Source of the DNA: Salinigranum marinum
Lineage (GTDB): Archaea; Halobacteriota; Halobacteria; Halobacteriales; Haloferacaceae
Length of the DNA stretch: 64,000 nt
NCBI RefSeq assembly: GCF_024228675.1
Contig: NZ_CP100461.1
Span: 496,001 to 560,000 of the forward strand
Direction: 5' to 3'
Below, one piece after another: positions 1 to 64,000 of this stretch. Both the position numbers and the translations under genes were made by a program. Numbering within the stretch: the first letter of the stretch is position 1; each line of letters opens with the position of its first letter. The notes below the pieces were generated by a model. That model searched no databases and had not been told where the DNA came from. It saw only the letters and a program-made list of their open reading frames with translations.

Positions 1-960
1 TGCCGCGGGGTCGACAGCGCCGCTCTCGACGAGGCCGAACAGTTCGTCGTACCGCGTCGGCGGCATGCCACGGGAGCCGACGAACGAGACCTCCCACCGC
101 GTCATCCAGTCGGTCGGGAGCGACACCTCGCCGCGTTCGGCGTCGGTGGTGAGGCCGACCTGGACGTGCGTCCCGCCGGGTCGGACACACCGGACCGAGT
201 TCCGACAGGTCTCGGCGCGCCCGAGCGCGTCGACGGAGACGTGTGCGCCCTCGCCGGTCGTCTCCCGTACGCGGTCGACGACGGCCTCGTCGCTGGCGTT
301 CACCGTGACGTCGGCACCCACCTCGCGGGCGAGCCCCAGCGCCTCCTCGCGGACGTCGACCGCGACGGTCCGGTGGCCGGTCGCGGCGGCGACCGACAGC
401 GCCGAGAGGCCGACGCCGCCGCAGCCGTGGACGGCGATCCACGACCCCGGCGTCGGCTCCGTTCGGTGCGCCAGCGCGTGGTACGCCGTCATGAACCGAC
501 AGCCGAGCGCCGCCACGTCGACCGGTTCGACCCCGTCGGGCAGGGGGAGACAGTTGTAGTCGGCGTGTGGGACGTGGACGCGCTCGGCGAACGCGCCGGG
601 GGCGGCCGACTCGAAGCCGAGGGCGGCCCCGTCCGCACAGACGTTTCCCCGACCGGCGAGACACCGCGGGCACGATCCGTCGCCGAGATTGAACGGGACG
701 GCGACGCGGTTGCCCGCCTCGAGCGCGGTCACGCGGTCGCCGACGGCCACGACCCGACCCGCGGGCTCGTGACCGAGTATCTGTCCGACCGGGGCCCGGT
801 CGTCGGCCCACTCGCCGTGGCCCTGCCAGGCGTGCCAGTCGCTCCGACAGATCCCACAGGCGTCCACCTCGACGACGACGCCGTCGGCCGCTGGGGTCGG
901 CTCGTCGACCTCTCTGATCGAAAGCGGTGCTCCGTACTCGGTGAGGACGGCCGCGCGCAT
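1..960 (-). CDS. Zinc-dependent alcohol dehydrogenase, MDR family (C-terminus off the left edge)
   Basis: This is a medium-chain dehydrogenase/reductase that should oxidise an alcohol with NAD(P). Reading the minus strand from ATG at 960 gives about 320 residues without a stop, so only the last 30 or so of a usual 350 are missing. Near the N-terminus are CGICRSD (catalytic zinc) and GHEPAG. A short cysteine cluster, CPRC followed by a third Cys in GNVC, matches the structural zinc loop but lacks its usual first Cys. The coenzyme-binding motif is GCGGVGLS. The substrate cannot be told from the sequence. The neighbour upstream is a sensor kinase read in the same direction, 46 bases away. Confidence 0.85.
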   Translation of the reverse strand, partial: MRAAVLTEYGAPLSIREVDEPTPAADGVVVEVDACGICRSDWHAWQGHGEWADDRAPVGQILGHEPAGRVVAVGDRVTALEAGNRVAVPFNLGDGSCPRCLAGRGNVCADGAALGFESAAPGAFAERVHVPHADYNCLPLPDGVEPVDVAALGCRFMTAYHALAHRTEPTPGSWIAVHGCGGVGLSALSVAAATGHRTVAVDVREEALGLAREVGADVTVNASDEAVVDRVRETTGEGAHVSVDALGRAETCRNSVRCVRPGGTHVQVGLTTDAERGEVSLPTDWMTRWEVSFVGSRGMPPTRYDELFGLVESGAVDPAA

Positions 961-1006
961 GGGTGTCGTTCGAGCCCGGGGGTGAAATGGGTCCTCCCCG
1001 ACGCAC

Positions 1007-2590
1007 TCAGTCGGGGTTGTCGTCGGCGTCGTCGCCGTCGTCGGTGTCGGTGTCGGTACCGCCATCGCCATCGCCCCCGTCGGCGACCGCACCCGAGTCG
1101 GCGTCTGACGACTCCGCCGGTGGGCCGCTCGCGTCCTCGTCGGTCCCTGCGACGTCGACCCCGCGGAACTCGAACCGCGCGCCGCCGTCGGTCCCGTCGC
1201 GGACCGACACCGTCCAGCCGTGGGCGTTCGTGATGCGCTTGACAATAGCGAGGCCGAAGCCGGTGCCAGAGCGGTCGGTCGTAAACCCCGACTCGAACAC
1301 TTTGACGTGGCGCTTTTCGGGGATACCCGGGCCGTCGTCCTCGACGAAGAAGCCGCAGACGCCGTGGCCGTCGTCGAGGGGACCGACGCGAACGGTCGGG
1401 TCGGAACCGGCGTGTTCGCGGACGTTGCCGAAGAGGTTCTCGAACAGCGCGCTCAGTCGCTCCTCGTCGGCGCGGACCCACGGGAGTTCCTCCTCGATGA
1501 CGTGCGAGTCGGGGTCGAGGCCGACCGTCAGCGCCGCCGCCTCGGCGACGTCGGCGACCGACACGCGCTCGGGGTTGTCGACGACGCGCCCCTCGCGCGC
1601 CAGGCGCAGCATGTCGTCGATGAGCCGGCGCATGCGATCGTGTGCGTTCCGGATCCGTTCGAGGTTGTCGGACTGGCTCTCGTCGGCCGACTCCTCGACG
1701 AGCGTGAGGTAGCCCTCGGCGACGTTCAGCGGGTTCCGGAGGTCGTGGGAGACGAGCCGTGCGAACTCCCGCAGGCGCTCGTTCTGCTCGCGGAGACCGT
1801 GTTCGGCCGCCTTCTGCTCCGTCACGTCGCGGACCGCACAGACGAACCCGCCGCCGTCGAGGTCCGCCAGCGACTTGGCCTTCGGAAACGTCGAGCCGTC
1901 CTTTCGGAGACCGACCGACTCCCCGCGCCAGATCCCTTCCTCCCTGAGAATCGGCAGGATCTGGAGATGCATCCGCTCGTTCTCCTCGGGCGGGTTGATC
2001 AACTCCCACGACGAGCCGACCAACTCGTCGCGTTCGTAGCCGTACAGATCGGCGTACGCGTCGTTCACCTCGACGAACCGGCCGTCGCCGTCGACGACCG
2101 CGATCCCCTCCTCGACCGCCTCCATCGCCAGCGCCTGGAGGTCCCGCTCGGCTTCCGCCCGTCGGCGGGCGACGGCGGCCGTGATCCGCGTGGCGAGGAT
2201 CCGGTGGCCCCCGGTCGCCGACTTCCGCACGTAGTCGGTGACGCCCGCCGAGATCGCCTCGCTCGCGACGTCCTCGTTGCCGTGGCCGGTGTAGATGATG
2301 AAGGGGACGTCGGGGTCGCGCTCGCGGACGGCCTCGAGCAGGTCGAGGCCGTCCGTCGCGGGCATCTCGTAGTCGGAGACGATGCAGTCGACGGGTTCGT
2401 CCCCGTCGTCCAGCGCGTCGAGCACCGCCGCGCCGGAGGAGACGCCCCGCACGCGCAGGCTCGGTGCCATCGCTTCGAGCAGGCTGACGGTCGTCTCGCA
2501 CATCACGTCGTCGTCGTCGGCGACGAGGACGTGAATAACGGAGTTCCCATCGCTGGCGCGCCCCCGCCCGATCCGACTCCCTTCAGTCAT
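1007..2590 (-). CDS. Receiver-PAS-histidine kinase hybrid signalling protein
   Basis: This is a cytoplasmic sensor kinase of 527 residues. An N-terminal response-regulator receiver domain (about 19-140) has acidic pocket D25-D28 and phospho-acceptor D73 in the SDYEMP context. A PAS domain follows (about 155-258), then a HisKA domain with H282 in LVSHDLRNPLN, and an HATPase domain with N-box around 383-394, G1 DDGPGIP (418-424) and G2 GTGFGLAIV (442-450). No membrane segments are present. The order receiver-PAS-kinase is common in haloarchaea. The last 45 residues are a low-complexity Asp/Gly/Thr tail. No output regulator lies beside it, so its partner and signal are unknown. Confidence 0.9.
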   Translation of the reverse strand: MTEGSRIGRGRASDGNSVIHVLVADDDDVMCETTVSLLEAMAPSLRVRGVSSGAAVLDALDDGDEPVDCIVSDYEMPATDGLDLLEAVRERDPDVPFIIYTGHGNEDVASEAISAGVTDYVRKSATGGHRILATRITAAVARRRAEAERDLQALAMEAVEEGIAVVDGDGRFVEVNDAYADLYGYERDELVGSSWELINPPEENERMHLQILPILREEGIWRGESVGLRKDGSTFPKAKSLADLDGGGFVCAVRDVTEQKAAEHGLREQNERLREFARLVSHDLRNPLNVAEGYLTLVEESADESQSDNLERIRNAHDRMRRLIDDMLRLAREGRVVDNPERVSVADVAEAAALTVGLDPDSHVIEEELPWVRADEERLSALFENLFGNVREHAGSDPTVRVGPLDDGHGVCGFFVEDDGPGIPEKRHVKVFESGFTTDRSGTGFGLAIVKRITNAHGWTVSVRDGTDGGARFEFRGVDVAGTDEDASGPPAESSDADSGAVADGGDGDGGTDTDTDDGDDADDNPD

Positions 2591-2730
2591 GTTGGGTTAT
2601 TCTTTATAAACTGCGGGTACAGATAAAGTGTTTGTTTCATACTGTCGATATATTCAACTTACGCCGCCCGTGTCTCCACGCACGTGCGGACGGCCGAATC
2701 CGCGGCAGGGGGGAGAGTCTGCCGCCGCGT

Positions 2731-4218
2731 TCAGGTGAAGTCCGACAGGCCTGACTGTCCGTCGTCGCGCCCCTCGTCCTCGCCCTCGTCGACCGATCCG
2801 TCGTCCGCCCCGGTCGCGTCGCCGGCGAGGTCGTCGAGCGTCGGCGCGGCCGCCCCCTCATCCGCGTCCGCGTCCCCGCTGTCCATCGCGTCGTCCGTCC
2901 GCCGCGCGAACGCGTCGCCCGCGTGTGCCTCGACCAACTCCTCGCGGCGGGCCTGTGCGTCCTCGACGATCGACTCGACCTTGTTCGTCGACTCGCCGCT
3001 CCCCGTCACGTACGAGACGTGTGACGCGTCGAAGTCGTACCATGCGGCCATCTCGACCGTCAGCTCCCGCGGCTTGCAGTGGTGGGTCATCGCCGACAGG
3101 AGCGGCAGGATCTCCCGGCGGGCCGTGGCGATGCTCACGCCCGCCGACTCGGCGATGCGGGACGCGACGGCGTCGCGCGTGGCGTCGCGCGTCGAGCGCC
3201 ACGGCGCGCCGCCGTACCGCGTCCACCCCCCGCGGGTCCGGTCGCGGGAGGCGGCGACGCCCGCCGAGACGTTGTCCGTGACGTACCGCCAGTAGCTGTA
3301 GTTCTGTGTCGCGCGCACGCGGCCGAGCCACCGGTCGGCGTTCGCGAGGAACTCGTACGCGCGGGCGAGTTCCCCGTCGTCGTACACCATCGACACCTTG
3401 TCCTCGACCCACGCCGTGAGGTCGTCGGGCGTCTCGTCGGTGTCGTACGCCGTCCGGAGCGCCTCCTCGGCGGCGTCTTCCTTGAGCACGCTGTCGAGGA
3501 AGCCGAAGATCCCCACCGTGCGGTCGCGCCCGCCCGACGTCACGTCGTCGACCGTGAGCTTCGATCGGCCGCCGACCGAACTCTGGAGGTCTCTTACCGC
3601 GGAGCGGAGGTCGCCGTCGTTCGACTCCGCGATCCGCTGGAGCGCTTCCGTCTCGAACTCCACGCTCTCTCGCCGGCAGATGTCGCGGAGAACGGGCACG
3701 ATCGAGCGCGCGGAGACGTCGCGGAACTCGATCTCGCGGCAGGCGTTGCGCATCCCCCGCGACATGTCGTAGTAGTCGTTGGCGATGAGGACGATCGGCT
3801 GGTTCGCTTCCTTCAGAAGCGTCGTCACCGCCTGCTTGCCCCCGTAATCCTTCTGGTAGTGGATGTTGTCGGCCTCGTCGAGGATCACCAGCTGACGACC
3901 CCGGTCGCGCTGTCCGCGGGTGCTGGCGTCGGTCGCACCTGACAGCGTCGTGTTCATCGCTGCCCGACCGGCGAACCGTTCGATGACGTCCGCCGTCCGC
4001 TGGTCGGAGGCGTTCAACTCCATGGTCTCCCAGCCCTTGTCCGCCGCCAGCGCGTGCGCCGCCGACGTCTTCCCCACACCCGGACTGCCGTGGATCACGA
4101 CGGCTTCCCTGTGTTGGTCCCACGTGTCGGCCCACTCCTCGAACTCGTCGCGGGCCGTGTCGTTGCCACGGACCTCCGACAGCGTCGTCGGGCGGTACGT
4201 CTCCGTCCAGTCAGCCAT
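2731..4218 (-). CDS. rfcL: Replication factor C large subunit
   Basis: This is the large subunit of the archaeal clamp loader, which opens the PCNA ring and places it on primed DNA using ATP. The 495-residue protein starts with MADWTETYRP, typical of the family. Walker A is GSPGVGKT (44-51), Walker B is around LVILDEADN (110-118), and a sensor-1 Asn lies near 147 in LIANDYYD. An acidic linker near the C-terminus leads to a PCNA-interacting-type tail (QSGLSDF). The length fits haloarchaeal homologues. The gene stands alone on its strand; the small subunit is not in the window. Confidence 0.95.
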   Translation of the reverse strand: MADWTETYRPTTLSEVRGNDTARDEFEEWADTWDQHREAVVIHGSPGVGKTSAAHALAADKGWETMELNASDQRTADVIERFAGRAAMNTTLSGATDASTRGQRDRGRQLVILDEADNIHYQKDYGGKQAVTTLLKEANQPIVLIANDYYDMSRGMRNACREIEFRDVSARSIVPVLRDICRRESVEFETEALQRIAESNDGDLRSAVRDLQSSVGGRSKLTVDDVTSGGRDRTVGIFGFLDSVLKEDAAEEALRTAYDTDETPDDLTAWVEDKVSMVYDDGELARAYEFLANADRWLGRVRATQNYSYWRYVTDNVSAGVAASRDRTRGGWTRYGGAPWRSTRDATRDAVASRIAESAGVSIATARREILPLLSAMTHHCKPRELTVEMAAWYDFDASHVSYVTGSGESTNKVESIVEDAQARREELVEAHAGDAFARRTDDAMDSGDADADEGAAAPTLDDLAGDATGADDGSVDEGEDEGRDDGQSGLSDFT

Positions 4219-4537
4219 TACCGGAGGAAGGAGTGAGGCGGGTTTAGTGGTTCCGGACGGTCGTTCCGTCCACCACCGGCGCCGTGGACGAACACGAGCC
4301 GCTCCCGACGTAGCGTGTAACCGGACGACGAGAGACCGAACGCGACGGCAAAGAACGTCGACGGCCCGAGCCGCCTCGGACGACGAAGCGGCTCGGATCG
4401 CTGTGGCGGCAGCACGCGACTCCGGTCAGTCGTAGATCTCGCCGCGGTGTACGTACGTGGACGGAGCGGTGGGCGCTCGGAGTGAGACCGAGAACACCCG
4501 GCTCGGAGGCTTCGGCGATGAGATGATCGATTCGGAA
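4219..4537. other. Intergenic stretch without a convincing gene
   Basis: About 320 bases lie between rfcL and the GMC oxidoreductase. A short minus-strand frame ends in a coding-like tail (HRGEIYD, stop at 4426-4428) but lacks a good start and length, so it is not called. I see no RNA gene or clear repeat here. Confidence 0.5.
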
Positions 4538-6226
4538 TCAGAGCGTCGCGTCGACGTCTTCGGCGAGGCGAAGCGAGAGCGCCACGATCGTGAGCGTCGG
4601 GTTCATCGCTCCGCTCGTCGGGAACACACTGCTCGAGGCGACCCAGAGGTTTCGGAGGTCGTGGGTCCGACAGTTCGCGTCGACCACGCTCGTGGCCGGA
4701 TCCTCGCCCATCCGGGTCGTCCCCATGTGGTGTGAACCCATCGTCTGATCCCCGAACCCGCCCACGCTCGTCACCCTGGCTCCGACTTCGTCCATCACCT
4801 CGCGGGCGACCGACTCGGCCCGCTCGAAGGTCCGGCGCTCGTGCTCACCGTAATCGAGTGAGACGTCCGGGATCGGGCGGCCGTGGTTGTCCGTGGTCGA
4901 ACGGTCGAGCGTCACGTGGTTCTCGGCCCGCGGGAGCACCTCGATCACCGACCGGATGCCGAGCGTGTGGGTCCCCGAGGCGTCGACACCCTCGAGCAGG
5001 TCGTCGCCGAGCCGGACGGCGTTAAACGGGTCTTCGAGCAGGTCGAACACGGCCTCCGGATCCCGCTCTGTGACGACCGCTCTGAGCGCGTTGAACGTCG
5101 GTTCCTTTCCCATGGACCTGCCGGGGGACGGTCCTGCCCGGTTGTGGAACACGAGCGTGAACGTCCCGGGGGTCGCCTCGGCGGGCTCGTAGAACTGGTC
5201 GGATCGGCTGGTGACGAACCCGATATTGTTCTGCCAGGTGTGCTCGTCGGGGAGTTCGGCCCGGACCTCTACCTCCGCATGATCCATCAGGTACCGCCCG
5301 ACCGCCCCGCTCGAGTTCGCCAGCCCGTCGGGGTACTGCGGCGAGTCGGAGAGCAGGAGGAGGCGTGGAGTCTCGATGCCGCCAGCCGCCAGCACGAACG
5401 CGTCTGCCGTCTGGCGGTGAGTCTCACCGTCCGGGGTGGCGTAGACGACGTGATCGACCTGGTCGCCCGTGTCGTCGTGGAAGACTTCGAGGACCTGTGC
5501 CCGGTCGATGACCGTCGCACCGCGGCGCTCGGCCCGATTTACGTGTTCCTCCGAAGAGTACTTTGCCCCGATCGGACACGTGTTGCACACCCCCCAGCCG
5601 TCGCACTCGGGCCGCTCGCGATACGGCTGCGAGGCGATGGCCTTCGGCTGGCTCCCGAGGCCGATTCCGAGTCGCTCGCATGCCTCCGCGAACAGCGAGT
5701 CGCTGTACGAGGGCGGAAACGCCGACATCGGAAACGGCTCCTCGCGCGGTGGTCCGTGGGGGTTGTCGATCGAGCCAGAGACACCCACCTCGCGCTCTGC
5801 GGCCGCGTAGTACGGGCGCAGGTCGTCGTACGAGATCGGCCAGTCGGGCGCGATGCCGTACCGCGCCCCCATCTCGAAGTCCTTCGGATGGAGTCGAGGG
5901 GTGTTCCCGTTCCAGAGCAGCGAGCTCCCCCCGACCCCCTTCGCCCGGACCTCGTTGAGCCGGGCGAACACGTCTCCCGAGGAGCGGTACCGGTCGCGCT
6001 CCTCGTCGAGCCAGAAGACGTTCCGGGAGATGTCCGCGCGGAGCCACTGTTCCATCCGCCGGAAGCGGTCCTGCGTGGTGTAGCGCTCGCCGGCCTCCAG
6101 GACGACGACCTGCCGACCCCGTCCGGCGAGGGCGTCGGCGACGACCGCACCGGCCGGTCCCGAACCGACGACACAGACGTCCGCGTCCTCCACCGGCCGA
6201 CGGTCGGTTGGGCCCTGACGGCTCAT
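4538..6226 (-). CDS. GMC-family FAD oxidoreductase (gluconate-dehydrogenase-like large subunit)
   Basis: This 562-residue flavoprotein probably oxidises a sugar, polyol or sugar acid. The FAD-binding Rossmann motif is VVGSGPAGAVVADAL near residue 20. A Cys cluster (CDGWGVCNTCPIGAKYS) is typical of the branch that works with a gluconate 2-dehydrogenase subunit 3. The C-terminal GMC domain has SHHMGTTRMG and NPTLT, which supply the active-site His/Asn pair. Its ATG overlaps the stop of the upstream small subunit (ATGA at 6223-6226), so the two are translationally coupled. The large subunit has no signal peptide and would be exported by piggy-back on the Tat-targeted small subunit. The substrate is not determined. 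Confidence 0.88.
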   Translation of the reverse strand: MSRQGPTDRRPVEDADVCVVGSGPAGAVVADALAGRGRQVVVLEAGERYTTQDRFRRMEQWLRADISRNVFWLDEERDRYRSSGDVFARLNEVRAKGVGGSSLLWNGNTPRLHPKDFEMGARYGIAPDWPISYDDLRPYYAAAEREVGVSGSIDNPHGPPREEPFPMSAFPPSYSDSLFAEACERLGIGLGSQPKAIASQPYRERPECDGWGVCNTCPIGAKYSSEEHVNRAERRGATVIDRAQVLEVFHDDTGDQVDHVVYATPDGETHRQTADAFVLAAGGIETPRLLLLSDSPQYPDGLANSSGAVGRYLMDHAEVEVRAELPDEHTWQNNIGFVTSRSDQFYEPAEATPGTFTLVFHNRAGPSPGRSMGKEPTFNALRAVVTERDPEAVFDLLEDPFNAVRLGDDLLEGVDASGTHTLGIRSVIEVLPRAENHVTLDRSTTDNHGRPIPDVSLDYGEHERRTFERAESVAREVMDEVGARVTSVGGFGDQTMGSHHMGTTRMGEDPATSVVDANCRTHDLRNLWVASSSVFPTSGAMNPTLTIVALSLRLAEDVDATL

Positions 6227-6795
6227 CGATCCGGCCCCCGCTGGTAGAGTTCGTTGCCGCCCGGGTAGCCGGGGGGGTTCGGGACGCCCATGAGCCGCCC
6301 GCCTCTCGGGAGTGTAAACAGGGCATAGAGCAGGTCGTTCACGAGGTGGAACCGGACCCGCTCGGCCGTCGTTCCGCGTCGGTTCGGGTGGACCGCGAAG
6401 GTGCCCAGCCCCGTGAGCACACGACGTCGATCGCCTTTCGACAGCGATGCGAAGCGCTTCCCGAACCGCAAGCGCGCCTCGCGGTCGACCGTGTCGACGA
6501 CCGCTGCGAGCCGTTCGAAGTGGTCCTCGGTCGGCCCGACCCGTCCGAACACGTACTGCCTGACGAACACGTCGTCGACACTCACGTTGGGGGGGTAGAC
6601 AACCTCCGCAGCGGCGGTCACGGTGGCCACCCGTGCGGGTGTCGCAACTCCATCATCCGATCCCGTCCCACCGTCTCCAGTGGTCGAACCAGTCGATTGC
6701 GAGCCGAAGACGGCCGTCCCGACGCCGATCCCTCCGAGCGTCAGCAACGCTTCGCGTCGGGAGAGCGCCACGTCTCTCGTGCGGTCGTCAGTCAT
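6223..6795 (-). CDS. Tat-exported gluconate 2-dehydrogenase subunit 3 family protein
   Basis: This small partner of the GMC oxidoreductase carries a twin-arginine signal (LSRREALLTLGGIGVGTAVFG) in its first 40 residues. Subunit 3 proteins escort and stabilise the FAD subunit outside the membrane. I chose the ATG at 6795 because it overlaps the upstream stop by 8 bases, as expected for coupled genes; another ATG lies 9 bases upstream. The mature part is rich in basic and hydrophobic residues, as in the family. No cytochrome c subunit is encoded next to it, so the electron acceptor is open. Confidence 0.82.
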   Translation of the reverse strand: MTDDRTRDVALSRREALLTLGGIGVGTAVFGSQSTGSTTGDGGTGSDDGVATPARVATVTAAAEVVYPPNVSVDDVFVRQYVFGRVGPTEDHFERLAAVVDTVDREARLRFGKRFASLSKGDRRRVLTGLGTFAVHPNRRGTTAERVRFHLVNDLLYALFTLPRGGRLMGVPNPPGYPGGNELYQRGPDR

Positions 6796-7792
6796 CTTCG
6801 CCATGCCCCTCCCCGACCCGGAGCAGCCGTTCGTCGAACCGTTCCGAACCGGCTCTCTCGGTGGTTCGCCCGGGTGGCGTGGTTCGGACGATCCGAACCA
6901 GCCAGGCAGTGAGAAGCAGTCCGAGAACACCGGAGGCGGCCACGCTCGCTCGGCCGTAAGCGTAGACGGTGACGAAGACCGTGCTGACGACGCGCCCGAG
7001 CACTCCATCGCCGAACGTGTCCGCGAGCGACGCCGTCAGCATGTCCACGTTCGTGAAGTTCGAGAGGTCGTGTGCCAGCACGGCGATTCCGGTCGCGCCG
7101 ACGAACCACGCGAAGCCGACGAGGGCATACGCCGCCGCGGTGCGCCTGTTCTGAGCGCTCCAAGACGACGGCTCCCCCGGAGGTGGGTCGTCCGCGAAGA
7201 GTTCGTCCCCGGCGACGGCGGCCACTCCGAGTACTGCCGTGACGGCGGCCGTCGACACTGTCGCCGAGTACCCGACGTAGTACGGCGCGATCTCGGCGAC
7301 CGAGACGAGCCAGGTGAGTGCCGCCAGGGCCGAGACCGTCCCGAGGAGCAGGGCACATAGGTACTCGACTGCCCGAGCGAGGAGCGCCCGGCGGACCCCA
7401 CCGTTCGGGCTCACGACTCCGAGCCGACCGTAGGTGAGTGCCGTGACCAGCGCGAGGCTGAGGAACTCGACCCCCACGACGAACGTTCCCGTGCCGAGCG
7501 CCGCCTGCGACAGCGCCAGTAGGACGATGCCGAAAGCCCCACCGAGAGCGACTGACGGGCCCAGCAGCGCCGCCGCGACGGTGAACGGGCCCGTCAGCCA
7601 CCCGGCTGGCGCTCCGACCTCGGTGAGCGCGGTCCCGAGGCCGAGGTAACACACCGCGGCGAAGACCAATCCAGCGTACGCGTTCACGCTGATCCGCGAG
7701 TTGCGCTTGAGGCCACGGATTGTCTGGCCCCCCACCGACCGTATCGGTCCACGGGTGTTGGCACTCTCTTTTCTCTTCTCCTCTCGCGCCAT
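6788..7792 (-). CDS. Multi-pass membrane protein, first gene of the GMC operon
   Basis: I do not recognise this 334-residue protein. It has a charged N-terminal tail of about 35 residues and then about eight hydrophobic spans, with a short polar linker (DDPPPGEPSSW) near the middle. Its stop overlaps the start of the Tat subunit gene, so all three genes form one operon. By position it could anchor or pass electrons from the GMC dehydrogenase, but no heme or Cys motif supports this. Upstream is an AT-rich stretch (7815-7860) suitable for a promoter. Confidence 0.75.
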   Translation of the reverse strand: MAREEKRKESANTRGPIRSVGGQTIRGLKRNSRISVNAYAGLVFAAVCYLGLGTALTEVGAPAGWLTGPFTVAAALLGPSVALGGAFGIVLLALSQAALGTGTFVVGVEFLSLALVTALTYGRLGVVSPNGGVRRALLARAVEYLCALLLGTVSALAALTWLVSVAEIAPYYVGYSATVSTAAVTAVLGVAAVAGDELFADDPPPGEPSSWSAQNRRTAAAYALVGFAWFVGATGIAVLAHDLSNFTNVDMLTASLADTFGDGVLGRVVSTVFVTVYAYGRASVAASGVLGLLLTAWLVRIVRTTPPGRTTERAGSERFDERLLRVGEGHGEDD

Positions 7793-7856
7793 TGCTCACT
7801 GTAATTGGACAGCCCACATAAATTTTCTATTTTCATGTTACTCAGTTTATTTTATA

Positions 7857-8180
7857 TTACTGCTTCGATGGCCTCGAAGCGGCCGGCTTCGTGCTAGCTG
7901 TCCGTTCCGAATGCCGAGCCGCCAACGTCGTATAAGCGACGTGAAACGCGAGTGGACGTAACCAGCCCTCAGGGCCGCCGACTGCAGTCACGAGGACCGC
8001 CGAGACGATGAAGAGGACTCTCGATCCCACGATGTCGATGGAGGAGAAACTGGCCACGGGATCGTTCTGGTCGACAGGACCGACGACCCGTCGCCTGGCA
8101 AGCGACCGCCCGCCAATCCAGGCTACCACGATCTCTGTTAGCTCGACACGAAACGGCAGGACGTCGAAGCACAGCGACAC
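7857..8180 (-). CDS. Small hypothetical protein with a hydrophobic segment (doubtful)
   Basis: This frame of 107 residues is the only plausible gene between the GMC operon and the serine hydrolase. It has one hydrophobic stretch (SRVLFIVSAVLVTAVGG) followed by GPEGWLRPLAFHVAY. I do not recognise the family. A competing plus-strand frame (8008-8328) has an unlikely composition. The rest of the 650-base gap shows no other feature except the promoter of the next gene. Confidence 0.4.
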   Translation of the reverse strand: MSLCFDVLPFRVELTEIVVAWIGGRSLARRRVVGPVDQNDPVASFSSIDIVGSRVLFIVSAVLVTAVGGPEGWLRPLAFHVAYTTLAARHSERTASTKPAASRPSKQ

Positions 8181-8446
8181 GTCCGGCCGTCATTGTGGGG
8201 TGGCGGAGCGAGGCGGGTTCAGTGGCTGCGGAGCGGTGCTCCCATCTTCCTGTCACGTCAGACGGGTTTGCTCTGACGTCCAGCGAACGGACCGTGTGCG
8301 GGCCGACAGTCGAGCGTGCGGACAGTAGCGTCGGGTGTTGGGATCGGGGTAGCTGGCGGCTCCTGCGTGATCACGTGGCGACTGGTCCGCCACGGACCGA
8401 ATCGTTCACGTAGACTTATCAACCACCAGTAATACCCACTCACAGA

Positions 8447-9826
8447 ATGTATCGGAGAAGATATCTGGCGGCGGCCGGCGCGTCGCTCGCATCGGTGCTC
8501 GCCGGCTGTTCGGCGGGAGACTCCTCGAATTCGGCAACGCCGACGTCGGCGGCCGCCGAGACGACGACGATGCCGACCGGAACCGCGACCAGAACTGCGA
8601 CGCCGACCGCGGAGCCGACCGAGACGGCAATGGCGACTGCCACAGAGACGCCGGTCGACGCACCCCGGCGGATCACCGGGCCACCGGCCGCCGGGATGGA
8701 GAGCTTCGACCGACTCGTCCCTCGACTGATGGATCGCTGGGACGTCCCCGGTGGGGCCGTCGCCGTGGTCAAGGACGGGCGTCTCGTCTTCGCCCGTGGA
8801 TACGGGCTGGCGAACCGGAGTACGCAGGCGGTCGTGACGCCAACCGCGCGCTTCCGCATCGCCAGTCTCGCCAAACCCCTCACCTCGGCCGCCGTCCTCC
8901 GATTGGTCGAGAACGGCCGAGTCGACCTCGACGACCGGGTGTTCGACGTCCTCGACGAGTTTCGGCCCAGCGGCCCGGCAGATCCGCGGATCGACGACAT
9001 CACGGTCCGGATGCTTCTCCGGCACACCGGGGGCTGGGACATCGAGGAACTCGGCTTCGATCCGATGTTCGAGTCCGTTCGCATCGCACGAGAGGAGGGA
9101 GAGAATCCTCCCGCGAGTGCGGAGACGGTGATCCGGTTCATGCTGAAGCGAGACCTGAACTTCGACCCCGGGAAGAAGTTCGCGTACTCGAACTTCGGCT
9201 ACTGCGTCCTGGGCCGCCTCGTCGCGCGCATCACCGGACAGTCGTACGAGTCGTACGTGCGGAACAGCGTTCTGTCCCGAACGGAGGTCTCTCGTATGCG
9301 GATCGGCGCGACCCGTCTGGAGAACCGAGCGGACGACGAAGTTCGCTACTATCACGACGAGTCGACCGACTCCGTCTTCCCGGACGAAGGGACTGTTCCG
9401 ACTCCGTATGGCGGGTTCTACCTACAGGCGATGGACGCTCACGGCGGCTGGATCGCGTCGCCGATCGATCTCCTCCGATTCGTGACTCACGTCGACGGCC
9501 GCGGGCCGGTCGCGGATGTACTGTCGTCCGGCACCGTCCGCACGATGACGAGTCGCCCCGCCGCCGCCCACTGGGACGGCTCCGACTATTACTACGGGAT
9601 GGGCTGGCTGGTCCGGCCCTCGATGGACAACTGGTGGCACTCGGGGTCGCTGCCGGGCACGAGCAGCCTGATGGTCCGGACCGGCCATGACCTCTCGTGG
9701 GCGGCGCTGTTCAACAGACGGTCCTCGGACGAAGAGTTCGTCTCGGCTCTCGACCGGACCCTCTGGGAGGCCGCTCGGTCGGTGTCGACGTGGCCCGATC
9801 GAGACCTCTTCGGGGCGTTCCCCTGA
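8447..9826 (+). CDS. Tat-exported lipoprotein serine hydrolase (class C beta-lactamase / D-aminopeptidase fold)
   Basis: This 459-residue protein is anchored outside the cell. The N-terminus has a Tat motif (RRRYLAAAG) and a lipobox ending LAGC at Cys21, then a Thr/Ala-rich linker to about residue 75. The catalytic set of the serine beta-lactamase-like family is present: SLAK (S140, K143), Tyr247 in YSN, and HSG (398-400). Members hydrolyse peptides, esters or amides; true antibiotic hydrolysis is unlikely here. A TATA-like ACTTATC lies about 30 bases before the ATG, so the message is probably leaderless. Confidence 0.88.
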   Translation: MYRRRYLAAAGASLASVLAGCSAGDSSNSATPTSAAAETTTMPTGTATRTATPTAEPTETAMATATETPVDAPRRITGPPAAGMESFDRLVPRLMDRWDVPGGAVAVVKDGRLVFARGYGLANRSTQAVVTPTARFRIASLAKPLTSAAVLRLVENGRVDLDDRVFDVLDEFRPSGPADPRIDDITVRMLLRHTGGWDIEELGFDPMFESVRIAREEGENPPASAETVIRFMLKRDLNFDPGKKFAYSNFGYCVLGRLVARITGQSYESYVRNSVLSRTEVSRMRIGATRLENRADDEVRYYHDESTDSVFPDEGTVPTPYGGFYLQAMDAHGGWIASPIDLLRFVTHVDGRGPVADVLSSGTVRTMTSRPAAAHWDGSDYYYGMGWLVRPSMDNWWHSGSLPGTSSLMVRTGHDLSWAALFNRRSSDEEFVSALDRTLWEAARSVSTWPDRDLFGAFP

Positions 9827-9928
9827 CCGCCCGACAGTGTTTATCTCGGCGGTGGGATCGAGTCGCGGATCCGTCCGATTCGGCCGCCATAAACGCCCGC
9901 CCGCTATACGAAACGACCGACCCCGTGG

Positions 9929-10342
9929 TCAGTCGTCGGCCATCTGCGCTTCGAAGTGCGCCCCGATCGCCGCCGTCTCCGCCTCGAACGTGTCGAGGTC
10001 GTAGTTCTGCGCGTGTAAGATCGCGCTGTAGCGTGCGGTCACGCTCGCCAGCATCGACAACTCCGCGAGTTCCTCCTCGGTCGCGCCGTGGAGCTTCGCT
10101 GCCTCGCTGTGGAAGTGCGTGCAGTACGGGCACTTGACGTTCGCCGCGACCGCGAGCCCGATCAGTTCTCGGTACTTCGGTGGAATCTCCCACTCGCCGA
10201 CGAGATACCGTTTGAAGAAGGGCCACTCGTCGACGGCGTCCGCCGGTGGGAGGGCGTCGAGCCACTCCGGAACGGTACCCAGCGTCTCCTCGACATCTTG
10301 GAGCGTCTCGTCGTGATCCGTCGTCGTTGGACTGGTTGCCAT
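9929..10342 (-). CDS. Carboxymuconolactone decarboxylase / AhpD-like protein
   Basis: This is a 137-residue cytoplasmic protein of the CMD/AhpD fold. The conserved CPYCTHFH places the redox Cys pair at 71 and 74 with a nearby His, which is typical of AhpD-like alkylhydroperoxidase activity. The N-terminal half (PEWLDALPPADAVDEWPFFKRY) is longer than the bare domain. It is divergent from the FMN-binding gene at 10533, separated by 190 bases, so a shared role in oxidative stress is possible but only inferred. Confidence 0.85.
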   Translation of the reverse strand: MATSPTTTDHDETLQDVEETLGTVPEWLDALPPADAVDEWPFFKRYLVGEWEIPPKYRELIGLAVAANVKCPYCTHFHSEAAKLHGATEEELAELSMLASVTARYSAILHAQNYDLDTFEAETAAIGAHFEAQMADD

Positions 10343-10501
10343 CGTTGTCTCCGATTCGACCGGCTCGATGCGCCGCGGTCGAATCGACTCACGTTGGCCC
10401 CGGAACGTGATAGTCGTATGTTACGAGTTCGTGTCGTTCGGTAGTCACATACGGGCCCGATGGGCTCGGTCCGGCCGGGCGAGCGGTCCGACGGGGGCGG
10501 T

Positions 10502-10508
10502 TTTATAC
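10502..10508 (+). promoter_or_regulatory. TATA box of the FMN-binding gene
   Basis: TTTATAC lies 25-31 bases before the ATG at 10533, the normal archaeal TATA distance to a transcription start. The message would therefore be leaderless. Confidence 0.55.
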
Positions 10509-10532
10509 GACCGGCTGTCGTGCCGATGACGT

Positions 10533-10964
10533 ATGTCTCGCGCAGAACTGATGGACGACACCGAGATCGACGAGTTCCTCGGGAACGAAGGGACGGCTGT
10601 CCTCGCGCTCGCGAGGGACGACGAATCGTACGCGATCCCCGTCTCGTACGGCTTCGACGCCACGGACGGGACGTTCTATCTCCGCCTGGCGTTTCACCCC
10701 GACAGCGAGAAGCGGGAGTACCTTGGGCCGAGTCGGAGGGTGTCGCTCGTCGTGAGCGAGGAGACCGACGACGGCTGGCGGAGCGTCGTCGCCCGCGGCC
10801 GCCTGCGCGAGACGGGTGAGGCGGCGATCGACTCCAGCGTCGTCGAGGCGATCCGCCGGGTCAACATCCCCTTCTTCACCGTGTTCGACCGGCCCGCCCG
10901 CGAGTTGGAGTTCGAGCTGTTCCGGCTCGCGCCCGACGACCTCACTGGGCACAAACAGACGTAG
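10533..10964 (+). CDS. Pyridoxamine 5'-phosphate oxidase-fold FMN-binding protein, copy 1
   Basis: This 143-residue protein has the split-barrel fold that binds FMN or related flavins. Recognisable features are AIPVSYGFDATDGTFYLRLA, a KREYL stretch, VSLVV, and GWRSVVARGRL. Such haloarchaeal proteins are mostly of unknown substrate. A very similar gene follows at 11041 in the same direction, so the two arose by tandem duplication. The C-terminus is charged and ends GHKQT. Confidence 0.83.
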   Translation: MSRAELMDDTEIDEFLGNEGTAVLALARDDESYAIPVSYGFDATDGTFYLRLAFHPDSEKREYLGPSRRVSLVVSEETDDGWRSVVARGRLRETGEAAIDSSVVEAIRRVNIPFFTVFDRPARELEFELFRLAPDDLTGHKQT

Positions 10965-11040
10965 CGGGCCGACGTCGGCCGGGAGGGGTTCGCGCCGAGG
11001 GTGGCGTACGGCTTTTCACCGCCGAGCGCGAACGTGTTTC

Positions 11041-11505
11041 ATGGACGATACGCGCTCGGTGCGGATGGCCGGCGAAGAGCGAGCCGAGTTCCTCGGAACG
11101 GGTGGAACCGGTGTCGTCTCGTTCCCGACGGGTGCGGACGACGCGCCCTACTCGTTCCCGGTGTCGTACGGCTACGATCCCGAGGACGGCGAGTTCTACC
11201 TCCGACTCGCGTTCGGGCCCGACACCGAGAAAGGGAGCGTCGTCGACGACGGGAAGCGCGCCTCGCTCGTCGTGTACGACCGCGACGACACCGACGACGA
11301 CCGCTGGCGGAGCGTCGTCGTCACCGGGCGCCTCGAAGAGGTGACCGAGGCGGCCATCGACTCGGACGTGGTCCAGGCGATGCGACGGATCCACATCCCG
11401 CTCGTCGACGTGTTCGAGCGCCACCCGCGCGAGCTCACGTTCCGGTTCTTCCGGATCTCGACCGCCGAGGTCACCGGTCGGAAGGAGGCCCGGAGCGACG
11501 ACTGA
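11041..11505 (+). CDS. Pyridoxamine 5'-phosphate oxidase-fold FMN-binding protein, copy 2
   Basis: This 154-residue paralogue of the gene just upstream shares the blocks FPVSYGYDPEDGEFYLRLAF, ASLVVYD, RWRSVVVTGRLEEVTEAAIDS and HIPLVDVFERHPRELTF. The start at 11041 matches the beginning of copy 1; the open frame extends further upstream without similarity. The 76-base gap holds TTTCACCG and no clear own TATA box, so the pair may be transcribed together. Confidence 0.83.
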   Translation: MDDTRSVRMAGEERAEFLGTGGTGVVSFPTGADDAPYSFPVSYGYDPEDGEFYLRLAFGPDTEKGSVVDDGKRASLVVYDRDDTDDDRWRSVVVTGRLEEVTEAAIDSDVVQAMRRIHIPLVDVFERHPRELTFRFFRISTAEVTGRKEARSDD

Positions 11506-11545
11506 CCCCCACCGTCCCTACCGACGCCACGCCCCCGGAGCCGGC

Positions 11546-12763
11546 TCACTCGTCGGCCGGCAGGTGTCCCGAGACGAGTTCCCCGCCGAGGAGCACCGCT
11601 TCGGGGGCGTTCAGGACGGTCGCGTCGGCCAGCGGGTCGCCCGAGACGACGAGCAGGTCGGCGTGGGTTCCGGGAGCGAGCGTGCCGCAGCCGTCGAGAC
11701 CGACCGTCTCGGCGGCGGTCTCGGTCATGGCCGTGATCGCCCCTCGCGGTGAGAGGCCGTGTTCGATCATGAATCCCACCTCCGCGGCGTTCGAGCCGTG
11801 GTAGTTGAACGGCGTCCCGGCGTCGGTTCCTCCGGCGATCCGGACGCCGGCGTCGACCGCCCGAGCGAACGATTCGAGATGCCGTTCGTAGATGTGTTCG
11901 GTCTTACGCGCCGAGTCGGGCGTCGCCCACTCGACGTTCCGGACGATGTAGTACGGTGCCGAGAGCGTGGGCACGAGCGTGACGTCCTCGCTGACGAGCA
12001 ACTCGACCGCCTCGTCGTCGAGGAACGTCCCGTGTTCGATGGTGTCCACGCCGGCGAGCGCGGCCGCCTTCGCCCCCTCCGCGCCGTGGACGTGCGTCGC
12101 CGCGTGGAGGCCGTGCCGGTGGGTCTCGTCGACGAGCGCGTCGAGTTCGTCGTCGGTCAACGCGACCGTGTCGGGGTCGGTTCCGGGTGTCGTCACCCCA
12201 CCGGTGGTCATGAACTTGATGAACGCCGCGCCGCGTTTGACCTGCTCGCGGACCGCCTTCCGCGCGTCGATCGGGCCGTCGATCTCACGGCCGAGGTGGT
12301 GGCCGTGCCCGCCCGTGATCGTGATCGAGCGGCTGTTCGTGACCATGCGTGGCCCCGTCACGTCGCCGCGTTCGACCGCCCGTTCGAGGTCGAGATCGAC
12401 GCCCCGTGCACCCATCGTCCGGACACCCGTGATCCCCGCCGCCAGGGTCTTGCGCGCGTTGCGCGCCTCCACGAGCGCCAGTTCGGCGTCCGACATGTCG
12501 ACGATGGGCTCGACGCTCGTCTCGCCGGACAGCGAGAAGTGGACGTGGGCGTCGACGAGCCCCGGAAGAAGGGTCTTGCCCGAGAGGTCGACGACACGTT
12601 CGTCGGCCCGTGGGTCGAGATCGCCGACGGCGTCGATCCGGCCCTCGGCGATCCGAAGGTCGCCCTCGTGGTCGTCGGCACCCGACAGCAGCCGGGCGTC
12701 TCGCAACAACATCGTCCGTTCTCGGGAGTCGGCGAGCATGAATGTGTGTGACTCGGCGCTCAC
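11546..12763 (-). CDS. Amidohydrolase family metal-dependent hydrolase (imidazolonepropionase-like)
   Basis: This 405-residue enzyme is built like the imidazolonepropionase / Xaa-Pro dipeptidase group of amidohydrolases. Metal ligands visible are H73 and H75 (VDAHVHFS), likely carboxylated K183 (FIKFMTTGG), H224 or H226, H244 (TIEHGTF) and D314 (GGTDAGTPF). The start at 12763 is 3 bases after the stop of the acetyltransferase gene; internal ATGs at 12739 and 12712 are alternatives, the last fitting the conserved core best. The natural substrate is unknown. Confidence 0.85.
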   Translation of the reverse strand: MSAESHTFMLADSRERTMLLRDARLLSGADDHEGDLRIAEGRIDAVGDLDPRADERVVDLSGKTLLPGLVDAHVHFSLSGETSVEPIVDMSDAELALVEARNARKTLAAGITGVRTMGARGVDLDLERAVERGDVTGPRMVTNSRSITITGGHGHHLGREIDGPIDARKAVREQVKRGAAFIKFMTTGGVTTPGTDPDTVALTDDELDALVDETHRHGLHAATHVHGAEGAKAAALAGVDTIEHGTFLDDEAVELLVSEDVTLVPTLSAPYYIVRNVEWATPDSARKTEHIYERHLESFARAVDAGVRIAGGTDAGTPFNYHGSNAAEVGFMIEHGLSPRGAITAMTETAAETVGLDGCGTLAPGTHADLLVVSGDPLADATVLNAPEAVLLGGELVSGHLPADE

Positions 12764-12766
12764 GTG

Positions 12767-13276
12767 TCAGAGCGACCGTGCGACCATCTCGCCCCAGTGT
12801 TCGAAGCCCCAGCGGTCGTAAAACGCCCGGGCGCGGTCGTTCTCGCGGTCGACGTCGAGCACGAGTCGGTCGAGCGGGAGGTCCTGTGCGCGCGCACAGT
12901 CTAAGGCGACCTCCATCAGGCCGTCGGCGACACCCGTCCCGCGCGCGGGCGGGTCGAGATACACTTCGTTCAGGACGGCCGCATCCCAGACGAATGCCAG
13001 CGACGCGGGGAGGACGAAGACGTAGCCGATCAGTCCCTCCTCGTGGGCGGCGACCTGGACACAGTCGGGATCCTCGTCGACGCACCGCCCGACCCACGCC
13101 AGCCACTTCTCTCGGTAGTCTTCGCTGAGCTTCGCCGCGTACCGCGCGCGCTTGTCCTCGCCGCCGGTCGCGTCGCCGAGTCCCAGCTCGAACCCCCGCT
13201 TGAGCGACCAGAGCTCGTCGGCGTCTGATTCCTCGTAGAGTCGGATCGTCACGCCCGCGTCCGTGGTCTCGGTCAT
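12767..13276 (-). CDS. GNAT-family N-acetyltransferase
   Basis: This 169-residue protein has the acetyl-CoA binding core NEVYLDPPARGTGVADGLM (motif A) and a C-terminal DRENDRARAFYDRWGFEHWG (motif B). It would transfer an acetyl group to an amine of an unknown substrate. It is the first gene of a two-gene unit with the amidohydrolase, which might act on the acetylated or related product; this link is inferred from position only. Confidence 0.85.
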   Translation of the reverse strand: MTETTDAGVTIRLYEESDADELWSLKRGFELGLGDATGGEDKRARYAAKLSEDYREKWLAWVGRCVDEDPDCVQVAAHEEGLIGYVFVLPASLAFVWDAAVLNEVYLDPPARGTGVADGLMEVALDCARAQDLPLDRLVLDVDRENDRARAFYDRWGFEHWGEMVARSL

Positions 13277-13764
13277 GATCGAGCTACCGTGACGAGGGTA
13301 CGTGAACGCTCCCCTCCGGTGGTCGTCTCGACCGGGGCGGCGCGGCCCCGTTCGCGTCCCACCGCCAACCTTCGGTGATTCTCTATCGCGGCAAGCGGTT
13401 TATCTCGTGGCGCTCGGCGCAGTTGCCCGGCCGATAGATCGGTCCGTGGCCGTCCCGAACGCTCCGGCTCCCGGAGTTTGGGCGTTCGCTGCGCTCCTCG
13501 TATCGCCATGGCGTTCGCGTCGGCCGGCCCCCGCCAGCGATCTGTACCGCTCAGTCTCGTTTCCGGTGGTCACGGCCCGTCGACGGGAGTCTACCGTGTC
13601 TCCGGTCCGCTACCGACCCGACACGCGTCGCTCCGGTTGGGCCGCACGGACGGGGGGGACAACAGCAGACCCGTATCGGACCGTGTAATCATAGGAAATA
13701 TTAGGTCCTTGGGTAGGTATTCACGAAACCTATTACACCGGGACGCCACAAATCCGACTCGGAA
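13277..13764. other. Intergenic stretch, gene-poor
   Basis: No frame in these 488 bases looks coding; those present are Arg/Ser-rich. Near its right end CTATTAC (about 13730-13736) sits some 30 bases before the ATG at 13765 and is a likely TATA box for that gene. Confidence 0.5.
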
Positions 13765-14046
13765 ATGAGTAAAACTGGTCAAACCACCGTCACCCGGCCC
13801 TCGACGGAGGCACTCGTGACCCTCGGTGATCGGGTCCACGAGGCGGCCTCCCAGGAGGGGATCTCGCTCGACTACCACGACGGCCTCTGGACGGCGACCG
13901 ACACGACCACCGGCGAACGAGCCACCGATCTGTCGATGGCGGGCGCATGGGCGGGGCTCCGCGAGACCGACGTCTACGCCGTCCACGCTCTCCTCGAAGA
14001 ACGCGGCGCGTCGATCGTCCGCCCGTCGGCGTTCCTCGACGAGTAG
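13765..14046 (+). CDS. Small acidic hypothetical protein
   Basis: This 93-residue protein has good haloarchaeal composition (many Asp, Glu, Thr) and a TATA-like box upstream, so I consider it real, but I do not recognise the family. Visible pattern: a central YHDGLWTATDTTTGERATDLS stretch split by Trp, then WAGLRETDVYAVHALLEERGAS, which looks like a helix. No metal or nucleotide motif is present and no neighbour explains it. Confidence 0.6.
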   Translation: MSKTGQTTVTRPSTEALVTLGDRVHEAASQEGISLDYHDGLWTATDTTTGERATDLSMAGAWAGLRETDVYAVHALLEERGASIVRPSAFLDE

Positions 14047-14347
14047 TCGCGCCCGTCGACTCGGGCCGGGAGATCACGTCACAAACCACTGTTTCGGTCT
14101 ACCAGTCGCTACCATGGCGACCGAGACCGGCGTCGTGAAGCCCGAACCGGACCTGCTCACGCGCACCCAACAGGGCGAGCCCGACGAGGCTTCAGTGGAC
14201 GGGACCGACTCCCACCGACTCCTTCGCTGCGAGTCCGGTATCCAGTGCGGGTCGCGAGTCGACCCCGACCGCCAGTGGAGCCGGTCCTGTCTCATCCCCG
14301 CCGGACGGTCGGCCCCGGTCCGTCGGCCCTCGACCGGTGCCTCGTGC
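14047..14347. other. Intergenic stretch without a clear gene
   Basis: A plus-strand ATG at 14114 (MATETGVVKPEPDLL) opens a frame that runs into the antisense of the next gene and soon loses coding character; a minus frame is Arg/Ser-rich. I call nothing here. Confidence 0.45.
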
Positions 14348-14980
14348 TCAGCGACGCATCGCGTCCCAGAGGCGGACGCTGACGACGGCAGTGCTCACGA
14401 GGACGAGCATCAGCTCCCAGCCCGCCTGAAACACCGGCGCGACCCGCTCGACGTCTTCGGGCTCGCCCCCGGGGCTCGGATCGACGGGGGTGCTGTAGTG
14501 AAGCGTCCGCGTCGACGGTTGTGGCTGTGCCTGCGCCGGCGGCTGGATCTCGACGAACGTCTGGACGAGACCGCGCTGATCGGAGAGCAGGAGTTCGCCG
14601 TCGACCGTGTAGAACGCGTCGACCGCGGGGTAGAAGACGTTCACGCCGTTCGTGAACAGGTCGGGGAGGATCCCGCCACAGAAGAGCGCCGCGAGCGAGA
14701 CCCACGCGATCCGGACGCCGCGCGTTCCGAACCTGGCCCGAAGCACCGACTCCGTCCGGGTCGTCTCGTACAGCAAGACGAGCCCCAGGAGCGCCGGAAA
14801 CAGGAGGCTGTGGAGCAGCGAGCGGTGGGCCCCGGGGAGGACGAGCCCAGCGAAGGCGTCGAGATCGGGCACGGCCGCGACCGCGACGACGCAGGCGATG
14901 GCCCGCGCGTCGAACTCGGTGGTGAGCAGTGCGGCACCCACGAGCCCACCGATCGCGACGTGAACGAGTGTCGAGGGCAT
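14348..14980 (-). CDS. Membrane-bound metal-dependent hydrolase, YdjM/LexA-binding-like family
   Basis: This is a 210-residue membrane protein. The start MPSTLVHVAIGG (14980) is typical of the family, whose N-terminal His and the later PDLDAF and HRSLLHSLLFP patterns are thought to bind metal. About four to five hydrophobic spans are visible, and a soluble loop of about 60 residues (SDQRGLVQTF to EDVERVAP) precedes the last one. The upstream extension in the same frame is Arg-rich and not part of the gene. The biochemical role of this family remains poorly defined. Confidence 0.75.
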   Translation of the reverse strand: MPSTLVHVAIGGLVGAALLTTEFDARAIACVVAVAAVPDLDAFAGLVLPGAHRSLLHSLLFPALLGLVLLYETTRTESVLRARFGTRGVRIAWVSLAALFCGGILPDLFTNGVNVFYPAVDAFYTVDGELLLSDQRGLVQTFVEIQPPAQAQPQPSTRTLHYSTPVDPSPGGEPEDVERVAPVFQAGWELMLVLVSTAVVSVRLWDAMRR

Positions 14981-15247
14981 ACCCGCAGTCCGTCTGGCTG
15001 CGGCTTGAGCGTTGGCCCCGGCTTCCGGCCGTCGACGAGCGGAGCGGCGGGTCTCGACGTTCGTCGAGGGTCGGTTTCGGTACGGTTTTGTGCCCCGTCG
15101 TCGGAGAACGGCCATGCGACAGCACCGGCCGTGGGCTCCCGGGGCAAAGCCGTCTCGGCTCGCCCGGACGACGACGCTCGACCGTCGACGGATCGCTCAC
15201 CCGCTCGTGGCCGCGGGCGGATTCGACGTGATCACGGGTGAGTCGGC

Positions 15248-15955
15248 GTGACAGACGGTCTGCGCGCCGACCTGGCCCGCCGGATCGCCGGCGAAGTCAC
15301 GCTCAGTACCGACCCCGGTGCGACTCTCCGGAAGTGGCGCACCGACTTCGATATCTCTCAGACGGCGCTCGCGGACCACCTCGACGTCTCGTCGTCGGTC
15401 GTCTCTGACTACGAGTCCGGCCGGCGGGAGAGCCCGGGGATCGGGGTCGTCAGCCGGATGGTGAACGCGCTGCTCGACATCGACGAGGCGCGCGGCGGGT
15501 CGCGCATCCGACAGTACGCTCGGGTCGTCGGAGCCGGCTTCGAGAGCGACATCGTCCGGGACCTCCGCGAGTACCCGACGGCGATCAGGCTCTCTCGGGT
15601 GTACGAGGCGATGGACGCGACGGAAGTCGTCCGCGGCGACACCAACCGCGTGAGCGGTCACACCGTCATCGACAGCATCGAGGCGATCACGCGGCTCTCC
15701 AGCGAGGAGTTCTACCGACTGTACGGCGAGTCGACCAACCGGGTGCTCGTGTTCACGAACGTCACCCGCGGGGAGTCGCCACTGGTCGCGCTCCGCGTGG
15801 TGAACCCGACCCCGAACGCGGTCGTGCTGCACGGGCTCTCCGAGGACGCCCTCTGGGAGCACGCGGCCACCCTCGCCACCATCGACGGCTTCTCGCTCGC
15901 GGTCTCCGATCGCGACCTCGACGAGTTGCTCGCGGAGCTCCGCGCGCTGGCCTGA
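15248..15955 (+). CDS. XRE-type helix-turn-helix transcriptional regulator
   Basis: This 235-residue protein has a lambda-repressor-like DNA-binding domain (about 26-85) with ISQTALADHLDVSSSVVSDY as helix-turn-helix. It then has an archaeal C-terminal domain of about 140 residues without motifs I recognise; the architecture resembles archaeal COG1709 regulators. Translation begins at GTG 15248. It lies alone between the membrane hydrolase (divergent) and the HExxH membrane protein (convergent), so its targets are unknown. Confidence 0.78.
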   Translation: MTDGLRADLARRIAGEVTLSTDPGATLRKWRTDFDISQTALADHLDVSSSVVSDYESGRRESPGIGVVSRMVNALLDIDEARGGSRIRQYARVVGAGFESDIVRDLREYPTAIRLSRVYEAMDATEVVRGDTNRVSGHTVIDSIEAITRLSSEEFYRLYGESTNRVLVFTNVTRGESPLVALRVVNPTPNAVVLHGLSEDALWEHAATLATIDGFSLAVSDRDLDELLAELRALA

Positions 15956-16005
15956 GCCGGGAGCGACCGGCCGACGGGCGAGATACGTCGGGGGAAGAAC
16001 CCGCT

Positions 16006-17127
16006 TCATGTCCGCCCGCAGATCCGACGTTCCTCGTACGCCCCGAGGGCGAACCCTGCTTCGAGGTCGGCCGCGGTCTCCCGGGAGAGCCGGGTGTTCG
16101 TCCCGTCGTACGTCGGTGCGAGCCAGCCCGACTCCGTGTGCGGGCGCCCCTCGACCCGGCCCGCCGTGTTGTGCAGGAGTTCGTGCGTGAGGAAGGCCAC
16201 GCGGTCCGTCCGCCCGCCGTTGACCGTCGTCGCGGTCCCGTCGACGACGGAGACGTAACCGCCGAGCGCCCCTCGGCCACTCATCTGTGGATGCGTGATC
16301 TCGCCGAACGTGGTCTGGTAGTAGACGCACGTCGCCCCCTGGAGGTGATCGCGGTCGTACCGGCTCCGGATCGTCTCCCCGTCGGGTTCGTACGCGCTGA
16401 CAGACCGGTCGAGTTGCCGTTCGTCGACGACGTGGAGACTGATCCCGGTCGAGCCGTCGGGGTTCTCCACGGGCATCTCCGCCCAGATGCTCCGGAGGTC
16501 GGCCCGTTCGGATCCGTCGAGGGGTTCGATCCCCCTGCCGTAGAGCACCTGCACGTAGAGGTCCTTTCGCCCGACGCTCGCGTTCGGCAACGGCACCCCG
16601 CCGGGTGTCTCGCCCGCACGCTCCCAATCGTCGAGGAGCCTGTCGCCGTCGCGGTCGGGGCTGGGCCGCGGGAGGGCGGTCCCGGCGACGGGTTCGCCGT
16701 CGGCCGTCGCCTCCTTCGAGAGATCGACGGCGTCGCCATCCATCTCGGCGATCGCGCCGGTTCCGGCGGCGACGTCCTGCAGTGCCCCTTTGGAATCGAC
16801 GAGCGTCACCAGCGTCGGCGCGGTCACGACGACGAGCAGGAGCGAGAAGATGACCATCACTTTCCCGAACGTGCTCTTCGGCGCGACGCGCCGCCAGCCG
16901 CGCCGGAGGGCGCGAAGGAGCCGGACGCTCACGGGGACGACGACCCGGACGATGAGCACGACTGCGAGCGCCGCAAGGAGCACCATCGCACCGACCACGG
17001 CGGCGGTGACGTCCGGGGACGGCAACGCCGTCGGCCACCACGGTGGCGCGGCGACTGTGGTGAGAGTCTCAGTCCCGAGTTTCAGGACGGCCGGCACGGC
17101 GGCTGTGACGATCGACTGCACTGCCAC
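16006..17127 (-). CDS. Membrane-anchored putative zinc metalloprotease (HELLH) with a calcium-type motif
   Basis: I do not recognise a named family. The 373-residue protein has two membrane spans (about 42-72 and 88-110), then a large outside domain. Residues 158-169 (DRDGDRLLDDWE) match the Asp-rich calcium loop of thrombospondin type-3/dockerin-like repeats. Residues 315-319 are HELLH inside a hydrophobic-then-polar context (VAFLTHELLHN), a classic zincin HExxH; H330 or a later Glu/Asp could be the third ligand. The metzincin spacing HExxHxxGxxH is not met (Gly is one residue late). An AT-rich promoter region lies at 17158-17215. Protease activity is inferred. Confidence 0.6.
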   Translation of the reverse strand: MAVQSIVTAAVPAVLKLGTETLTTVAAPPWWPTALPSPDVTAAVVGAMVLLAALAVVLIVRVVVPVSVRLLRALRRGWRRVAPKSTFGKVMVIFSLLLVVVTAPTLVTLVDSKGALQDVAAGTGAIAEMDGDAVDLSKEATADGEPVAGTALPRPSPDRDGDRLLDDWERAGETPGGVPLPNASVGRKDLYVQVLYGRGIEPLDGSERADLRSIWAEMPVENPDGSTGISLHVVDERQLDRSVSAYEPDGETIRSRYDRDHLQGATCVYYQTTFGEITHPQMSGRGALGGYVSVVDGTATTVNGGRTDRVAFLTHELLHNTAGRVEGRPHTESGWLAPTYDGTNTRLSRETAADLEAGFALGAYEERRICGRT

Positions 17128-17251
17128 CCGGTTCTGGGCCGCCGGTGAAAAACACAGCCTTCAAAATATCTATTTTGATAAGAAGTATTTGAACCGTTAA
17201 TAAAGGCTACTTAAATCAGGCCAGCGTCGGTGGCCGGCAGCACCGGATGGG

Positions 17252-18589
17252 TTACGCGACGTACTCGTACTTCCGCTCGTTCATCCGGCCCCAGCCGGCG
17301 AAGACGAACTCGCCGCCGGGTTGAGTGAACTCCTCGACGTCGATCTCCTTGTCGTGGTTGTGGACGTCGTGGACCTGTTCGTACTCGTCGAACGAGAGGT
17401 CGTACCGGCGGGCGATCTGTTCGTCGATGTTCAGCTGCTGGATCTCCTCCTTCCAGCCTTCCCGGACGGTTTCGGCGTGGATCTCCGCCTGCGCGCCCGA
17501 ACCGTAGGAGCCGACGAGGAGTCGTTCGCCCGAGAGCCCTCGGCCGGTCTCGGCGGCCATCTTGAGCGCGGACGCGCGCGCGATGTGGACCGACCCGGTG
17601 TACCAGTTGCCCACCTGGCCCGCGAGCGTGAGCGTCGGGTCGATCGTGCGGGCGTACCAGTCGCGGTACTGTTCCGTGCCCTTGAGCCCGTCCATGTAGT
17701 CACGGATGGCGTCCTCGTACGCCTCCCAGGAGTCGAACTCGTCCTCGCGGGGTTGGCGACCGATCTCGGCGGCGAGGTCGTCTTCGATCTCGGTGTCGCG
17801 CGTCATGTGCCGGTAGCCGAGGAGCGCGGCCCGGCGGACCATCCCCGGAAACGGCGTGTGGAACGGGATGTACGCGAAGTCGTCGGAGTGGGTACGGCCG
17901 ACGACCGACTCGTAATCCTCCAGGGCCTCGCGCATGCGCGCGAGATACACCTTCATCGACCGCTTTCCGTCGACCGACGGGAACTGCTGGTTCGGCTTGA
18001 GGAAGTCCGTCTCGTCGGCGCTCCCGTAGCCCTGTTCGGTCGAGAGTTCGACCACGTCGGGCTCCTCGGAGATGAGCATCGCCACCGCGCCTGCCCCCTG
18101 GGTCGCCTCGCCCGGGTCCCCCCTCGCATAGAGCGCGGTGTCGGTGGCGATCACCAGCGCAGACCGGCCGCGGTGTCTCCCCGCCTTGATCCAGTTGTAC
18201 GCGTCGTCGATACTCTGGGTGCCGGCGACGCACGCGAACTTCCGCTCGCCCTTGTTCGCGTGGTGGAAATCGCCCTCGAACGTCTGTTCGAGACAGCCGG
18301 CGATGTACGTCGAGACGGGCTTGGAGTTGTCGAACGCCGACTCGGTGGCGACGTCGATCCGGCCGATGTCGTCGGGCGCGAGCCCGCGGCGGTCCATCAG
18401 CCGTTTTGCGGCGTTGGCACCCATCGTCACGATATCCTCGTAGACGTCGGGCATCGACGAGGCGTGGAGACCGAGCCCCTTCGTGTACTTCTCGGGGTCG
18501 TCCCCCTTCGTCGGCGCGAACGTATTGGGGAGGTCGAGTTTGAGTTTGCCGGTCCAGATCTCGATGGCGTCGATACCCACACTTGTCAT
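17252..18589 (-). CDS. hmgB: Hydroxymethylglutaryl-CoA synthase
   Basis: This enzyme condenses acetyl-CoA with acetoacetyl-CoA to HMG-CoA, the start of the mevalonate route to archaeal isoprenoid lipids. The 445-residue length fits haloarchaeal enzymes. The catalytic triad is visible: E83 (VATESAFDNSKP), C120 (FACVAGTQ) and H244 (IPFHTPFPG). The C-terminal GGEFVFAGWGRMNERKYEYVA is also characteristic. It is transcribed alone; HMG-CoA reductase is not in the window. Confidence 0.95.
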   Translation of the reverse strand: MTSVGIDAIEIWTGKLKLDLPNTFAPTKGDDPEKYTKGLGLHASSMPDVYEDIVTMGANAAKRLMDRRGLAPDDIGRIDVATESAFDNSKPVSTYIAGCLEQTFEGDFHHANKGERKFACVAGTQSIDDAYNWIKAGRHRGRSALVIATDTALYARGDPGEATQGAGAVAMLISEEPDVVELSTEQGYGSADETDFLKPNQQFPSVDGKRSMKVYLARMREALEDYESVVGRTHSDDFAYIPFHTPFPGMVRRAALLGYRHMTRDTEIEDDLAAEIGRQPREDEFDSWEAYEDAIRDYMDGLKGTEQYRDWYARTIDPTLTLAGQVGNWYTGSVHIARASALKMAAETGRGLSGERLLVGSYGSGAQAEIHAETVREGWKEEIQQLNIDEQIARRYDLSFDEYEQVHDVHNHDKEIDVEEFTQPGGEFVFAGWGRMNERKYEYVA

Positions 18590-18656
18590 GACTGCGTGTT
18601 ACTGCGGAGGGGCATATGGGTTTGTCGATGGCTATTTCGTCGGTCGTCGAACCCCC

Positions 18657-20258
18657 TCACTCGACCGTGTTTTTGTACTTGCTCGACCGCGGCGTGTACG
18701 CGCCGTCGGGCCGGATGTCGAGTCGCTTGTCGCCGGTGAGTTTGAACCCGTCGAGGGAGACGGTCCCGGCACCGGTGACGTCGGCGACCGCATCCTGCCA
18801 CTGGGAGGCGGTCGCGAGATCAGCGTCGCGGATGTCGATGTCACCGGCCGTGGCGGTAAGCGTGAGCCCCCGGTTCGTGCTTTCGAGGCCCCCGCCGCTC
18901 ACGTCGATCGACGTTCCCGTGATCGAGAGCGTGTTCGCCGACCGGAACACCGTGGTCCCGGCCGCCTCGACGGGGCCGCTCGCGTCGATCGACACCGCAT
19001 TGTTGTCCGAGGTCACGGTGGCGCCGCGGAGGTGGACCGCGTTGCCCGACACGTCGACGGCACTGGTCCCCGAACTGAGAGTCGCGTCGTCGGCGGTCAT
19101 GTCGCCGCCAGCGTCGACCCGAACGGCGTTGTTGTCGGCGGTCACCGTCGCGGCCGTGAGGTCGAGCGTCGCCCCGGAGAGTTCGATCTTGCTCGTCGCG
19201 GAGTCGAACGTCGTCCCGTTCACGTCGATGTCGCCACTGGCGTCGACCGTGATCGGGCCGTTCCGCGCATCGACGGTCGCCCCGCCAAGGGCCATCGCCG
19301 CAGCCGTGAGCGACACTGCGCTCGTGTCCGAGTCGAACGTCGCACCGTGGGCGACGATGTCGCCGGCAGCATCGATCATCACGGCTCCGTTCTGCCCGGA
19401 TAGCGTGTCGCCGGTGCCGACGTACACCGCCCCGCTTCGGGCGACCACGTCGACGGTGCTCGTCGTCGACGTCAGCCCCACGTCGACATCGACGCTGTCG
19501 GCCTCCAGCCTGACCTTCCCGTTCCGCGCCCGCAGTTCGCCCCCGCTCACACTGTCCGGAACGACCAATATCGGCCCCGATGGAGCGCTGTACGCGACGT
19601 CGCCGTTGTCGTTGTCTGTGAGATCGACCTTCGTATCGGCTGTCCCGCTGTCGTAGAGGCGGTTTCCGTCGTAGTCGAGGTACGCAGACCCAGGGTCGCG
19701 CGTCCCACCGCCACCACCACCGCCACCGCCACCACCGCCACCGCCACCACCGCCACCACCAGCCACGGCAGTCGGCGGTTCGTACTCCGGCGCGAGCGCT
19801 CCCCTCTCTTTGTCGTCGATCGTCACGGGGCTGTTGAACGGAACCGACCCCGTGGCGTTGTGGACGACGAGCACCCGGAGGCGGTCGCCGTCCGCGTAGT
19901 TCGCGGTCGAGTTCCACGTGTACGTCCACGTCTCGCCGGCGTCGAACGTCGCGGCTGTCGATCCCGTCAGGGTGCCCGCGGAGAGCGTCGGCCGCGTTTC
20001 GTTCCCACCCTCGTCACGGAGGACGACGAACACCTCGTCGGTGTCGAACGCGGTCCCGCCGCCGTGGGTGACGGTGACGGTGACGTTCCCCGCCGCCGGC
20101 GTGAGGCCAACGTCGAGCGCCACGCGTGGCTCGGGGTCGTCACCGAGCGACCCGAGATAGAACACCCCGAACGTGCTGATCGCGACGACGACGAGCCCCG
20201 TGAGGAGGACGACACCGACGCCCTCGATCTGTCCCCGTCGCGTGTCGGCATCGCTCAT
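18657..20258 (-). CDS. Surface protein with pilin-like anchor, 19-Gly hinge and beta-helix-type repeats
   Basis: This 533-residue protein starts at 20258 (MSDADTRRGQ), just before a single hydrophobic segment (about 12-36) that resembles archaeal type IV pilin/flagellin-like N-termini. Residues 40-166 form an immunoglobulin-like outside domain with several Asn-X-Thr/Ser sites. Residues 167-185 are 19 consecutive glycines. From about 240 onward the sequence is Asp/Thr/Ala-rich and repetitive, including four units of exactly 43 residues (284-455), suggesting a beta-helix or beta-solenoid. It is divergent from another pilin-like gene of the same length, sharing a 169-base promoter region. Adhesion or surface-layer association is inferred; no homologue is named. 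Confidence 0.75.
   Translation of the reverse strand: MSDADTRRGQIEGVGVVLLTGLVVVAISTFGVFYLGSLGDDPEPRVALDVGLTPAAGNVTVTVTHGGGTAFDTDEVFVVLRDEGGNETRPTLSAGTLTGSTAATFDAGETWTYTWNSTANYADGDRLRVLVVHNATGSVPFNSPVTIDDKERGALAPEYEPPTAVAGGGGGGGGGGGGGGGGGGGTRDPGSAYLDYDGNRLYDSGTADTKVDLTDNDNGDVAYSAPSGPILVVPDSVSGGELRARNGKVRLEADSVDVDVGLTSTTSTVDVVARSGAVYVGTGDTLSGQNGAVMIDAAGDIVAHGATFDSDTSAVSLTAAAMALGGATVDARNGPITVDASGDIDVNGTTFDSATSKIELSGATLDLTAATVTADNNAVRVDAGGDMTADDATLSSGTSAVDVSGNAVHLRGATVTSDNNAVSIDASGPVEAAGTTVFRSANTLSITGTSIDVSGGGLESTNRGLTLTATAGDIDIRDADLATASQWQDAVADVTGAGTVSLDGFKLTGDKRLDIRPDGAYTPRSSKYKNTVE
18894..19409 (-). repeat. Four tandem 129-bp coding repeats (43 residues each)
   Basis: Residues 284-326, 327-369, 370-412 and 413-455 of the surface protein align without gaps. 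Shared positions include (N/D)xxxA/Ix(V/I)DAxG in the first half and T-S/A-x near unit position 29-30. DNA identity between units is lower than protein pattern identity, so the duplication is old and selected rather than recent. Confidence 0.8.
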
Positions 20259-20280
20259 CGGTGCTCGTAGGAACACCGGG

Positions 20281-20287
20281 TATATAT
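20281..20287 (-). promoter_or_regulatory. TATA box of the repeat-containing surface gene
   Basis: TATATAT lies 23-29 bases upstream of the minus-strand ATG at 20258. This places the transcription start at or next to the start codon (leaderless). Confidence 0.6.
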
Positions 20288-20398
20288 GCTTCGGCCTCCC
20301 GATACCAACGCTGGTAACGCTGTCTCCGCCCGTCTCTCGTGCGAGCGCGCTCGAACCAACGCGGGTGTGTCTCGGAATTGATAGCCGCGTCGCCAATG

Positions 20399-20405
20399 AT
20401 ATATG
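20399..20405 (+). promoter_or_regulatory. TATA box of the Big_1-containing surface gene
   Basis: ATATATG lies 23-29 bases before the ATG at 20428. It mirrors the TATA box of the divergent gene at the same distance, so both genes start leaderless from one 169-base region. Confidence 0.6.
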
Positions 20406-20427
20406 TGGCGTCGGTCTGGTTCAACTG

Positions 20428-22029
20428 ATGCTCAGGGGTGACGACCGCGGGCAGTCGATACAGATCGGCGCGATTCTGCTATTTGGCGTGCTCGTCATCA
20501 GCCTCTCGATCTTCCAGACGGTCGTCGTGCCGTCGGAGAACAGCGGCGTCGAGTTCAACGGCTACGTGGAAGCGACCGACGACCTCGTGACCCTCCGAAA
20601 CGGTCTCCTCGCCGCCGGAACCCGGGGAGGACTGGAGTCGGAGACCGTCCAGACGGGCGTCCGTTACCCCTCGCGCATGGTGTTGATCAACCCCGGTCCT
20701 CCGGCCGGCTCGCTCGAAACCACGGCGTCGGAGAACGTGACCATCGCGGGCGTCGAGGCCGTCTCGGGCGAGGAAGCGAACGTCCGCGGGTTCTGGAACA
20801 CCACCGATCGGGGCGCACAGAACTACAGCACGCGGCGCGTCTCGTTCTCACCCGGCTACAACGAGGTCGAGGTTCCGCCGGTCGAAGTGTCCGGAATGGG
20901 GGCGTACCGACTCACGCCGAACGGTCCGCTCTCGATCGCCGGCCAGACGTTCATCACGGGCAATCGGATCACGCTCGTCACCGTCGACGGCGACCTCGGC
21001 GCGTCGGGCCTGTCGACGTCGGTGACGGCCTCGCCCGCCAGCGTCGCCACGCGCTCGGTCACCGTGACGGGCAACGGGAGCGACGTCACCGTGACCCTCC
21101 CCGTTCCCGGGAACGGCACCGAAGCGGCCGCCGAACAGTGGATCGACTCGTCGGAGGCGCAGACGCTGAACGACACGAACCCCAACGTCGAACGGATCGT
21201 TCCTAACGGCTCGCGCGCCGACGTCGTCCTCGACGGCTCCCGCCAGTACGAACTCCGACTCGCTCGCGTCGTCGTCCACGACAGCGGCGATTCGGGGGTG
21301 GCGGCGGAGACCGAGCCGCAGTATCTCGTCCCGCTGGCCGCCAACGGGACGACGGTGCCGACGACCGGGACACGACGGCTCGCCGTCGAGGTTCGTGACC
21401 GCTACAACAACCCTGTCGAGGGGGCGGCGGTCGACTTCAGCGCGACCGGCGGCTCGCTCGACGGCAACTCGACGGTCATCACCGGTAGCGATGGCCGTGC
21501 GAGCGTCGCGTTCGACATCGACGACGTCGACTCGGCGACGCTCGACGCCGCGATCGACGGGGCAGGCCTCCCACCCTACAACTCGACGACGATCGAGGTG
21601 TCGCGCGCGGGAGCCGGCGGCGGGTCGGGTGACGCTGCTGCGGGGACGGACGACATCAACCCGAGCCAGAGCGGCGACGTGCAGCTCACGTCCGCTCAAC
21701 AGAGCGGTGACAAATCGACCGCCCGGATCACGTTCAACAACACGGGCACGGCGAACCAGACGATCGAGAAGATCCGGATCTCGTTTTATTTCGGCGGCGG
21801 CAGGGGCGGGTCGGGCAAGACGGCGACGAGCGCGACGATCGACGGGAGCTCGTTCGACATCCCCGGGACGACCAACACTCTCTCGAAGACGTTCCCGGCC
21901 GGTCAGGAGTCGTCGCTGGTGATCGACTTCGACGGGAACAGACCGGAGGTGACCGGCTCGCTGTTCGTCATGACGGTCTGGTTCGACGAGGCCGGAAAAG
22001 AGACGTACTTCATCACCGTCCCGCTGTAG
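20428..22029 (+). CDS. Surface protein with pilin-like anchor and invasin-type Ig (Big_1-like) domain
   Basis: This 533-residue protein begins MLRGDDRGQS followed by one hydrophobic segment (about 11-34), a common archaeal pilin-like or class III-like N-terminus. The start at 20428 is set by the TATA position and this signal; the longer frame upstream is not used. The outside part is rich in Asn-X-Ser/Thr. Around residues 305-385 is a bacterial-Ig/invasin-like module (RRLAVEVRDRYNNPVEGAAVDFSATGG, then GRASVAFD). A Gly/Ser-rich linker (AGAGGGSGDAAAG) leads to a final beta-rich domain of about 120 residues. It pairs with the divergent surface gene; a role in cell-surface structures is inferred. 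Confidence 0.75.
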   Translation: MLRGDDRGQSIQIGAILLFGVLVISLSIFQTVVVPSENSGVEFNGYVEATDDLVTLRNGLLAAGTRGGLESETVQTGVRYPSRMVLINPGPPAGSLETTASENVTIAGVEAVSGEEANVRGFWNTTDRGAQNYSTRRVSFSPGYNEVEVPPVEVSGMGAYRLTPNGPLSIAGQTFITGNRITLVTVDGDLGASGLSTSVTASPASVATRSVTVTGNGSDVTVTLPVPGNGTEAAAEQWIDSSEAQTLNDTNPNVERIVPNGSRADVVLDGSRQYELRLARVVVHDSGDSGVAAETEPQYLVPLAANGTTVPTTGTRRLAVEVRDRYNNPVEGAAVDFSATGGSLDGNSTVITGSDGRASVAFDIDDVDSATLDAAIDGAGLPPYNSTTIEVSRAGAGGGSGDAAAGTDDINPSQSGDVQLTSAQQSGDKSTARITFNNTGTANQTIEKIRISFYFGGGRGGSGKTATSATIDGSSFDIPGTTNTLSKTFPAGQESSLVIDFDGNRPEVTGSLFVMTVWFDEAGKETYFITVPL

Positions 22030-22072
22030 CGCGGCGCGGAAGTGAGCGACGCCGGTGACCCGGCGCGCTCGG

Positions 22073-22660
22073 TCACTCGTCGTCTTCTTTTTCGATGACT
22101 TCGGGGTCCGCGAGCGCCGACTGCAGCGAATCCAGTCCGGAGACCCAGTCCGAGACGAGGCCGTACTCGATGTCTTCTAAGACCGTGACGTCGAGTTCGT
22201 CGTCGTCCTCGATGAGGAGCGTCCCCGCCTGGACCGTGTGGGCGAAGGCCGTGTCGAGATCCTCGTCCTCCTCGGCGGCGACGGCCGCCTCGACGTGTTC
22301 GCCGATGGTCCCCTCGGGAGCGGGACCGCCGGCGACGTACTCCTCGGCAGCGGCGAACACACAGCGGAGACTCATCTGGACACCGTCGACGAGGATGAGT
22401 TTCTCCTCGCTCTCGAACGCCGCCTCCGAGAGGACGATCTCGCCGATGTCGCGGATCTCTTCGAGGGCGACCTCGTCGTCGATGCTCCCGTCCTTGTACG
22501 CGGAGAGGACCTTCGCGACCGCGATGGCGGCGTCGTCCTGCATGTTGAACAGGAGCCGCGCCGACTCCTCGCTCTCGGGGTCGAGGTCTTCTTCGTCGAC
22601 CCGTGAGAGCCAGTTCTGCCAGCGTTCCTCGGTGTAGTAGGTCTCCTCTGCCTCGGTCAT
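22073..22660 (-). CDS. DUF2150 family protein
   Basis: This 195-residue, very acidic cytoplasmic protein begins MTEAEETYYTEERWQNWL and continues with RLLFNMQDDAAIAVAKVL, both hallmarks of the archaeal DUF2150 family, whose function is not known. The start is at 22660; the open frame continues upstream only as antisense of the TatD-like gene. It is mostly alpha-helical by pattern and has no metal motif. It is convergent with the surface gene. Confidence 0.85.
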   Translation of the reverse strand: MTEAEETYYTEERWQNWLSRVDEEDLDPESEESARLLFNMQDDAAIAVAKVLSAYKDGSIDDEVALEEIRDIGEIVLSEAAFESEEKLILVDGVQMSLRCVFAAAEEYVAGGPAPEGTIGEHVEAAVAAEEDEDLDTAFAHTVQAGTLLIEDDDELDVTVLEDIEYGLVSDWVSGLDSLQSALADPEVIEKEDDE

Positions 22661-22845
22661 ACATGACCGTCTCTGCCTGTCGTCAAAGGCCTTTCCTCTC
22701 CGTGGTTCGGTGTGAGTGTATCTCACTCTCGCCGCCCGAAAGCGACGACGGACGCGGGGTCGCGCCGTCCGCGACACGCTGGCACGCTCGCGGTGCGGTC
22801 CCCCCATCGGCCGAAATCGTCGGGGGCTGTCGGTCCGCGATCGAC

Positions 22846-23688
22846 TCAGCCGAGCGTCGATTCGGTGTCGATGCCGTACACCCGCCGGGGTGTTTCGACG
22901 TGCGCGAGCCGGACGGCGTCGTCGTACCCCTCGTCGAGGAGCGTCCGGACGCGCCGCGGGACGGTCTTCGGTCCGAGAACCGCCCCCGGACGGTCGGGGT
23001 CGTCGACGAAGTCGGTCTCCATCAGGAACGGCTCGCCCCGGTCGGCGGCCTCGCGGAGCCAGTCGGGTTCGCTCATCACGCTCGGGGTCACCCCCGCCAG
23101 CGTGCTCCCGGCGTAGTGTTTGACGACCTTCTCGCTCGGAAGGCCGCGCTCTTCGGCCCACGCGCCGACCGCCGTCAGGTCCTCGGTCGTCTCGGTGTGG
23201 AGTTGGACCGCACAGTCGCGGTCGGCACCGAGCGCGAGCGCGTGCCGGAGCACGTCGTTCGACGCCTCCCAGACGGCCTCGGGGACGTCGTAGTGGGGCC
23301 GACCGGACTTGAGCGCGAGCGCCCGGCCCTCCCCGACGTACTCCGCCGCGACGTCGAGGCCGTCGCACATGAGGTCGCGGGCGGCCCCGGGCTCGAAGCC
23401 CCGGTCGCGGACCAGCCGCGAGACGAGGCCGGGGTGGACACCGAGGACGGGCCAGGCCCGACCAGACAGCACCGTCGACGCGCGCTCGACGACCGCGAGG
23501 GTGGTCTCGAACACCGCCCGGAAGTCCTCGCCCGACTCCGCTTCGACGCCCAGGTGCCACGACGGCTTGTTAACGACGAGGAGGTGGGTGCCGCCGAGAC
23601 GGGCGAAGTCCTCGACGGCATCGATTCCCCGGCCGTGTTCGGGATCGAGATGCAGGTGGTTGTCCAGTACCGGCGTGCCGAGTTCCAT
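22846..23688 (-). CDS. TatD-like metal-dependent hydrolase
   Basis: This 280-residue protein is a TIM-barrel amidohydrolase related to TatD. It starts MELGTPVLDNHLHLDP, with metal ligands H11 and H13. Further candidate ligands are Glu/His in LQLHTETTED, H in VVKHYAG and the Asp in METDFVDDP. Archaeal members of this branch are annotated as TatD-related hydrolases of unknown substrate. The gene lies 185 bases upstream of DUF2150 in the same direction. Confidence 0.83.
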   Translation of the reverse strand: MELGTPVLDNHLHLDPEHGRGIDAVEDFARLGGTHLLVVNKPSWHLGVEAESGEDFRAVFETTLAVVERASTVLSGRAWPVLGVHPGLVSRLVRDRGFEPGAARDLMCDGLDVAAEYVGEGRALALKSGRPHYDVPEAVWEASNDVLRHALALGADRDCAVQLHTETTEDLTAVGAWAEERGLPSEKVVKHYAGSTLAGVTPSVMSEPDWLREAADRGEPFLMETDFVDDPDRPGAVLGPKTVPRRVRTLLDEGYDDAVRLAHVETPRRVYGIDTESTLG

Positions 23689-23973
23689 ACCGGTCGTTCG
23701 GCGGCGTGGACAAAAGGCGGACGGGTATCTGCCTCGGTCGTCGGTGCGCCTGTCGGAGCGCCCGCCCGGCCGCTCCGGCCGGAGGCGGCGACGACGGTCC
23801 CGGCGCCGGCGACAACGCGACACGACCAGGTTCGCCCGTCGAAACGTCAGACTTTCGTGAGAGTGTGTAACACGGTAACGTATGAGGTTCGACGGCGGGT
23901 TTCCGAACGGACGAGTGACGTGCCACACCGCGAACGGGGCCGTGGAACGCCGGCCCGACGACCGTGCGTCGAC

Positions 23974-24354
23974 GTGGAGGTGCGGCCCGTGATCCGCCGG
24001 CTGTTGACGCTTCCGTTCCGGCTCCTGGGAGTCGTCTTCGAGTTCGCGGTCGTCCTCGTGATGGTCGAGTTCTTCGGACTGACGCTGTACCTCTGGTGGG
24101 CGAACGAGGCGGCGCTGGACGCGTTCTTGACCGGCGTCCGTACCCCCGCGGCATTCGTGAGCTTCCTCCTGGCCGCGCCCGACCGGTCGCTCGTCGCCGG
24201 CGGACTCGCCGTTTTGGCTGTCTTCCTCGTCCTGAGCGGTGAGTCGGGGACGGGTACGAGCCACGTCCACGACGGCGGGTTCGGTGGCGACGGTGGTGTC
24301 GGCGGGTTCGGTGGCGACGGTGGCGACGGCGGCGGCGGTGGCGGCGGCGAGTAA
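23974..24354 (+). CDS. Small two-span membrane protein with Gly-rich tail, GTG start
   Basis: This 126-residue protein is not recognised. Two hydrophobic spans (LLGVVFEFAVVLVMVEFFGLTLYLWW, and LVAGGLAVLAVFLVLSG) are followed by a 28-residue tail made almost only of Gly, Asp and Phe (HDGGFGGDGGVGGFGGDGG). Starts at GTG 23974, 23980 or 23989 are all possible; I list the first. Gly-rich tails of this kind also occur on unrelated membrane-repair and surface proteins, so the tail does not identify the function. Confidence 0.6.
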   Translation: MEVRPVIRRLLTLPFRLLGVVFEFAVVLVMVEFFGLTLYLWWANEAALDAFLTGVRTPAAFVSFLLAAPDRSLVAGGLAVLAVFLVLSGESGTGTSHVHDGGFGGDGGVGGFGGDGGDGGGGGGGE

Positions 24355-24431
24355 GTATCTCCCCCCCGTCGCTCTGTGGAGAACGCTCTGCATCGCCAGG
24401 GGACTGCCACCCCGCGTCGGCGGCAGCGGGC

Positions 24432-24791
24432 TCAGACGCCGGGGACACCGAACGCCGACAGCGAGCCGATCCCGAACAGCGAGAGCACCGCGATGACGAC
24501 GAGCGACGCGACCCAGGCGACGAGGCCGATCCCCACCGCGGCCCCCCAGCCGCCTGGGTACCGCCAGTTCACCACCGCGACGTAAGCGGCGAGCGTGAGC
24601 AGGACCCCCACGAGCGGGATCCAGCCGAGGAAGAGACCGACGACTGCCCAGACGACCGCACCGACGAGCGCCGTGACGACGGCGTGTCCGAAGTCGGCCT
24701 CGTCGACGACGACGCGCGCGCCGACGTAGATCCCGAAGCCACCGACGAGGAGGCTCACGACGAACCCCACGAGCGAATCGAGCAGTGCCAT
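24432..24791 (-). CDS. Small four-span membrane protein
   Basis: This 119-residue protein starts MALLDSLVGFVVSLLVGGFGIYVGA at 24791 and has about four tightly spaced hydrophobic spans with GWIPLVGVLLTLAAYVAVVNWRYPGG in the middle. It resembles small haloarchaeal membrane proteins of unknown function. It ends close to the NYN-domain gene upstream (40 bases), so the two may share a transcript. Confidence 0.75.
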   Translation of the reverse strand: MALLDSLVGFVVSLLVGGFGIYVGARVVVDEADFGHAVVTALVGAVVWAVVGLFLGWIPLVGVLLTLAAYVAVVNWRYPGGWGAAVGIGLVAWVASLVVIAVLSLFGIGSLSAFGVPGV

Positions 24792-24831
24792 ACGTGACGG
24801 ACGACCGCAGGGAGCAAAAGTCGGCCGGTCG

Positions 24832-25287
24832 TCACTCTCCGAGCGTGACGTGTTCGGTGGCGGCGTTGGGGAGGGCGTCGGAGCGCCCGTGGGAACCCGG
24901 CGCGATCGCGACGGTTCGGAGCCCGTACTCGTTCGCGACTTCGAGGGCGGGCTTGAAATCCGTGTCGCGGGAGGCGATCGCGACGACGTCGGCCCGGGAC
25001 TCGACGACCAGCCGCGTGAGGTCGACGGCGAGTTTGACATCGACGTCGCCGCTCGTGACGATCACGTCGAAGCCTCGTGCTTCGGCGGCCTGGATGAGCC
25101 CCGGGGTGGCGTGTTCGTCCACGTACAGCCGGGTGGCGGCGAGGCGGCCGTACGAGCGGGCGGCCGCCCGCAGGTCGTCGAGGTCGACGTCGAACTCGTC
25201 GCGGAGGACGTTCGGGCCGTCGACGAACAGCGCCACCCGTGGCTCCGACGCCGATTCCTCGGCGAACAGCCGACGGAGGAGTGTCAT
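24832..25287 (-). CDS. NYN domain protein (LabA/DUF88-type PIN-like nuclease fold)
   Basis: This 151-residue protein has the PIN-like NYN fold of predicted RNases. Acidic active-site residues are visible in order: D23 with N26 in FVDGPNVL, D81 and D83 in SGDVDVKLAVD, and D108/D110 in ASRDTDFKPAL. The C-terminal RTVAIAPGSHGRSDALPNAATE is also typical. The start at 25287 excludes a long upstream frame that is antisense to the next gene. The RNA target is unknown. Confidence 0.87.
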   Translation of the reverse strand: MTLLRRLFAEESASEPRVALFVDGPNVLRDEFDVDLDDLRAAARSYGRLAATRLYVDEHATPGLIQAAEARGFDVIVTSGDVDVKLAVDLTRLVVESRADVVAIASRDTDFKPALEVANEYGLRTVAIAPGSHGRSDALPNAATEHVTLGE

Positions 25288-25388
25288 GCGACGGCTACCG
25301 TCGACCGGGACAAATGTGTGGTGATTCGACCCCGATTTGGGTCGGAGTTCGGACAACCTCCATGTCTCCCCGCTTCCTCGGGAGGGGT

Positions 25389-26120
25389 ATGAGGAGACAG
25401 ACACGCCGCCGGTTCGTCGCCGCCACGGCGCTCGCGGTCGCGGGGATCGCCGGCTGTACGGGACGGACGGGCTCGGCGGGAGCCGGCACCGAGGGCACGA
25501 GCGGGGGAGCGACGGAGCCGGGCGACACGGACGGGCGGACGACGGGGTCCAGCGAGTCCCTCGACAGCCACCCCGCCGCGGCGGGACTCGACGCGCAACC
25601 GACGCTCGGACCGAGGGAGGCGACGGCGACGATCGTCGCGTTCGAGGACCCTTCGTGTCCGCGCTGTCGGGCGTTCGAGCGGAACACCGTACCGCGGATC
25701 CGCGACGAACTCGTCGCCACCGGGCAGGCGCGGTTCGTCGCGCGGACCTACCCCGTCGTCTACCCGTGGGGCGAACCCGCGGTCCAGGCGCTCGAATCGA
25801 CGTTCGCCCGGTCGTCGGAGGCGTTCTGGGGGCTGTTCGCACACTACTTCGCCGACCAGGACGCCTTCTCGACCGACAACGTGCTCCCCCGGACGGAGGA
25901 GTGGCTCGCGGCGAACACCGATCTCGACGGGGCCGCGGTGGTCGCCGACGCCGAGGCCGGCGCGTACGACGACGCCGTACAGGTTGATCTCGACGCGGGC
26001 GAGGCCGCGGGCGTCGGCCGGACGACCCCGACCGTCTTCCTGTTCCGCGACGGCGAGTACGTGACTCGCGCGGGCGGGAGCGTCAGCTTCGACCTGCTCA
26101 CGTCGGCGCTGGGACTGTGA
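25389..26120 (+). CDS. Tat-exported thioredoxin-fold lipoprotein (DsbA-like)
   Basis: This 243-residue protein is a thiol oxidoreductase placed outside the membrane. It has a Tat motif (RRRFVAATALAVAGIAGC) with lipobox Cys23 and a Gly/Thr linker to about residue 70. The thioredoxin active site is CPRC (C90, C93) in EDPSCPRCRAFE. A cis-Pro segment TTPTVFLF lies near the C-terminus. The stop overlaps the start of a CxxC membrane protein (GTGA), so the two probably act as a redox pair, as DsbA with its membrane partner does in bacteria. Confidence 0.85.
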   Translation: MRRQTRRRFVAATALAVAGIAGCTGRTGSAGAGTEGTSGGATEPGDTDGRTTGSSESLDSHPAAAGLDAQPTLGPREATATIVAFEDPSCPRCRAFERNTVPRIRDELVATGQARFVARTYPVVYPWGEPAVQALESTFARSSEAFWGLFAHYFADQDAFSTDNVLPRTEEWLAANTDLDGAAVVADAEAGAYDDAVQVDLDAGEAAGVGRTTPTVFLFRDGEYVTRAGGSVSFDLLTSALGL

Positions 26121-26719
26121 CGGTGCGACTGCTGGGCGTCGGGCTTCCCACGACGCGGTCGGACGTGCGGCTGGTCGCCCGGACCACACGGCTCGTGCTC
26201 TCGGTCCCGGTGTACGCGCTGTTCGCCACGCTCGTGGCCCTCGCGACGCTCTCGGCGTTCGTGCTCTCGCAGAACCTCGCGCTCGTCGGCGACGTCGTGC
26301 TCGGTGGGTCGCTCCCCCTCGCCGCCCGCCTCCGCGTCCTCGTCGAACTGTACCCGTTCGTCGGGACCTCGTACAGCCTCTTGTCGGGAACGGCGCTCGT
26401 CGTGGTCGCGGCGCTCACCGGGGTCGATCTCGCGATGGTCGCGTACCACGTCCGCGAACACGGCCTCTCCGCGGAGGGAAGCGGCGGCAGTGCGGCGGGC
26501 GTCGTCCTCGGCGCGCTCGGAGCGGGCTGTGCGGCCTGCGGGTCGGCGGTGCTCGCCGGCGTGCTCTCGCTCGTCGGCGCGTCGGGGCTCGCGCTGTTGC
26601 TCCCCTTCGACGGCGTGGAGTTCGCGGTCCTCGCGAGCGTGGCGCTCGTCCTGTCGATGTACTGGCTCGCCGACGGGATGCGGGGCGGGTCCATCAACGG
26701 CTGCCCGGTCGATCCGTAA
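26117..26719 (+). CDS. Membrane protein with CxxC, coupled to the DsbA-like lipoprotein
   Basis: This 200-residue membrane protein starts at a GTG overlapping the upstream stop. It has about five spans: 27-50, a region around 55-70, 83-110, 127-160 and 165-185. Cys138 and Cys141 form a GCAACGS motif at the start of a span, and a third Cys is at 196. It is not clearly DsbB, CcdA or VKOR by sequence, but the CxxC in the membrane and the coupling suggest it passes electrons to or from the lipoprotein. Confidence 0.75.
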   Translation: MTVRLLGVGLPTTRSDVRLVARTTRLVLSVPVYALFATLVALATLSAFVLSQNLALVGDVVLGGSLPLAARLRVLVELYPFVGTSYSLLSGTALVVVAALTGVDLAMVAYHVREHGLSAEGSGGSAAGVVLGALGAGCAACGSAVLAGVLSLVGASGLALLLPFDGVEFAVLASVALVLSMYWLADGMRGGSINGCPVDP

Positions 26720-26851
26720 CCGGGTCGAGAGCCGACCCCGTGGTGCCCAGTCATCCGTTGCTCAGTACCACTAGTATTGCCTATCACACCTTATTTCCGT
26801 TTAGAAGGCTATATCTTTACACTTATGTGGTTGGAGGGGGCAGAAGTTGAT

Positions 26852-27124
26852 ATGAACGACAGTATGGGGGATAATGACCCATCATCGTTTATTGTTATAG
26901 ATTCGATGAACGACCACGGTGCTATCACAGTACAGCCCGTCGACGGCCACGCGACGTATCACGTCGTCGACTACGAGGACGGGACGACGCGCGAACGTCT
27001 CGCCTCGCTCACCGAGGGCGCACAGATCCGAATGTCCGTCGAGCGCGCCGGCGTCCGCGCGAACGTCTGGAAGGCGACGAAACTCGTCGCCGGCTCGGCC
27101 AAACCCACCCCCGTTCGCGTCTGA
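26852..27124 (+). CDS. Small haloarchaeal hypothetical protein
   Basis: This protein of about 90 residues contains IDSMNDHGAITVQPVDGHATYHVVDYEDG and later RMSVERAGVRANVWKAT, a pattern I associate with small uncharacterised haloarchaeal proteins. I prefer the start at 26852 because a TATA-like CTATATC (26809-26815) would place transcription near 26838; an ATG at 26825 is possible. The sequence just upstream is unusually AT-rich for the window. Confidence 0.65.
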   Translation: MNDSMGDNDPSSFIVIDSMNDHGAITVQPVDGHATYHVVDYEDGTTRERLASLTEGAQIRMSVERAGVRANVWKATKLVAGSAKPTPVRV

Positions 27125-27358
27125 CGACTCGCCGATTCGGGTCCCCTCGTTTCATCTTCGCCCCCCACACGCTTCGTCGTTCTTCCTCGTCCCCGACTGC
27201 CCTCTCGTTCCACGTTCCCCCGACCGCCGGCCCGTATCGCGATCAGCAGGAGAACAGGCCGCCGCTCAGCACCGGCGCATGACGCTCGACATGTCCGCGA
27301 AGGTCGCAGTTCGTCGGTGTTCGGCGCGGGGCTCGTTCCCCGCTCCCTCGCCAAAAAT

Positions 27359-27380
27359 AGTTACTACATCCATAGTAACT
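27359..27380. promoter_or_regulatory. Perfect inverted repeat, candidate operator
   Basis: AGTTACTA and TAGTAACT are perfect inverted copies separated by six bases (CATCCA). It is AT-rich in a GC-rich setting and lies 208 bases before gcvT, so a dimeric regulator or an unannotated transcript is possible. The repeat is not followed by a U-run. Confidence 0.4.
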
Positions 27381-27558
27381 TCTCTGCGTCCGGCGTGATA
27401 ACTGTACTGTTCCGGGCGACGATTCGACCGAACTCGGTCGTCGGGGAGCCGCTCGTCCGGGATCGACCGCTGAAGGGCCTGTAAACGCCGCTTCGTCCTG
27501 CCGACTCGTCCCGCCTGCGACGGTCCTGTCGACTCGCCGCGTCTCCCGATACCAAAGC

Positions 27559-27565
27559 ATTAATT
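27559..27565 (+). promoter_or_regulatory. TATA-like box of the gcv operon
   Basis: CATTAAT lies 23-29 bases before the gcvT ATG at 27588, consistent with a leaderless start. Confidence 0.5.
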
Positions 27566-27587
27566 CGACGCCCACTATCCCCCCGGT

Positions 27588-28694
27588 ATGGCCCTTCGGA
27601 AGCCGCCGCTGCGGGACGTTCACGCCGACCGGGGAGCGACGTTCACCGAGTTCGGCGGGTGGGAGATGCCCGTGGAGTTCGGCTCCATCAGACGTGAACA
27701 CACCGCCGTTCGCGAGCGGGCGGGGATATTCGACGTCTCACACATGAGCGAGATCGAAGTGACCGGTCCCGACGCGACGGCGCTGATGCAACGTCTCACC
27801 ACGAACGACGTGACGGCGTTGGATCCCGGCGACTCGCAGTACGCGGCGATCACGGACGCCGAAGGAGTCATCATCGACGACACGATCGTCTACCGACTCC
27901 CGTCGGCCGACGGTGCCGAGCCGACGTACCTCTTCGTCCCGAACGCGGGCCACGACGGAGAGATGTCCGAGCGCTGGACCACCCACCGCGACGACTGGGG
28001 GCTCGACGCACGAGTCGAAAACACGACCGAGGAGTGGGCCATGTTCGCGGTGCAGGGGCCCGACTCCCCCGGACTCGTCACCGACGCGATCGGCGCGGTT
28101 CCGGACATCGTTCGCTCGGAGGCCACCGAGGCGACGATCGCGGAGACGCGGTGCCTCGTCTCGCGGACGGGCTACACCGGCGAGGACGGCTTCGAGGTGC
28201 TCTGCCCCTGGAGCGGGGCCGAGGCGGTGTGGAACGCGTTCGTCGACGACGACGCGTGCCAGCCGTGCGGGCTCGGTGCGCGGGACACCCTGCGGATCGA
28301 GATGGGCTTTCTCCTCTCGGGGCAGGACTTCCACCCCACCGAGGAGCCCCGGAACCCCTACGAGGCCGGCATCGGCTTCGCGGTCAAACTCGATACGGAG
28401 TTCGTCGGCCGGGACGCGCTCGAACGCGTCGAGGCCGAGGGCGTCGACGAGCGGTTCGTCGGTATCGAACTCCTCGACCGCGGCGTGGCCCGTCACGGCT
28501 ACGACCTCACGAACGAGGCCGGCGACCGCGTCGGCCACGTCACCAGCGGGACGATGAGCCCGACGCTCTCGAAGCCCGTCGCGCTCGGCTACCTCCCCGT
28601 CGACGACGCCGACCCCGGCACCCGCGTCAACGTCGTCGTCCGCGGCGAGCCCAAGCGGGGGAAAGTCGTCGTCCCGCCCTTCATCGACCAGTAA
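27588..28694 (+). CDS. gcvT: Glycine cleavage system T protein (aminomethyltransferase)
   Basis: This 368-residue enzyme takes the aminomethyl group from lipoyl-GcvH and passes the carbon to tetrahydrofolate, releasing ammonia. Family features are the N-terminal [43 protein letters not shown] and, at the C-terminus, [20 protein letters not shown]. It is the first gene of a compact gcvT-gcvH-gcvPA-gcvPB operon. The fourth component, dihydrolipoamide dehydrogenase, is not in the window. Confidence 0.95.
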
Positions 28695-28701
28695 CACACC
28701 C

Positions 28702-29076
28702 ATGTTCGAAGTTCCTGACGACAGACGGTACCTGGAATCGCACGAGTGGATTACGACCGACGCGCCCACGCGCGTCGGCATCACGGAGTTCGCACAGGAC
28801 GAACTCGGCGACGTAGTGTTCGTCGAACTCCCCGAGGTGGGCGACTCAGTGACGGCGGGCGAGTCGTTCGGCGTCGTCGAGTCGATCAAGGCCGTCTCCG
28901 ACCTCTACGCGCCGGTCTCGGGCGAGGTCGTCTCGGTGAACGAGGAGCTGTTCGACCGGCCGGAGCTGGTCAACGAGGATCCGTTCGGCGACGGCTGGAT
29001 GCTCGAACTCGACGCGGAGGTGGACGGAGCCGACGACCTCCTCTCCGCCGAGGAGTACCGCGAGCAGATCGAATGA
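28702..29076 (+). CDS. gcvH: Glycine cleavage system H protein
   Basis: This 124-residue lipoyl carrier shuttles the aminomethyl group between the P and T proteins. The lipoylated lysine is K63 in [19 protein letters not shown]. It begins 7 bases after gcvT and its stop overlaps the gcvPA start (ATGA). Length and the YLESHEWI opening fit the family. Confidence 0.96.
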
Positions 29077-30392
29077 CCGGGAGTCCGTACGCACCACACA
29101 CGGCCGCCGAGACCGACGCCATGCTCGACGCCGTCGGCGTCGACTCGGAGGACGAACTGTTCGACATCCCGGAGGCGGTGACGTTCGACGGCTCGTTGGG
29201 TTTCGATTCGAAATCCGAAGCGAGACTCAGACGCGAGATCGAGGCGACGCTCGCGCGGAATGACGACCTCGTCGAGTTCCTCGGGCGGGGTCACTACGAC
29301 CACTACGTCCCCTCTCTGGTCTCGGACCTCTCGCGCCGATCGGAGTTCCTCACCTCGTACACGCAGTACCAGCCCGAGATCACGCAGGGGTTCCTCCAGG
29401 TCCTGTTCGAGTACCAGTCGTTCCTGGTCGAACTCACGGGGTTGCCTGTGGCGAACTGCTCAATGTACGACGCCGCGACCGCGCTCGGGGAGGCGGCGCG
29501 GCTCGCGGGGCGCGTGCGCGAGACGAGCGGGTCGACGGTGCTCGTCCCCGACCACCTCCACGAGGGGAAAGCGGGTGTCCTCGACAACTACGTCGCGGGC
29601 GCGGACCTCACCGTGGAACGCTACCCGATGGACGACGGCGCGGTCGACGTCGAGGCCGTCGAGCGAGCAGTCGGCGACGACACGGTGATGCTGTACGCGG
29701 AGTCGCCGACGCTCCGCGGCGTGATCGAGCCGTCGCTGGCCCGCCTCGGTGCGGTCGCCGACGACCACGACGCGCTCTTCTGTCTCGGCACCGACATCGT
29801 CGCGCTGGCACTCCTCGAGGAGCCGGCGGCCGTCGGCGCGGACGTCGTGGTCGGCGCGGCGGACGCGCTCGGCCTCCCGACGAGCTACGGCATGGGGCTC
29901 GGGCTGTTCGCCACCCGGGAGTCGTTCCTGCGGCAGGTCCCCGGTCGGCTGGTCGGCGCGAGCGAGGACGCCGCCGGGACGAGGGCGTTCACGCTCACGC
30001 TCCAGACGCGCGAGCAACACATCCGGAAGGAGCGCGCCACGTCGAACATCTGTACGAACCAGGCGTGGGTCGCGCTCCGGACGGCGATGCACGTCGCCTC
30101 GCTCGGGGCCGACGGCATGGTCGACCTCGCCGAGCGGTGCGTGACGAACGCGCGCGACCTCGCCGAGCGCCTCGACGAGGTCGTCGGCGTCCAGGCACCG
30201 GTGTACGACCGCCACCACTTCCGGGAGTTCGTCGTCCACACGGACCAGCCCGCTGAGGCCGTCGCTTCGGACATCGAAGCCGACGGCTTCGCCGTTCACA
30301 CTGTCGGAGAGCACAGGCTCCAGGTCTGCGTCACCGAGACGAACGAACGACACGCGGACGCCCTCGTCGCGGCGTTCGAGGAGGCAGTATGA
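29073..30392 (+). CDS. gcvPA: Glycine dehydrogenase (decarboxylating), P protein subunit 1
   Basis: This 439-residue protein is the N-terminal half of the PLP-dependent glycine decarboxylase, which in archaea is split into two chains. Recognised blocks are [49 protein letters not shown] and [20 protein letters not shown]. The start at 29073 is fixed by the ATGA overlap with gcvH; the longer frame upstream is antisense-like. The stop in turn overlaps gcvPB, so the two subunits are made together. Confidence 0.95.
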
Positions 30393-31819
30393 GGTACGAC
30401 CAGGCACGCTACAGCACGGACGGCGTCTACGAACCGCTCCTGTCGGAGAAAGACGAGACAGCGGTCGAGGTCGACTCGGAACTCCCCGACGACCTCACCC
30501 GCGACTCCGTCACGCTCCCGTCGTTGTCCGAACCCGAACTCGCCCGACACTACACGCGGCTGTCGCAGATGAACTACGGCGTCGAGACGGGCCCCTACCC
30601 GCTGGGGTCGTGTACGATGAAGTACAACCCCTCGTTCACCGAGGACGTCGCTGCGCTTCCGAGCGGCGGGGTCCACCCCGATCGGTCGCCGGAGTCGGTG
30701 CAGGGGACGCTCGCCGTCCTCCACGGCCTCCAGGAGTTCTTAGCCGAGATCGGCGGGATGGACGCCGTGACGCTCCAGCCACCGGCGGGGGCCGCGGGGG
30801 AGTTCACCGGTATCCTCGTCGCCAAGGCGTACCACGAGGCGAACGGCGACGAGCGCTCCGAGGTGATCGTCCCCGCCTCCGCGCACGGCACGAACTTCGC
30901 GTCGGCCGCGATGGCCGGCTACGAGGTCGTCGAACTCCCCTCCGGGGACGACGGCCGCGTCGACCTCGACGCGCTGGCGGCGGCCGTCGGCGACGAGACG
31001 GCGGCGCTCATGCTGACGAACCCCAACACCCTCGGACTGTTCGAGCGCGACATCGTCGAGATCGCCGAGACGGTCCACGACGCCGGGGGGTTGCTCTACT
31101 ACGACGGGGCGAACCTCAACGCCCTGCTCGGCCGGGCACGCCCCGGTGACATGGGGTTCGACATCATGCATTACAACGTCCACAAGACGTTCGCCACGCC
31201 CCACGGCGGGGGCGGCCCCGGTGCCGGTCCGGTCGGCGTCGTCTCGGACCTCGCCGAGTACCTCCCTCGCCCGCAGGTCAGGGAGTCGGACGGCGGCTAC
31301 GAGCTGTTCGACCCCGAGCGGTCGATCGGCAAGGTCCACGGCTACGCGGGCAACTGGCTCGTCCTCCTCAAGGCGTACGCGTACATCGCACGGCTCGGCG
31401 ACGCGGGGCTCAGAGACGCCTCGGCGAAGGCGGTGTTGAACGCCAACTACCTCGCCTCGCGGATCGACCTCGATGTCCCGTACGGCCCCTTCCACCACGA
31501 GTTCGCCGCGACCGCCGGCGACCGCGACGCCGCCGAACTCGCGAAGGGGATGCTCGATCACGGCGTCCACCCGCCGACGACGAAGTGGCCCGAGCTCGTC
31601 CCCGAGGCGATGCTCACTGAACCGACAGAGGTGGAGAATCGGTCGTCGCTCGACGACCTCGCGGCGGCGTTCAACAGCGTGGTGACGGCGGACGAAGAGA
31701 CGCTCGCCGACGCGCCGACGCGGACGGCGGCCGGACGGATCGATCAGGTCGGTGCGGCACGGAACCCGCGGCTGTCGTGGCACGCGCTCGACGGTGACGA
31801 CGCAGACGACACGGCGTGA
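30389..31819 (+). CDS. gcvPB: Glycine dehydrogenase (decarboxylating), P protein subunit 2
   Basis: This 476-residue subunit carries the pyridoxal phosphate. The Schiff-base lysine is K266 in [21 protein letters not shown], followed by the family Gly-rich loop. Other markers are [10 protein letters not shown] and [13 protein letters not shown]. It closes the gcv operon; the next gene is a convergent TetR regulator 15 bases away. Confidence 0.96.
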
Positions 31820-31834
31820 GCCGCCGGGCCGGGC

Positions 31835-32464
31835 TCACTCTTCGACCGAGGCTCTGCCGGCGCGTGGCTGGAGTCGCGCGTCGACGTACGCGTCCAGTTC
31901 CGCCCGGATGTCGGCCGCCCACCGGTCGTCGGAGGTCGCCCGTCCCACCATGGTGCCGAGCGTCGTCGCGAGCAGGAACTCGGCGATCCGAACGGGGTCG
32001 CCCTCGCGGAACTCGGCGGACTCCATGCCGGCGCGGAGGATGTCTGCGAGTCGGTCGCGGAGCGCGTGGTCGGTCTCGGTGAACTTCTCGCGGAACGCCA
32101 CGTCGTGGGCCGCGGCCGCACGGAGTTCTACGTAGACGCCCTCGAACTCGCACCGCTCCCGCGCCGCGGCGAGCGGGATCAGTCGGTCGAAGAACTCGTC
32201 AAGTCGTCGCCGGGGGTCGACGTCGCTCGTGGCCTCGATCTCCGCCTCCAGGCGATCGGTGAGAAAGCCCATGAAGTCGAGCAAGAGCGCGTCCTTGCCG
32301 GCGTAGTGGTGGTACAGGAGCGACTTGCTCTTGTCGAACTCGTCGGCGATCCGCTGGATCGTCAGGTCGGCGTAACCGTACTTGGTCAACGCGACGTACG
32401 TCGCTCGCATGATGTCCGTCCGCGTCTCGTGAGGCGCGTCGGCGAACATCTCGGGAGGCCCCAT
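31835..32464 (-). CDS. TetR/AcrR-family transcriptional regulator
   Basis: This 209-residue repressor has an N-terminal helix-turn-helix (about 15-62: YADLTIQRIADEFDKSKSLLYHHYAGKDALL split around the turn) and a helical ligand domain. A 20-base near-perfect palindrome sits directly before its ATG, so it very likely represses itself. It is convergent with gcvPB. No transporter or enzyme gene adjoins it, so the ligand and other targets are unknown. Confidence 0.88.
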   Translation of the reverse strand: MGPPEMFADAPHETRTDIMRATYVALTKYGYADLTIQRIADEFDKSKSLLYHHYAGKDALLLDFMGFLTDRLEAEIEATSDVDPRRRLDEFFDRLIPLAAARERCEFEGVYVELRAAAAHDVAFREKFTETDHALRDRLADILRAGMESAEFREGDPVRIAEFLLATTLGTMVGRATSDDRWAADIRAELDAYVDARLQPRAGRASVEE

Positions 32465-32484
32465 CTGAATGAATATTCAGTCAG
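32465..32484. promoter_or_regulatory. Operator palindrome of the TetR gene
   Basis: CTGAATGAATATTCAGTCAG differs from its own reverse complement at only one symmetric pair. It touches the start codon at 32464, so in a leaderless gene it covers the transcription start, a good place for autorepression. Confidence 0.65.
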
Positions 32485-32542
32485 AGGAGAAATGGGCTTC
32501 GATCGGGGAGTCGAGCCGTCGCCACCTCGGGTCGTCCCCGCC

Positions 32543-32710
32543 TCAGGCCTCGACGGAGGTGTCGATGTCACCGATGCGGACGAAGCTGTAGTCGCACTCC
32601 GAACAGCGCCACTTGATCTTCTCACCGAGATGGACGAGGGTGCTCGCGGTCCGCCAGAACGTTCGTTCCTCGCCACACACGGGGCAGTGGTGTTCCGTCT
32701 CTAGGCTCAT
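32543..32710 (-). CDS. Small zinc-ribbon protein, 55 residues
   Basis: This gene is short but convincing. Reading from ATG 32710 gives MSLETEHHCPVCGEERTFW, then KWRCSECDYSFVRIGD, ending SVEA. Two CxxC pairs (C9/C12 and C36/C39) form a rubredoxin-like zinc ribbon, a common type of haloarchaeal small protein that I recognise but cannot name with certainty. It lies between the TetR gene and the glutaredoxin gene. The function is unknown; protein or nucleic-acid binding is possible. Confidence 0.8.
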   Translation of the reverse strand: MSLETEHHCPVCGEERTFWRTASTLVHLGEKIKWRCSECDYSFVRIGDIDTSVEA

Positions 32711-32845
32711 AAGCGAGGATGACGGGCGACGGTGTTGAAGATGTTGGTTCCTCGTCTCGGAGTCCGACCTCGCGATCCTCGTGGGGTTCCGCCGGCGTCT
32801 CGACGGAGGCCAACTTACTTGCCCCCGGCACCGCTACCCCCGACG

Positions 32846-33085
32846 ATGACGCTCACCCTGTACGCACTCGACGGCTGTCCGTACTGCGAGACCGTCCACG
32901 ACGCGCTCGAGGCCGCCGGTGTCGACTACGAGACCGAGTGGGTCGACGCGCTGCACTCCGAACGGAACGAGGTCAAGCGGGTGAGCGGCCAGCGCGGCGT
33001 CCCCGTGCTCGTCGACGACGGTCACGGCGTGACGATGGCCGAGAGCGAGAACATCGTCGACTACGTCGAACGAACGCTCGCCTGA
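32846..33085 (+). CDS. Glutaredoxin-like protein
   Basis: This 79-residue protein begins MTLTLYALDGCPYCETVHDAL and keeps the CPYC redox site (C11, C14), a GVPVLVDD cis-Pro segment and a MAESENIVDYV glutathione-transferase-like end. Haloarchaea use gamma-glutamylcysteine instead of glutathione, so its physiological thiol is probably that. The ATG at 32846 excludes an implausible upstream extension. Confidence 0.85.
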   Translation: MTLTLYALDGCPYCETVHDALEAAGVDYETEWVDALHSERNEVKRVSGQRGVPVLVDDGHGVTMAESENIVDYVERTLA

Positions 33086-33158
33086 CCCGCGCGGTCGGTG
33101 TCGGCGTACGCGACTCTCGCGTCCGCTCCGCCGTCGTCCGTGTGACCGCCGTGGCACC

Positions 33159-33512
33159 TCAGGCCGCCGGGGATGCCGGCCGCGACGCCCAGTGCGCGTC
33201 GAGGTAGTCGGCGAAGGTGACGTAGTCGATGCCGATCCGCGACGACGACACTGGTACGTCGACGTCGTACCCGCCCTCGTTGAACCACCGGTACATGTCG
33301 GCCATCTCGTCGCCCCCCTCGGCGCGGTACGCCTCCACGTCGACGTGGACCACCCTGACGTCTCTGTCGAGCGCCGCGGCCGCGTCGCTCCCGGCGTCTC
33401 GGGTCGTCCCGTACACCGCGTACTCTCCGTACTCGCCCGAACGGAGCGCGTCCACGACCGCACCACCTTGCTGGCCCGTCGCACCGGTGACGAGCACCCT
33501 TTTCGCGACCAT
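33159..33512 (-). pseudogene. NmrA-family NAD(P)-binding protein, internally deleted
   Basis: This 117-residue frame joins the two ends of a usual 290-300 residue NmrA-like protein. The N-terminus MVAKRVLVTGATGQQGGAVVDAL has the Rossmann GATGxxGG motif and continues to DVRVVHVDVEAYRAEG. It then passes directly to a typical C-terminus (EMADMYRWFNEGGYDVDVPVSS and FADYLDAHW). About 170 central residues, including the substrate site, are missing without a frameshift. It may be a non-functional remnant or a surviving mini-protein. Confidence 0.65.
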
Positions 33513-33647
33513 ACCTCACGGACGCGCGGCGAGGGAATAAGCCGGCAGTGAGCCGTGACAGCATCCGACTGGTACACGCGGCTCTGACTCTCTCGATCGA
33601 GTGAACGTCCCACAATGCTCATCTCCGTTGTTCACCTACGAACACCC

Positions 33648-33908
33648 ATGAACAAGCACTTCGAGGACGCCTGGTACTACCTCGGTCGCGCTTTCCACCA
33701 CCTCCGGATCGGGCTCGAAGAGGAACTCGCGCCGCTGGAGTCGGCGATGCGCGAGCGGTTCGGCTGGGAGGAACCCGAAGAAGGGGCGGAAGAACAGACG
33801 CGGCTCGACCGGTTCCGGACGGAACTGCGAAAGGTGGACACGACCGAGCCGGTGCAGAAGGCCCGTGAACGGATCGACGAGTACCGTCGGAAACCCGCGG
33901 CGGAGTAA
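33648..33908 (+). CDS. DUF7553-like small helical protein
   Basis: This 86-residue, highly charged protein starts MNKHFEDAWYYLGRAFHHLRIGLEEEL and is all helix by pattern, probably a coiled coil. I associate it with the haloarchaeal DUF7553 type, function unknown. The start at 33648 is chosen because the extension to 33615 (MLISVVHLRTP) is not typical. It is the last gene before the tRNA that bounds the island. Confidence 0.7.
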   Translation: MNKHFEDAWYYLGRAFHHLRIGLEEELAPLESAMRERFGWEEPEEGAEEQTRLDRFRTELRKVDTTEPVQKARERIDEYRRKPAAE

Positions 33909-33948
33909 GTAACTCTTAAGTCTCGTCCCCGGGTAGGTCGTTCTGCGC

Positions 33949-34023
33949 GGGTTGGTGGTCTAGCCCGGTTATGACGGCTCCTTCACACGGAGCAGGCCGG
34001 CGGTTCGAATCCGCCCCAACCCA
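33949..34023 (+). tRNA. tRNA-Val (anticodon CAC)
   Basis: The acceptor strands GGGTTGG and CCAACCC pair fully, followed by discriminator A at 34023. The anticodon arm CTCC-TTCACAC-GGAG gives anticodon CAC (valine). The T arm is GGCGG-TTCGAAT-CCGCC. CCA is not encoded. The 3' 15 bases are part of an 18-base repeat found again at 45833, so this tRNA is the likely integration site of an island. Confidence 0.95.
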
Positions 34024-34026
34024 TCC
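34009..34026. repeat. Attachment site attL (tRNA 3' end copy)
   Basis: ATCCGCCCCAACCCATCC covers the end of the tRNA-Val gene plus three bases. The same 18 bases occur at 45833-45850. A chance match of this length within 12 kb is very unlikely. Confidence 0.8.
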
Positions 34027-34237
34027 TTCTTTCGACTTCAACCAAAGGAGTAGACGGGAGCCGATTCACCCCGTGTGTACCCCTTCAGAGAGGCATCAGT
34101 TGATCCGGTGAACGGGTGGCACGTCTCGATGGATGCGCCGTCCGGTGATTGTGCGAAAGGAGATTGTCGGGCGAGGTTCGAAAGTGTTTCCGTTGGACGA
34201 TTAGTGTCACCCATCATCAAAATGAGACACAGCAAGA

Positions 34238-34313
34238 TGTGAATCCATCGACAAGCCCAACCACAATCACCGCAACTACTACGAACACAAGAAAAATGTG
34301 GATCCATCGACAC
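34238..34313. repeat. Direct repeat of 17 bases, one mismatch
   Basis: ATGTGAATCCATCGACA at 34238-34254 recurs as ATGTGGATCCATCGACA at 34297-34313, 59 bases apart, in low-GC DNA just inside the island. It may be a leftover of a recombinase arm-binding site or of an insertion. Confidence 0.55.
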
Positions 34314-34554
34314 TACTCACGTCCACCTTTTGATAAGCACCAACAATGAAAAGTGTGACGACAAACAGAAAGACTGCTCCCGGTTTAAGAAGGTCTGTTA
34401 GTTCGTCCATCACTTCCCGATACTCGTCGCAGACTGAATACACTTCTGCCGAGACCGGAGTTTCTTTTTTGTAGATTTTCCCGATTACTCTGCGTAGACG
34501 CCTACCTGTCAGACAAAATTGGTCAATTTCTGGATGGAGTATATCGAGTATCAA
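34279..34554 (-). CDS. Small low-GC protein with C-terminal membrane span
   Basis: This 91-residue frame is not recognised. A charged N-terminal part (RRLRRVIGKIYKKE, then EYREVMDELTDLLK) precedes a hydrophobic span (GAVFLFVVTLFIVGAYQ). Base composition is much lower in GC than the flanking genome. It overlaps the next frame upstream by 32 bases, and a third similar small frame lies beyond, so the three may form one transcript. Confidence 0.45.
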   Translation of the reverse strand: MILDILHPEIDQFCLTGRRLRRVIGKIYKKETPVSAEVYSVCDEYREVMDELTDLLKPGAVFLFVVTLFIVGAYQKVDVSSVDGSTFFLCS

Positions 34555-34888
34555 GAGTTAACACGGATGGTACCCCGAAAAGTTGAGCGAGATGAAGTAC
34601 CCTGTCCTCGAAAAAATCTGTGACCAGAAATCGACCCACGTAAATGCGGTATTCGATACGAGTTAAAACGCTCGGAGAAATACTCAGAAAAATATGTGTA
34701 ACTGTATCGAAAACCCTCCTGACATTAATTGGGTTGATGGAATCGACGGTGATCAACACATCGTTTCGCTCCGTCTCGATTTTCGTTACTGGTGTCAAAT
34801 ATTCGAGGAATAGAGTGTTTCGTTCCAATTTGACTAATTGTATCCTCGAAGGTTTCAGAATCATAGTTGTTTTCACCAACATCGTCAA
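34523..34888 (-). CDS. Hypothetical low-GC protein
   Basis: This 121-residue frame is rich in Thr, Ile, Val and Arg (NDVLITVDSINPINVRRVFDTVTHIF), unlike the acidic core-genome proteins. There is no recognised motif or membrane span. It lies between two membrane-span frames on the same strand, separated from the upstream one by 54 bases. Confidence 0.4.
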   Translation of the reverse strand: MTMLVKTTMILKPSRIQLVKLERNTLFLEYLTPVTKIETERNDVLITVDSINPINVRRVFDTVTHIFLSISPSVLTRIEYRIYVGRFLVTDFFEDRVLHLAQLFGVPSVLTLDTRYTPSRN

Positions 34889-34942
34889 TCCTCTTGTATG
34901 GCTTTTCTACCCGACTTCCCCGACCACCAGAGTACGGGGCGG

Positions 34943-35188
34943 CTAATACTCGAAGGTTAAGTGTCGTTGTACCATTAAGTATCGAGTATTTGTAAAGTAG
35001 TATTTCACCTTGTAAGTTGAACCCAAGTTCGTATCATCCAGTTGCTCCAAAGTCTCACGCGTTTGCGCTGTCAACTGACCTGTGTACGAGAATCCCGATA
35101 CCACGAACGAAAGTGAGGCGATGATGATACTGATGAGGAGTAGACCAACCTCCAGCGAGAGGAAACTGACCATACTGGTGACAGTCAA
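34943..35188 (-). CDS. Small membrane-anchored protein, low GC
   Basis: This 81-residue frame has one clear membrane span near the N-terminus (GLLLISIIIASLSFVVSGFSY) followed by a polar part with a possible coiled coil (TAQTRETLEQLDD). It is not recognised. It would be the first gene of the three small minus-strand frames. Confidence 0.5.
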   Translation of the reverse strand: MTVTSMVSFLSLEVGLLLISIIIASLSFVVSGFSYTGQLTAQTRETLEQLDDTNLGSTYKVKYYFTNTRYLMVQRHLTFEY

Positions 35189-35232
35189 TGCACGGGTATG
35201 AAAAGATTTGATGTCCAGCGCTCAGTAGAACG

Positions 35233-35376
35233 ATGACCTCCTTCGACCCTGATGAACATCCGAAAGACGTGTGTCCTGAGCGTGGAGCCGATGTTGAGAC
35301 GACCCGAGAGTCGAAGCACTCGACTGGAACGGCGACCCACGTAAACTACAGAGACGCTTGCACCGAGTGTGAGTGA
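35233..35376 (+). CDS. Degenerate small zinc-ribbon protein, 47 residues
   Basis: Reading from ATG 35233 gives MTSFDPDEHPKDVCPERGAD and ends ACTECE. The layout matches small haloarchaeal zinc ribbons (CPxCG near the N-terminus and CxxC at the end), but the second Cys of the first pair is Arg (CPER instead of CPEC), a one-base change. It is probably a decaying gene. Another short frame with a CHRC knuckle (35393-35533) follows and may be a second fragment. Confidence 0.4.
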   Translation: MTSFDPDEHPKDVCPERGADVETTRESKHSTGTATHVNYRDACTECE

Positions 35377-35546
35377 AGTAAGTGGTGGTGGGATGACCGA
35401 TGAGTACGATTGTCACAGATGTCGTGAACCATCTCTCGGGCAACACACGGCGCTCGCACGAATCCTAACTACTTCCCTGACTGACGGGACATCCAATCGT
35501 GCAATCCAACACAGCGCCTTCTCGCTCGTCTGATGGACATCTTTCT

Positions 35547-35578
35547 CTTAACCAACAGACGTCCCTGTCTTAACCAAC
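35547..35578. repeat. Short direct repeat CTTAACCAAC, spaced 22 bases
   Basis: CTTAACCAAC occurs at 35547-35556 and again at 35569-35578. The start-to-start spacing of 22 bases is about two helical turns, as for sites bound on one face of DNA. It lies about 210 bases before the membrane pseudogene, with no clear TATA box nearby. Confidence 0.35.
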
Positions 35579-35786
35579 GCGCCTCAGAAAGGACCATACG
35601 AACGTGAGGCAGACGAACGTCACGAAACGGTGTCGACGGACGAGCGCACGAAGGGAGGGCACAGTTGATCACGTGGAACCTCATCACCAGGCGACATAAT
35701 CGGGTCGACGCAGTCGTAACGCGCAACGAGAATCGGGCAGTACAACTATACCCGGAAACGATGTACCGCTCTGTGGTGATACCCAG

Positions 35787-36629
35787 ATGGGTGCGTCGAT
35801 TTCTCGGTGGCAACTGGTCTCGACGGTCACGATCGTCGTCCTGTCGATCGGTTCGACACTCCTCGGTCTCTTTCGACCTGGCCACTACCCTCCGGAGCTG
35901 CTCCCTCAGTTCTACGTCCAGGACCTCGTCGTACTCGTCGTCGGTGTTCCGGCGCTGATCCTCGGCCTCTGGTACACGACACGAGGGTCCCTGCGGGGCC
36001 GTGTCGCCTTCCTCGGCGCGCTGGCGTACATGAGCTACATGTGAGCGTCCACCGGGCTGCAGGTCCCGTTCAACCGGTTCTTCCTCGGGTATGTCTTCCT
36101 GTTCAGCCTCTCGCTGTTCACGTTCGTCGCAGAGACGGTCGAGGTTGACGCGAACACGGTCCGTCGGGTTCTTGCTCCGCGTCTCTCCGAACGGGTCTAT
36201 GCCACCTTCCTGCTGCTGATCGCGGTCGGACTCGCCTTCGTCTGGCTCGCGGAACTCGTTCCAGCGACTCTCAGCGGGGTCCCGCCACTGCTCGTCGAGG
36301 AGATCGGTCCACAGGCACTGGTGTCGCACTTCGTCGACTTGGGTGTCGTTGTGCCGGCGCTGATCGTTGCCAGTGGGTTGCTCTGGCGCCGGCGCCCATG
36401 GGGGTACGTCTTCGCCGGCGTTGCGCTGGTGTTCGGCGCATTACTCGCCCCGACGATCACCGGGATAACGATCGTGTTGTTGGTCGGTGGATCGGTGACC
36501 GTTCCTCCCGTTGCGCTCGTCTTCACGGTCCTTCCAGCGGCTGTCGCGACGGTGCTTGCCGTCACGTATTTGCTCGCGATACCTGGTTCGGACTCACCGG
36601 CGACCGACGAGCGGACCCAGCCCACGTGA
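35787..36629 (+). pseudogene. Haloarchaeal multi-pass membrane protein interrupted by TGA
   Basis: The frame from ATG 35787 encodes three spans, reaches YMSYM and meets TGA at 36042-36044. It then continues in the same frame for 194 codons to 36627 with about six more hydrophobic spans (PFNRFFLGYVFLFSLSLF and onward). The two parts together give a 280-codon protein of about eight to nine spans, matching a type of haloarchaeal membrane protein seen without a name. A single base change (for example TGG to TGA) would explain it. It is probably inactive. Confidence 0.7.
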
Positions 36630-36713
36630 GTTCCTCACCCGGATGCGACCTGTTTGTAACGACATGGTAGCACGTAGCGAAACTGTTTAATACCTAACAG
36701 TTGTGCATATGAT

Positions 36714-37595
36714 ATGCAAGAACCAGGGCGCATATCACTCGGTAGGATGTCGGTCTCTCTCGGGAACCCGTGGATATTTTTCGGCGTAACCTACGCCGTC
36801 ACGTGGAGTTTCTTGCTACTGGCGATCGTTTTCGGAGTGAGCTTTCAGAGTGCCGAGGGCGTGGTGTTGCAGTTGCTGGCACTTCTCGGTCCTGGGGCTG
36901 CCGGTATCGGATTCATCTATCTCGTCTACGATGAGCGAGGGCGCGCGGACTTCTGGAATCGAATCAAACAACCCCGCCGAATCGGCGTACGATGGTTCCT
37001 GGTCATCCTGCTAACCCCGGTCGGGGTGACGATCGTGGCTGCCGTGGGTGCGTCACTGCTGGGCAGTTCGGGAACTGCCTGGGGTGAGGCCGTTCGGGAG
37101 CTGAGTCGTAATCCACTGGCGATCCTGCCGACGCTGTTCTTCGCGACGCTCCCGCCGATCCTCGAAGAGTTCGGATGGCGTGGGTACGCGTTGGACCGGC
37201 TTCAGATGGACCGCTCGGCGCTCGGCGCCAGTGTACTGTTAGGCGTCGTCTGGGCAGTCTGGCACCTCCCGTTGTTCTTCGTCGAAGGATCGTTTCAACG
37301 CGAGTTCGTCGGATTCGCGACGAGCGGCTTCTGGCTGTTCATGATCGGCATCGTCGCGCTGTCGGTTATTTTCACGTGGGTGTACAACCATACCTCGCGG
37401 AGTATCCTTGGCATCATCCTCCTGCACGGATGGGTGAACTTCGTGTCCAATACCGTCGAGGTCGCGGACGAATACTACTACCCGGCCTGGGTCCTGACTG
37501 CAGTCCTCATTACGGTAATCTGGGGGGCGAAGAGCTTGAGAAAAACCGGCGACGTGCCCCGTCCACCCCTGCCAACCGGTACGTCCCGTGGCTGA
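36714..37595 (+). CDS. CPBP-family intramembrane metalloprotease, copy 1
   Basis: This 293-residue membrane protein belongs to the CPBP (CAAX protease and bacteriocin-processing) family. All active-site blocks are intact: E151-E152 with R156 in ILEEFGWRGYAL, H184 in VWHLP, and H238 with N242 in LLHGWVNF. About eight spans are present. TTTAATA near 36686 is a probable TATA box. Members cleave inside membranes or serve in self-protection; the substrate is unknown. Two more CPBP genes lie in the same island. Confidence 0.85.
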   Translation: MQEPGRISLGRMSVSLGNPWIFFGVTYAVTWSFLLLAIVFGVSFQSAEGVVLQLLALLGPGAAGIGFIYLVYDERGRADFWNRIKQPRRIGVRWFLVILLTPVGVTIVAAVGASLLGSSGTAWGEAVRELSRNPLAILPTLFFATLPPILEEFGWRGYALDRLQMDRSALGASVLLGVVWAVWHLPLFFVEGSFQREFVGFATSGFWLFMIGIVALSVIFTWVYNHTSRSILGIILLHGWVNFVSNTVEVADEYYYPAWVLTAVLITVIWGAKSLRKTGDVPRPPLPTGTSRG

Positions 37596-37863
37596 ACGAC
37601 GATGTGTTCGCCTCGGAACGGTTTCCCATCCGGGTTGATGTTCGGGAAGACGCAGTGAACCACGGTGTCCCTCATTGATCTGCACCTGTGTCAGCACGGC
37701 TGCTACCTACCGGAGCGGTTCTCTCTGGACTCGACTAAGTCCAGTACATCTCGTTGGTCGAGTGGAATGGTCGGCGGGACTGAGACCCCGTGTCCTCGAC
37801 ATTCCCGCCAGTGTGGAATCAGACTACTGTTATTAGTTTATTGTCAGCTTATGTCTATACGCT

Positions 37864-38664
37864 ATGCCGATACACATCGAAACCGTCCTGCGGAAAGGTA
37901 TCAACCGCACTGTCGCCCGGAACGGTCTGCTGCTCGCAGCCGTCCTCTACGTCGTCTCGACAATCAACGCGATCGTCGGACTCGGCGTTCAGCAGTGGGT
38001 AGCGAACCGTGGCGTCTTCCCGATGGGCGTCCCGTTCTCGAGAGGGATGGACGCTGAGATCTCACGGGAGATGGGCGCTGCGCTGTTCGCCATCCCTCCA
38101 GCCGTAGGCGCCATCGTCTCCCTCCTGGCGGGCCTGGCCACGATTATCCTCACCATCGGCGCGCTCCGGACCTTCGTGAGCGACGAGACCGAGCGCCTGC
38201 CGAGCGAGCACTTCACTCAGAACATGGTGTGGCCAGGGCTGAACTTCCTCGTCGGCACCATCGTCTTCGGGGTGGTCGTTGCGCTCGGCTTCGTCTTCCT
38301 CGTCATCCCGGGGATCTTCCTGCTCGTCGCGCTCGCGTTCTGGACGGTGTACGTCGCCGTCGAGGACGAGAACTTCGTCGCGGCCATGCAGGATAGCTGG
38401 GGACTGACTCACGGGCACCGGCTGCGGCTGTTCCTCCTCGGGGTCGCCGTCGCGGTCGTCGCCATCGTCGTGAGTGCCGTCTTCGGCGTTGCAGGGATCG
38501 TCGGCGGCGTCGTCGCCGTCATCATTACCCAGATCGGGAGTGCACTGACGACGGTCTTCACGCTCGCGACGCTCGCCGCGGCGTACGAGCAGCTCGTCGC
38601 GCTCCCCTCCGAGGAGACGCCGGTCACGGCAGAGAGCGACAGCGAGACATCTACCCCCGCATAG
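37864..38664 (+). CDS. DUF7847-like multi-pass membrane protein
   Basis: This 266-residue protein has about six hydrophobic spans and resembles the membrane domain associated with glycerophosphodiester phosphodiesterases and haloarchaeal DUF7847 proteins. Visible features are IPGIFLLVALAFWTVYVAVEDENFVAAM followed by SWGLTHGHRLRLFLLG, a pattern of that group. It has no catalytic motif. The preceding 268 bases have TATTAGTTTATTG near 37832 as a possible promoter. Confidence 0.7.
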   Translation: MPIHIETVLRKGINRTVARNGLLLAAVLYVVSTINAIVGLGVQQWVANRGVFPMGVPFSRGMDAEISREMGAALFAIPPAVGAIVSLLAGLATIILTIGALRTFVSDETERLPSEHFTQNMVWPGLNFLVGTIVFGVVVALGFVFLVIPGIFLLVALAFWTVYVAVEDENFVAAMQDSWGLTHGHRLRLFLLGVAVAVVAIVVSAVFGVAGIVGGVVAVIITQIGSALTTVFTLATLAAAYEQLVALPSEETPVTAESDSETSTPA

Positions 38665-38957
38665 ATGGCGACGCGGCTCTTTGCTACTCGGGATTCCACC
38701 GGTGGGACTCCGTGGTCCGGCAATGGTCAGCGTTGGGTTCCGCATCTCGGGGACTGCGTGCAGGAGCGGCGGACCTCCGGCCCCACTCCGATCCGAAGCG
38801 GAGTTCACCTGGGCCGAAGCGATCGTTCACGAAAGGAGTTTGTTATTCAGCACCGTCGGTCCCGACCGACCGACCGAGTCCGTGCCAGACGTTCTGCTGA
38901 CGACGGAGCAGACATTATTCTGACGGGACCCGAGGGACCGGACAGGAGGATACCGGA

Positions 38958-39659
38958 GTGAGTGAAACGACGGGACCGGGCAGCGCGACGGAACCGACCA
39001 CCTGGCGGAGTGGTGTCTGGACCGCTATTCTGATTACGGGTGCTCTCTTGATGATTTATCACCGCTTCGTCCGTCCGTGGCATCTCGAGTGGGGTGCCAC
39101 CGACGAAGAGATCGCGCGCCGACTACCAGGGGACGACATTGTTCCGACCGCGAGCAGCGAGACGACCCGTGCAGTCACGATCGAAGCTCCCTGCGACGAG
39201 GTGTGGCCGTGGCTCGTCCAACTCGGGCAGGGCCGCGGCGGGTTCTACAGCTACAGTTGGCTGGAGAACCTGGCCGGGGCGGACATCCACAACGTCGATC
39301 GGATCGTCCCGGAACTACAACACCTGGAGGTGGGTGACTCGATCCGGATGGCCACGGAGGACTACTGGCTCCAGAGTCCGCTCACGACGATGACCGTCGA
39401 ACGCATCGATCCGGGCCGAACGCTCGTCTTCCAGGGATACGACGGTGGAACGTGGACGTTCCACCTCGATCCGATCGGCGCGGAGACGACCCGGTTCATC
39501 GTGCGCGGACGAACACCGGCGAACCAGTCGGTCGTCGACCGTGTCGTTCGGTATCTGATGTACGAGCTTCCGCATTTCATCATGGAACGCGGCATGATGC
39601 GCGGGATTAAAACGCGGGCTGAACGCCCCGGTCACGTCGGGGACTCCGTTTCAGAGTGA
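38958..39659 (+). CDS. Membrane-anchored SRPBCC-fold protein, copy 1
   Basis: This 233-residue protein (GTG start) has one N-terminal span ([15 protein letters not shown]) and then an SRPBCC/START-like ligand-binding fold. The signature region is [25 protein letters not shown] and IHNVDRI. The fold binds hydrophobic ligands in a cavity. A second copy at 45127 has the same layout. It is convergent with, and overlaps by 28 bases, the next gene. Confidence 0.75.
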
Positions 39660-40342
39660 GGGTTTCCTCGCTCTTCGAGGGTGTAACGCTGCCGTCGGAA
39701 GTGCACGGCGACGAGGAACGTCGAGACGGGGACGGCGACGACCCACAGACCCGCCAGTGGGAGAAATCCCGGGTCGACGAAGTACGTGAGAAAGACGGGG
39801 ATCGTGACGATGCCGTTGGCGACGAAGAACCGGCGGATCCACCGTCGCAGTCCACCACCAGCAAACACCGGAGCGACCGCCAGCGTCGCCAGCCCCAGAA
39901 ACAGGTACCTCAAGCCGTCGACGGCTTGGAGGAATATCCCGAAGGTGTCTGCGAGGAGCATCCTCTCGATCTCGCTCAACGTTCCGCGCTGGGCTTTCGG
40001 GAGGTACACGAACAGCTGCACGATGTACATGAGCGACACCTGTGACGCGTAGAGGACGGCGAAGGTCACCCCCGTGAAACTCCAGACTCGCTGGTCCCCG
40101 GACACCGTGTGGTGGATGCTACTCATCATGACCACGATGGTAACGGCGAGGATCAGCGACGATGCATCGACCAACCGAATGCCGAGCAGCCGCGGGATCG
40201 CGTCCAACAGCTCCAACAACGCCGCGACCGAACAGACGGTGGCGCTCACTGCTGCGAGTAGGGCTGACCAGAAGCCGAGCCGGTTGATCGGGTCTCGACT
40301 CCACGTGTGAAGCAGTCGGTCAAACGAACGCGGAGTTATCAT
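39632..40342 (-). CDS. Multi-pass membrane protein, unknown
   Basis: This 236-residue protein has about six spans and no recognised motif. I place the start at 40342 (MITPRSFDRLLHTW); the frame extends upstream through an unlikely AAIIIIIM stretch translated from promoter-like AT-rich DNA. Its 3' end overlaps the SRPBCC gene convergently. Confidence 0.6.
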   Translation of the reverse strand: MITPRSFDRLLHTWSRDPINRLGFWSALLAAVSATVCSVAALLELLDAIPRLLGIRLVDASSLILAVTIVVMMSSIHHTVSGDQRVWSFTGVTFAVLYASQVSLMYIVQLFVYLPKAQRGTLSEIERMLLADTFGIFLQAVDGLRYLFLGLATLAVAPVFAGGGLRRWIRRFFVANGIVTIPVFLTYFVDPGFLPLAGLWVVAVPVSTFLVAVHFRRQRYTLEERGNPHSETESPT

Positions 40343-40468
40343 TATAATGATTATTATTGCTGCACATAGCCCAATAAGCGTATCCCGAGACCTCTCGGAC
40401 GGTCGTGTGCTGCACAGGAACGCTGCGCTCACCGGCTGAACCGGTCGACGGCTCACTGTCTCCGACGG

Positions 40469-41260
40469 TCAGTTGTCAGGTTCGAAGTCGGGTGACGCCT
40501 CCGTGCACTGATCGACGACGAACTCGCGAACGACCCTGGTATACGCGTCCGGCCGTTCGAGGTTCACCGTGTGCCCAGCGTCACGGATCGCGACCACAGA
40601 GACGTCCGACGATTCGACGCTCCGTTCGACCGCTGCTGGTCTGTTGATGCGGTCGTTCTCGCCGTTCAGCAGGATTACCGGACCCGGATAGGCCGCGAGA
40701 CGCTTCTGAAAATCCCTATCGACGAGTGCCAGCCCAGCCTGGCCCCACGCGTCGAACGAGAGACCCGCGTTCAGAATCGAGTCGACAGTGCCGTCGGGGA
40801 GCGGGAGTGACCGCAGACGGGACCGAGTCGTCCGCTCGAACCAACTCGTGATGGGTGGGATGTGAGCACCGAGTCGAAACAACAGGCTACTGATCCTCGT
40901 TCGAAGTCCCAGCCACCCCCGGTAGCCGGCACTGCTCCCCGAGAGCACGAGTCCGGAGATGAGGTCCGAATTTCGAGCCGCGACTTCGATCGCCACGTAG
41001 CCACCCAGGGACTGCCCGACAAGTACGAGACAGTCCGCGTTCGCACGCTGCACGATCCTTTCGACCGTATCGATGGCCTCCTAGAAGTGAAACGGTTCAT
41101 CGATTCTCGTTCCGTGCCCAGGGAGGTCGAGAGCGACGGTCTGGTAGGTATCCGAGAGCGACTCGACCTGTGGGAGCCACATCTTCCGCGAAATCCCCGC
41201 GCCATGTATGAAGAGGATAACGGGCGTATCAGTCGGTCCACGGCTATCGACTGCTGTCAT
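40469..41260 (-). pseudogene. Alpha/beta hydrolase interrupted by an in-frame TAG
   Basis: From ATG 41260 the protein begins MTAVDSRG and shows the oxyanion-hole HGAG and LDLPGHGTR, then meets TAG at 41081-41083. The same frame continues EAIDTVERIVQRANADCLVL to the nucleophile elbow GQSLGG, an acid in NGENDR and the catalytic His in DAGHTV, ending at 40469. Everything except the one amber codon looks intact. It could be inactive, a sequencing error, or rarely readthrough. A TTG start at 41329 overlapping the HXXEE gene is an alternative. Confidence 0.75.
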
Positions 41261-41321
41261 CGGTCGCAGTTCGTTAGACGGGGACCAAACATGTTCCCCA
41301 GTCGAACTCACGCGGACCAGG

Positions 41322-41858
41322 TTACACAATCCATCGATCGATCCGTTTTGAAAGCCTGTTTGCCCCGACCACGAACGGAACGAACAGGACGAGTCCGAGG
41401 ATACCCGTCATCCTAACAGTCCCGATATCGACGAGGCCCGCGGAGAGGAGTCGCCAGTAGAGTAAAATGGACACTGGAATCACGACCGAGATGGCAGTGG
41501 CGAGCCCCGGCGTATAACCACGGAACACGATCGACTGTCCCACGTGGACGAACGAGTGGAGAAAGTAGCCACCGAGTATCGTGGTGTATATCAAGATACC
41601 GGGCCCGTTCGGGTCGAACGTGCCAGCGGCGGTCGCCCCGACGACGACACAGCCGACGAACCCGACGGCAACGGTAAACCGACGTCGTGTTGAGGTGAGC
41701 ACCCCGACGAGCCGACGCTGCAGTGGCGTCAGGTCGTCACTCTTCCGTAGGCCCCATCGACGAGACCACCTGTCGATCGTGGCAATCTCTTCGAGATCGT
41801 GGACCAGCCAGCTCACGGGGAGCAGCCACAGCACCAGTACAGTCTCCGAGATCGTCAT
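41322..41858 (-). CDS. HXXEE domain membrane protein
   Basis: This protein starts MTISETVLVLWLLPVSWLVHDLEE and has the family motif H20-x-x-E23-E24 inside the first span, plus a second His/Gln motif (HSFVHVGQSIVFRGYTPG). About six spans. HXXEE proteins are predicted membrane enzymes of unknown activity. It sits between a CPBP protease and the interrupted hydrolase, all on the minus strand with short gaps. Confidence 0.8.
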   Translation of the reverse strand: MTISETVLVLWLLPVSWLVHDLEEIATIDRWSRRWGLRKSDDLTPLQRRLVGVLTSTRRRFTVAVGFVGCVVVGATAAGTFDPNGPGILIYTTILGGYFLHSFVHVGQSIVFRGYTPGLATAISVVIPVSILLYWRLLSAGLVDIGTVRMTGILGLVLFVPFVVGANRLSKRIDRWIV

Positions 41859-41900
41859 CAGTTGGTTGTTGGGTATTCGCCTCTCACTACATAGACTCAC

Positions 41901-42764
41901 TCAGCCGAATACCTCTGTCGTCTTGCTCCGTCGCCACAGGGCGACACCGACAGTCACGAGCACCAGCAAGAAGAACGTGTACCAGCGAACGACCTGAGAT
42001 GGTGCGAGCACTTCGCCGGGGAGGTTGATCATCAGATGGAATAGGACGGCGGCGAGGACGCTCCGGGAGGTGTTGTCGTAGATCCACGCGTATAGCGTCT
42101 CGAGGACGACGAACGTCGCGAAGAAGCGCCAGACGACCGGCTGGTATGAGGCCTGACTGTAGTATCCCTCCATCAGGAAGAACGGGATGTGCCAGCTCGC
42201 CCAGACGGCGCCGCTGATGAGGCCAGCGGCGACCGGACTCCAGATGCTCATTAGTCGGTCTAAAAAGTAACCGGTGGAGCCCGTCTCCTCGACGACTCCC
42301 GCACCAACTGTGAAGCCGAAGAACGCGAACAGACTGAGGGGATTCGTGAGCCGCTGGAACGTCGAGACCGGATCGAACGGTTGTGTCGTGGCCCCTATCA
42401 GTACGGCAAGCCCACCAGCGACGACCGTGAGGCCGGGATACAGTAGGAAGATGACGACGTACCAGCGCGGTCTGATGCGACGAGGATTACGGATCCGGTC
42501 CCACAGTTCGCGGAGGCCGGCCATCCCATCGGACCGACGTATCATCGTGATTCCCCCGAGCAACGGGCTCAACGACCCGAGATAGAAGAAGAGGACGTTC
42601 GGGAACGTCCAGACGCTCTCGCCCGAGAGGATGACGAGCCCCCAGAAGAGCCACGCCCAACCCAGATAGATGACGACGTAGCCCCCCAGGTTGAGACTCT
42701 TGCGAAGGCGGGCGACGAGCCCGTCGCCAGTCGTCATCCCCGCACCACCTTCCGTGAGACTCAT
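41901..42764 (-). CDS. CPBP-family intramembrane protease-like protein, copy 2, atypical motif
   Basis: This 287-residue protein has the CPBP layout: a cytoplasmic basic loop (WDRIRNPRRIRPRWYV), then VVEETGSTGYFLDRL, WHIP and LFHLMINL. The usual EExxxR has lost its Arg (EETGSTG), so proteolytic activity is doubtful. The ATG overlaps the stop of the DUF5518 gene upstream by four bases, and the HXXEE gene follows within about 40 bases, so the genes form an operon. Confidence 0.78.
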   Translation of the reverse strand: MSLTEGGAGMTTGDGLVARLRKSLNLGGYVVIYLGWAWLFWGLVILSGESVWTFPNVLFFYLGSLSPLLGGITMIRRSDGMAGLRELWDRIRNPRRIRPRWYVVIFLLYPGLTVVAGGLAVLIGATTQPFDPVSTFQRLTNPLSLFAFFGFTVGAGVVEETGSTGYFLDRLMSIWSPVAAGLISGAVWASWHIPFFLMEGYYSQASYQPVVWRFFATFVVLETLYAWIYDNTSRSVLAAVLFHLMINLPGEVLAPSQVVRWYTFFLLVLVTVGVALWRRSKTTEVFG

Positions 42765-43159
42765 CCGCCTTTCGGGGACGCGGCTCCACTGCGCCCCGAC
42801 TGGGTCTCCCGGGCCAGATATGCGCCCAGATACCCACCGACGGCGCTCAGCCCGATGATCCAGGCGAACAGCAGCGGAAACATGACGAAGAGGATAATCG
42901 CCAGCTCCACGCCACCAGGAAGTCCGAACACCGAGGCGCGTCCGAGGTACAGCACGAACCCGGAGACCAGTATCAGGACGATGGGGAGAGTCGCGAGTCC
43001 ACCTGAGATGGCGCCGACCCTCGCACCGCGTTTCGGGGGCTCCCGCTGGAGGTATCCGGCTGTTCCGCCACCGAACAGTGGCGAAAAGCCCGTGAACGAG
43101 AGGCCGATCGTTACGACTGCCCCGATTGCCGCGTTGCGCAGTTCAGTTTGATCTACCAT
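42761..43159 (-). CDS. DUF5518-like small membrane protein
   Basis: This 132-residue protein has about four spans and the GFSPLFGGGTAGYLQREPPKRGARVGAISG segment typical of haloarchaeal DUF5518 proteins, whose function is unknown. It is the first gene of the DUF5518-CPBP-HXXEE set, coupled by an ATGA overlap. Confidence 0.8.
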   Translation of the reverse strand: MVDQTELRNAAIGAVVTIGLSFTGFSPLFGGGTAGYLQREPPKRGARVGAISGGLATLPIVLILVSGFVLYLGRASVFGLPGGVELAIILFVMFPLLFAWIIGLSAVGGYLGAYLARETQSGRSGAASPKGG

Positions 43160-43242
43160 AGAGAATGGTTCGAATGCTGTCTGGTTAGCTACCAGGGGCC
43201 GTTCTCACGGAGTGGGGGACTTCCTGTGAAGTGATATACTGG

Positions 43243-44055
43243 TCATTCCCGTCTGTCCGGCGGCTCGCGGTAGTTCCCCTGTCCCGTCTCGAATTCGCCC
43301 TCAGTCACCACCCACCCGTCATGCGAGCCGACCACCTCGACGGATTGACGATCGGTGTACTCGTTGAAATTCCAGCCGAACACCCACCAGCTGTTCGTCC
43401 CCCGGAGTTCGACCGAAACGTACACCGCTGTGTTGGGGTCGGAATCGTACGAGACGAAGGCACGGCCGTCGTACACGTAACATGTCTCCTCTTCTCCCCG
43501 AGCCCTGAAACAGGCTGTCTCGGTGCGGTTCTCGTGGGGGCGCAGGAGTGGTTCGCTCGTGGCCGGTGATCGGGTTTCGATGGTGACCTCGCTCTCGACC
43601 CTGGCGTCGACCTCGACGTCGTCGTGCTCGACGCGGAGGTGACTCTCGTTCGTTGGGTCGTACTCGTCGGGTGAAACGGTCTCCCAGCGAACGAGGCGGT
43701 CGTCTCTCACGACACTGTGGTGGTACGTCGGCTCCGTCGGAATCTCGTTCGCTTGAACGCGGAGCATCGGTCCAAAATCGGTAGCGACGACGTCGTACGT
43801 CCACCCGTCTGGCGTGAACGGGTGTCGCACGTTGCCAGTGTCGAGTACTGAGTTGCCACCCTGGTCCGGGAGCGGCACGAGGACAGTAACGTTCGTGATC
43901 GTCGCGGAGGGTGAGATTCGGACCTCGTATGTGTATTCGCTCCCGTAGCTGTCGCGATAGAGGGACTGAGAGTAGAGGAACAGCCCACCGACGACTGCGG
44001 CGACGACCACCAGAAACGCGACGAGGACGATGAAGAGTAAACGGCGCACGTTCAT
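43243..44055 (-). CDS. Membrane-anchored extracellular protein, unknown
   Basis: This protein begins MNVRRLLFIVLVAFLVVVAAVVGGLFLYSQ (start chosen at 44055; the frame opens 12 codons earlier). The rest, about 240 residues, is outside and beta-rich, with four Cys-poor blocks and a C-x-x-C-like pair (CFRARGEEETCYVYDG). The layout YEVRISPSATITNVTVLVPLP is like other haloarchaeal surface proteins that I cannot name. Confidence 0.65.
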   Translation of the reverse strand: MNVRRLLFIVLVAFLVVVAAVVGGLFLYSQSLYRDSYGSEYTYEVRISPSATITNVTVLVPLPDQGGNSVLDTGNVRHPFTPDGWTYDVVATDFGPMLRVQANEIPTEPTYHHSVVRDDRLVRWETVSPDEYDPTNESHLRVEHDDVEVDARVESEVTIETRSPATSEPLLRPHENRTETACFRARGEEETCYVYDGRAFVSYDSDPNTAVYVSVELRGTNSWWVFGWNFNEYTDRQSVEVVGSHDGWVVTEGEFETGQGNYREPPDRRE

Positions 44056-44119
44056 CGATTCACCCCGCTCACCCGAGACCGAACGAACCATGTTGGTGAG
44101 GAGGATTCGGAGAACATTG

Positions 44120-45013
44120 TTAATCCTCCAGTGAAATTCGCGTTGGATCAGTCGTCGGACGACGCTCCACCCGCCGAGCGTACAGGCTCGTCCCCGCGAT
44201 CAGGAGGACGAGACCGACCACACCCCACGTGAGAAGCGCGTGGGACATGTACATCGCCGTCAACAACTCCCAGTTCAGCGTGTCTCCGACGAGGACGACG
44301 TCGAGGTCGAGCGGAACTCGGCCGGTCGTCGAGTTGTCGGCTCCGTGCATCACCATCGCGAGGAGGGCACTTCCCCCCGAGCCGTTGAACACCCACGCCA
44401 AGAGGATCGAGAACGCGACGATGCCGGTGAAGTAGGAGACGACGAGAACGACAGGCCAATCTGCTCGCATCCCGCCGGGGAGAACGAACTGTGGGAGGTG
44501 CCAGAGGCCCCAGAAGACACCGATAATGATTGCAGCTCGAAGTGCGCCGTACTGCGCTTGTAGTTCCGGCTGGGCGAAGCCACGCCAGCCCAGCTCCTCT
44601 TGGCCTCCGCCGATCAGGGTTCCCAGGACGATGCCCAGCACGATACTGAACGGGTCGAACGTGAACGAAGCCCAGTCGATGGGATCACCGGCGAGCCACC
44701 CAACGATACCCGACGCGTATGCGATACCGAACGGGACTGCGATCGCGAACACGTACCACTTCGGATGGACCCGCCAGCGGAGGATGCTTACGAGCCATTC
44801 ACGGACGCTCTCGCCGCTGCTGTAGAGGACGACGCCAGCCGCGACTGCCGGGGCGAGCGGGCCGAGGAAGCCGCCGATGAACCACCACGTCCAAGAGGGC
44901 TCCATCTCGAGCAGAACGATCACGCCTTCGAGACTCCAGGAGATCGCGTACGCCAAGAGAAAGAACGCGGCGATGCGGTGTCGTCTGATCCAGTTCGTCA
45001 CGACGCTGCTCAT
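44120..45013 (-). CDS. CPBP-family intramembrane metalloprotease, copy 3
   Basis: This protein of about 297 residues keeps all active-site blocks: GGGQEELGWRGFAQPEL (EExxxR), FWGLWHLPQF, and MVMHGADN. About eight spans. The start at 45013 (MSSVVTNWIRRHR) is preferred over a frame opening at 45076. It is divergent from the second SRPBCC gene, 113 bases away. Confidence 0.84.
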   Translation of the reverse strand: MSSVVTNWIRRHRIAAFFLLAYAISWSLEGVIVLLEMEPSWTWWFIGGFLGPLAPAVAAGVVLYSSGESVREWLVSILRWRVHPKWYVFAIAVPFGIAYASGIVGWLAGDPIDWASFTFDPFSIVLGIVLGTLIGGGQEELGWRGFAQPELQAQYGALRAAIIIGVFWGLWHLPQFVLPGGMRADWPVVLVVSYFTGIVAFSILLAWVFNGSGGSALLAMVMHGADNSTTGRVPLDLDVVLVGDTLNWELLTAMYMSHALLTWGVVGLVLLIAGTSLYARRVERRPTTDPTRISLED

Positions 45014-45126
45014 ATTTTTACTTCGGCTCCAATCGACAGTAACTCGCGAAGACATTTCTTGGGAAGTAAGAAACACCTGACAGGATTTAACGATTCAATA
45101 CCACATCTTGACAGAGAAGACAGATT

Positions 45127-45990
45127 ATGACCGATATCTGTGACACGGGACGGTCGCCATCGAACGAGCCTGCCCCGAGAGCGGAAGCAACTCGGCGACG
45201 ACGCATCCGATGGGCGGTGGGGGCTGCCCTCTTCGTGGCCGTATACTGGACGCTACTCAGGGAGTGGATGCTCACCTGGGGAGCGACCTCGTCGGAGGTG
45301 GACATGCAGTTTCCAGGCGACGGTCTGCTTTCAGACCCGGACGCACAATCGACCATGGCTGTCGATATCGACGCATCACCCAGCGATGTGTGGCCGTGGC
45401 TTCGTCAGTTGGGACAGGACCGTGGCGGGTTCTACAGCTACGAGTGGGCAGAGAATCTCGTTGGGCTCGACATCCACAACGCGGATCGGATCGTCGCGGA
45501 GTGGCAGGATCTTTCGGTCGAGGATGCAGTCCGACTCGGCCGTGCTGACCGGTTCCCCGACGCGGTCCTCAAAGTGGTCGCGATAGATCCGGAGCGGTCA
45601 CTGGTCCTACAGACGCCCGACGAACCGACGTGGTGGCTTTGGTCGTTCGTGCTCAACCCGGTCGACGAGACGACTACGCGACTGCTCGTGCGCTCGCGCA
45701 TCCGTTTGCCCGAAAACACGGTGATTCGTCTTGCTGCACTGTCGGTACTTGATCCAGTCTCGTTCGTGATGACACGCAGGATGCTCCGTGGCATTCAGTC
45801 ACGGGCCGAACGGCTCGCGGGCGACCGGTCCGATCCGCCCCAACCCATCCAATCTCCGTCGCTTTCTGGAGTAGACCGTTCACCCGCAGCGTTGCGATCA
45901 CGCATCAACCCACCTCAATTTCATCCGGCGGCCGGTTGCGCCTCACCACCTTATCAGGATAATAGAGAAGCAGACCCTTCATCGGTGTAA
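45127..45990 (+). CDS. Membrane-anchored SRPBCC-fold protein, copy 2, with chimeric C-terminus
   Basis: This 287-residue protein matches the copy at 38958 through the span (RWAVGAALFVAVYW), DVWPWLRQLGQDRGGFYSYEWAENL and IHNADRI, and MLRGIQSRAERL near the normal end. It then reads through the attR repeat (45833-45850) and continues about 46 residues of Ser/Pro/Arg-rich low-complexity sequence. Copy 1 ends soon after the same point, so the tail of copy 2 was probably created when the island integrated. Confidence 0.75.
   Translation: MTDICDTGRSPSNEPAPRAEATRRRRIRWAVGAALFVAVYWTLLREWMLTWGATSSEVDMQFPGDGLLSDPDAQSTMAVDIDASPSDVWPWLRQLGQDRGGFYSYEWAENLVGLDIHNADRIVAEWQDLSVEDAVRLGRADRFPDAVLKVVAIDPERSLVLQTPDEPTWWLWSFVLNPVDETTTRLLVRSRIRLPENTVIRLAALSVLDPVSFVMTRRMLRGIQSRAERLAGDRSDPPQPIQSPSLSGVDRSPAALRSRINPPQFHPAAGCASPPYQDNREADPSSV
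45833..45850. repeat. Attachment site attR
   Basis: Exact copy of the 18 bases at 34009-34026 from the tRNA-Val 3' end. Beyond both copies GGAGTAGAC recurs at a similar offset (34047 and 45868), showing that the similarity reaches imperfectly past the core. Confidence 0.75.
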
Positions 45991-46198
45991 ACCCTGCTGA
46001 TGGTGCGAGTCTCACCACCGATTCCAGCTGTTATCTCTGATCGGGGGGAGCCGAGGAAGCCATACATACAGACACGTGCTATCGAGTAATCGGTAGAACG
46101 ACTGTGCGAGATACGAGATTCATAATTAGCAACTGGATACGAGGAGTTCCCGTCGGATCTCATTGATTGTTTGAAATATATCGCACCAGTGGATCGGT

Positions 46199-47551
46199 CT
46201 AGTACGTTGATTTGAATACACGCCACACAATCCGTGGGCGTAGCAGCGACTCAGGAGGTTGTTCCAACATGAACACCCGAACTAACGCTTCTCTGAGTCT
46301 CCCGTCTGAATGGGCTGCCCGCACCAATCGGTCCAGATACCAGTTGATGAAATCAGTCCCCCGGGGCTTAGACCCGGTGGTTTCAGGGAACTCGAAGTCT
46401 CCCCCGACTGCTATCGACCACGGGCTATCGACGATTTCTGCCGCCCGTTCGAAAAACCGGAGTCCGACACCCTCCCGCCCAGCAGACGCCAGCGTGTGAT
46501 GGAGTTGGAGCGCTTCGAGAGCAGCCACCGACATTCCCTGCCCGTAGATCGGATTGAAGCTACAGAGCGCGTCCCCGATGACCACCAAGTTGGCGGGGAA
46601 CCTGTCGAGGTCTTCATACCTGAGACGCCGATTGGACGGAAATGGATAGTGAGCGACTTCGTCTGACACCCAGGAGTGCTTGTTGAGGAGCTGTGCAACC
46701 ACGGAGATGGGAAGTTCTTCCGCAAACGTGATCAACTCGTCCGCCTCCGTTGGTGGATGGTTCCCGTGGACTCCGAGCAGGGTCGTCTGCCAGTAGCCAT
46801 CTTCGACTGGAAACATCCCAACGCCCCGGGTTCGAGCCGGTTCAGGTGGCACAAAGAAATTCCGCCGATCGTCTCTAGGACGTTCGACCATCACGGTGCT
46901 GTAGGCCAAGTCGATCTGCACCTCCTCGACAGCCGGGGCCTCGAAGCCGTGGTCGTCCAGCCACGATGGGGTCTTGCTCGCCCGCCCGGAGGCATCCACT
47001 ATTAGGTCGGCGGGGATGGTAGATTCCTCTGAACTGTCATCTCGCACAGTTACGCCCTCGACGCGGGAAGCTGTCTCGTCGAGTGCATAAGTAATGAACT
47101 GGGTGCGGGATCGGAGATCAACGTCGTCGCATGCAGCAACTCGTCGCCGGAGGACCTCTTCGAAGAGTGGACGGGTCGCGTTGTACATGACCATACGGTT
47201 CGGCCCGGCGGCGAGAAAATCGCCCTTCTCGTAGTGATAAAAGTCGGACATGAGATCGATGATAAGCCCTCCAGACGAAATGAGGTCCTCTCCATATCCT
47301 GGGAACAAGTCCTCAAACGTGTCTCGCCCAGCAGTTTCCAAGACGTGGACATGCTGGCCCTGGGGTACCCCACGACGGGTGGATGTATCGTCGGGGATCG
47401 AATCCCGTTCGATGATCGTGACGGTATCGAACCCATCGGTGAGGACGCGGGCTGCCAGCAATCCAGCCACACTCCCTCCGACCACAACGGCATGGGCCCC
47501 GAGGTCCGAGGTCTGTTCGGGGTCGTACCGCGGAACAGTTGCGAGTGTCAT
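46199..47551 (-). CDS. FAD-dependent monooxygenase-like oxidoreductase
   Basis: This 450-residue flavoprotein has an N-terminal dinucleotide-binding motif (VVVGGSVAGLLAARVL), a DASGR motif near the middle and a second FAD contact VVIGDALCSFNPIYGQGMSVAALEA. It belongs to the class A flavin monooxygenase/halogenase/geranylgeranyl-reductase superfamily. The preference cannot be told, and the Trp motif of halogenases is not seen. It lies 17 bases downstream of a second flavoenzyme in the same direction. Confidence 0.8.
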   Translation of the reverse strand: MTLATVPRYDPEQTSDLGAHAVVVGGSVAGLLAARVLTDGFDTVTIIERDSIPDDTSTRRGVPQGQHVHVLETAGRDTFEDLFPGYGEDLISSGGLIIDLMSDFYHYEKGDFLAAGPNRMVMYNATRPLFEEVLRRRVAACDDVDLRSRTQFITYALDETASRVEGVTVRDDSSEESTIPADLIVDASGRASKTPSWLDDHGFEAPAVEEVQIDLAYSTVMVERPRDDRRNFFVPPEPARTRGVGMFPVEDGYWQTTLLGVHGNHPPTEADELITFAEELPISVVAQLLNKHSWVSDEVAHYPFPSNRRLRYEDLDRFPANLVVIGDALCSFNPIYGQGMSVAALEALQLHHTLASAGREGVGLRFFERAAEIVDSPWSIAVGGDFEFPETTGSKPRGTDFINWYLDRLVRAAHSDGRLREALVRVFMLEQPPESLLRPRIVWRVFKSTY

Positions 47552-47568
47552 GATATGTCCTCGGATTC

Positions 47569-48954
47569 TTATGTAATGTTCTGGTTCGTGCGGAACAGGT
47601 TGTCAGGGTCCCACTCCCGTTTGAGGGCGTGGAGGCGGTCGTACCGCTCCCCGTACGCCTCGGAAACTCGGTCGGTTTCGTCGTCACTGAGGTAGTTCAC
47701 GTAGACGCCGTCGGCCGCGTACGGTTCCAATGCCTCGTGGAACTCACGCGCCCAGCTAATGTGTTCCTCGTCCCGCTCGGGGTCAGTCCACTTCGGGGCG
47801 ACGGTGAACGCGAACGCCCGGTCGCGGTGTGGGAAGGCAGTCGCGTCGTGGCCGCGCTCGGCGATCGCGCCCCCCATCCACTCGAAGAACACCGTCGAGT
47901 ACGGCGACGGGATCGACGCCGTGTACTCGATCACCGTCTCGACGAGTCCTTCGGAGATCTCGTCGTAGAAGTTCGACTTCCAGTAGTTCCGGTGGCCCTC
48001 GCAGTAGAGATCGTCGGCCTGTTGCTGGTGTTCGGTGTACGGAATCCGTTGTGTCATGTCGTCAATCGGATCGCCGAACTCCCGGAGCGGCTGGAACGCC
48101 TCCCTTCCCGCGGAGACGTCACCCGCGTACAGCCCCCGGAACGCCAGCAGCGTCACTCCGTGTAACTCCTCGGGCAATCCGTACTCGGGACTGCCCTCCA
48201 GTATCGCCGCGTAACAGCCGACCTCGTTCGGTGCCTCGCGCATGAACTCGTCGTAGAACTGGAGCGTCTCTGGAATCTGGTCCGGAGGATATATGAGCCG
48301 GACGGTGAGGGTCTCGGGGCCGAGTTCGTGGAGTTCGAACTCGAACGACGTGACGACGCCGAAGTTGCCGGCGCCCCCGCGAAGCCCCCAGAACAGTTCC
48401 GGGTGCTCCTTCGCGCTCGCGGTGACGAGTTCGCCCTCGGCCGTGACGACATCCATCGATCGGAGGTTGTCGTGAGCGAGGCCATACTTCCGGGCGAGGT
48501 ACCCGAGGCCACCGCCGAGGGTGAGCCCGGCAACGCCGGTTTCGGACATGATGCCACCCGTCGTGGCGAGGCCGAACGCCTGTGTCTCGTGGTCCAGATC
48601 CCCGATCGTCGCTCCCGCCTGGACCCGCGCCGTCCGTGTGTCGGGATCGACGCGGACCGCATCCATCGGTGACAGGTCAACCACGAGACCGTCGTCACAC
48701 AGGGCCGTCCCTGCGACGTTGTGCCCGCCTCCCTTGATTGCGAGCCGCAGGTCAAGATCACGGGCGAAATCCACAGCGGCGACGACGTCAGCGGTACCGG
48801 TACACCGAGCGATAAGGGCCGGTTCCTTGTCGATCATCGCGTTCCAGACGGATCGGGCTTCGTCGTAGCCGTCGTTGCCGAGTTGGAGTACCTGTCCGCG
48901 TAGCTGCTTGGCGAACGAGTCGACGGTCGTTTGTTCCAAATTGGTCGTTGCCAT
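47569..48954 (-). CDS. FAD-linked oxidase (berberine-bridge-enzyme-like)
   Basis: This protein of about 461 residues has the PCMH-type FAD-binding domain. KGGGHNVAG carries the His normally bound to FAD, and the later LATTGGIMSETGVAGLTLGGGLGYLARKYG block lacks the second Cys of two-link enzymes. It ends with the BBE domain (YVNYL, RYDRLHALKREWDPDNLF). Members oxidise sugars, alkaloids or polyketides. The start at 48954 follows from the family and from the divergent regulator. Substrate unknown. Confidence 0.87.
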   Translation of the reverse strand: MATTNLEQTTVDSFAKQLRGQVLQLGNDGYDEARSVWNAMIDKEPALIARCTGTADVVAAVDFARDLDLRLAIKGGGHNVAGTALCDDGLVVDLSPMDAVRVDPDTRTARVQAGATIGDLDHETQAFGLATTGGIMSETGVAGLTLGGGLGYLARKYGLAHDNLRSMDVVTAEGELVTASAKEHPELFWGLRGGAGNFGVVTSFEFELHELGPETLTVRLIYPPDQIPETLQFYDEFMREAPNEVGCYAAILEGSPEYGLPEELHGVTLLAFRGLYAGDVSAGREAFQPLREFGDPIDDMTQRIPYTEHQQQADDLYCEGHRNYWKSNFYDEISEGLVETVIEYTASIPSPYSTVFFEWMGGAIAERGHDATAFPHRDRAFAFTVAPKWTDPERDEEHISWAREFHEALEPYAADGVYVNYLSDDETDRVSEAYGERYDRLHALKREWDPDNLFRTNQNIT

Positions 48955-49091
48955 CGTGTCATGACCTCCGTCGGGTCCACATTCAGTATGAGCGACCAGC
49001 CATTTGCACTTACCCAGTGAGGTGTTTCCCACCCCGTCGGCGTTTTCCCACGGGCCGAAACTTGATACCGATCCCCATGGTATGTTATCTC

Positions 49092-49928
49092 ATGACACTA
49101 CAGTCCAGTGCAGTTCACGAGGATGCGCTGGAAGACATCGCGTATTTTGCTCGGTCGAAAAACCGAGTGCGACTTCTCGTGATTCTGGCCTCTGGGTCGT
49201 ACACGCGTCGGGAATTGGGAGACATGGCGGGGGTCGCCAAAACGACGATCGGGCGGATTCTCAACGAGTTCTCCGAGCGTGGGTGGACCGAACGGACCGC
49301 CGATGGGAACTACACGGCAACCCCGATCGGCCAACAGGTCGTGATGGAATTTATGCCACTCGTCGAGTCGATGTCGGTGATCAAGAAGCTGGGTGAAACA
49401 GTGGCCTGGTTTCAGGCGACAGAGAATCCGATCGGGATGGGCCAGCTCACGGATGCAACCGTGGTGCGACCCGACCCGGCTGATCCGATGGCGCCCGTGA
49501 ATGCCTACGTGGAAGACCTTCGTACCGCATCTGAATTTTACTGCCTCGTCGGTGTGGCGCCGCCGGAATCCTTCGAGAAGGCCATGCGGGACGGGGTCAT
49601 TGAGCGCGGGATGCGCGCGGAACACGTGATCACCGAGAGCGAATACACGTACCTTCTTGCGTACCCGAATCGGCTCACCCGGTGGCGGGAGTATGTCGAG
49701 GCTGGTGCGAACGTCTACTGTTATAGCGATGCTGTGCCCTGTAACGTCATGATCTTCGATGAGACGGTGTATATCGCAAACACCCAGTCAGAGTATGGCG
49801 AGCCATACACGGTGATCGAGAGTCACAACGATGCCGTCCTGTCATGGGGGCACGAAATCGTCGAGACGTATCGAAACGACGCCGAACGGCTCGATGTCGA
49901 GTCATTCAGCACAGAGCCGGGAAACTGA
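49092..49928 (+). CDS. Winged-helix transcriptional regulator with FilR1-like domain
   Basis: This 278-residue archaeal regulator has an N-terminal winged helix (about 20-80: YTRRELGDMAGVAKTTIGRILNEF) and a C-terminal domain like that of methanogen FilR1/DUF1724 regulators (EYTYLLAYPNRLTRWREYVEAGANVYCY). It is divergent from the two flavoenzyme genes with a 137-base shared region, so it probably controls them. Confidence 0.78.
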   Translation: MTLQSSAVHEDALEDIAYFARSKNRVRLLVILASGSYTRRELGDMAGVAKTTIGRILNEFSERGWTERTADGNYTATPIGQQVVMEFMPLVESMSVIKKLGETVAWFQATENPIGMGQLTDATVVRPDPADPMAPVNAYVEDLRTASEFYCLVGVAPPESFEKAMRDGVIERGMRAEHVITESEYTYLLAYPNRLTRWREYVEAGANVYCYSDAVPCNVMIFDETVYIANTQSEYGEPYTVIESHNDAVLSWGHEIVETYRNDAERLDVESFSTEPGN

Positions 49929-49985
49929 GCCGACAACGTCCACTGCCGAATACAGCCTCTGGGCCGTGTTTAGACGCTAGTATTA

Positions 49986-50528
49986 TTGCCTGAATATCAG
50001 GAATTCTATGAAGTGAAGCGAGCAGAGTTCGATGTGCCTCCGAGACTTGCTCGCTTCACCGACCGATGTGTGTATTCATACCAAAAAGTTGTCAAGAGTG
50101 GCGGAGATGAGAATGTAAACAAAAGGAAAGGTGTCTACGCTGATTGGGTGATTATCGCCATTCATAGACTCCGTGAGTATCTCGACCTTCCGTAGCGCCG
50201 ACTTCTCGATATCCTTCGTGAAATGCCTGATATCGTGGAAAAACTCGGGTTATCGGTCGAGGAGTTATCGGACTTCACCACGGTTTGTGCTCGGAAGCAG
50301 GCGCTGAAGATGCGGGTCTGGCGAGTGCTGTTTCGGCTCTCGGTGAATCCATTAGACCAGTGATCGAGCATCGAGAATTCTACTCGCTCGATGCCGCTCA
50401 CAATGTTCGGATTAATGATGAAACGTACCATCGACGGTCTGTCGTCGAATCGGTATTTTTCGTGCTTCGCAAGCGATTCGGCTCGACGATTAAAGCCAGA
50501 ACATGGTTCGATCAGTTCCGAGAGATCG
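49986..50528 (+). pseudogene. Decayed IS5-type (ISH) transposase gene
   Basis: The frame opens with a TTG in place of the usual ATG and encodes PEYQEFYEVKRAEFDVPP, RFTDRCVYSYQKVV and YADWVIIAIHRLREYLDLP. It then hits TAG (50193-50195), where haloarchaeal relatives have Tyr. It continues RRLLDILREMPDIVEKLGL and ARKQALKMRVWRVLFRL, then a deletion of roughly 120 codons. In another frame it resumes RPVIEHREFYSLDAAH and VVESVFFVLRKRFG. The 3' end is cut by the TnpB element. This is clearly inactive. Confidence 0.85.
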
Positions 50529-50540
50529 GCTTGACATCCT

Positions 50541-50560
50541 CCTCCGCGTTCACGCGGAGG
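50541..50560. repeat. Right-end hairpin of the TnpB element
   Basis: CCTCCGCG-TTCA-CGCGGAGG is a perfect 8-bp stem with a 4-base loop just beyond the tnpB stop. In this family the 3' untranslated region and end hairpin also form the guide (omega/re) RNA scaffold, so a non-coding RNA read on the minus strand may end here. Confidence 0.7.
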
Positions 50561-50593
50561 AATCCCACGGCACCGCGCCGCTGGATTGGGATA

Positions 50594-51916
50594 TTAGGGT
50601 TTGGCGTCTACCACCTCTGTCCGAGGTTGGAATCCTCGGGAGAGGTCGTGAAGATAGACTCCGGGCTGTGCCAACCAGCCGGTACTCCTATCCCCGGACA
50701 ACTGCCCGGATGACTCGGAGTTACTTTGATTGATGTCGAGACGGATGTTCTCCGCCCCGTTCACGTCAGCGTTGAACGCCGCGTCACACTTCTCACACAC
50801 GTACAAGCCACGCTCAACGCGCTGACTGTCGTCTTCTCTACCGCACACGCAACACGTCTTACTCGTGTCGCGCTCGGACACTTCTACGACTTCGATGCCC
50901 TCAACCGTCGCCTTGTATTCGAGGATGTTCGAGAACCTATCGAACGCCCACCCGTGCAGGTCGAGATTGCCGTGCCGCCCCCAGTTCTTCGACTCGTCGT
51001 TATCGTCCTCTTCGCGGACTCCAGCGAGTTCTCCGATGTTGATGTGACACACTCCCTTCTCGATACACCGTTCAACGATGTGTTTAGCGAGGCTGTGGAA
51101 GAAGTGAGTACGGCGCTCCGACCACTTCGCGTGGAGTCGAGTGGCTTCTTGACCCCCCGAGTCGTCGCACTTGGCGATTTCCTTCGGGAAGGAGTAGCCG
51201 TCCTGTCTCAAGCGATTGCCGGGGTACAAGTCGGCTTCCTCGGTACTGTACGCGACCGCCGCGAAGTTACAGATGCCGAGGTCGATACCCGCCGTCTCCT
51301 CGCCGGGTGCGTTGGGCGTCTCTACTTCGGCTTTGCAGACAAGGTGGAGTTCCCAGCGTCCCTTTGCCTTGTCGTAGACGGCTCTGACCTGCTGGAGATT
51401 CTCGACCGTGACTCCGGGCCGCGTCTCGTATTCGACAAGGATGTATTCCCACGCTCGGGGGTGTTCCTTGTGATTCGCGCCCTTTGAAAGTCGGACACGG
51501 TTGTTCTTGGTGTCGTGTTTGATGCCGTTCTGCTTCCACGTCACCGTCGAACGGGGGTGTTCTTCGTGGACGCGGTTGCCGTGGTCGTCGTAGTAGTTTT
51601 TCTTGCGGTAGCCGGGCGGGTTCGCTCGACTGTCTGACTTCCTCTTGCCGTCCCACGAGTTGAAGGCTTCAGCGAGTTCCTCCAGAACGCGCTGACTGGA
51701 CTGTGAGTGCAGTCCTTTGTATTTGATGTGACCTTTCAACTCGTCTTTGAGGTCGCCGTGGTCAGGAATCTCGCCGGTTTCATCCCACACTTGGCGGGAA
51801 TGGTAATTGGCGACGTTCCAGAGCTTGCTGGCCGACCACCCGTGCCGGTCGAGCGGTTCCTCTACCTGACTGTGGTTGAGGATTTTCGCTCGGTGAGTGC
51901 GGTGGACTTCCAGCAT
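50594..51916 (-). CDS. tnpB: TnpB RNA-guided nuclease (IS605 OrfB family), intact
   Basis: This 440-residue protein has all RuvC-like catalytic acids: D212 (GIDLGICNF), E296 (NIGELAG) and D384 (FNADVNGAENI). It also has a zinc ribbon with C355/C358 and C374/C377. The N-terminal part is the usual helical REC/WED region. Such proteins are RNA-guided DNA nucleases related to Cas12, using a guide from the element's end. I prefer ATG 51916; GTG 51937 overlaps the TATA-like AAGTGCTTATAC. It appears functional despite its decayed surroundings. Confidence 0.9.
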   Translation of the reverse strand: MLEVHRTHRAKILNHSQVEEPLDRHGWSASKLWNVANYHSRQVWDETGEIPDHGDLKDELKGHIKYKGLHSQSSQRVLEELAEAFNSWDGKRKSDSRANPPGYRKKNYYDDHGNRVHEEHPRSTVTWKQNGIKHDTKNNRVRLSKGANHKEHPRAWEYILVEYETRPGVTVENLQQVRAVYDKAKGRWELHLVCKAEVETPNAPGEETAGIDLGICNFAAVAYSTEEADLYPGNRLRQDGYSFPKEIAKCDDSGGQEATRLHAKWSERRTHFFHSLAKHIVERCIEKGVCHINIGELAGVREEDDNDESKNWGRHGNLDLHGWAFDRFSNILEYKATVEGIEVVEVSERDTSKTCCVCGREDDSQRVERGLYVCEKCDAAFNADVNGAENIRLDINQSNSESSGQLSGDRSTGWLAQPGVYLHDLSRGFQPRTEVVDAKP

Positions 51917-52033
51917 TGTGAACGCCTGTATAAGCACTTATACTCGTGTTTCTTGTAAAGTTTCGGTTTGAGGAGAGTGGAATATCCTGCTTTGCCATCG
52001 ACGGTGGGTTGTGGAGGGGTTGTCGGATTCATC

Positions 52034-52051
52034 CCGCGCCTAAAGGCGCGG
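52034..52051. repeat. Left-end hairpin of the TnpB element
   Basis: CCGCGCC-TAAA-GGCGCGG is a perfect 7-bp stem with a 4-base loop, upstream of tnpB. Its form parallels the right-end hairpin and marks the element's left border. Confidence 0.6.
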
Positions 52052-52075
52052 ATATTCTCCTCGAATCTCTATAAA

Positions 52076-52805
52076 TAATCGACGAGCGCCGAATCGAGTG
52101 CGGCTTCACGCCGTCCGGACAGCGGACTAAGCGGTCTCCATGTTTCGCCTCGTCTCGCAGTCCTCGGACCACTTCTCTCTGGAACTCCCGACGAGCGAAG
52201 CGGATGCGGTGTCCCGTTCGCCGAAGATCACACGGTCCGTGACGGACTCGTTCTCGGTCTCCGCCGGAGACGTACACGCCGTTGCGTTCTTCACCGACAA
52301 TCAGACTCGACTTCACCCGGGTCAAGGGAGCCCCTTCGAATGCGTCGATCAACGCCATCGGACAAATCTAGTTAAATAGTCCGAAATCCGTTGATATCAG
52401 CTTTTTCTTTATTCCTCTCAGTGGCTAAAAAAGCTTTTAATATATCAGATAAGATTCATTCGCCAGTTTAAAACACGAAAGACAAAATTGGCGAAACGCG
52501 ACGATACAAAAAATACTATCAAAGTGCCTGGGCTGTATCTATCCGTTCCGAGCAGGCGACTCGCCTCGGGAGGTCACCCACGGCCTCGCCCTGCGGTGTC
52601 AGGCGCGAGTACCGGAACACGGATCAGAGATGTTACAGCACTACGACTGTAATAGGCTGTCCGACTCGGGGGAACCTGTCACGCGTCGTCGGCGACGGTT
52701 TGTTTCGTCCCGCGAGATCTGTCTCGGAACCGTTCCGTAAATGCGAATCCGTGCAGCTCGTCCCGTTCTACGGAACAAGCCGCACCATCGGGTGTCACAA
52801 GAGTA
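52076..52805. other. Gene-poor, partly AT-rich stretch
   Basis: About 730 bases without a firm gene. A minus-strand frame 52127-52294 (GTG start, VKNATACTSPAETENESVTD and onward, 55 residues) has an acidic, haloarchaeal-like composition but no relative I know. Bases 52360-52530 are strikingly AT-rich, with AAAAGCTTTT and an inverted TTCGCCA/TGGCGAA pair (52459 and 52489). This probably marks the old edge of accessory DNA. Confidence 0.45.
52725..52737. promoter_or_regulatory. Palindrome before the glycerol-dehydrogenase-like gene
   Basis: CGGAAC-C-GTTCCG is a perfect 6+6 inverted repeat with one central base, 69 bases before the ATG at 52806. It is a candidate operator, possibly for the nearby IclR protein. 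Confidence 0.4.
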
Positions 52806-53909
52806 ATGGCCTCCTCAGCCGAAGTTCGCTCTATGACACGCTCTTTCGTCTCTCCTCCTCGCTACATCCAGGCCGCGGGGGCCGTCGACCAGCTCGGCTC
52901 TCACGTGGACCGTCTCGGCACGACCGCGCTTCTCGTCACCGACGGCCTCGTCCGTGACCTCATCGCCGATCCGGTCCGCCGTTCGTTCTCGACGACACGG
53001 GCGGAGTTTCACGTCGCCCTCTTCGACGGCCCGTGTACGGAATCCGAGATCGCTCGCCTCTCGGCGATCGCTCGCGAGCGGGAGGCCGACGTCGTCGTCG
53101 GAGCCGGTGGGGGAAACGCGATCGACGTGGCGAAGGGCGTCCGTGGGCGGGTCGGTGGGGCGCTCGTCTCGCTCCCGACGGTCGCCTCGAGCGACGCACC
53201 GACGAGCGGGATCTCGGTGACGTACTCCGACGACGGCCGGATCGCGGGCGGTATCGTACACGACAGGCGGCCGGAGCTGGTTCTCGTCGACACTGATGTC
53301 GTGACGGCGGCTCCGACTCGGTGGTTCGTCTCGGGCGTCGGTGACGCGCTCGCCACGCGGTTCGAGGCTGCCGCGACCGTCGAGAGCGGTGGGCAGACCG
53401 TCGCGGGCGGGCCACCAACGAGAGCGGGTGTCGCACTCGCCGAGGAGTGTTACGAAGCCGTCCGCGCGAACGCGCCCGCGGCCGTCGAGGCGGTGGACGC
53501 GGGAACCGTCACGGCTGCCGTCGAAGAGACCGTCGAAGCGATCATCCTTCTCTCGGGGCTGGGCTTCGAGAACGGTGGGCTCGCCGGCGCACACGCGGTC
53601 CACGACGGGATCGTGGCCGCGGTCGAAACCACCGCCACCCACGGCGAGATGGTGTGCTTCGGCCTGCTCGCACAGCTCGTCCTCGAGGAGATACCGACCG
53701 CAAAGCTCCGCGATATCGCCCGGTTCGCCAGCGACGTGGGTCTCCCAGTGACGCTCGACGGGATCGGCGCGTCCACGGACCACGTCGAAGCCATCGCCGC
53801 GGCGGCCTGCAGGGATGGGACGACCATCGGCAACCAGCCGGGTGACCCGACGCCGGCGGACGTGGCGGCGGCACTGCGCGGCGCGGACGAGTGTGGACGG
53901 TCGCTGTAG
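52806..53909 (+). CDS. gldA: Glycerol-dehydrogenase-like iron/zinc alcohol dehydrogenase
   Basis: This 367-residue enzyme has the dehydroquinate-synthase-like fold of GldA. NAD binds at VVGAGGGNAIDVAKG, and metal ligands are D180 (SGVGDALATRFEA), H263 (GAHAVHDG) and H279 (TTATHGEMV). GldA oxidises glycerol to dihydroxyacetone with NAD. The start MTRSFVSPPRY at 52833 is equally likely and closer to relatives. In this sugar locus it may act on another polyol. Confidence 0.83.
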   Translation: MASSAEVRSMTRSFVSPPRYIQAAGAVDQLGSHVDRLGTTALLVTDGLVRDLIADPVRRSFSTTRAEFHVALFDGPCTESEIARLSAIAREREADVVVGAGGGNAIDVAKGVRGRVGGALVSLPTVASSDAPTSGISVTYSDDGRIAGGIVHDRRPELVLVDTDVVTAAPTRWFVSGVGDALATRFEAAATVESGGQTVAGGPPTRAGVALAEECYEAVRANAPAAVEAVDAGTVTAAVEETVEAIILLSGLGFENGGLAGAHAVHDGIVAAVETTATHGEMVCFGLLAQLVLEEIPTAKLRDIARFASDVGLPVTLDGIGASTDHVEAIAAAACRDGTTIGNQPGDPTPADVAAALRGADECGRSL

Positions 53910-54007
53910 CGCTCGGGTGGTCTCGTTGACCGCTCGACGGTTGAGCATTGTCTTTGGTGATAGTTCGTTCCGTCTCCCTTAACTCTCTTTCGACAACGTC
54001 CCACGTA

Positions 54008-54064
54008 ACAGAACAGTTCGAATCTCGTTGTCCATGGCGGAATACATTTGTACCACTGTTCTGT
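54008..54064. promoter_or_regulatory. Inverted repeat ACAGAACAG / CTGTTCTGT before the IclR gene
   Basis: ACAGAACAG at 54008-54016 and its exact reverse complement at 54056-54064 flank the probable promoter of the IclR gene (ATG 54074). This is a plausible autoregulatory site pair for a dimer or tetramer. Confidence 0.5.
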
Positions 54065-54073
54065 ACGGGGCGT

Positions 54074-55036
54074 ATGGACGGAACGAACGGCGACGGGGCG
54101 GGACGCATGGTACAGACAGCCCGGACGACGTTCCGCGTGCTGGACGAGGTGAGTGCGCGGGAACGGGCCGGCGTCACCGAACTCGCGACCGCGCTGGAGA
54201 TGTCGAAGAGCGCCGTCCACCGCCATCTCGCGACGCTCGTCGCGGAGGGGCGTATCGAGAAACACGACGGCGAGTACCGACGCTCACTGCGGGAGACGGA
54301 GGGCCTTACCGCGGCGTTCGCCGTCGTCGAAGCCCTGAAAGGGCTCAGCGGGGCTACTCCGGGAGAGATCGCGTCGGAACTCGACCGCTCCGAGGCCACG
54401 GTCGAACACTACCTCTCGTGGCTCGAACGGAACGGCTACGTCACCCGACGGGGCGACGTCTACAAGAACGGCCTGAAGTTCCTCGACATCGGCGAGCGCG
54501 TGAAGTACGACACCGGCATCTTCGACATCGCGGCCGAACAGGTCGACCACCTCGCCGAAGAGAGCGGCGAACTCGCGCTCTTGAGCGTCCTCGAACACGG
54601 GCAGAACGTCCTCCTGTACAAGGCGAGCGGGAACGACGCGATCCAGACGGCCCACGAGATCGGCCTCCGAGAGCCGCTCCACTGTAGCGGGCTCGGCAAG
54701 GCGATCCTCTCGGAACTCCCCCGCGACCAGGTCGAACGGATCGTCGACGAACACGGCCTGCCCGTGTTCACGGAACAGACGATCACGGACCGTGAGGAGC
54801 TGTTCGAGGAACTCGATCGAACCAGTGACCGAGGGTACGCGATCGATCGGCAGGAGGCGAAGCCGGGCATTCGGTGCGTTGCAGCGCCCGTCGTCACGGA
54901 AGAACGCGAACTCTACGGCGCGGTGAGCGTGACCGCACCGAAGAGTCGGATGCAGGGTGATCGGTTCGAGGAGCGGATACCCGAACTCGTCACTGGTGCG
55001 GCGAACGTCATCGAGGTGAACTCGATCTACCTCTGA
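54074..55036 (+). CDS. IclR-family regulator with two helix-turn-helix domains
   Basis: This 320-residue protein is longer than the usual 250. A first winged helix (about 14-66, ARTTFRVLDEVS and ALEMSKSAVHRHLATL) is followed by a second (about 77-141, AAFAVVEALKGLSGATPGEIA and SEATVEHYLSWLERNGYV). The normal IclR effector domain follows (about 150-320, LALLSVLEHGQNVLLY, CSGLGKAIL, GYAIDRQEAKPGIRCVAAPV). It lies between the dehydrogenase and transporter genes and probably senses a sugar-derived ligand. Confidence 0.87.
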   Translation: MDGTNGDGAGRMVQTARTTFRVLDEVSARERAGVTELATALEMSKSAVHRHLATLVAEGRIEKHDGEYRRSLRETEGLTAAFAVVEALKGLSGATPGEIASELDRSEATVEHYLSWLERNGYVTRRGDVYKNGLKFLDIGERVKYDTGIFDIAAEQVDHLAEESGELALLSVLEHGQNVLLYKASGNDAIQTAHEIGLREPLHCSGLGKAILSELPRDQVERIVDEHGLPVFTEQTITDREELFEELDRTSDRGYAIDRQEAKPGIRCVAAPVVTEERELYGAVSVTAPKSRMQGDRFEERIPELVTGAANVIEVNSIYL

Positions 55037-55061
55037 TCGCGTTCGCGACCGGTTCGGACAC

Positions 55062-56177
<1,116 letters not shown>

Positions 56178-56342
56178 TGTCTGCCGCTGGCATGTGTCGT
56201 GAGACAACGTATATAATTTTTCATTGCTAATCGGATCGGCTGCCCGGAGGCAGCTCGTCGGAGGCCTCAGCGGCGCTCACGCGGGGCGGACGCCTCCCTC
56301 GTCGTCCGGAGACGACCACGGAGGATCCGTCGATAACAACTA

Positions 56343-56350
56343 TTATATAT
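56343..56350 (+). promoter_or_regulatory. TATA box of the transporter operon
   Basis: TTATATAT lies 24-31 bases before the ATG at 56374 of the binding-protein gene, so the operon message probably begins at or next to the start codon. Confidence 0.6.
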
Positions 56351-56373
56351 CCTAATCTAAAATCATAAAGCCG

Positions 56374-57693
56374 ATGGCTCGCAAGCAGAGAGGCTCTTCG
56401 GCGAGTAGGCGCAGGTTCATGAAAGCAGCCGGTGCAGCCGGGATCGTCGGCCTGGCCGGGTGTACTGGTGGCGGTGGTGGCGGCAACGGAGGCAACGGGG
56501 GCAGTTCGGCCGGGAGTTCCGGTTCCGGAACGACGACCATCCAGTTCTGGACGCTGTTCGCCGGCGGCGACGGCGAGGCGATGAAGGCGATGGTGGATCA
56601 GTTCAACTCGGAACACGACTCGATTCAGGTCGAACGCCAGCGCCAGCCGTTCGCCGAGTACTACGACAAGCTGTTCACCGCGATGACTGGCGGGAACGCA
56701 CCCGACCTCGCGGTGTTCCACACGACGGAACTGCAGCGATTCGTCCAGGCGATGCAGCCTCTCGGCGACCTGCTCTCGTCCGGCGCGGGTGACCAGTACG
56801 TCTCGTCCATCTGGGACCAGACGCAGTACGAGGGGTCGCGTGTCGCTCTCCCGCTCGACACACACCCGAACGGCCTCTACTACAACAAGGACATCTTCGA
56901 GGAGGCCGGCCTCGACCCCGAGAGCCCGCCGACGTCGTTCTCGGAACTGCAGGAGGCCGCCGGCACGATCGAGTCCGAGACGGACAAGCTGGCGTTCAGT
57001 CCGGACCCGTACAACCTATATCAAGTGCGACAGTTCATCGCGTGGCTCCGTGGGCGGGGCGGCACGTTCCTCAGCGACGACAAGACCAGCGCGGAGTTCG
57101 GCGACGCCCACGGGACGGCGCTCGGTGAGTTCTACGGCAACATCACCGGCGAGTGGAACTGGGACGAGGCCGACGCGACCGAGAACCGCGGCACCAAGGC
57201 CTTCCGCTCGGGTGATCTGGCGATGACGATCAACGGGACCTGGTACTTCGGCGTGCTCCAGCAACAGGACTTCGGCTGGGGCATGGCAAAGCCGTTCGTC
57301 GGTCCCGGTCAGGAGGTCGACCTCACGTGGGCCAACAGCCACACGCTCGGCGTCCCGGCCGGGACGGACAAGGCTCAGGCCGCCACGGAGGTCGCCGAGT
57401 GGCTCACACAGAACAGCCTCACGTGGGGGACGGACGCCGGTCACCTGCCGGCGGCCTCCGGGGTGCTCGAGTCCGACGAACTCCAGTCGGCGACGGTCTG
57501 GGACATGACGCTCTCGACGTACAACGAGATGGCACAGAACGGTGCCCTCGCGTACATGCCGAGCACGGAGAACAACCAGGACTACCAGCGGCCGGTCAAC
57601 AAGGCGCTCCAGCAGATCTACTCCGACCAGGCGACGGCCGCCGACGCCATCCCCAGCGCCGCAGAGCAGGTCACGAACAACCTGCAGGGCTAA
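56374..57693 (+). CDS. Tat lipoprotein, extracellular sugar-binding protein of the ABC importer
   Basis: This 439-residue solute-binding protein (family 1) has a Tat motif (SRRRFMKAAGAAGIVGLAGC) with lipobox Cys and a Gly/Ser tether. Family features are TTTIQFWTLFAGGDGEAMKAMVDQFN, FHTTELQRF, and LPLDTHPNGLYYNKDIFEEAGLD, followed by NGTWYFGVL. It would deliver a sugar or oligosaccharide to the two permeases that follow. Confidence 0.92.
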   Translation: MARKQRGSSASRRRFMKAAGAAGIVGLAGCTGGGGGGNGGNGGSSAGSSGSGTTTIQFWTLFAGGDGEAMKAMVDQFNSEHDSIQVERQRQPFAEYYDKLFTAMTGGNAPDLAVFHTTELQRFVQAMQPLGDLLSSGAGDQYVSSIWDQTQYEGSRVALPLDTHPNGLYYNKDIFEEAGLDPESPPTSFSELQEAAGTIESETDKLAFSPDPYNLYQVRQFIAWLRGRGGTFLSDDKTSAEFGDAHGTALGEFYGNITGEWNWDEADATENRGTKAFRSGDLAMTINGTWYFGVLQQQDFGWGMAKPFVGPGQEVDLTWANSHTLGVPAGTDKAQAATEVAEWLTQNSLTWGTDAGHLPAASGVLESDELQSATVWDMTLSTYNEMAQNGALAYMPSTENNQDYQRPVNKALQQIYSDQATAADAIPSAAEQVTNNLQG

Positions 57694-57699
57694 CAGCCG

Positions 57700-58623
57700 A
57701 TGGCAACGAAAGATAGGCTCTCGTTCAGCAGTCGGTTCGGGTCCATCGACCTCACCGACGCCGAGACGCGAGACGGCATCCTGTTCGCCCTGCCGTATCT
57801 CGCGCTGTTCTCGGTGTTCCTGCTCTACCCGCTCGTGAAGGGCTTTTACATGAGCCTCTTCGACTGGAACGCGTTCGCGCCCGCGCAGTCCGAGTTCATC
57901 CTCTTCGAGAACTACGCGCGGATGTTGAGCGACCCGGCCTTTTGGAAGTCGGTCCGCGCGACGGTCGTGTTCGTCGTCCTGACCGTGCCGACGCTCGTCG
58001 TCCTGGGGTTGGCGCTGGCGCTGGGCGTCAACCGCGACGTCAAAGGCAAACGGATACTGCGGACGGTCTTCTTCAGCCCGTACGTGCTGACCGTCTCGGT
58101 CGTCTCGCTCATCTGGGCGGAGCTGTACGCCCCACAGTACGGCGCGATCAACTACTACGTCGGGTTCGTGATCCAGAACCCGCCGTCGTGGCTGAACTCG
58201 TTCACCTGGGCGATGCCCGCGATCGCGATCGCGACGATCTGGTGGACCGTCGGGTTCAACTTCGTCATCCTGCTCGCGGCCCGGCAGAGCGTTCCTGAAC
58301 GCTTGTACGAGGCCGCGAAGATCGACGGTGCGAGTTCCTGGCGCGCGTTCAAGGACATCACCGTCCCGCAGATGCGGTCGGCGATCGTCTTCGTCACGAC
58401 CGTCCAGTTCATCTGGTCGTTCCAGGTGTTCGGGCAGGCGTACATCATGACCAACGGCGGCCCGGGTGAGTCCACCCAGACGCTCGTGATGTACCTGTTC
58501 CGGATGGCGTTCAACGAGGGACAGTTCGGCTACGCGGCCGCGGTCGGTTACTTCCTGTTCTTCGTGCTGGTGGCCGTGTCGCTGGGGAACTACTACTTCG
58601 TCAGCGGAGGTGACACCGCATGA
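57700..58623 (+). CDS. Sugar ABC transporter permease 1 (MalF/UgpA type)
   Basis: This 307-residue permease has six spans and the EAA loop EAAKIDGASSWRAFKDITVPQM, which docks to the ATPase. It starts 6 bases after the binding-protein stop and its own stop overlaps permease 2 (ATGA). Confidence 0.92.
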   Translation: MATKDRLSFSSRFGSIDLTDAETRDGILFALPYLALFSVFLLYPLVKGFYMSLFDWNAFAPAQSEFILFENYARMLSDPAFWKSVRATVVFVVLTVPTLVVLGLALALGVNRDVKGKRILRTVFFSPYVLTVSVVSLIWAELYAPQYGAINYYVGFVIQNPPSWLNSFTWAMPAIAIATIWWTVGFNFVILLAARQSVPERLYEAAKIDGASSWRAFKDITVPQMRSAIVFVTTVQFIWSFQVFGQAYIMTNGGPGESTQTLVMYLFRMAFNEGQFGYAAAVGYFLFFVLVAVSLGNYYFVSGGDTA

Positions 58624-59465
58624 GCACGGTCGGCTCGCGACTCCTGTCGGAGCGGGTCCGGTCGGTCGGGGTCTACGCCGCGCTGTACGGCGCAGCGGCA
58701 CTCTTCCTCGTGCCGTACGCCTACATGGTCTCGACGTCGCTGACGCCGGAGCAGTTCACGTTCTCGAACAAGCCGTACTGGATTCCGCCGGAGATCACCT
58801 TCCGCTGGTACGACGCCGTCCTCGCGGGAGCGCCGATCGTCCAGTGGGGCTTCAACACGTTCGTCATCGCGGCGACGACGACGGTCCTCGTGGTCCTCCT
58901 CGACTCGATGATCGCGTTCTCACTGACGAAACTGGACTGGCCAGGCAAGCGCATCGTGTTCACGATCATCGTCGCCTCGTTCATGGTGCCGGTGTTCGCG
59001 AACATGGTGCCGCTGTACACCATCATCACCGACTTCGGCCTGATCAACAACCCGCTGGCGGTGATCCTGCCGTTCAGTGCGATGCCGATCGGCGTGTTCC
59101 TGTTCACGCAGTTCTTCGACGACCTGCCGGACTCGGTCATCGAGGCCGCGAAACTGGACGGGTTCTCGACGTTCCAGATCTACTACAAGATCGTGTTGCC
59201 GCTGATGAAGCCGGCCATCGCCGCGCTGTCGCTGTACACGTTCGTCTACACCTGGAACCAGTTCCTCTGGCCGCTCATCGTGCTGCAGGGACAACAACAG
59301 TTCACCCTGCCCGTCGGGATCGTCACGATGCAACCGACGCAGGTGTTCCAGCCGGGCGCCGAGATGGCGGGGACGTTCCTCGCGGTCCTCCCGCTGTTCG
59401 TCGTCTTCCTCATCCTGCAGGAACACCTCGTGAACGCCGTGCAGATGCAGGGGACGACCGGATAA
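58620..59465 (+). CDS. Sugar ABC transporter permease 2 (MalG/UgpE type)
   Basis: This 281-residue permease pairs with the preceding one. The EAA loop is EAAKLDGFSTFQIYYKIVLPLMKPA. Its stop overlaps the next start (TAATG at 59463-59467). Six spans are visible. Confidence 0.92.
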   Translation: MSTVGSRLLSERVRSVGVYAALYGAAALFLVPYAYMVSTSLTPEQFTFSNKPYWIPPEITFRWYDAVLAGAPIVQWGFNTFVIAATTTVLVVLLDSMIAFSLTKLDWPGKRIVFTIIVASFMVPVFANMVPLYTIITDFGLINNPLAVILPFSAMPIGVFLFTQFFDDLPDSVIEAAKLDGFSTFQIYYKIVLPLMKPAIAALSLYTFVYTWNQFLWPLIVLQGQQQFTLPVGIVTMQPTQVFQPGAEMAGTFLAVLPLFVVFLILQEHLVNAVQMQGTTG

Positions 59466-60247
59466 TGTCTCGGAGCACCCCGCCCACGGCCACGTCCCGT
59501 GTCACGTGCGCGGACGACGGCCGATCGGAACGCACCGACTCCCGTCGTGCGGTCACCGACCCGGAGCAGTCCATGTTCCGCCGACGGGGCGGCGCGGACG
59601 CGCTCGAAGACGAGCGGAACGACGGGGAGCGGTCGAACGCCTTCGTCACGACGCTGCAGTTCGTCTATCGGCACAGCACGGCGCTCGTCCCGGCGAGCTT
59701 CCTCTGGGTGATCTGTTCGCTCCCGCTCGTCACCGTCGGCCCGGCCACGCTGGGCGTGTACTCGCTGGTACTGTCGCTCCGCGAGACGGGCCGCGTCGAT
59801 CGGGAACGGGTCGTCGGGACGGTTCGTGAGAACCTCGTCCCCGCGGCGTTCCTGGGGTTCCTCCCGGTGACGTTCGTCGGCATCGCGTCGCTGTACGTCG
59901 TCAGTGGGCTGGCGACCGGGCTCGTCGGCACCGCGTTCGCCGCCGGTGCGCTGTACGCGGGGCTGTATCTCGGGGTGCTGATGATCCCGACGTTCGTCTC
60001 GATGGCCGGCGGTGTCGACCCCAAGGTCGCGCTCCGCGAGTCGTACGTCTGGCTCGCGAGTTCGCCGGTGACCGGCCTGCAACTGCTGCTCGTGACGGGC
60101 ATCGTCCTCGTCGCGACGCTCGGGCTCAGCGTCGGGTTCCTCCTGCTGTTCGCGGGCGTCGCGGCCACCTACCACGCCGAAGTCGTCGTCCGCGCGGTGA
60201 CCGGCTCCGAGGAGTCACTGCCGAGCTTCGCCGCAACGCGACAGTGA
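59465..60247 (+). CDS. DUF624/YesL-like membrane protein
   Basis: This 260-residue protein has a 70-residue polar N-terminus and then five to six spans. LWVICSLPLVTVGPATLGVYSLVLSLRE matches the YesL/DUF624 pattern often found in bacterial glycan-uptake operons beside ABC permeases. It is translationally coupled to permease 2. Its role in transport is not established. Confidence 0.78.
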   Translation: MSRSTPPTATSRVTCADDGRSERTDSRRAVTDPEQSMFRRRGGADALEDERNDGERSNAFVTTLQFVYRHSTALVPASFLWVICSLPLVTVGPATLGVYSLVLSLRETGRVDRERVVGTVRENLVPAAFLGFLPVTFVGIASLYVVSGLATGLVGTAFAAGALYAGLYLGVLMIPTFVSMAGGVDPKVALRESYVWLASSPVTGLQLLLVTGIVLVATLGLSVGFLLLFAGVAATYHAEVVVRAVTGSEESLPSFAATRQ

Positions 60248-60364
60248 GGTCGTCCGCGCCGCGAACCGTCTGAGAACGCCCACACGGCGGCGACCCGCCG
60301 TGCCCGAACGCATGACAAGATTCATACCACGAATGCGAGAACACGACAACCAACTAGTGAAACC

Positions 60365-63184
60365 ATGAGCATCGAACAACACGAATCGACAGCGACGCGA
60401 CGAACGTCGCGGTCGCTCTCCGGAACCTGGACACTCCGTCTCGACCCCGACGACGTCGGTGTCGAGGAGGCGTGGACCGCGACCGACGCCGACTGGCACG
60501 ACGACGACTGTCTCGCCGTCGACGTCCCACACGCCTGGCAGGAGCACGAGACGTGTCGAGACTACACCGGCGTCGCCTGGTATCGGCGATCCGTGACGGT
60601 CGAGCAACTCCCGGAGAACGCGGTGTCGATCCTCGGGTTCGGTGCCGTCGACTACGAGACGACCGTCTGGGTCAACGGCGTCGAGTGCGGCTCGAACCGG
60701 GGCGGCTACCTCCCGTTCGAGGTGGACGTCACCGAGGCGCTCGAAGCCGGCGAGAACGTCGTGACGCTCAGGGTCGACGACCCCGAGAACATCGACGACG
60801 TCCCACACGGGAAGCAGGGCGATCCGTGGTACACGCGAGTCAGCGGGATCTGGCAGGACGTCGAACTCCGGACGCGACCACGGACGCGCGTCGACGACGT
60901 GCGGTTGACGCCCGACACCGACGCCGACACCGTCGGGGTCGACGTCGACGTCGCCGGCTTCGACGCCGCCTCGACGGACGCCCTCGCCGCACGCGTCCGC
61001 GTCGAGCGCGACGGCGAACCCGTCGCCGAGGCCGACCCGGTCGCGGTCACGGCCGACGACCACCACCCGACGGTGGGCCACGCGACGACGACGGTCGTCC
61101 TCGACAACCCCGACTACTGGCACCCGGACGACCCCGTGCTGTACGACGTCGTCGTCGATCTCGTCGACGAAGACGGCCCGGGCGGAGCCGTCGACACGTA
61201 CGAGGACTACTTCGGGATGCGCTCGGTCTCCTTCGAGGGTCGTCGCCTCTATCTGAACGGTGAGCCGCTGTTCATCCGTGGCGCGCTCGACCAGGGCTAC
61301 TACCCGGGGACGCTGTACCGACCCTTCGAGGAGGACCTCTTCGAGCGCGAGATCGAGACGGCGAAGGATCTCGGCTTCAACCTGCTGCGCAAACACATCA
61401 AGCCGGCCCACCCCGACTGGGTCGAGGCCGCGGACCGCCTCGGCATCCTCGTCTGGGAGGAGGTCGCGAACCCCGGGCGGTACACGGAGCGGTCGAAGCG
61501 CGAGGTCCGCGAACAGGCACGCGGACTCATCGAACGCGACTACAACCGACCCTCGGTGATCGCCTGGAGCCTCTACAACGAGGAGTGGGGGATCGGCCAC
61601 CACCACGACGAGACGTACGTCTGGGACGACCCCGAGAAGCAGGAGGCGCTCGGCGAACTGTACGAGGAGGCGAAGGCGTGGGACCCGACGCGGCTCGTCT
61701 GCGACAACTCCGGGTGGGCACACGTCGCGACCGACCTCAACGACTACCACCAGTACTTCGCCAGCCCCGACCGCTCGCGGGAGTGGGCCGACATGCTCGA
61801 CCACGTCCTCGCACACCCTCAAGAGAACTACGCCGCCGAGTGGACCGACCCGCACGAGACGCCGCTCGTCGTCTCGGAGTTCGGGACCTGGGGGCTCTGT
61901 GATACGGGGCGACTCCGCGAGTTCTACGACGGGAACCCGCCCTGGTTCTACCACCCGTTCCTCGTCCCCGAGAAACACCGGGGCGGCGACCTCGACAGCC
62001 ACCACCTCCATCTCGAATCCGGCGTGCGACGCTCCCCGGCCGGCTTCGACGAGCGGTACGAGGAGACCGCGTTTCCGGAGATGTTCGACGGCTTCGACGA
62101 GGCCGTCGAGACGTGGCAGTGGCGCGAGTTCGTCTCCCTGAAGGACCAGATCGAGGAACTCCGGCGGCACGACGATGTCGCCGGCTACGTCGTCACGGAG
62201 TGGAGCGACATCGAGTGGGAGTTCAACGGGATCATCGACTACCTGCGCGAGGAGAAGGCGTTCCACGACCGCTTCGCCGAGATCAACGACGCGCTCTGTG
62301 TCACCGCCGAGCCGGAGTCGCACGTCGGCTGGGCGGGCGAACCGTTCTCGCTCGCCCTCAGCGTCGTAAACGACACCGGTACTGGTGGGTCGGCGACGGT
62401 CGAGTGGACCGTCCGCGACGGCGACGACGTCGTCGAGAGCGGCGTCGAAGAGACCACGCTCGCGTCGTTCGGCCGGACGGATCTCGGAGCCGTCTCGTTC
62501 GTTCCCGAGGCACCCGACGGACCGAGGCGGCTCACCGTGGAGCTGACCGTCGACAGCGAGGTCGGGCGCACGACCAACCGCGAACACGTCGTGGTCGCAC
62601 CGCGGGCACTCCCCGCACGGCAGGACGTCCGCCTGTTCGTCGGCGACGACGCGCTGGCCGAGCGGCTCCGCGGCGCGCGATACTCGATCGTCGACGACAT
62701 CGACGCCGCAGACGTCGCGGTCGTCACGCACGTCGGCGACCACGTCGGCGAGTTCGTCGAGGGCGGCGCGTCGGCGCTGTTGCTTCCGGGCCCCGACGAG
62801 TTCCAGCCGCGGACGAACCTCTTCAGCTACCACGAACTCCCGCCGGGCGAGAACTGGAACCTCGCCTCCGCGATGTACGCACAGGACAGCCCGTTCCTCG
62901 CGGACCTCACCGACGGGAAGCGTCTCGGCTGGGCGTTCGAGGGTATCTTCCCGAACGCGGTCGCGACGGATCTCCACCGCGACACCGACGAGGTCCACGT
63001 CGGCTACATCGAAGGGTGGATGGCCAACTGGGGCTCGCCGCTCGCGTTCCGCCGGATCGGCGACGGCACCACCTGCACCTGTACGTTCCCTCTCGGAACG
63101 AACTACGGCGACCACGCGGTCGCGACGGTGCTGTTCGACCGACTCGTCGCCGATCTCGCCGCGCGGGACACCCACGTGGAGTAA
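60365..63184 (+). CDS. Glycoside hydrolase family 2 enzyme (beta-galactosidase-like)
   Basis: This 939-residue intracellular enzyme has the GH2 order: sugar-binding domain (about 15-170), Ig-like domain (to about 285), then the TIM barrel. The acid/base Glu is E406 in WSLYNEEW, and the nucleophile is E505 in VVSEFGTWG. Further C-terminal domains (about 640-939) include an Ig-like module and a glutamine-amidotransferase-like fold by pattern. GH2 includes beta-galactosidases, glucuronidases and mannosidases. The neighbouring galactonate-dehydratase-like gene favours galactosides but does not prove it. Confidence 0.88.
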   Translation: MSIEQHESTATRRTSRSLSGTWTLRLDPDDVGVEEAWTATDADWHDDDCLAVDVPHAWQEHETCRDYTGVAWYRRSVTVEQLPENAVSILGFGAVDYETTVWVNGVECGSNRGGYLPFEVDVTEALEAGENVVTLRVDDPENIDDVPHGKQGDPWYTRVSGIWQDVELRTRPRTRVDDVRLTPDTDADTVGVDVDVAGFDAASTDALAARVRVERDGEPVAEADPVAVTADDHHPTVGHATTTVVLDNPDYWHPDDPVLYDVVVDLVDEDGPGGAVDTYEDYFGMRSVSFEGRRLYLNGEPLFIRGALDQGYYPGTLYRPFEEDLFEREIETAKDLGFNLLRKHIKPAHPDWVEAADRLGILVWEEVANPGRYTERSKREVREQARGLIERDYNRPSVIAWSLYNEEWGIGHHHDETYVWDDPEKQEALGELYEEAKAWDPTRLVCDNSGWAHVATDLNDYHQYFASPDRSREWADMLDHVLAHPQENYAAEWTDPHETPLVVSEFGTWGLCDTGRLREFYDGNPPWFYHPFLVPEKHRGGDLDSHHLHLESGVRRSPAGFDERYEETAFPEMFDGFDEAVETWQWREFVSLKDQIEELRRHDDVAGYVVTEWSDIEWEFNGIIDYLREEKAFHDRFAEINDALCVTAEPESHVGWAGEPFSLALSVVNDTGTGGSATVEWTVRDGDDVVESGVEETTLASFGRTDLGAVSFVPEAPDGPRRLTVELTVDSEVGRTTNREHVVVAPRALPARQDVRLFVGDDALAERLRGARYSIVDDIDAADVAVVTHVGDHVGEFVEGGASALLLPGPDEFQPRTNLFSYHELPPGENWNLASAMYAQDSPFLADLTDGKRLGWAFEGIFPNAVATDLHRDTDEVHVGYIEGWMANWGSPLAFRRIGDGTTCTCTFPLGTNYGDHAVATVLFDRLVADLAARDTHVE

Positions 63185-63191
63185 ACCACGG

Positions 63192-64000
63192 ATGCCACGA
63201 ATCACCGACTACGAACTGTACGAGGTCCCGCCGCGGTGGCTCTTCCTCCGCGTCGAGACGAGTGACGGCCGCGTCGGCTGGGGCGAACCGGTCGTCGAAG
63301 GGCGCGCACACACCGTCCGCGGCGCGGTCGAGGAGCTGATGGAGACGTCCCTCCTCGGCGAGGACCCACACCCCGTCGCGGACCACTGGCAAGCGATGTA
63401 CCGCGGCGGCTTCTACCGTGGGGGCCCGGTGCTCATGTCGGCCATCGCCGGCATCGACCAGGCGCTCTGGGACCTGAGAGGAAAGGCGTTCGGCGCGCCC
63501 GTCTACGAACTCCTCGGCGGGCCCGTGCGCGAGAAGATACGAGTCTACCAGTGGGTCGGCGGCGACCGGCCGACGGACGTCGGTGACGCCGCCGCGGAGA
63601 AGGTCGACCAGGGCTTCTCTGCGCTGAAGATGAACGCGACGCCGGAGTTCCGCCGGATCGAAAGCCCCGCCGCCGTCGAGGCGGCGGTCGACCGGATCCG
63701 CGAGGTGCGCGAGCGAGTCGGGGCCGACGTCGACATCGGCGTCGACTTCCACGGACGGGTCGCGAAGTCGATCGCTAAGCGCCTCGCCGAGCGGCTCGAT
63801 CCCTACGACCCGATGTTCGTCGAGGAGCCCGTGCTCCCCGAACACAACGACGCACTCTCGGAAGTCGCCGCGCACACGTCGACGCCCATCGCGACGGGCG
63901 AACGCATGTTCTCGCGGTGGGAGTTCAAACAGGTGTTCGAGCAGGGCGTCGTCGATGTGATTCAGCCCGACCTCTCGCACGCCGGCGGCATTACCGAGGT
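63192..64000 (+). CDS. Enolase-superfamily sugar-acid dehydratase, galactonate-dehydratase-like (3' end off the edge)
   Basis: About 269 residues are visible. The capping domain begins MPRITDYELYEVPPRW. The barrel shows SALKMNATPEF, metal ligand D in VDFHGRVAKS, E in VEEPVLPEHN and E in ATGERMFSRWEF, then IQPDLSHAGGITE. These match D-galactonate dehydratase (DgoD), which removes water from galactonate to make 2-keto-3-deoxygalactonate. Related sugar-acid dehydratases share the motifs, so the exact substrate needs the missing part. It lies 7 bases after the GH2 gene. Confidence 0.82.
   Translation, partial: MPRITDYELYEVPPRWLFLRVETSDGRVGWGEPVVEGRAHTVRGAVEELMETSLLGEDPHPVADHWQAMYRGGFYRGGPVLMSAIAGIDQALWDLRGKAFGAPVYELLGGPVREKIRVYQWVGGDRPTDVGDAAAEKVDQGFSALKMNATPEFRRIESPAAVEAAVDRIREVRERVGADVDIGVDFHGRVAKSIAKRLAERLDPYDPMFVEEPVLPEHNDALSEVAAHTSTPIATGERMFSRWEFKQVFEQGVVDVIQPDLSHAGGITE

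Follow-up and report, generated by a model that had tools for sequence, protein, structure and literature searches.

A composite, decaying island putatively integrated at the tRNA-Val(CAC) gene of Salinigranum marinum

The DNA downstream of the tRNA-Val(CAC) gene of Salinigranum marinum is best explained as a composite, decaying island, in which one element (34027-45832) would have been inserted at the tRNA gene and the bases 45833-45850 would represent the displaced tRNA end; we give this reading about an even chance. The locus was analyzed within a stretch of 64,000 nucleotides (the window), which is part of the 4.0 Mb contig C1 of the 4.9 Mb genome (four contigs). tRNA genes are the usual targets of archaeal tyrosine-recombinase integration, and in the proposed course of events the 3′ end of tRNA-Val(CAC) would be a hotspot at which a recombinase recognizing the tRNA end joined foreign DNA. 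The segment 34027-45832, carrying CPBP, HXXEE, DUF5518, SRPBCC and membrane-linked genes, would have been inserted there by an integrase that was supplied by another element or has since been lost, leaving 45833-45850 as the displaced tRNA end of this segment. The stretch to its right, from 45851 to about 52.8 kb, would be another addition, made up of foreign DNA and insertion sequences. An intact, self-moving element does not fit; the island is an ordinary, decayed kind of tRNA-associated genomic island, a kind that is already known. What counts against a single element is the lack of an adjoining integrase, the low GC content past 45850, the lack of an empty site among the three congeners compared and the situation in Salinigranum salinum, where the right half is likewise found at this tRNA, but its SRPBCC-like gene is intact and a second core is missing.

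The tRNA-Val gene, its repeated end and the left edge

The putative integration target is an intact tRNA-Val gene with the anticodon CAC (33949-34023, forward strand; ARAGORN, Rfam RF00005), the only non-coding RNA detected in the window with Rfam. A sequence search of the window located the 18-bp core ATCCGCCCCAACCCATCC at the tRNA end (34009-34026, forward strand) and, in the same orientation, at 45833-45850. This recurrence had been noticed in the preliminary description and holds, as even with three mismatches allowed the window contains these two copies only. Shuffled windows yielded on average 0.05 matches at up to three mismatches, and none of 100 contained two or more. The repeat is real and not a product of chance. 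No third core above background was detected where the low-GC region ends on the right. When the first 15 bases of the 18-mer were searched in the whole genome, one further exact copy was found on contig C4 and one copy with a single mismatch, which is tRNA-Val(GAC).

The C4 copy is an intergenic 21-bp tRNA-Val end (GAATCCGCCCCAACCCATCCT) at about 110659-110680 (locus L005, about 18660-18680). C4 is a contig of 145 kb which also encodes Orc1/Cdc6 and an integrase. About 1.3 kb from the core copy there are queC/queE-like genes whose closest S. salinum counterparts lie beside the tRNA-Val island of that species, and a cluster of CTAG tetramers with short spacing (L005, 18376-18520) adjoins the copy and may be an origin or a binding region. 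That the plasmid-like C4 integrated directly was considered and rejected: its core copy is inversely oriented relative to the shared que genes, its integrase is of another type and located about 10 kb away, and it has no DNA in common with the island, the sole similarity being a distant TnpB-like stretch to the right of 45850.

The left edge was compared with three congeners, S. salinum YJ-50-S2 (G001; locus on NZ_VTOJ01000002), G002 and G003. The synteny with S. salinum, extending over ~20 kb (glycine-cleavage genes, 84%), breaks off at 34026, the last base of the 18-mer. G002 and G003 have the tRNA side in common with the window, and their similarity to it is lost no more than about a dozen bases from the end of the tRNA, the left side of tRNA-Val being the sole part common to all three congeners and the window. 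By these alignments, the left edge is shown to be an exact synteny breakpoint at the tRNA end. Since the DNA 3′ of tRNA-Val differs in all four species, except for a block in common with S. salinum, the locus is a variable site. An empty site, in which the tRNA is followed directly by the sequence after 45850, had been envisaged in the preliminary description; it was not found in S. salinum, G002 or G003, whose downstream regions all differ from one another. The 12 kb stretch is not conserved core DNA of the relatives either, as it is absent at tRNA-Val in G002 and G003.

Other features were observed next to tRNA-Val genes. In S. salinum, tRNA-Val(CAC) is directly followed by a fragment of a replication protein gene (L041, 1798-2220; phrog_10542), a scar left at this site by a different mobile element. 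In several genomes, tRNA-Val is followed by tandemly repeated units (about 110-145 bp) that each terminate in a copy of the tRNA-Val T-arm (L047, 18035-18513; L024; L195/L196 near S. salinum tRNA-Val(TAC)).

Gene content, composition and mosaic structure

The island begins with an AT-rich stretch without a recognizable gene (34027-35700). On the forward strand it is followed by a membrane-protein gene (35700-36626) interrupted by an in-frame TGA (36042-36044), with tblastn similarity to G023 continuing on both sides of the stop, by the first of three genes for CPBP/Rce1-like intramembrane proteases (36714-37595; PF02517), by a membrane-protein gene with no assigned function (37864-38664) and by a first SRPBCC-like gene (38958-39659), whose match to PF10604 is weak and below the cut-off (E=0.026) and which resembles the gene starting at 45127. 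The reverse strand encodes a predicted membrane protein (39632-40456), an alpha/beta hydrolase broken into two frames (40469-41329), the two ORFs of which match the two ends of PF12697, an HXXEE-motif protein (41322-41900; PF13787), the second CPBP/Rce1-like protease (41901-42764; PF02517), a DUF5518 membrane protein (42761-43159; PF17647), a hypothetical protein (43243-44091) and the third CPBP/Rce1-like protease (44120-45076; PF02517), which is 92% identical in S. salinum.

In agreement with the preliminary description, no integrase is visible: nothing in the window matched the integrases of the same genome at E≤1e-3, and none was detected by Pfam among the genes called. Genes for capsid, packaging or replication functions were found neither by Pfam among the called genes nor by PHROGs in the frames of the left end, and the island gave no PADLOC match to a defence function. 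DNA similarity to plasmids was confined to single genes, that to phages to short unrelated matches. With two broken genes (35700-36626 and 40469-41329) and no integrase, the island is, as far as its gene content tells, now decaying, and the segment probably cannot move by itself. The earlier view of a remnant with foreign cargo and no integrase is supported.

The GC content is 0.61 in the island and 0.48 in its first 1.7 kb (34027-35700), compared to 0.68 in the left flank, and both GC and GC3 of the island are low relative to that flank. To the right, low GC values (0.55-0.60) persist from 45851 to about 52805 before the content returns to 0.66. Hence, the preliminary statement that the inside differs from its flanks applies to the left side but not to the right. 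The second low-GC segment (45851-52805) harbors genes for an FAD-binding monooxygenase (46199-47551, reverse strand; PF01494) and an FAD-linked oxidoreductase with a BBE domain (47569-49032, reverse strand; PF01565, PF08031; 86% DNA identity in G085), a gene for an HTH regulator of the HVO_A0261/FilR1 type (48948-49928, forward strand; PF25213, PF08350), whose frame, as called, extends into the 5′ end of the BBE gene, and insertion-sequence DNA including a TnpB-type insertion sequence (50531-52074, reverse strand) that is 99% identical at C1:30901-32444 and C3:297412-298954. The chromosomal backbone common to the window and G002 resumes at 52833; in G002, about 220 kb of the contig separate it from tRNA-Val, so the chromosome has been rearranged here as well. 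The remainder of the window (52806-64000) is 84% identical over 11 kb in G002 and contains a gene for an Fe-ADH-like dehydrogenase; an IclR-like regulator, a sugar ABC transporter and a large beta-galactosidase-like ORF were named from translations.

The two halves of the island have separate locations in S. salinum. The left half (36272-41979) is 79-90% identical to DNA on a contig other than that of the right half, where its start lies downstream of both tRNA-Phe (by about 0.2 kb) and tRNA-Val(TAC) (by about 1 kb); the right half is found at tRNA-Val(CAC). Judged by these matches, the island has a mosaic structure. Of the single bounded island of 11.8 kb described earlier, the junctions at both copies stand, but not the right-hand limit, as foreign DNA continues past 45850. 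The distribution of the halves over two tRNA loci, together with the shuffling of CPBP clusters among haloarchaea, would also suit homologous or illegitimate recombination between tRNA-linked clusters, by which the second core was copied along without any site-specific integration. We regard this as improbable, since it leaves unexplained the base-exact coincidence of a breakpoint with a tRNA core bearing the motif described below.

The right copy, its junction and the +21 motif

The right copy of the core truncates a second SRPBCC-like gene (45127-45832, forward strand), which lost its natural 3′ end at the core and whose frame continues to 45990. The window matches S. salinum from 41684 to 45833 with ~90% DNA identity, again downstream of tRNA-Val(CAC), and this match stops exactly at 45833, the base where the right core begins. 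The S. salinum gene is intact, has ~40 bases more to its stop and is not followed by a second core. SRPBCC homologues elsewhere have no more than about 18 residues left behind their last conserved block, whereas in the window more than 50 residues follow the last conserved stretch, the frame passing through the tRNA copy. As the homology ends at 45833 and the frame overruns the short ends of its homologues, the junction was made at this base. Its left half consists of SRPBCC sequence, its right half of the tRNA core and the +21 motif. On these comparisons, 45833 is a genuine recombinase-type junction that cut off the SRPBCC-like gene.

The motif is named after its position 21 nucleotides behind the tRNA end. 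It is present after the left core (AAGGAGTAGAC, 34045-34055, forward strand; profile match P about 5e-5) and after the right core (GAGTAGAC, 45869-45876, forward strand). A shorter similarity following both copies, GGAGTAGAC, had already been recorded in the preliminary description; it is indeed present and alone not significant, as 108 of 500 shuffles reach it. However, it is part of the motif AAG[GT]AG and occupies the position at which this motif is fixed order-wide. At +21 the left copy reads AAGGAG (34045-34050) and the right copy GAGTAG (45869-45874), and with respect to AAG[GT]A the left copy (AAGGA) is a match and the right copy (GAGTA) a near match. Among 52 tRNA-Val sites, ten have AAG[GT]A exactly 21 nt after CCA; it occurs once at +20 and nowhere else. 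Half of the sites of integrase-bearing elements (8/16) possess it at +21 versus 2/36 of the others. When the order was searched for AAG[GT]AG with gaps of 6-36 permitted, the gap was 21 in 30 of the 33 matches. At two loci (L025, L186) the motif lies within an exact 9-nt reverse complement of the anticodon arm of the respective tRNA.

The motif backs both copies as putative attachment sites, its meaning being inferred. Due to the breakpoints at 34026 and 45833 and the +21 motif after each, both core copies look like attachment sites, and the presumed tRNA 3′-end site of the tyrosine-recombinase type agrees with the location of the left edge and the right copy exactly at breakpoints. A short collinear similarity to S. 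salinum after the core was obtained with narrow-band alignments only (P 0.015-0.035); unrestricted alignment after the right core gave no significant homology (P about 0.15-0.27). If real, the collinear similarity would weaken the breakpoint argument. It is one of two points in favor of the 18-base match being a coincidence in the variable end of the SRPBCC gene, the other being that the 18-mer was also met in a very large viral collection, in phage contigs that are unrelated; these matches (three contigs with neither tRNA nor integrase) were rejected as chance. Such a coincidence is nevertheless hardly credible in view of only 0.05 matches expected in the window even with three mismatches and of a core placed exactly at the homology breakpoint and accompanied by the +21 motif.

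A somewhat less likely reading, which also fits, is that a second element starts with the copy at 45833 and that this copy does not terminate the first one. The CPBP/SRPBCC cluster would then already have been present beside the tRNA, as its right half is in S. salinum, and a tRNA-Val-type element would have recombined into a weak site of the SRPBCC gene (CGGTCCGA) similar to the T-loop (CGGTTCGA). Its right end and integrase would have been lost later, perhaps via the insertion sequences at 50-52 kb. This course of events is consistent with the intact SRPBCC gene in the same block at the same tRNA of S. salinum, with the two unlike halves of the junction and with low GC and insertion sequences as far as 52.8 kb. 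The right flank also fits the profile of element left ends (P 0.0016) better than that of native trailers (0.019), a small difference in a weak test. However, off-target integration would be needed though a perfect tRNA site was available about 12 kb away, and neither a right junction nor an integrase remnant was found.

Related elements and significance

A family-wide search for genomes with two tRNA-Val-end copies, in which AATCC was required in the query, revealed such pairs about 5-37 kb apart. In the first eight comparison loci, the non-tRNA copy lies next to a tyrosine integrase, the integrases belonging to one family. The same holds for four more loci, three with a partner on the tRNA side and one (G189) with only the non-tRNA copy in the stretch examined. 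Thus, an integrase adjoins this copy in all 12 comparison genomes (G179, G194, G171, G065, G138, G150, G190, G195, G201, G146, G181 and G189) and is absent in the window. The 12 elements were chosen for carrying AATCC or the +21 motif. A further point against the main reading is that the core in the window starts with ATCC and lacks the AATCC of the other copies, a comparison that is biased in that AATCC was required by the search. The island resembles these elements in the tRNA end used, in a similar core length and in the +21 motif, which many of them possess. It differs by an SRPBCC-like gene where their integrase adjoins the non-tRNA copy. The tyrosine recombinases of the S. marinum genome number about a dozen and include an integrase of the tRNA-Val type (C1:2877411; 37-44% identity).

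With the tRNA islands of the Islander database (PMC4383910), the locus shares an intact tRNA at one end, a displaced 3′ fragment at the presumed other end and foreign cargo; contrary to them, it lacks an integrase gene, its foreign DNA extends beyond the fragment and the fragment truncates a gene. Archaeal tyrosine recombinases of the SSV, pNOB8 and SNJ2 types mediate site-specific integration of mobile elements according to PMC8371274, which also discusses that a crippled element may be excised when another element provides a related integrase. Unlike in these types, neither a whole nor a split integrase was found in the window.

The locus illustrates that, even where an integrase is missing, a real tRNA-site junction can be told from a coincidence by a base-exact homology breakpoint combined with a positional motif, and that a direct repeat need not delimit both ends of one element. 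CPBP-protease-rich gene clusters appear, from their positions in the genomes compared, to move between tRNA loci, and insertions recur at the 3′ end of tRNA-Val across this haloarchaeal family. It is conceivable, though in our estimate rather unlikely, that haloarchaeal tRNA-Val attachment sites are longer than the repeated tRNA end and that AAG[GT]AG is a candidate arm site of the recombinase. If this were true, pieces devoid of an integrase, such as this island, could be recognized and moved by the integrases of other elements.

Follow-up and report, generated by a model that had tools for sequence, protein, structure and literature searches.

Next to a tRNA-Val gene of Salinigranum marinum lies a set of membrane-protein genes that includes three CPBP and two SRPBCC proteins, and the locus raises the question of whether these genes form a working unit and, if so, what that unit would do. 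We analyzed a stretch of 64,000 nucleotides (the window, whose numbering is used throughout). The earlier note, made from the letters alone, had placed three CPBP proteins, a HXXEE membrane protein, a DUF5518, an alpha/beta hydrolase, and two SRPBCC proteins at 36714-45990, and profiles together with a structure model confirmed each family there. Three membrane proteins absent from that list (37864-38664; 39632-40456, termed memb274; and 43243-44091, termed TM282) belong to the set as well. The features are as follows.

33949-34023, plus strand: tRNA-Val(CAC), detected by ARAGORN and Rfam; the integration site
34024-45850, no strand assigned: island of 11.8 kb bounded by attachment repeats, delimited by the repeats, the end of the S. 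salinum alignment, and lower GC
35787-36629, plus strand: membrane protein gene (memb_ps) with one in-frame TGA, a pseudogene here; unlisted by the earlier note
36714-37595, plus strand: CPBP1, Rce1-like (PF02517, 60 bits)
37864-38664, plus strand: multi-span membrane protein with weak YciC/GPDPase_memb likeness
38958-39659, plus strand: SRPBCC1, one N-terminal membrane span and a START-like domain (AF2 model)
39632-40456, minus strand: memb274, a rare membrane protein
40469-41329, minus strand: alpha/beta hydrolase with an in-frame TAG at 41081-41083, a pseudogene here
41322-41900, minus strand: HXXEE membrane protein (PF13787, 77.7 bits; cut-off 25) with an HDLEE motif
41901-42764, minus strand: CPBP2 (PF02517, 49.7 bits)
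42761-43159, minus strand: DUF5518 (PF17647, 64.3 bits; above the cut-off of 27), with a 4-nt overlap with CPBP2
43243-44091, minus strand: TM282, one membrane span and an outer domain of ~230 aa
44120-45076, minus strand: CPBP3, likely start 45013 (PF02517, 55.3 bits)
45127-45990, plus strand: SRPBCC2, its frame extending across the right attachment repeat
45833-45850, plus strand: right attachment repeat, duplicating 18 nt of the 3' end of tRNA-Val

Repeat and pattern searches placed the left attachment copy at the 3' end of tRNA-Val(CAC) itself (34009-34026), and the exact 18-nt match lies inside a 32-nt repeat of 81% identity. With up to 2 mismatches allowed, the attachment pattern matched twice in the window, and none of 100 shuffles yielded two matches. 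The S. salinum alignment breaks off at 45833, i.e., at the right repeat, and GC content is lower in the island. In common with tRNA-targeted archaeal islands, the locus is bounded by a tRNA and a second copy of the 3' end of that tRNA, and its content varies among congeners, the same tRNA being accompanied by different genes in other Salinigranum genomes. It differs from such islands in that no integrase was recognized, the search covering the three left-arm reading frames at 34279-35188, which gave no Pfam match. Nothing relevant on Salinigranum genomic islands was found in the literature searched. Since the SRPBCC2 frame crosses the right repeat, its final ~50 residues, which lie past 45833-45850 and are not common to S. 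salinum, derive from outside the island. The island sits within a 35-kb accessory stretch, with conserved chromosome resuming at ~69148 in window numbering. This stretch also carries oxidases, a TnpB element, and, as read from sequence, sugar-uptake genes.

The catalytic motifs of CPBP proteins are EExxxR, (F/W)xxxH, and HxxxN. All three island CPBPs exceed the PF02517 cut-off (22.4 bits), and the motifs are present in CPBP1 (EEFGWR, WHLP, HGWVN) and CPBP3 (EELGWR, WHLP, HGADN). In CPBP2, EETGST stands in place of EExxxR, so that the Arg is lost and the protein is probably inactive. Pairwise identity among the three is only 21-28%; therefore, they are not recent tandem copies, and we rejected tandem duplication. 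The S. marinum genome holds 11 CPBP matches, and in a post hoc test three of 11 fell within 7.6 kb in 0.12% of random placements. Counts in ten haloarchaeal genomes, some of them chosen for an already seen proximity of CPBP to TM282, HXXEE, or memb274, ranged from 5 to 26. A review describes CPBP function in prokaryotes as scarcely known (PMC9263693), and work on S. aureus LnsB assigns CPBP-like proteins to the tailoring of lipids and peptides (PMC7387801).

The HXXEE motif reads HDLEE in three of four aligned sequences and HDVEE in the fourth. Of 292 genomes, 3 carry the family, two of them from outside Salinigranum, and in one of these two it adjoins a CPBP; the plasmid collection gave no match. 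According to two reports, MucF of Streptococcus mutans is an HXXEE acylase that turns reutericyclins into the far less toxic mutanocyclin (PMC9112991, PMC8757879). By its likeness to MucF, a likeness of domain family by name and of HXXEE motif rather than of directly compared sequences, the island protein may likewise be an acylase. MucF, however, lies within a biosynthetic cluster, whereas no toxin or biosynthetic gene was found within the island.

TM282 matched in 46 of 292 haloarchaeal genomes, and DUF5518-TM282 fusions occur in several species. Because the DUF5518 profile drifted into TM282 via fused sequences, fusions were counted only if backed by Pfam, by record annotation, or by a visible N-terminus (loci L151, L132, and L140). 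A sequence search of the PDB with TM282 gave chance-level matches only (E 0.43-0.44); its AF2 model, built from two sequences only, reached a pLDDT of 42.5 and was left out of the fold search. For DUF5518, no work was found in the literature searched.

The two SRPBCC proteins are about 43% identical and score below the Pfam cut-off (15.2 and 11.5 bits versus 27.4); at E<=0.001, Pfam recognizes 1 of 54 members of the family. The AF2 model (pLDDT 87.9) nonetheless supports a helix-grip fold: it aligned with 3ijt at a VIA Z of 12.3 (rmsd 2.7, 128 residues aligned) and with PYL chains at ~12. The predicted fold is thus that of the START/SRPBCC ligand binders SMU.440 and the PYR/PYL receptors (VIA Z about 12), from which the island proteins differ in having an N-terminal membrane span and in an identity of 6-16%.

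Seven genes form a run on the minus strand, in the order CPBP3-TM282-DUF5518-CPBP2-HXXEE-hydrolase-memb274, with successive gaps of 28, 83, -4, 0, -8, and 12 nt; this spacing and the gene overlaps favor their co-transcription. The two membrane-anchored SRPBCC genes flank the run, and CPBP1 lies ahead of it. Across ten gene segments compared with S. salinum, dN/dS was 0.08-0.41. A value of 1.68 for CPBP3 was discarded as an artefact, as the S. salinum stretch used contains a stop. With the hydrolase and one membrane gene broken and CPBP2 without a catalytic residue, some members of the set may be non-functional. Recoding of the in-frame stops was rejected because the two differ (TGA versus TAG). 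Intact relatives of the hydrolase adjoin CPBP or TM282 in other genomes, and the broken memb_ps product is 38% identical to a family that often adjoins flavodoxin and sometimes TM282. The 37864-38664 product, which we take to be DUF7847-like, is 91% identical in the S. salinum tRNA-Phe island, and memb274 is present in 4 of 292 genomes.

The earlier note had proposed, as a test, to ask whether these families stay together when the tRNA site differs and whether they cluster in other genomes. In S. salinum, two halves of the set are kept, yet they are split over two tRNAs: tRNA-Phe(GAA) adjoins memb_ps-CPBP1-DUF7847-SRPBCC1-memb274-hydrolase-HXXEE, and tRNA-Val(CAC) adjoins CPBP2-DUF5518-CPBP4-TM282-CPBP3-SRPBCC2. 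Clustering elsewhere holds for CPBP, TM282, DUF5518, and the hydrolase, which recur in part-sets (L164, L167, and Halorientalis marina). It does not hold for SRPBCC, whose relatives outside Salinigranum have a CPBP nearby in 1 of 78 fetched loci; HXXEE is rare, and none of the other genomes and plasmids examined showed the set in full. More specifically, among 8 distinct haloarchaeal plasmid loci with TM282, 6 have a CPBP at <=6 kb, where 0.04 per locus would be expected with genome sizes taken as rounded values; of 33 further fetched loci outside Salinigranum, picked for diversity and not at random, 6 do. CPBP-like matches by motif alone, i.e., without a profile match, were left uncounted (L125, L140, L055, L060, L066, L069, L073, L080, L084, L086, L095, L017, and L018). 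DUF5518 lies <=5 kb from a CPBP in 6 of 49 cases versus 1.8 expected, again with rounded genome sizes, five of those six being at already known loci. A Halorientalis marina plasmid combines three CPBPs, TM282, and a double hydrolase in about 5.6 kb, and L164 carries three CPBPs, DUF5518, a hydrolase of 58% identity, a TM282 fragment, and an ABC transporter. Haloarchaeal plasmids and islands thus carry CPBPs, TM282/DUF5518, and the alpha/beta hydrolase jointly, in combinations that vary from one locus to another.

We tentatively read the locus, at rather less than even confidence, as a tRNA-integrated and partly decayed cargo island drawn from a haloarchaeal pool of membrane proteins, most likely shielding the membrane from amphipathic toxic molecules. 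The target would be a membrane-active lipid or peptide: TM282/DUF5518 may sense or hold the toxic molecules at the outer face, the SRPBCC domains would bind a hydrophobic ligand, CPBP would cleave peptide bonds, and HXXEE and the hydrolase could break acyl or ester bonds. As counterpoints, the HXXEE step leans on a distant bacterial family member, and immunity-like genes are found with the pool no more often than metal P-type ATPases and UspA.

Somewhat doubtful, though to be taken seriously, is the reading that the genes are unrelated cargo, brought together by a common vehicle and by hot spots rather than by function, as tRNA islands and plasmids gather membrane-protein genes. Gene composition does vary between loci, pseudogenes lie within the set, and the oxidases, TnpB element, and sugar-uptake genes share the same 35-kb stretch; moreover, in seven Haloferax loci SRPBCC lies between tRNA-Val and tRNA-Phe without a CPBP by profile, and an 11-kb stretch of S. 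salinum holds seven CPBPs and, a weak hydrolase match aside, lacks the other island families. Yet the fusions (DUF5518-TM282, double hydrolase), the overlapping stop/start codons, and the plasmid proximities exceed what shared transport would easily produce, and dN/dS stays well under 1. Rather unlikely, in our view, is a role in heavy-metal or redox stress, in which the CPBPs, TM282/DUF5518, and membrane proteins would aid the envelope alongside P1B-type ATPases, UspA, and flavodoxin; on this view, the window copy would have lost its ATPase part. The S. salinum tRNA-Val island holds a P-type ATPase and UspA; ATPases 75-81% identical to that one adjoin CPBP or TM282 in L151, L158, and L167; in both Halobellus sp. 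DFY28 and Haloarcula litorea, TM282 has an annotated metal ATPase as a neighbor; and flavodoxin adjoins TM282 in L123-L126. The window island, however, lacks ATPase, UspA, and flavodoxin, L164 and Halorientalis marina have no metal ATPase in the stretch examined, and HXXEE, SRPBCC, and CPBP give no pointer to metals. We regard as very improbable that the CPBPs are Rce1-type CAAX proteases maturing lipid-anchored or prenylated surface proteins, with the other genes as substrates or helpers: CPBP1 does align with the solved methanogen Rce1 (MmRce1, 4cad; E=1.3e-20, over 18-252), but all three fall far under the NCBIfam MmRce1 equivalog cut-off of 425 bits (108.5, 87, and 51.8), and CPBP2 is probably inactive.

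A more specific form of the protective reading, which we consider a long shot, is that of an undescribed mobile haloarchaeal membrane-immunity system, in which a DUF5518-TM282 receptor or scaffold at the outer face, a varying set of distantly related CPBPs, and an alpha/beta hydrolase would recognize and dismantle the membrane-active peptides or lipids of rival archaea, sometimes with an HXXEE acylase and membrane-tethered SRPBCC binders. None of 10 island proteins matched the PADLOC anti-phage defence models (E<=0.01), PHROGs gave only weak matches (CPBP1 and CPBP3, to one family without known function), and viral contigs searched with SRPBCC1 gave no match. The recurrence of TM282, DUF5518, and the hydrolase as partners on plasmids and tRNA islands points to specific genes and compounds and would open what archaeal CPBPs do to direct testing. 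CPBP and SdpI proteins are linked to toxin immunity, and bacteria carry CPBP/Abi-type bacteriocin-immunity genes and CPBP arrays. The haloarchaeal sets differ from these in being archaeal, in that no bacteriocin gene was seen, and in being joined to TM282/DUF5518 and hydrolases; they resemble them in grouping several distantly related CPBP paralogues as neighbors and in lying near ABC transporters (L164, Halorientalis, and Halobellus), once with an SdpI-family gene, which on a Halobellus limi plasmid adjoins, together with an ABC transporter, a CPBP and a DUF5518-TM282.

The earlier note had placed three CPBP genes, HXXEE, DUF5518, an alpha/beta hydrolase and two SRPBCC genes in the island, and all are present, accompanied by three additional membrane proteins and a broken membrane gene:

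33949-34023, tRNA-Val(CAC), left end of the island
35787-36629, membrane gene broken by an in-frame TGA
36714-37595 (+), CPBP1
37864-38664 (+), multi-span, DUF7847-like membrane protein
38958-39659 (+), SRPBCC1
39632-40456 (-), memb274, rare membrane protein
40469-41329 (-), hydrolase with an in-frame stop (TAG)
41322-41900 (-), HXXEE
41901-42764 (-), CPBP2
42761-43159 (-), DUF5518
43243-44091 (-), TM282, one-span protein
44120-45076 (-), CPBP3
45127-45990 (+), SRPBCC2
45833-45850, right repeat, copy of the tRNA-Val(CAC) 3' end

Seven minus-strand genes form a run, in the order CPBP3, TM282, DUF5518, CPBP2, HXXEE, hydrolase and memb274, with intergenic gaps of 28, 83, -4, 0, -8 and 12 nt. SRPBCC2 and the run are divergent at the run's start; at the run's end SRPBCC1 is convergent, with an overlap of 28 nt. 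The CPBPs share 21-28% pairwise identity, and CPBP2 reads EETGST at the EExxxR motif position. Selection is seen in ten island gene segments, whose dN/dS relative to the sister species S. salinum was 0.08-0.41 (CPBP3 was left out as an artefact).

The DNA between the tRNA and the repeat is lower in GC than the left flank, and two other Salinigranum genomes carry tRNA-Val(CAC) without any island gene. Since the S. salinum DNA alignment ends exactly at the right repeat, the last ~50 codons of SRPBCC2 are DNA from outside the island. Conserved chromosome resumes only from 69148 (window numbering), so a 35-kb accessory stretch begins with the att-bounded island. A scan of three reading frames recognized no integrase for the island. 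Just past the repeat lies a FAD oxidase gene pair (FAD_binding_3; BBE type; 46199-49032), and a BBE-type gene also adjoins TM282 in locus L154. A TnpB/IS605-type gene (50594-51937) belongs to an element with 99% copies elsewhere in the genome.

As to whether the set stays together at a differing tRNA site, its families are present in S. salinum but are divided between two sites:

tRNA-Val(CAC) site: P-type ATPase, UspA, HXXEE fragment, CPBP2, DUF5518, another hydrolase, CPBP4, TM282, CPBP3, SRPBCC2
tRNA-Phe(GAA) site: broken membrane gene, CPBP1 (frameshifted), DUF7847-like, SRPBCC1, memb274, hydrolase remnant, HXXEE, end of CPBP2

A stub of the CPBP2-HXXEE junction survives at both sites, suggesting that the junction was once present at each. 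The tRNA-Phe(GAA) island, which carries the left half of the set, adjoins a tRNA-Phe/tRNA-Val(TAC) pair and contains a free-standing paralogue of ATP synthase subunit D (L012:13983-14657).

The proposed clustering in other genomes is partly supported: CPBP, TM282, DUF5518 and hydrolase recur together in part-sets, and SRPBCC and HXXEE seldom lie near CPBP outside Salinigranum. SRPBCC matched in 7 of 60 genomes (source included); among the best 80 of 384 matches from a scan of genome contigs, the profile found CPBP in the flanks of 1 of 78 loci outside S. salinum (L040), and in none of seven further loci (L014-L020). HXXEE occurs in 3 of 292 genomes, adjoining CPBP in L143 and not in L144, and memb274 in 4 of 292. 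Locus L145 holds a CPBP2-like gene, memb274 (64%) and SRPBCC1 (77%), with an integrase ~1 kb further on. In seven Haloferax loci (L047, L051, L052, L053, L060, L073, L079), the SRPBCC relative's open frame stops 65 nt from tRNA-Phe, near tRNA-Val.

TM282 was found in 46 of 292 class genomes (source included). Outside Salinigranum, CPBP lay within about 5.5 kb of it in 6 of the 33 loci retrieved (L134, L150, L151, L155, L158, L159), versus about 1.2 expected at 3.0 CPBPs per Mb (binomial 0.0009). Eleven records of the plasmid collection contain TM282; ten were opened, the eleventh being Halostella contig L159, which matches the Salinibaculum record at 99.99% identity. Six of eight distinct haloarchaeal plasmid loci had CPBP within 6 kb (binomial 7e-8, using the CPBP density of ten genomes counted): Haloarcula pelagica, Halorientalis marina, Halobellus sp. 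DFY28 (CPBP from the record's annotation, missed by our profile), Halobellus limi plasmid 3, Haloarcula litorea and Halostella/Salinibaculum (L159, counted in both sets). H. limi plasmid 1, Halobaculum and both methanogen plasmids had no CPBP within 6 kb.

DUF5518-TM282 is a single protein in L150 (Pfam), L151, L132, L140 and three Halobellus plasmid records. The Halorientalis marina plasmid reads CPBP-CPBP-TM282-double hydrolase-CPBP, its hydrolase being 61% identical to the window's; the gene directly after TM282 (L175:6715-8403) fuses two alpha/beta hydrolase domains that L164 encodes separately. TM282 has flavodoxin (Flavodoxin_5) and an unnamed membrane protein as neighbors in L123:3886-6320, L126:3935-6330 and L159:5530-9161, and the latter two genes are adjacent in many haloarchaea.

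Across ten genomes with 119 CPBPs, a choice biased apart from the window's own genome, CPBPs lie closer together than expected (S. salinum, 20 pairs within 5 kb versus 0.7). Six clusters were reached via CPBP alone, L167 and L168 being examined with one of the query sets alone. Three CPBPs in L164 are accompanied by DUF5518, an ABC transporter, a TM282 fragment and a hydrolase (58% identical), and L167 has a hydrolase (63%), P-type ATPase (80%), UspA and CPBP. In L162 a weak hydrolase match was the sole other island family, and in L163, L165 and L168 none besides CPBP was detected.

The component families are already known or half-known; our literature search found no account of CPBP arrays associated with TM282/DUF5518 and hydrolase in haloarchaea. 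Location, gene run, recurrence, fusions and selection were observed, and function is inferred. CPBP proteins are linked to immunity. The SRPBCC1 domain has a START-like fold, whose structural relatives bind ligands, and an SdpI-family gene and ABC transporters are found alongside the CPBP, TM282/DUF5518 and hydrolase genes that recur on plasmids and islands. Given these features and bacterial CPBP roles, among which peptide processing and lipid tailoring are described (PMC7387801), we tentatively favor protection against membrane-active molecules as the function of the island set. That the genes are cargo without a shared function is only slightly less probable, and a role in metal or envelope stress follows not far behind. 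Metal ATPases, UspA and flavodoxin likewise go with the recurring genes.

An array denser than the window's occurs at L162:4721-15998 (S. salinum C1:121385-132339), where seven CPBP genes lie in 11 kb with tRNA-Gln(CTG) among them.
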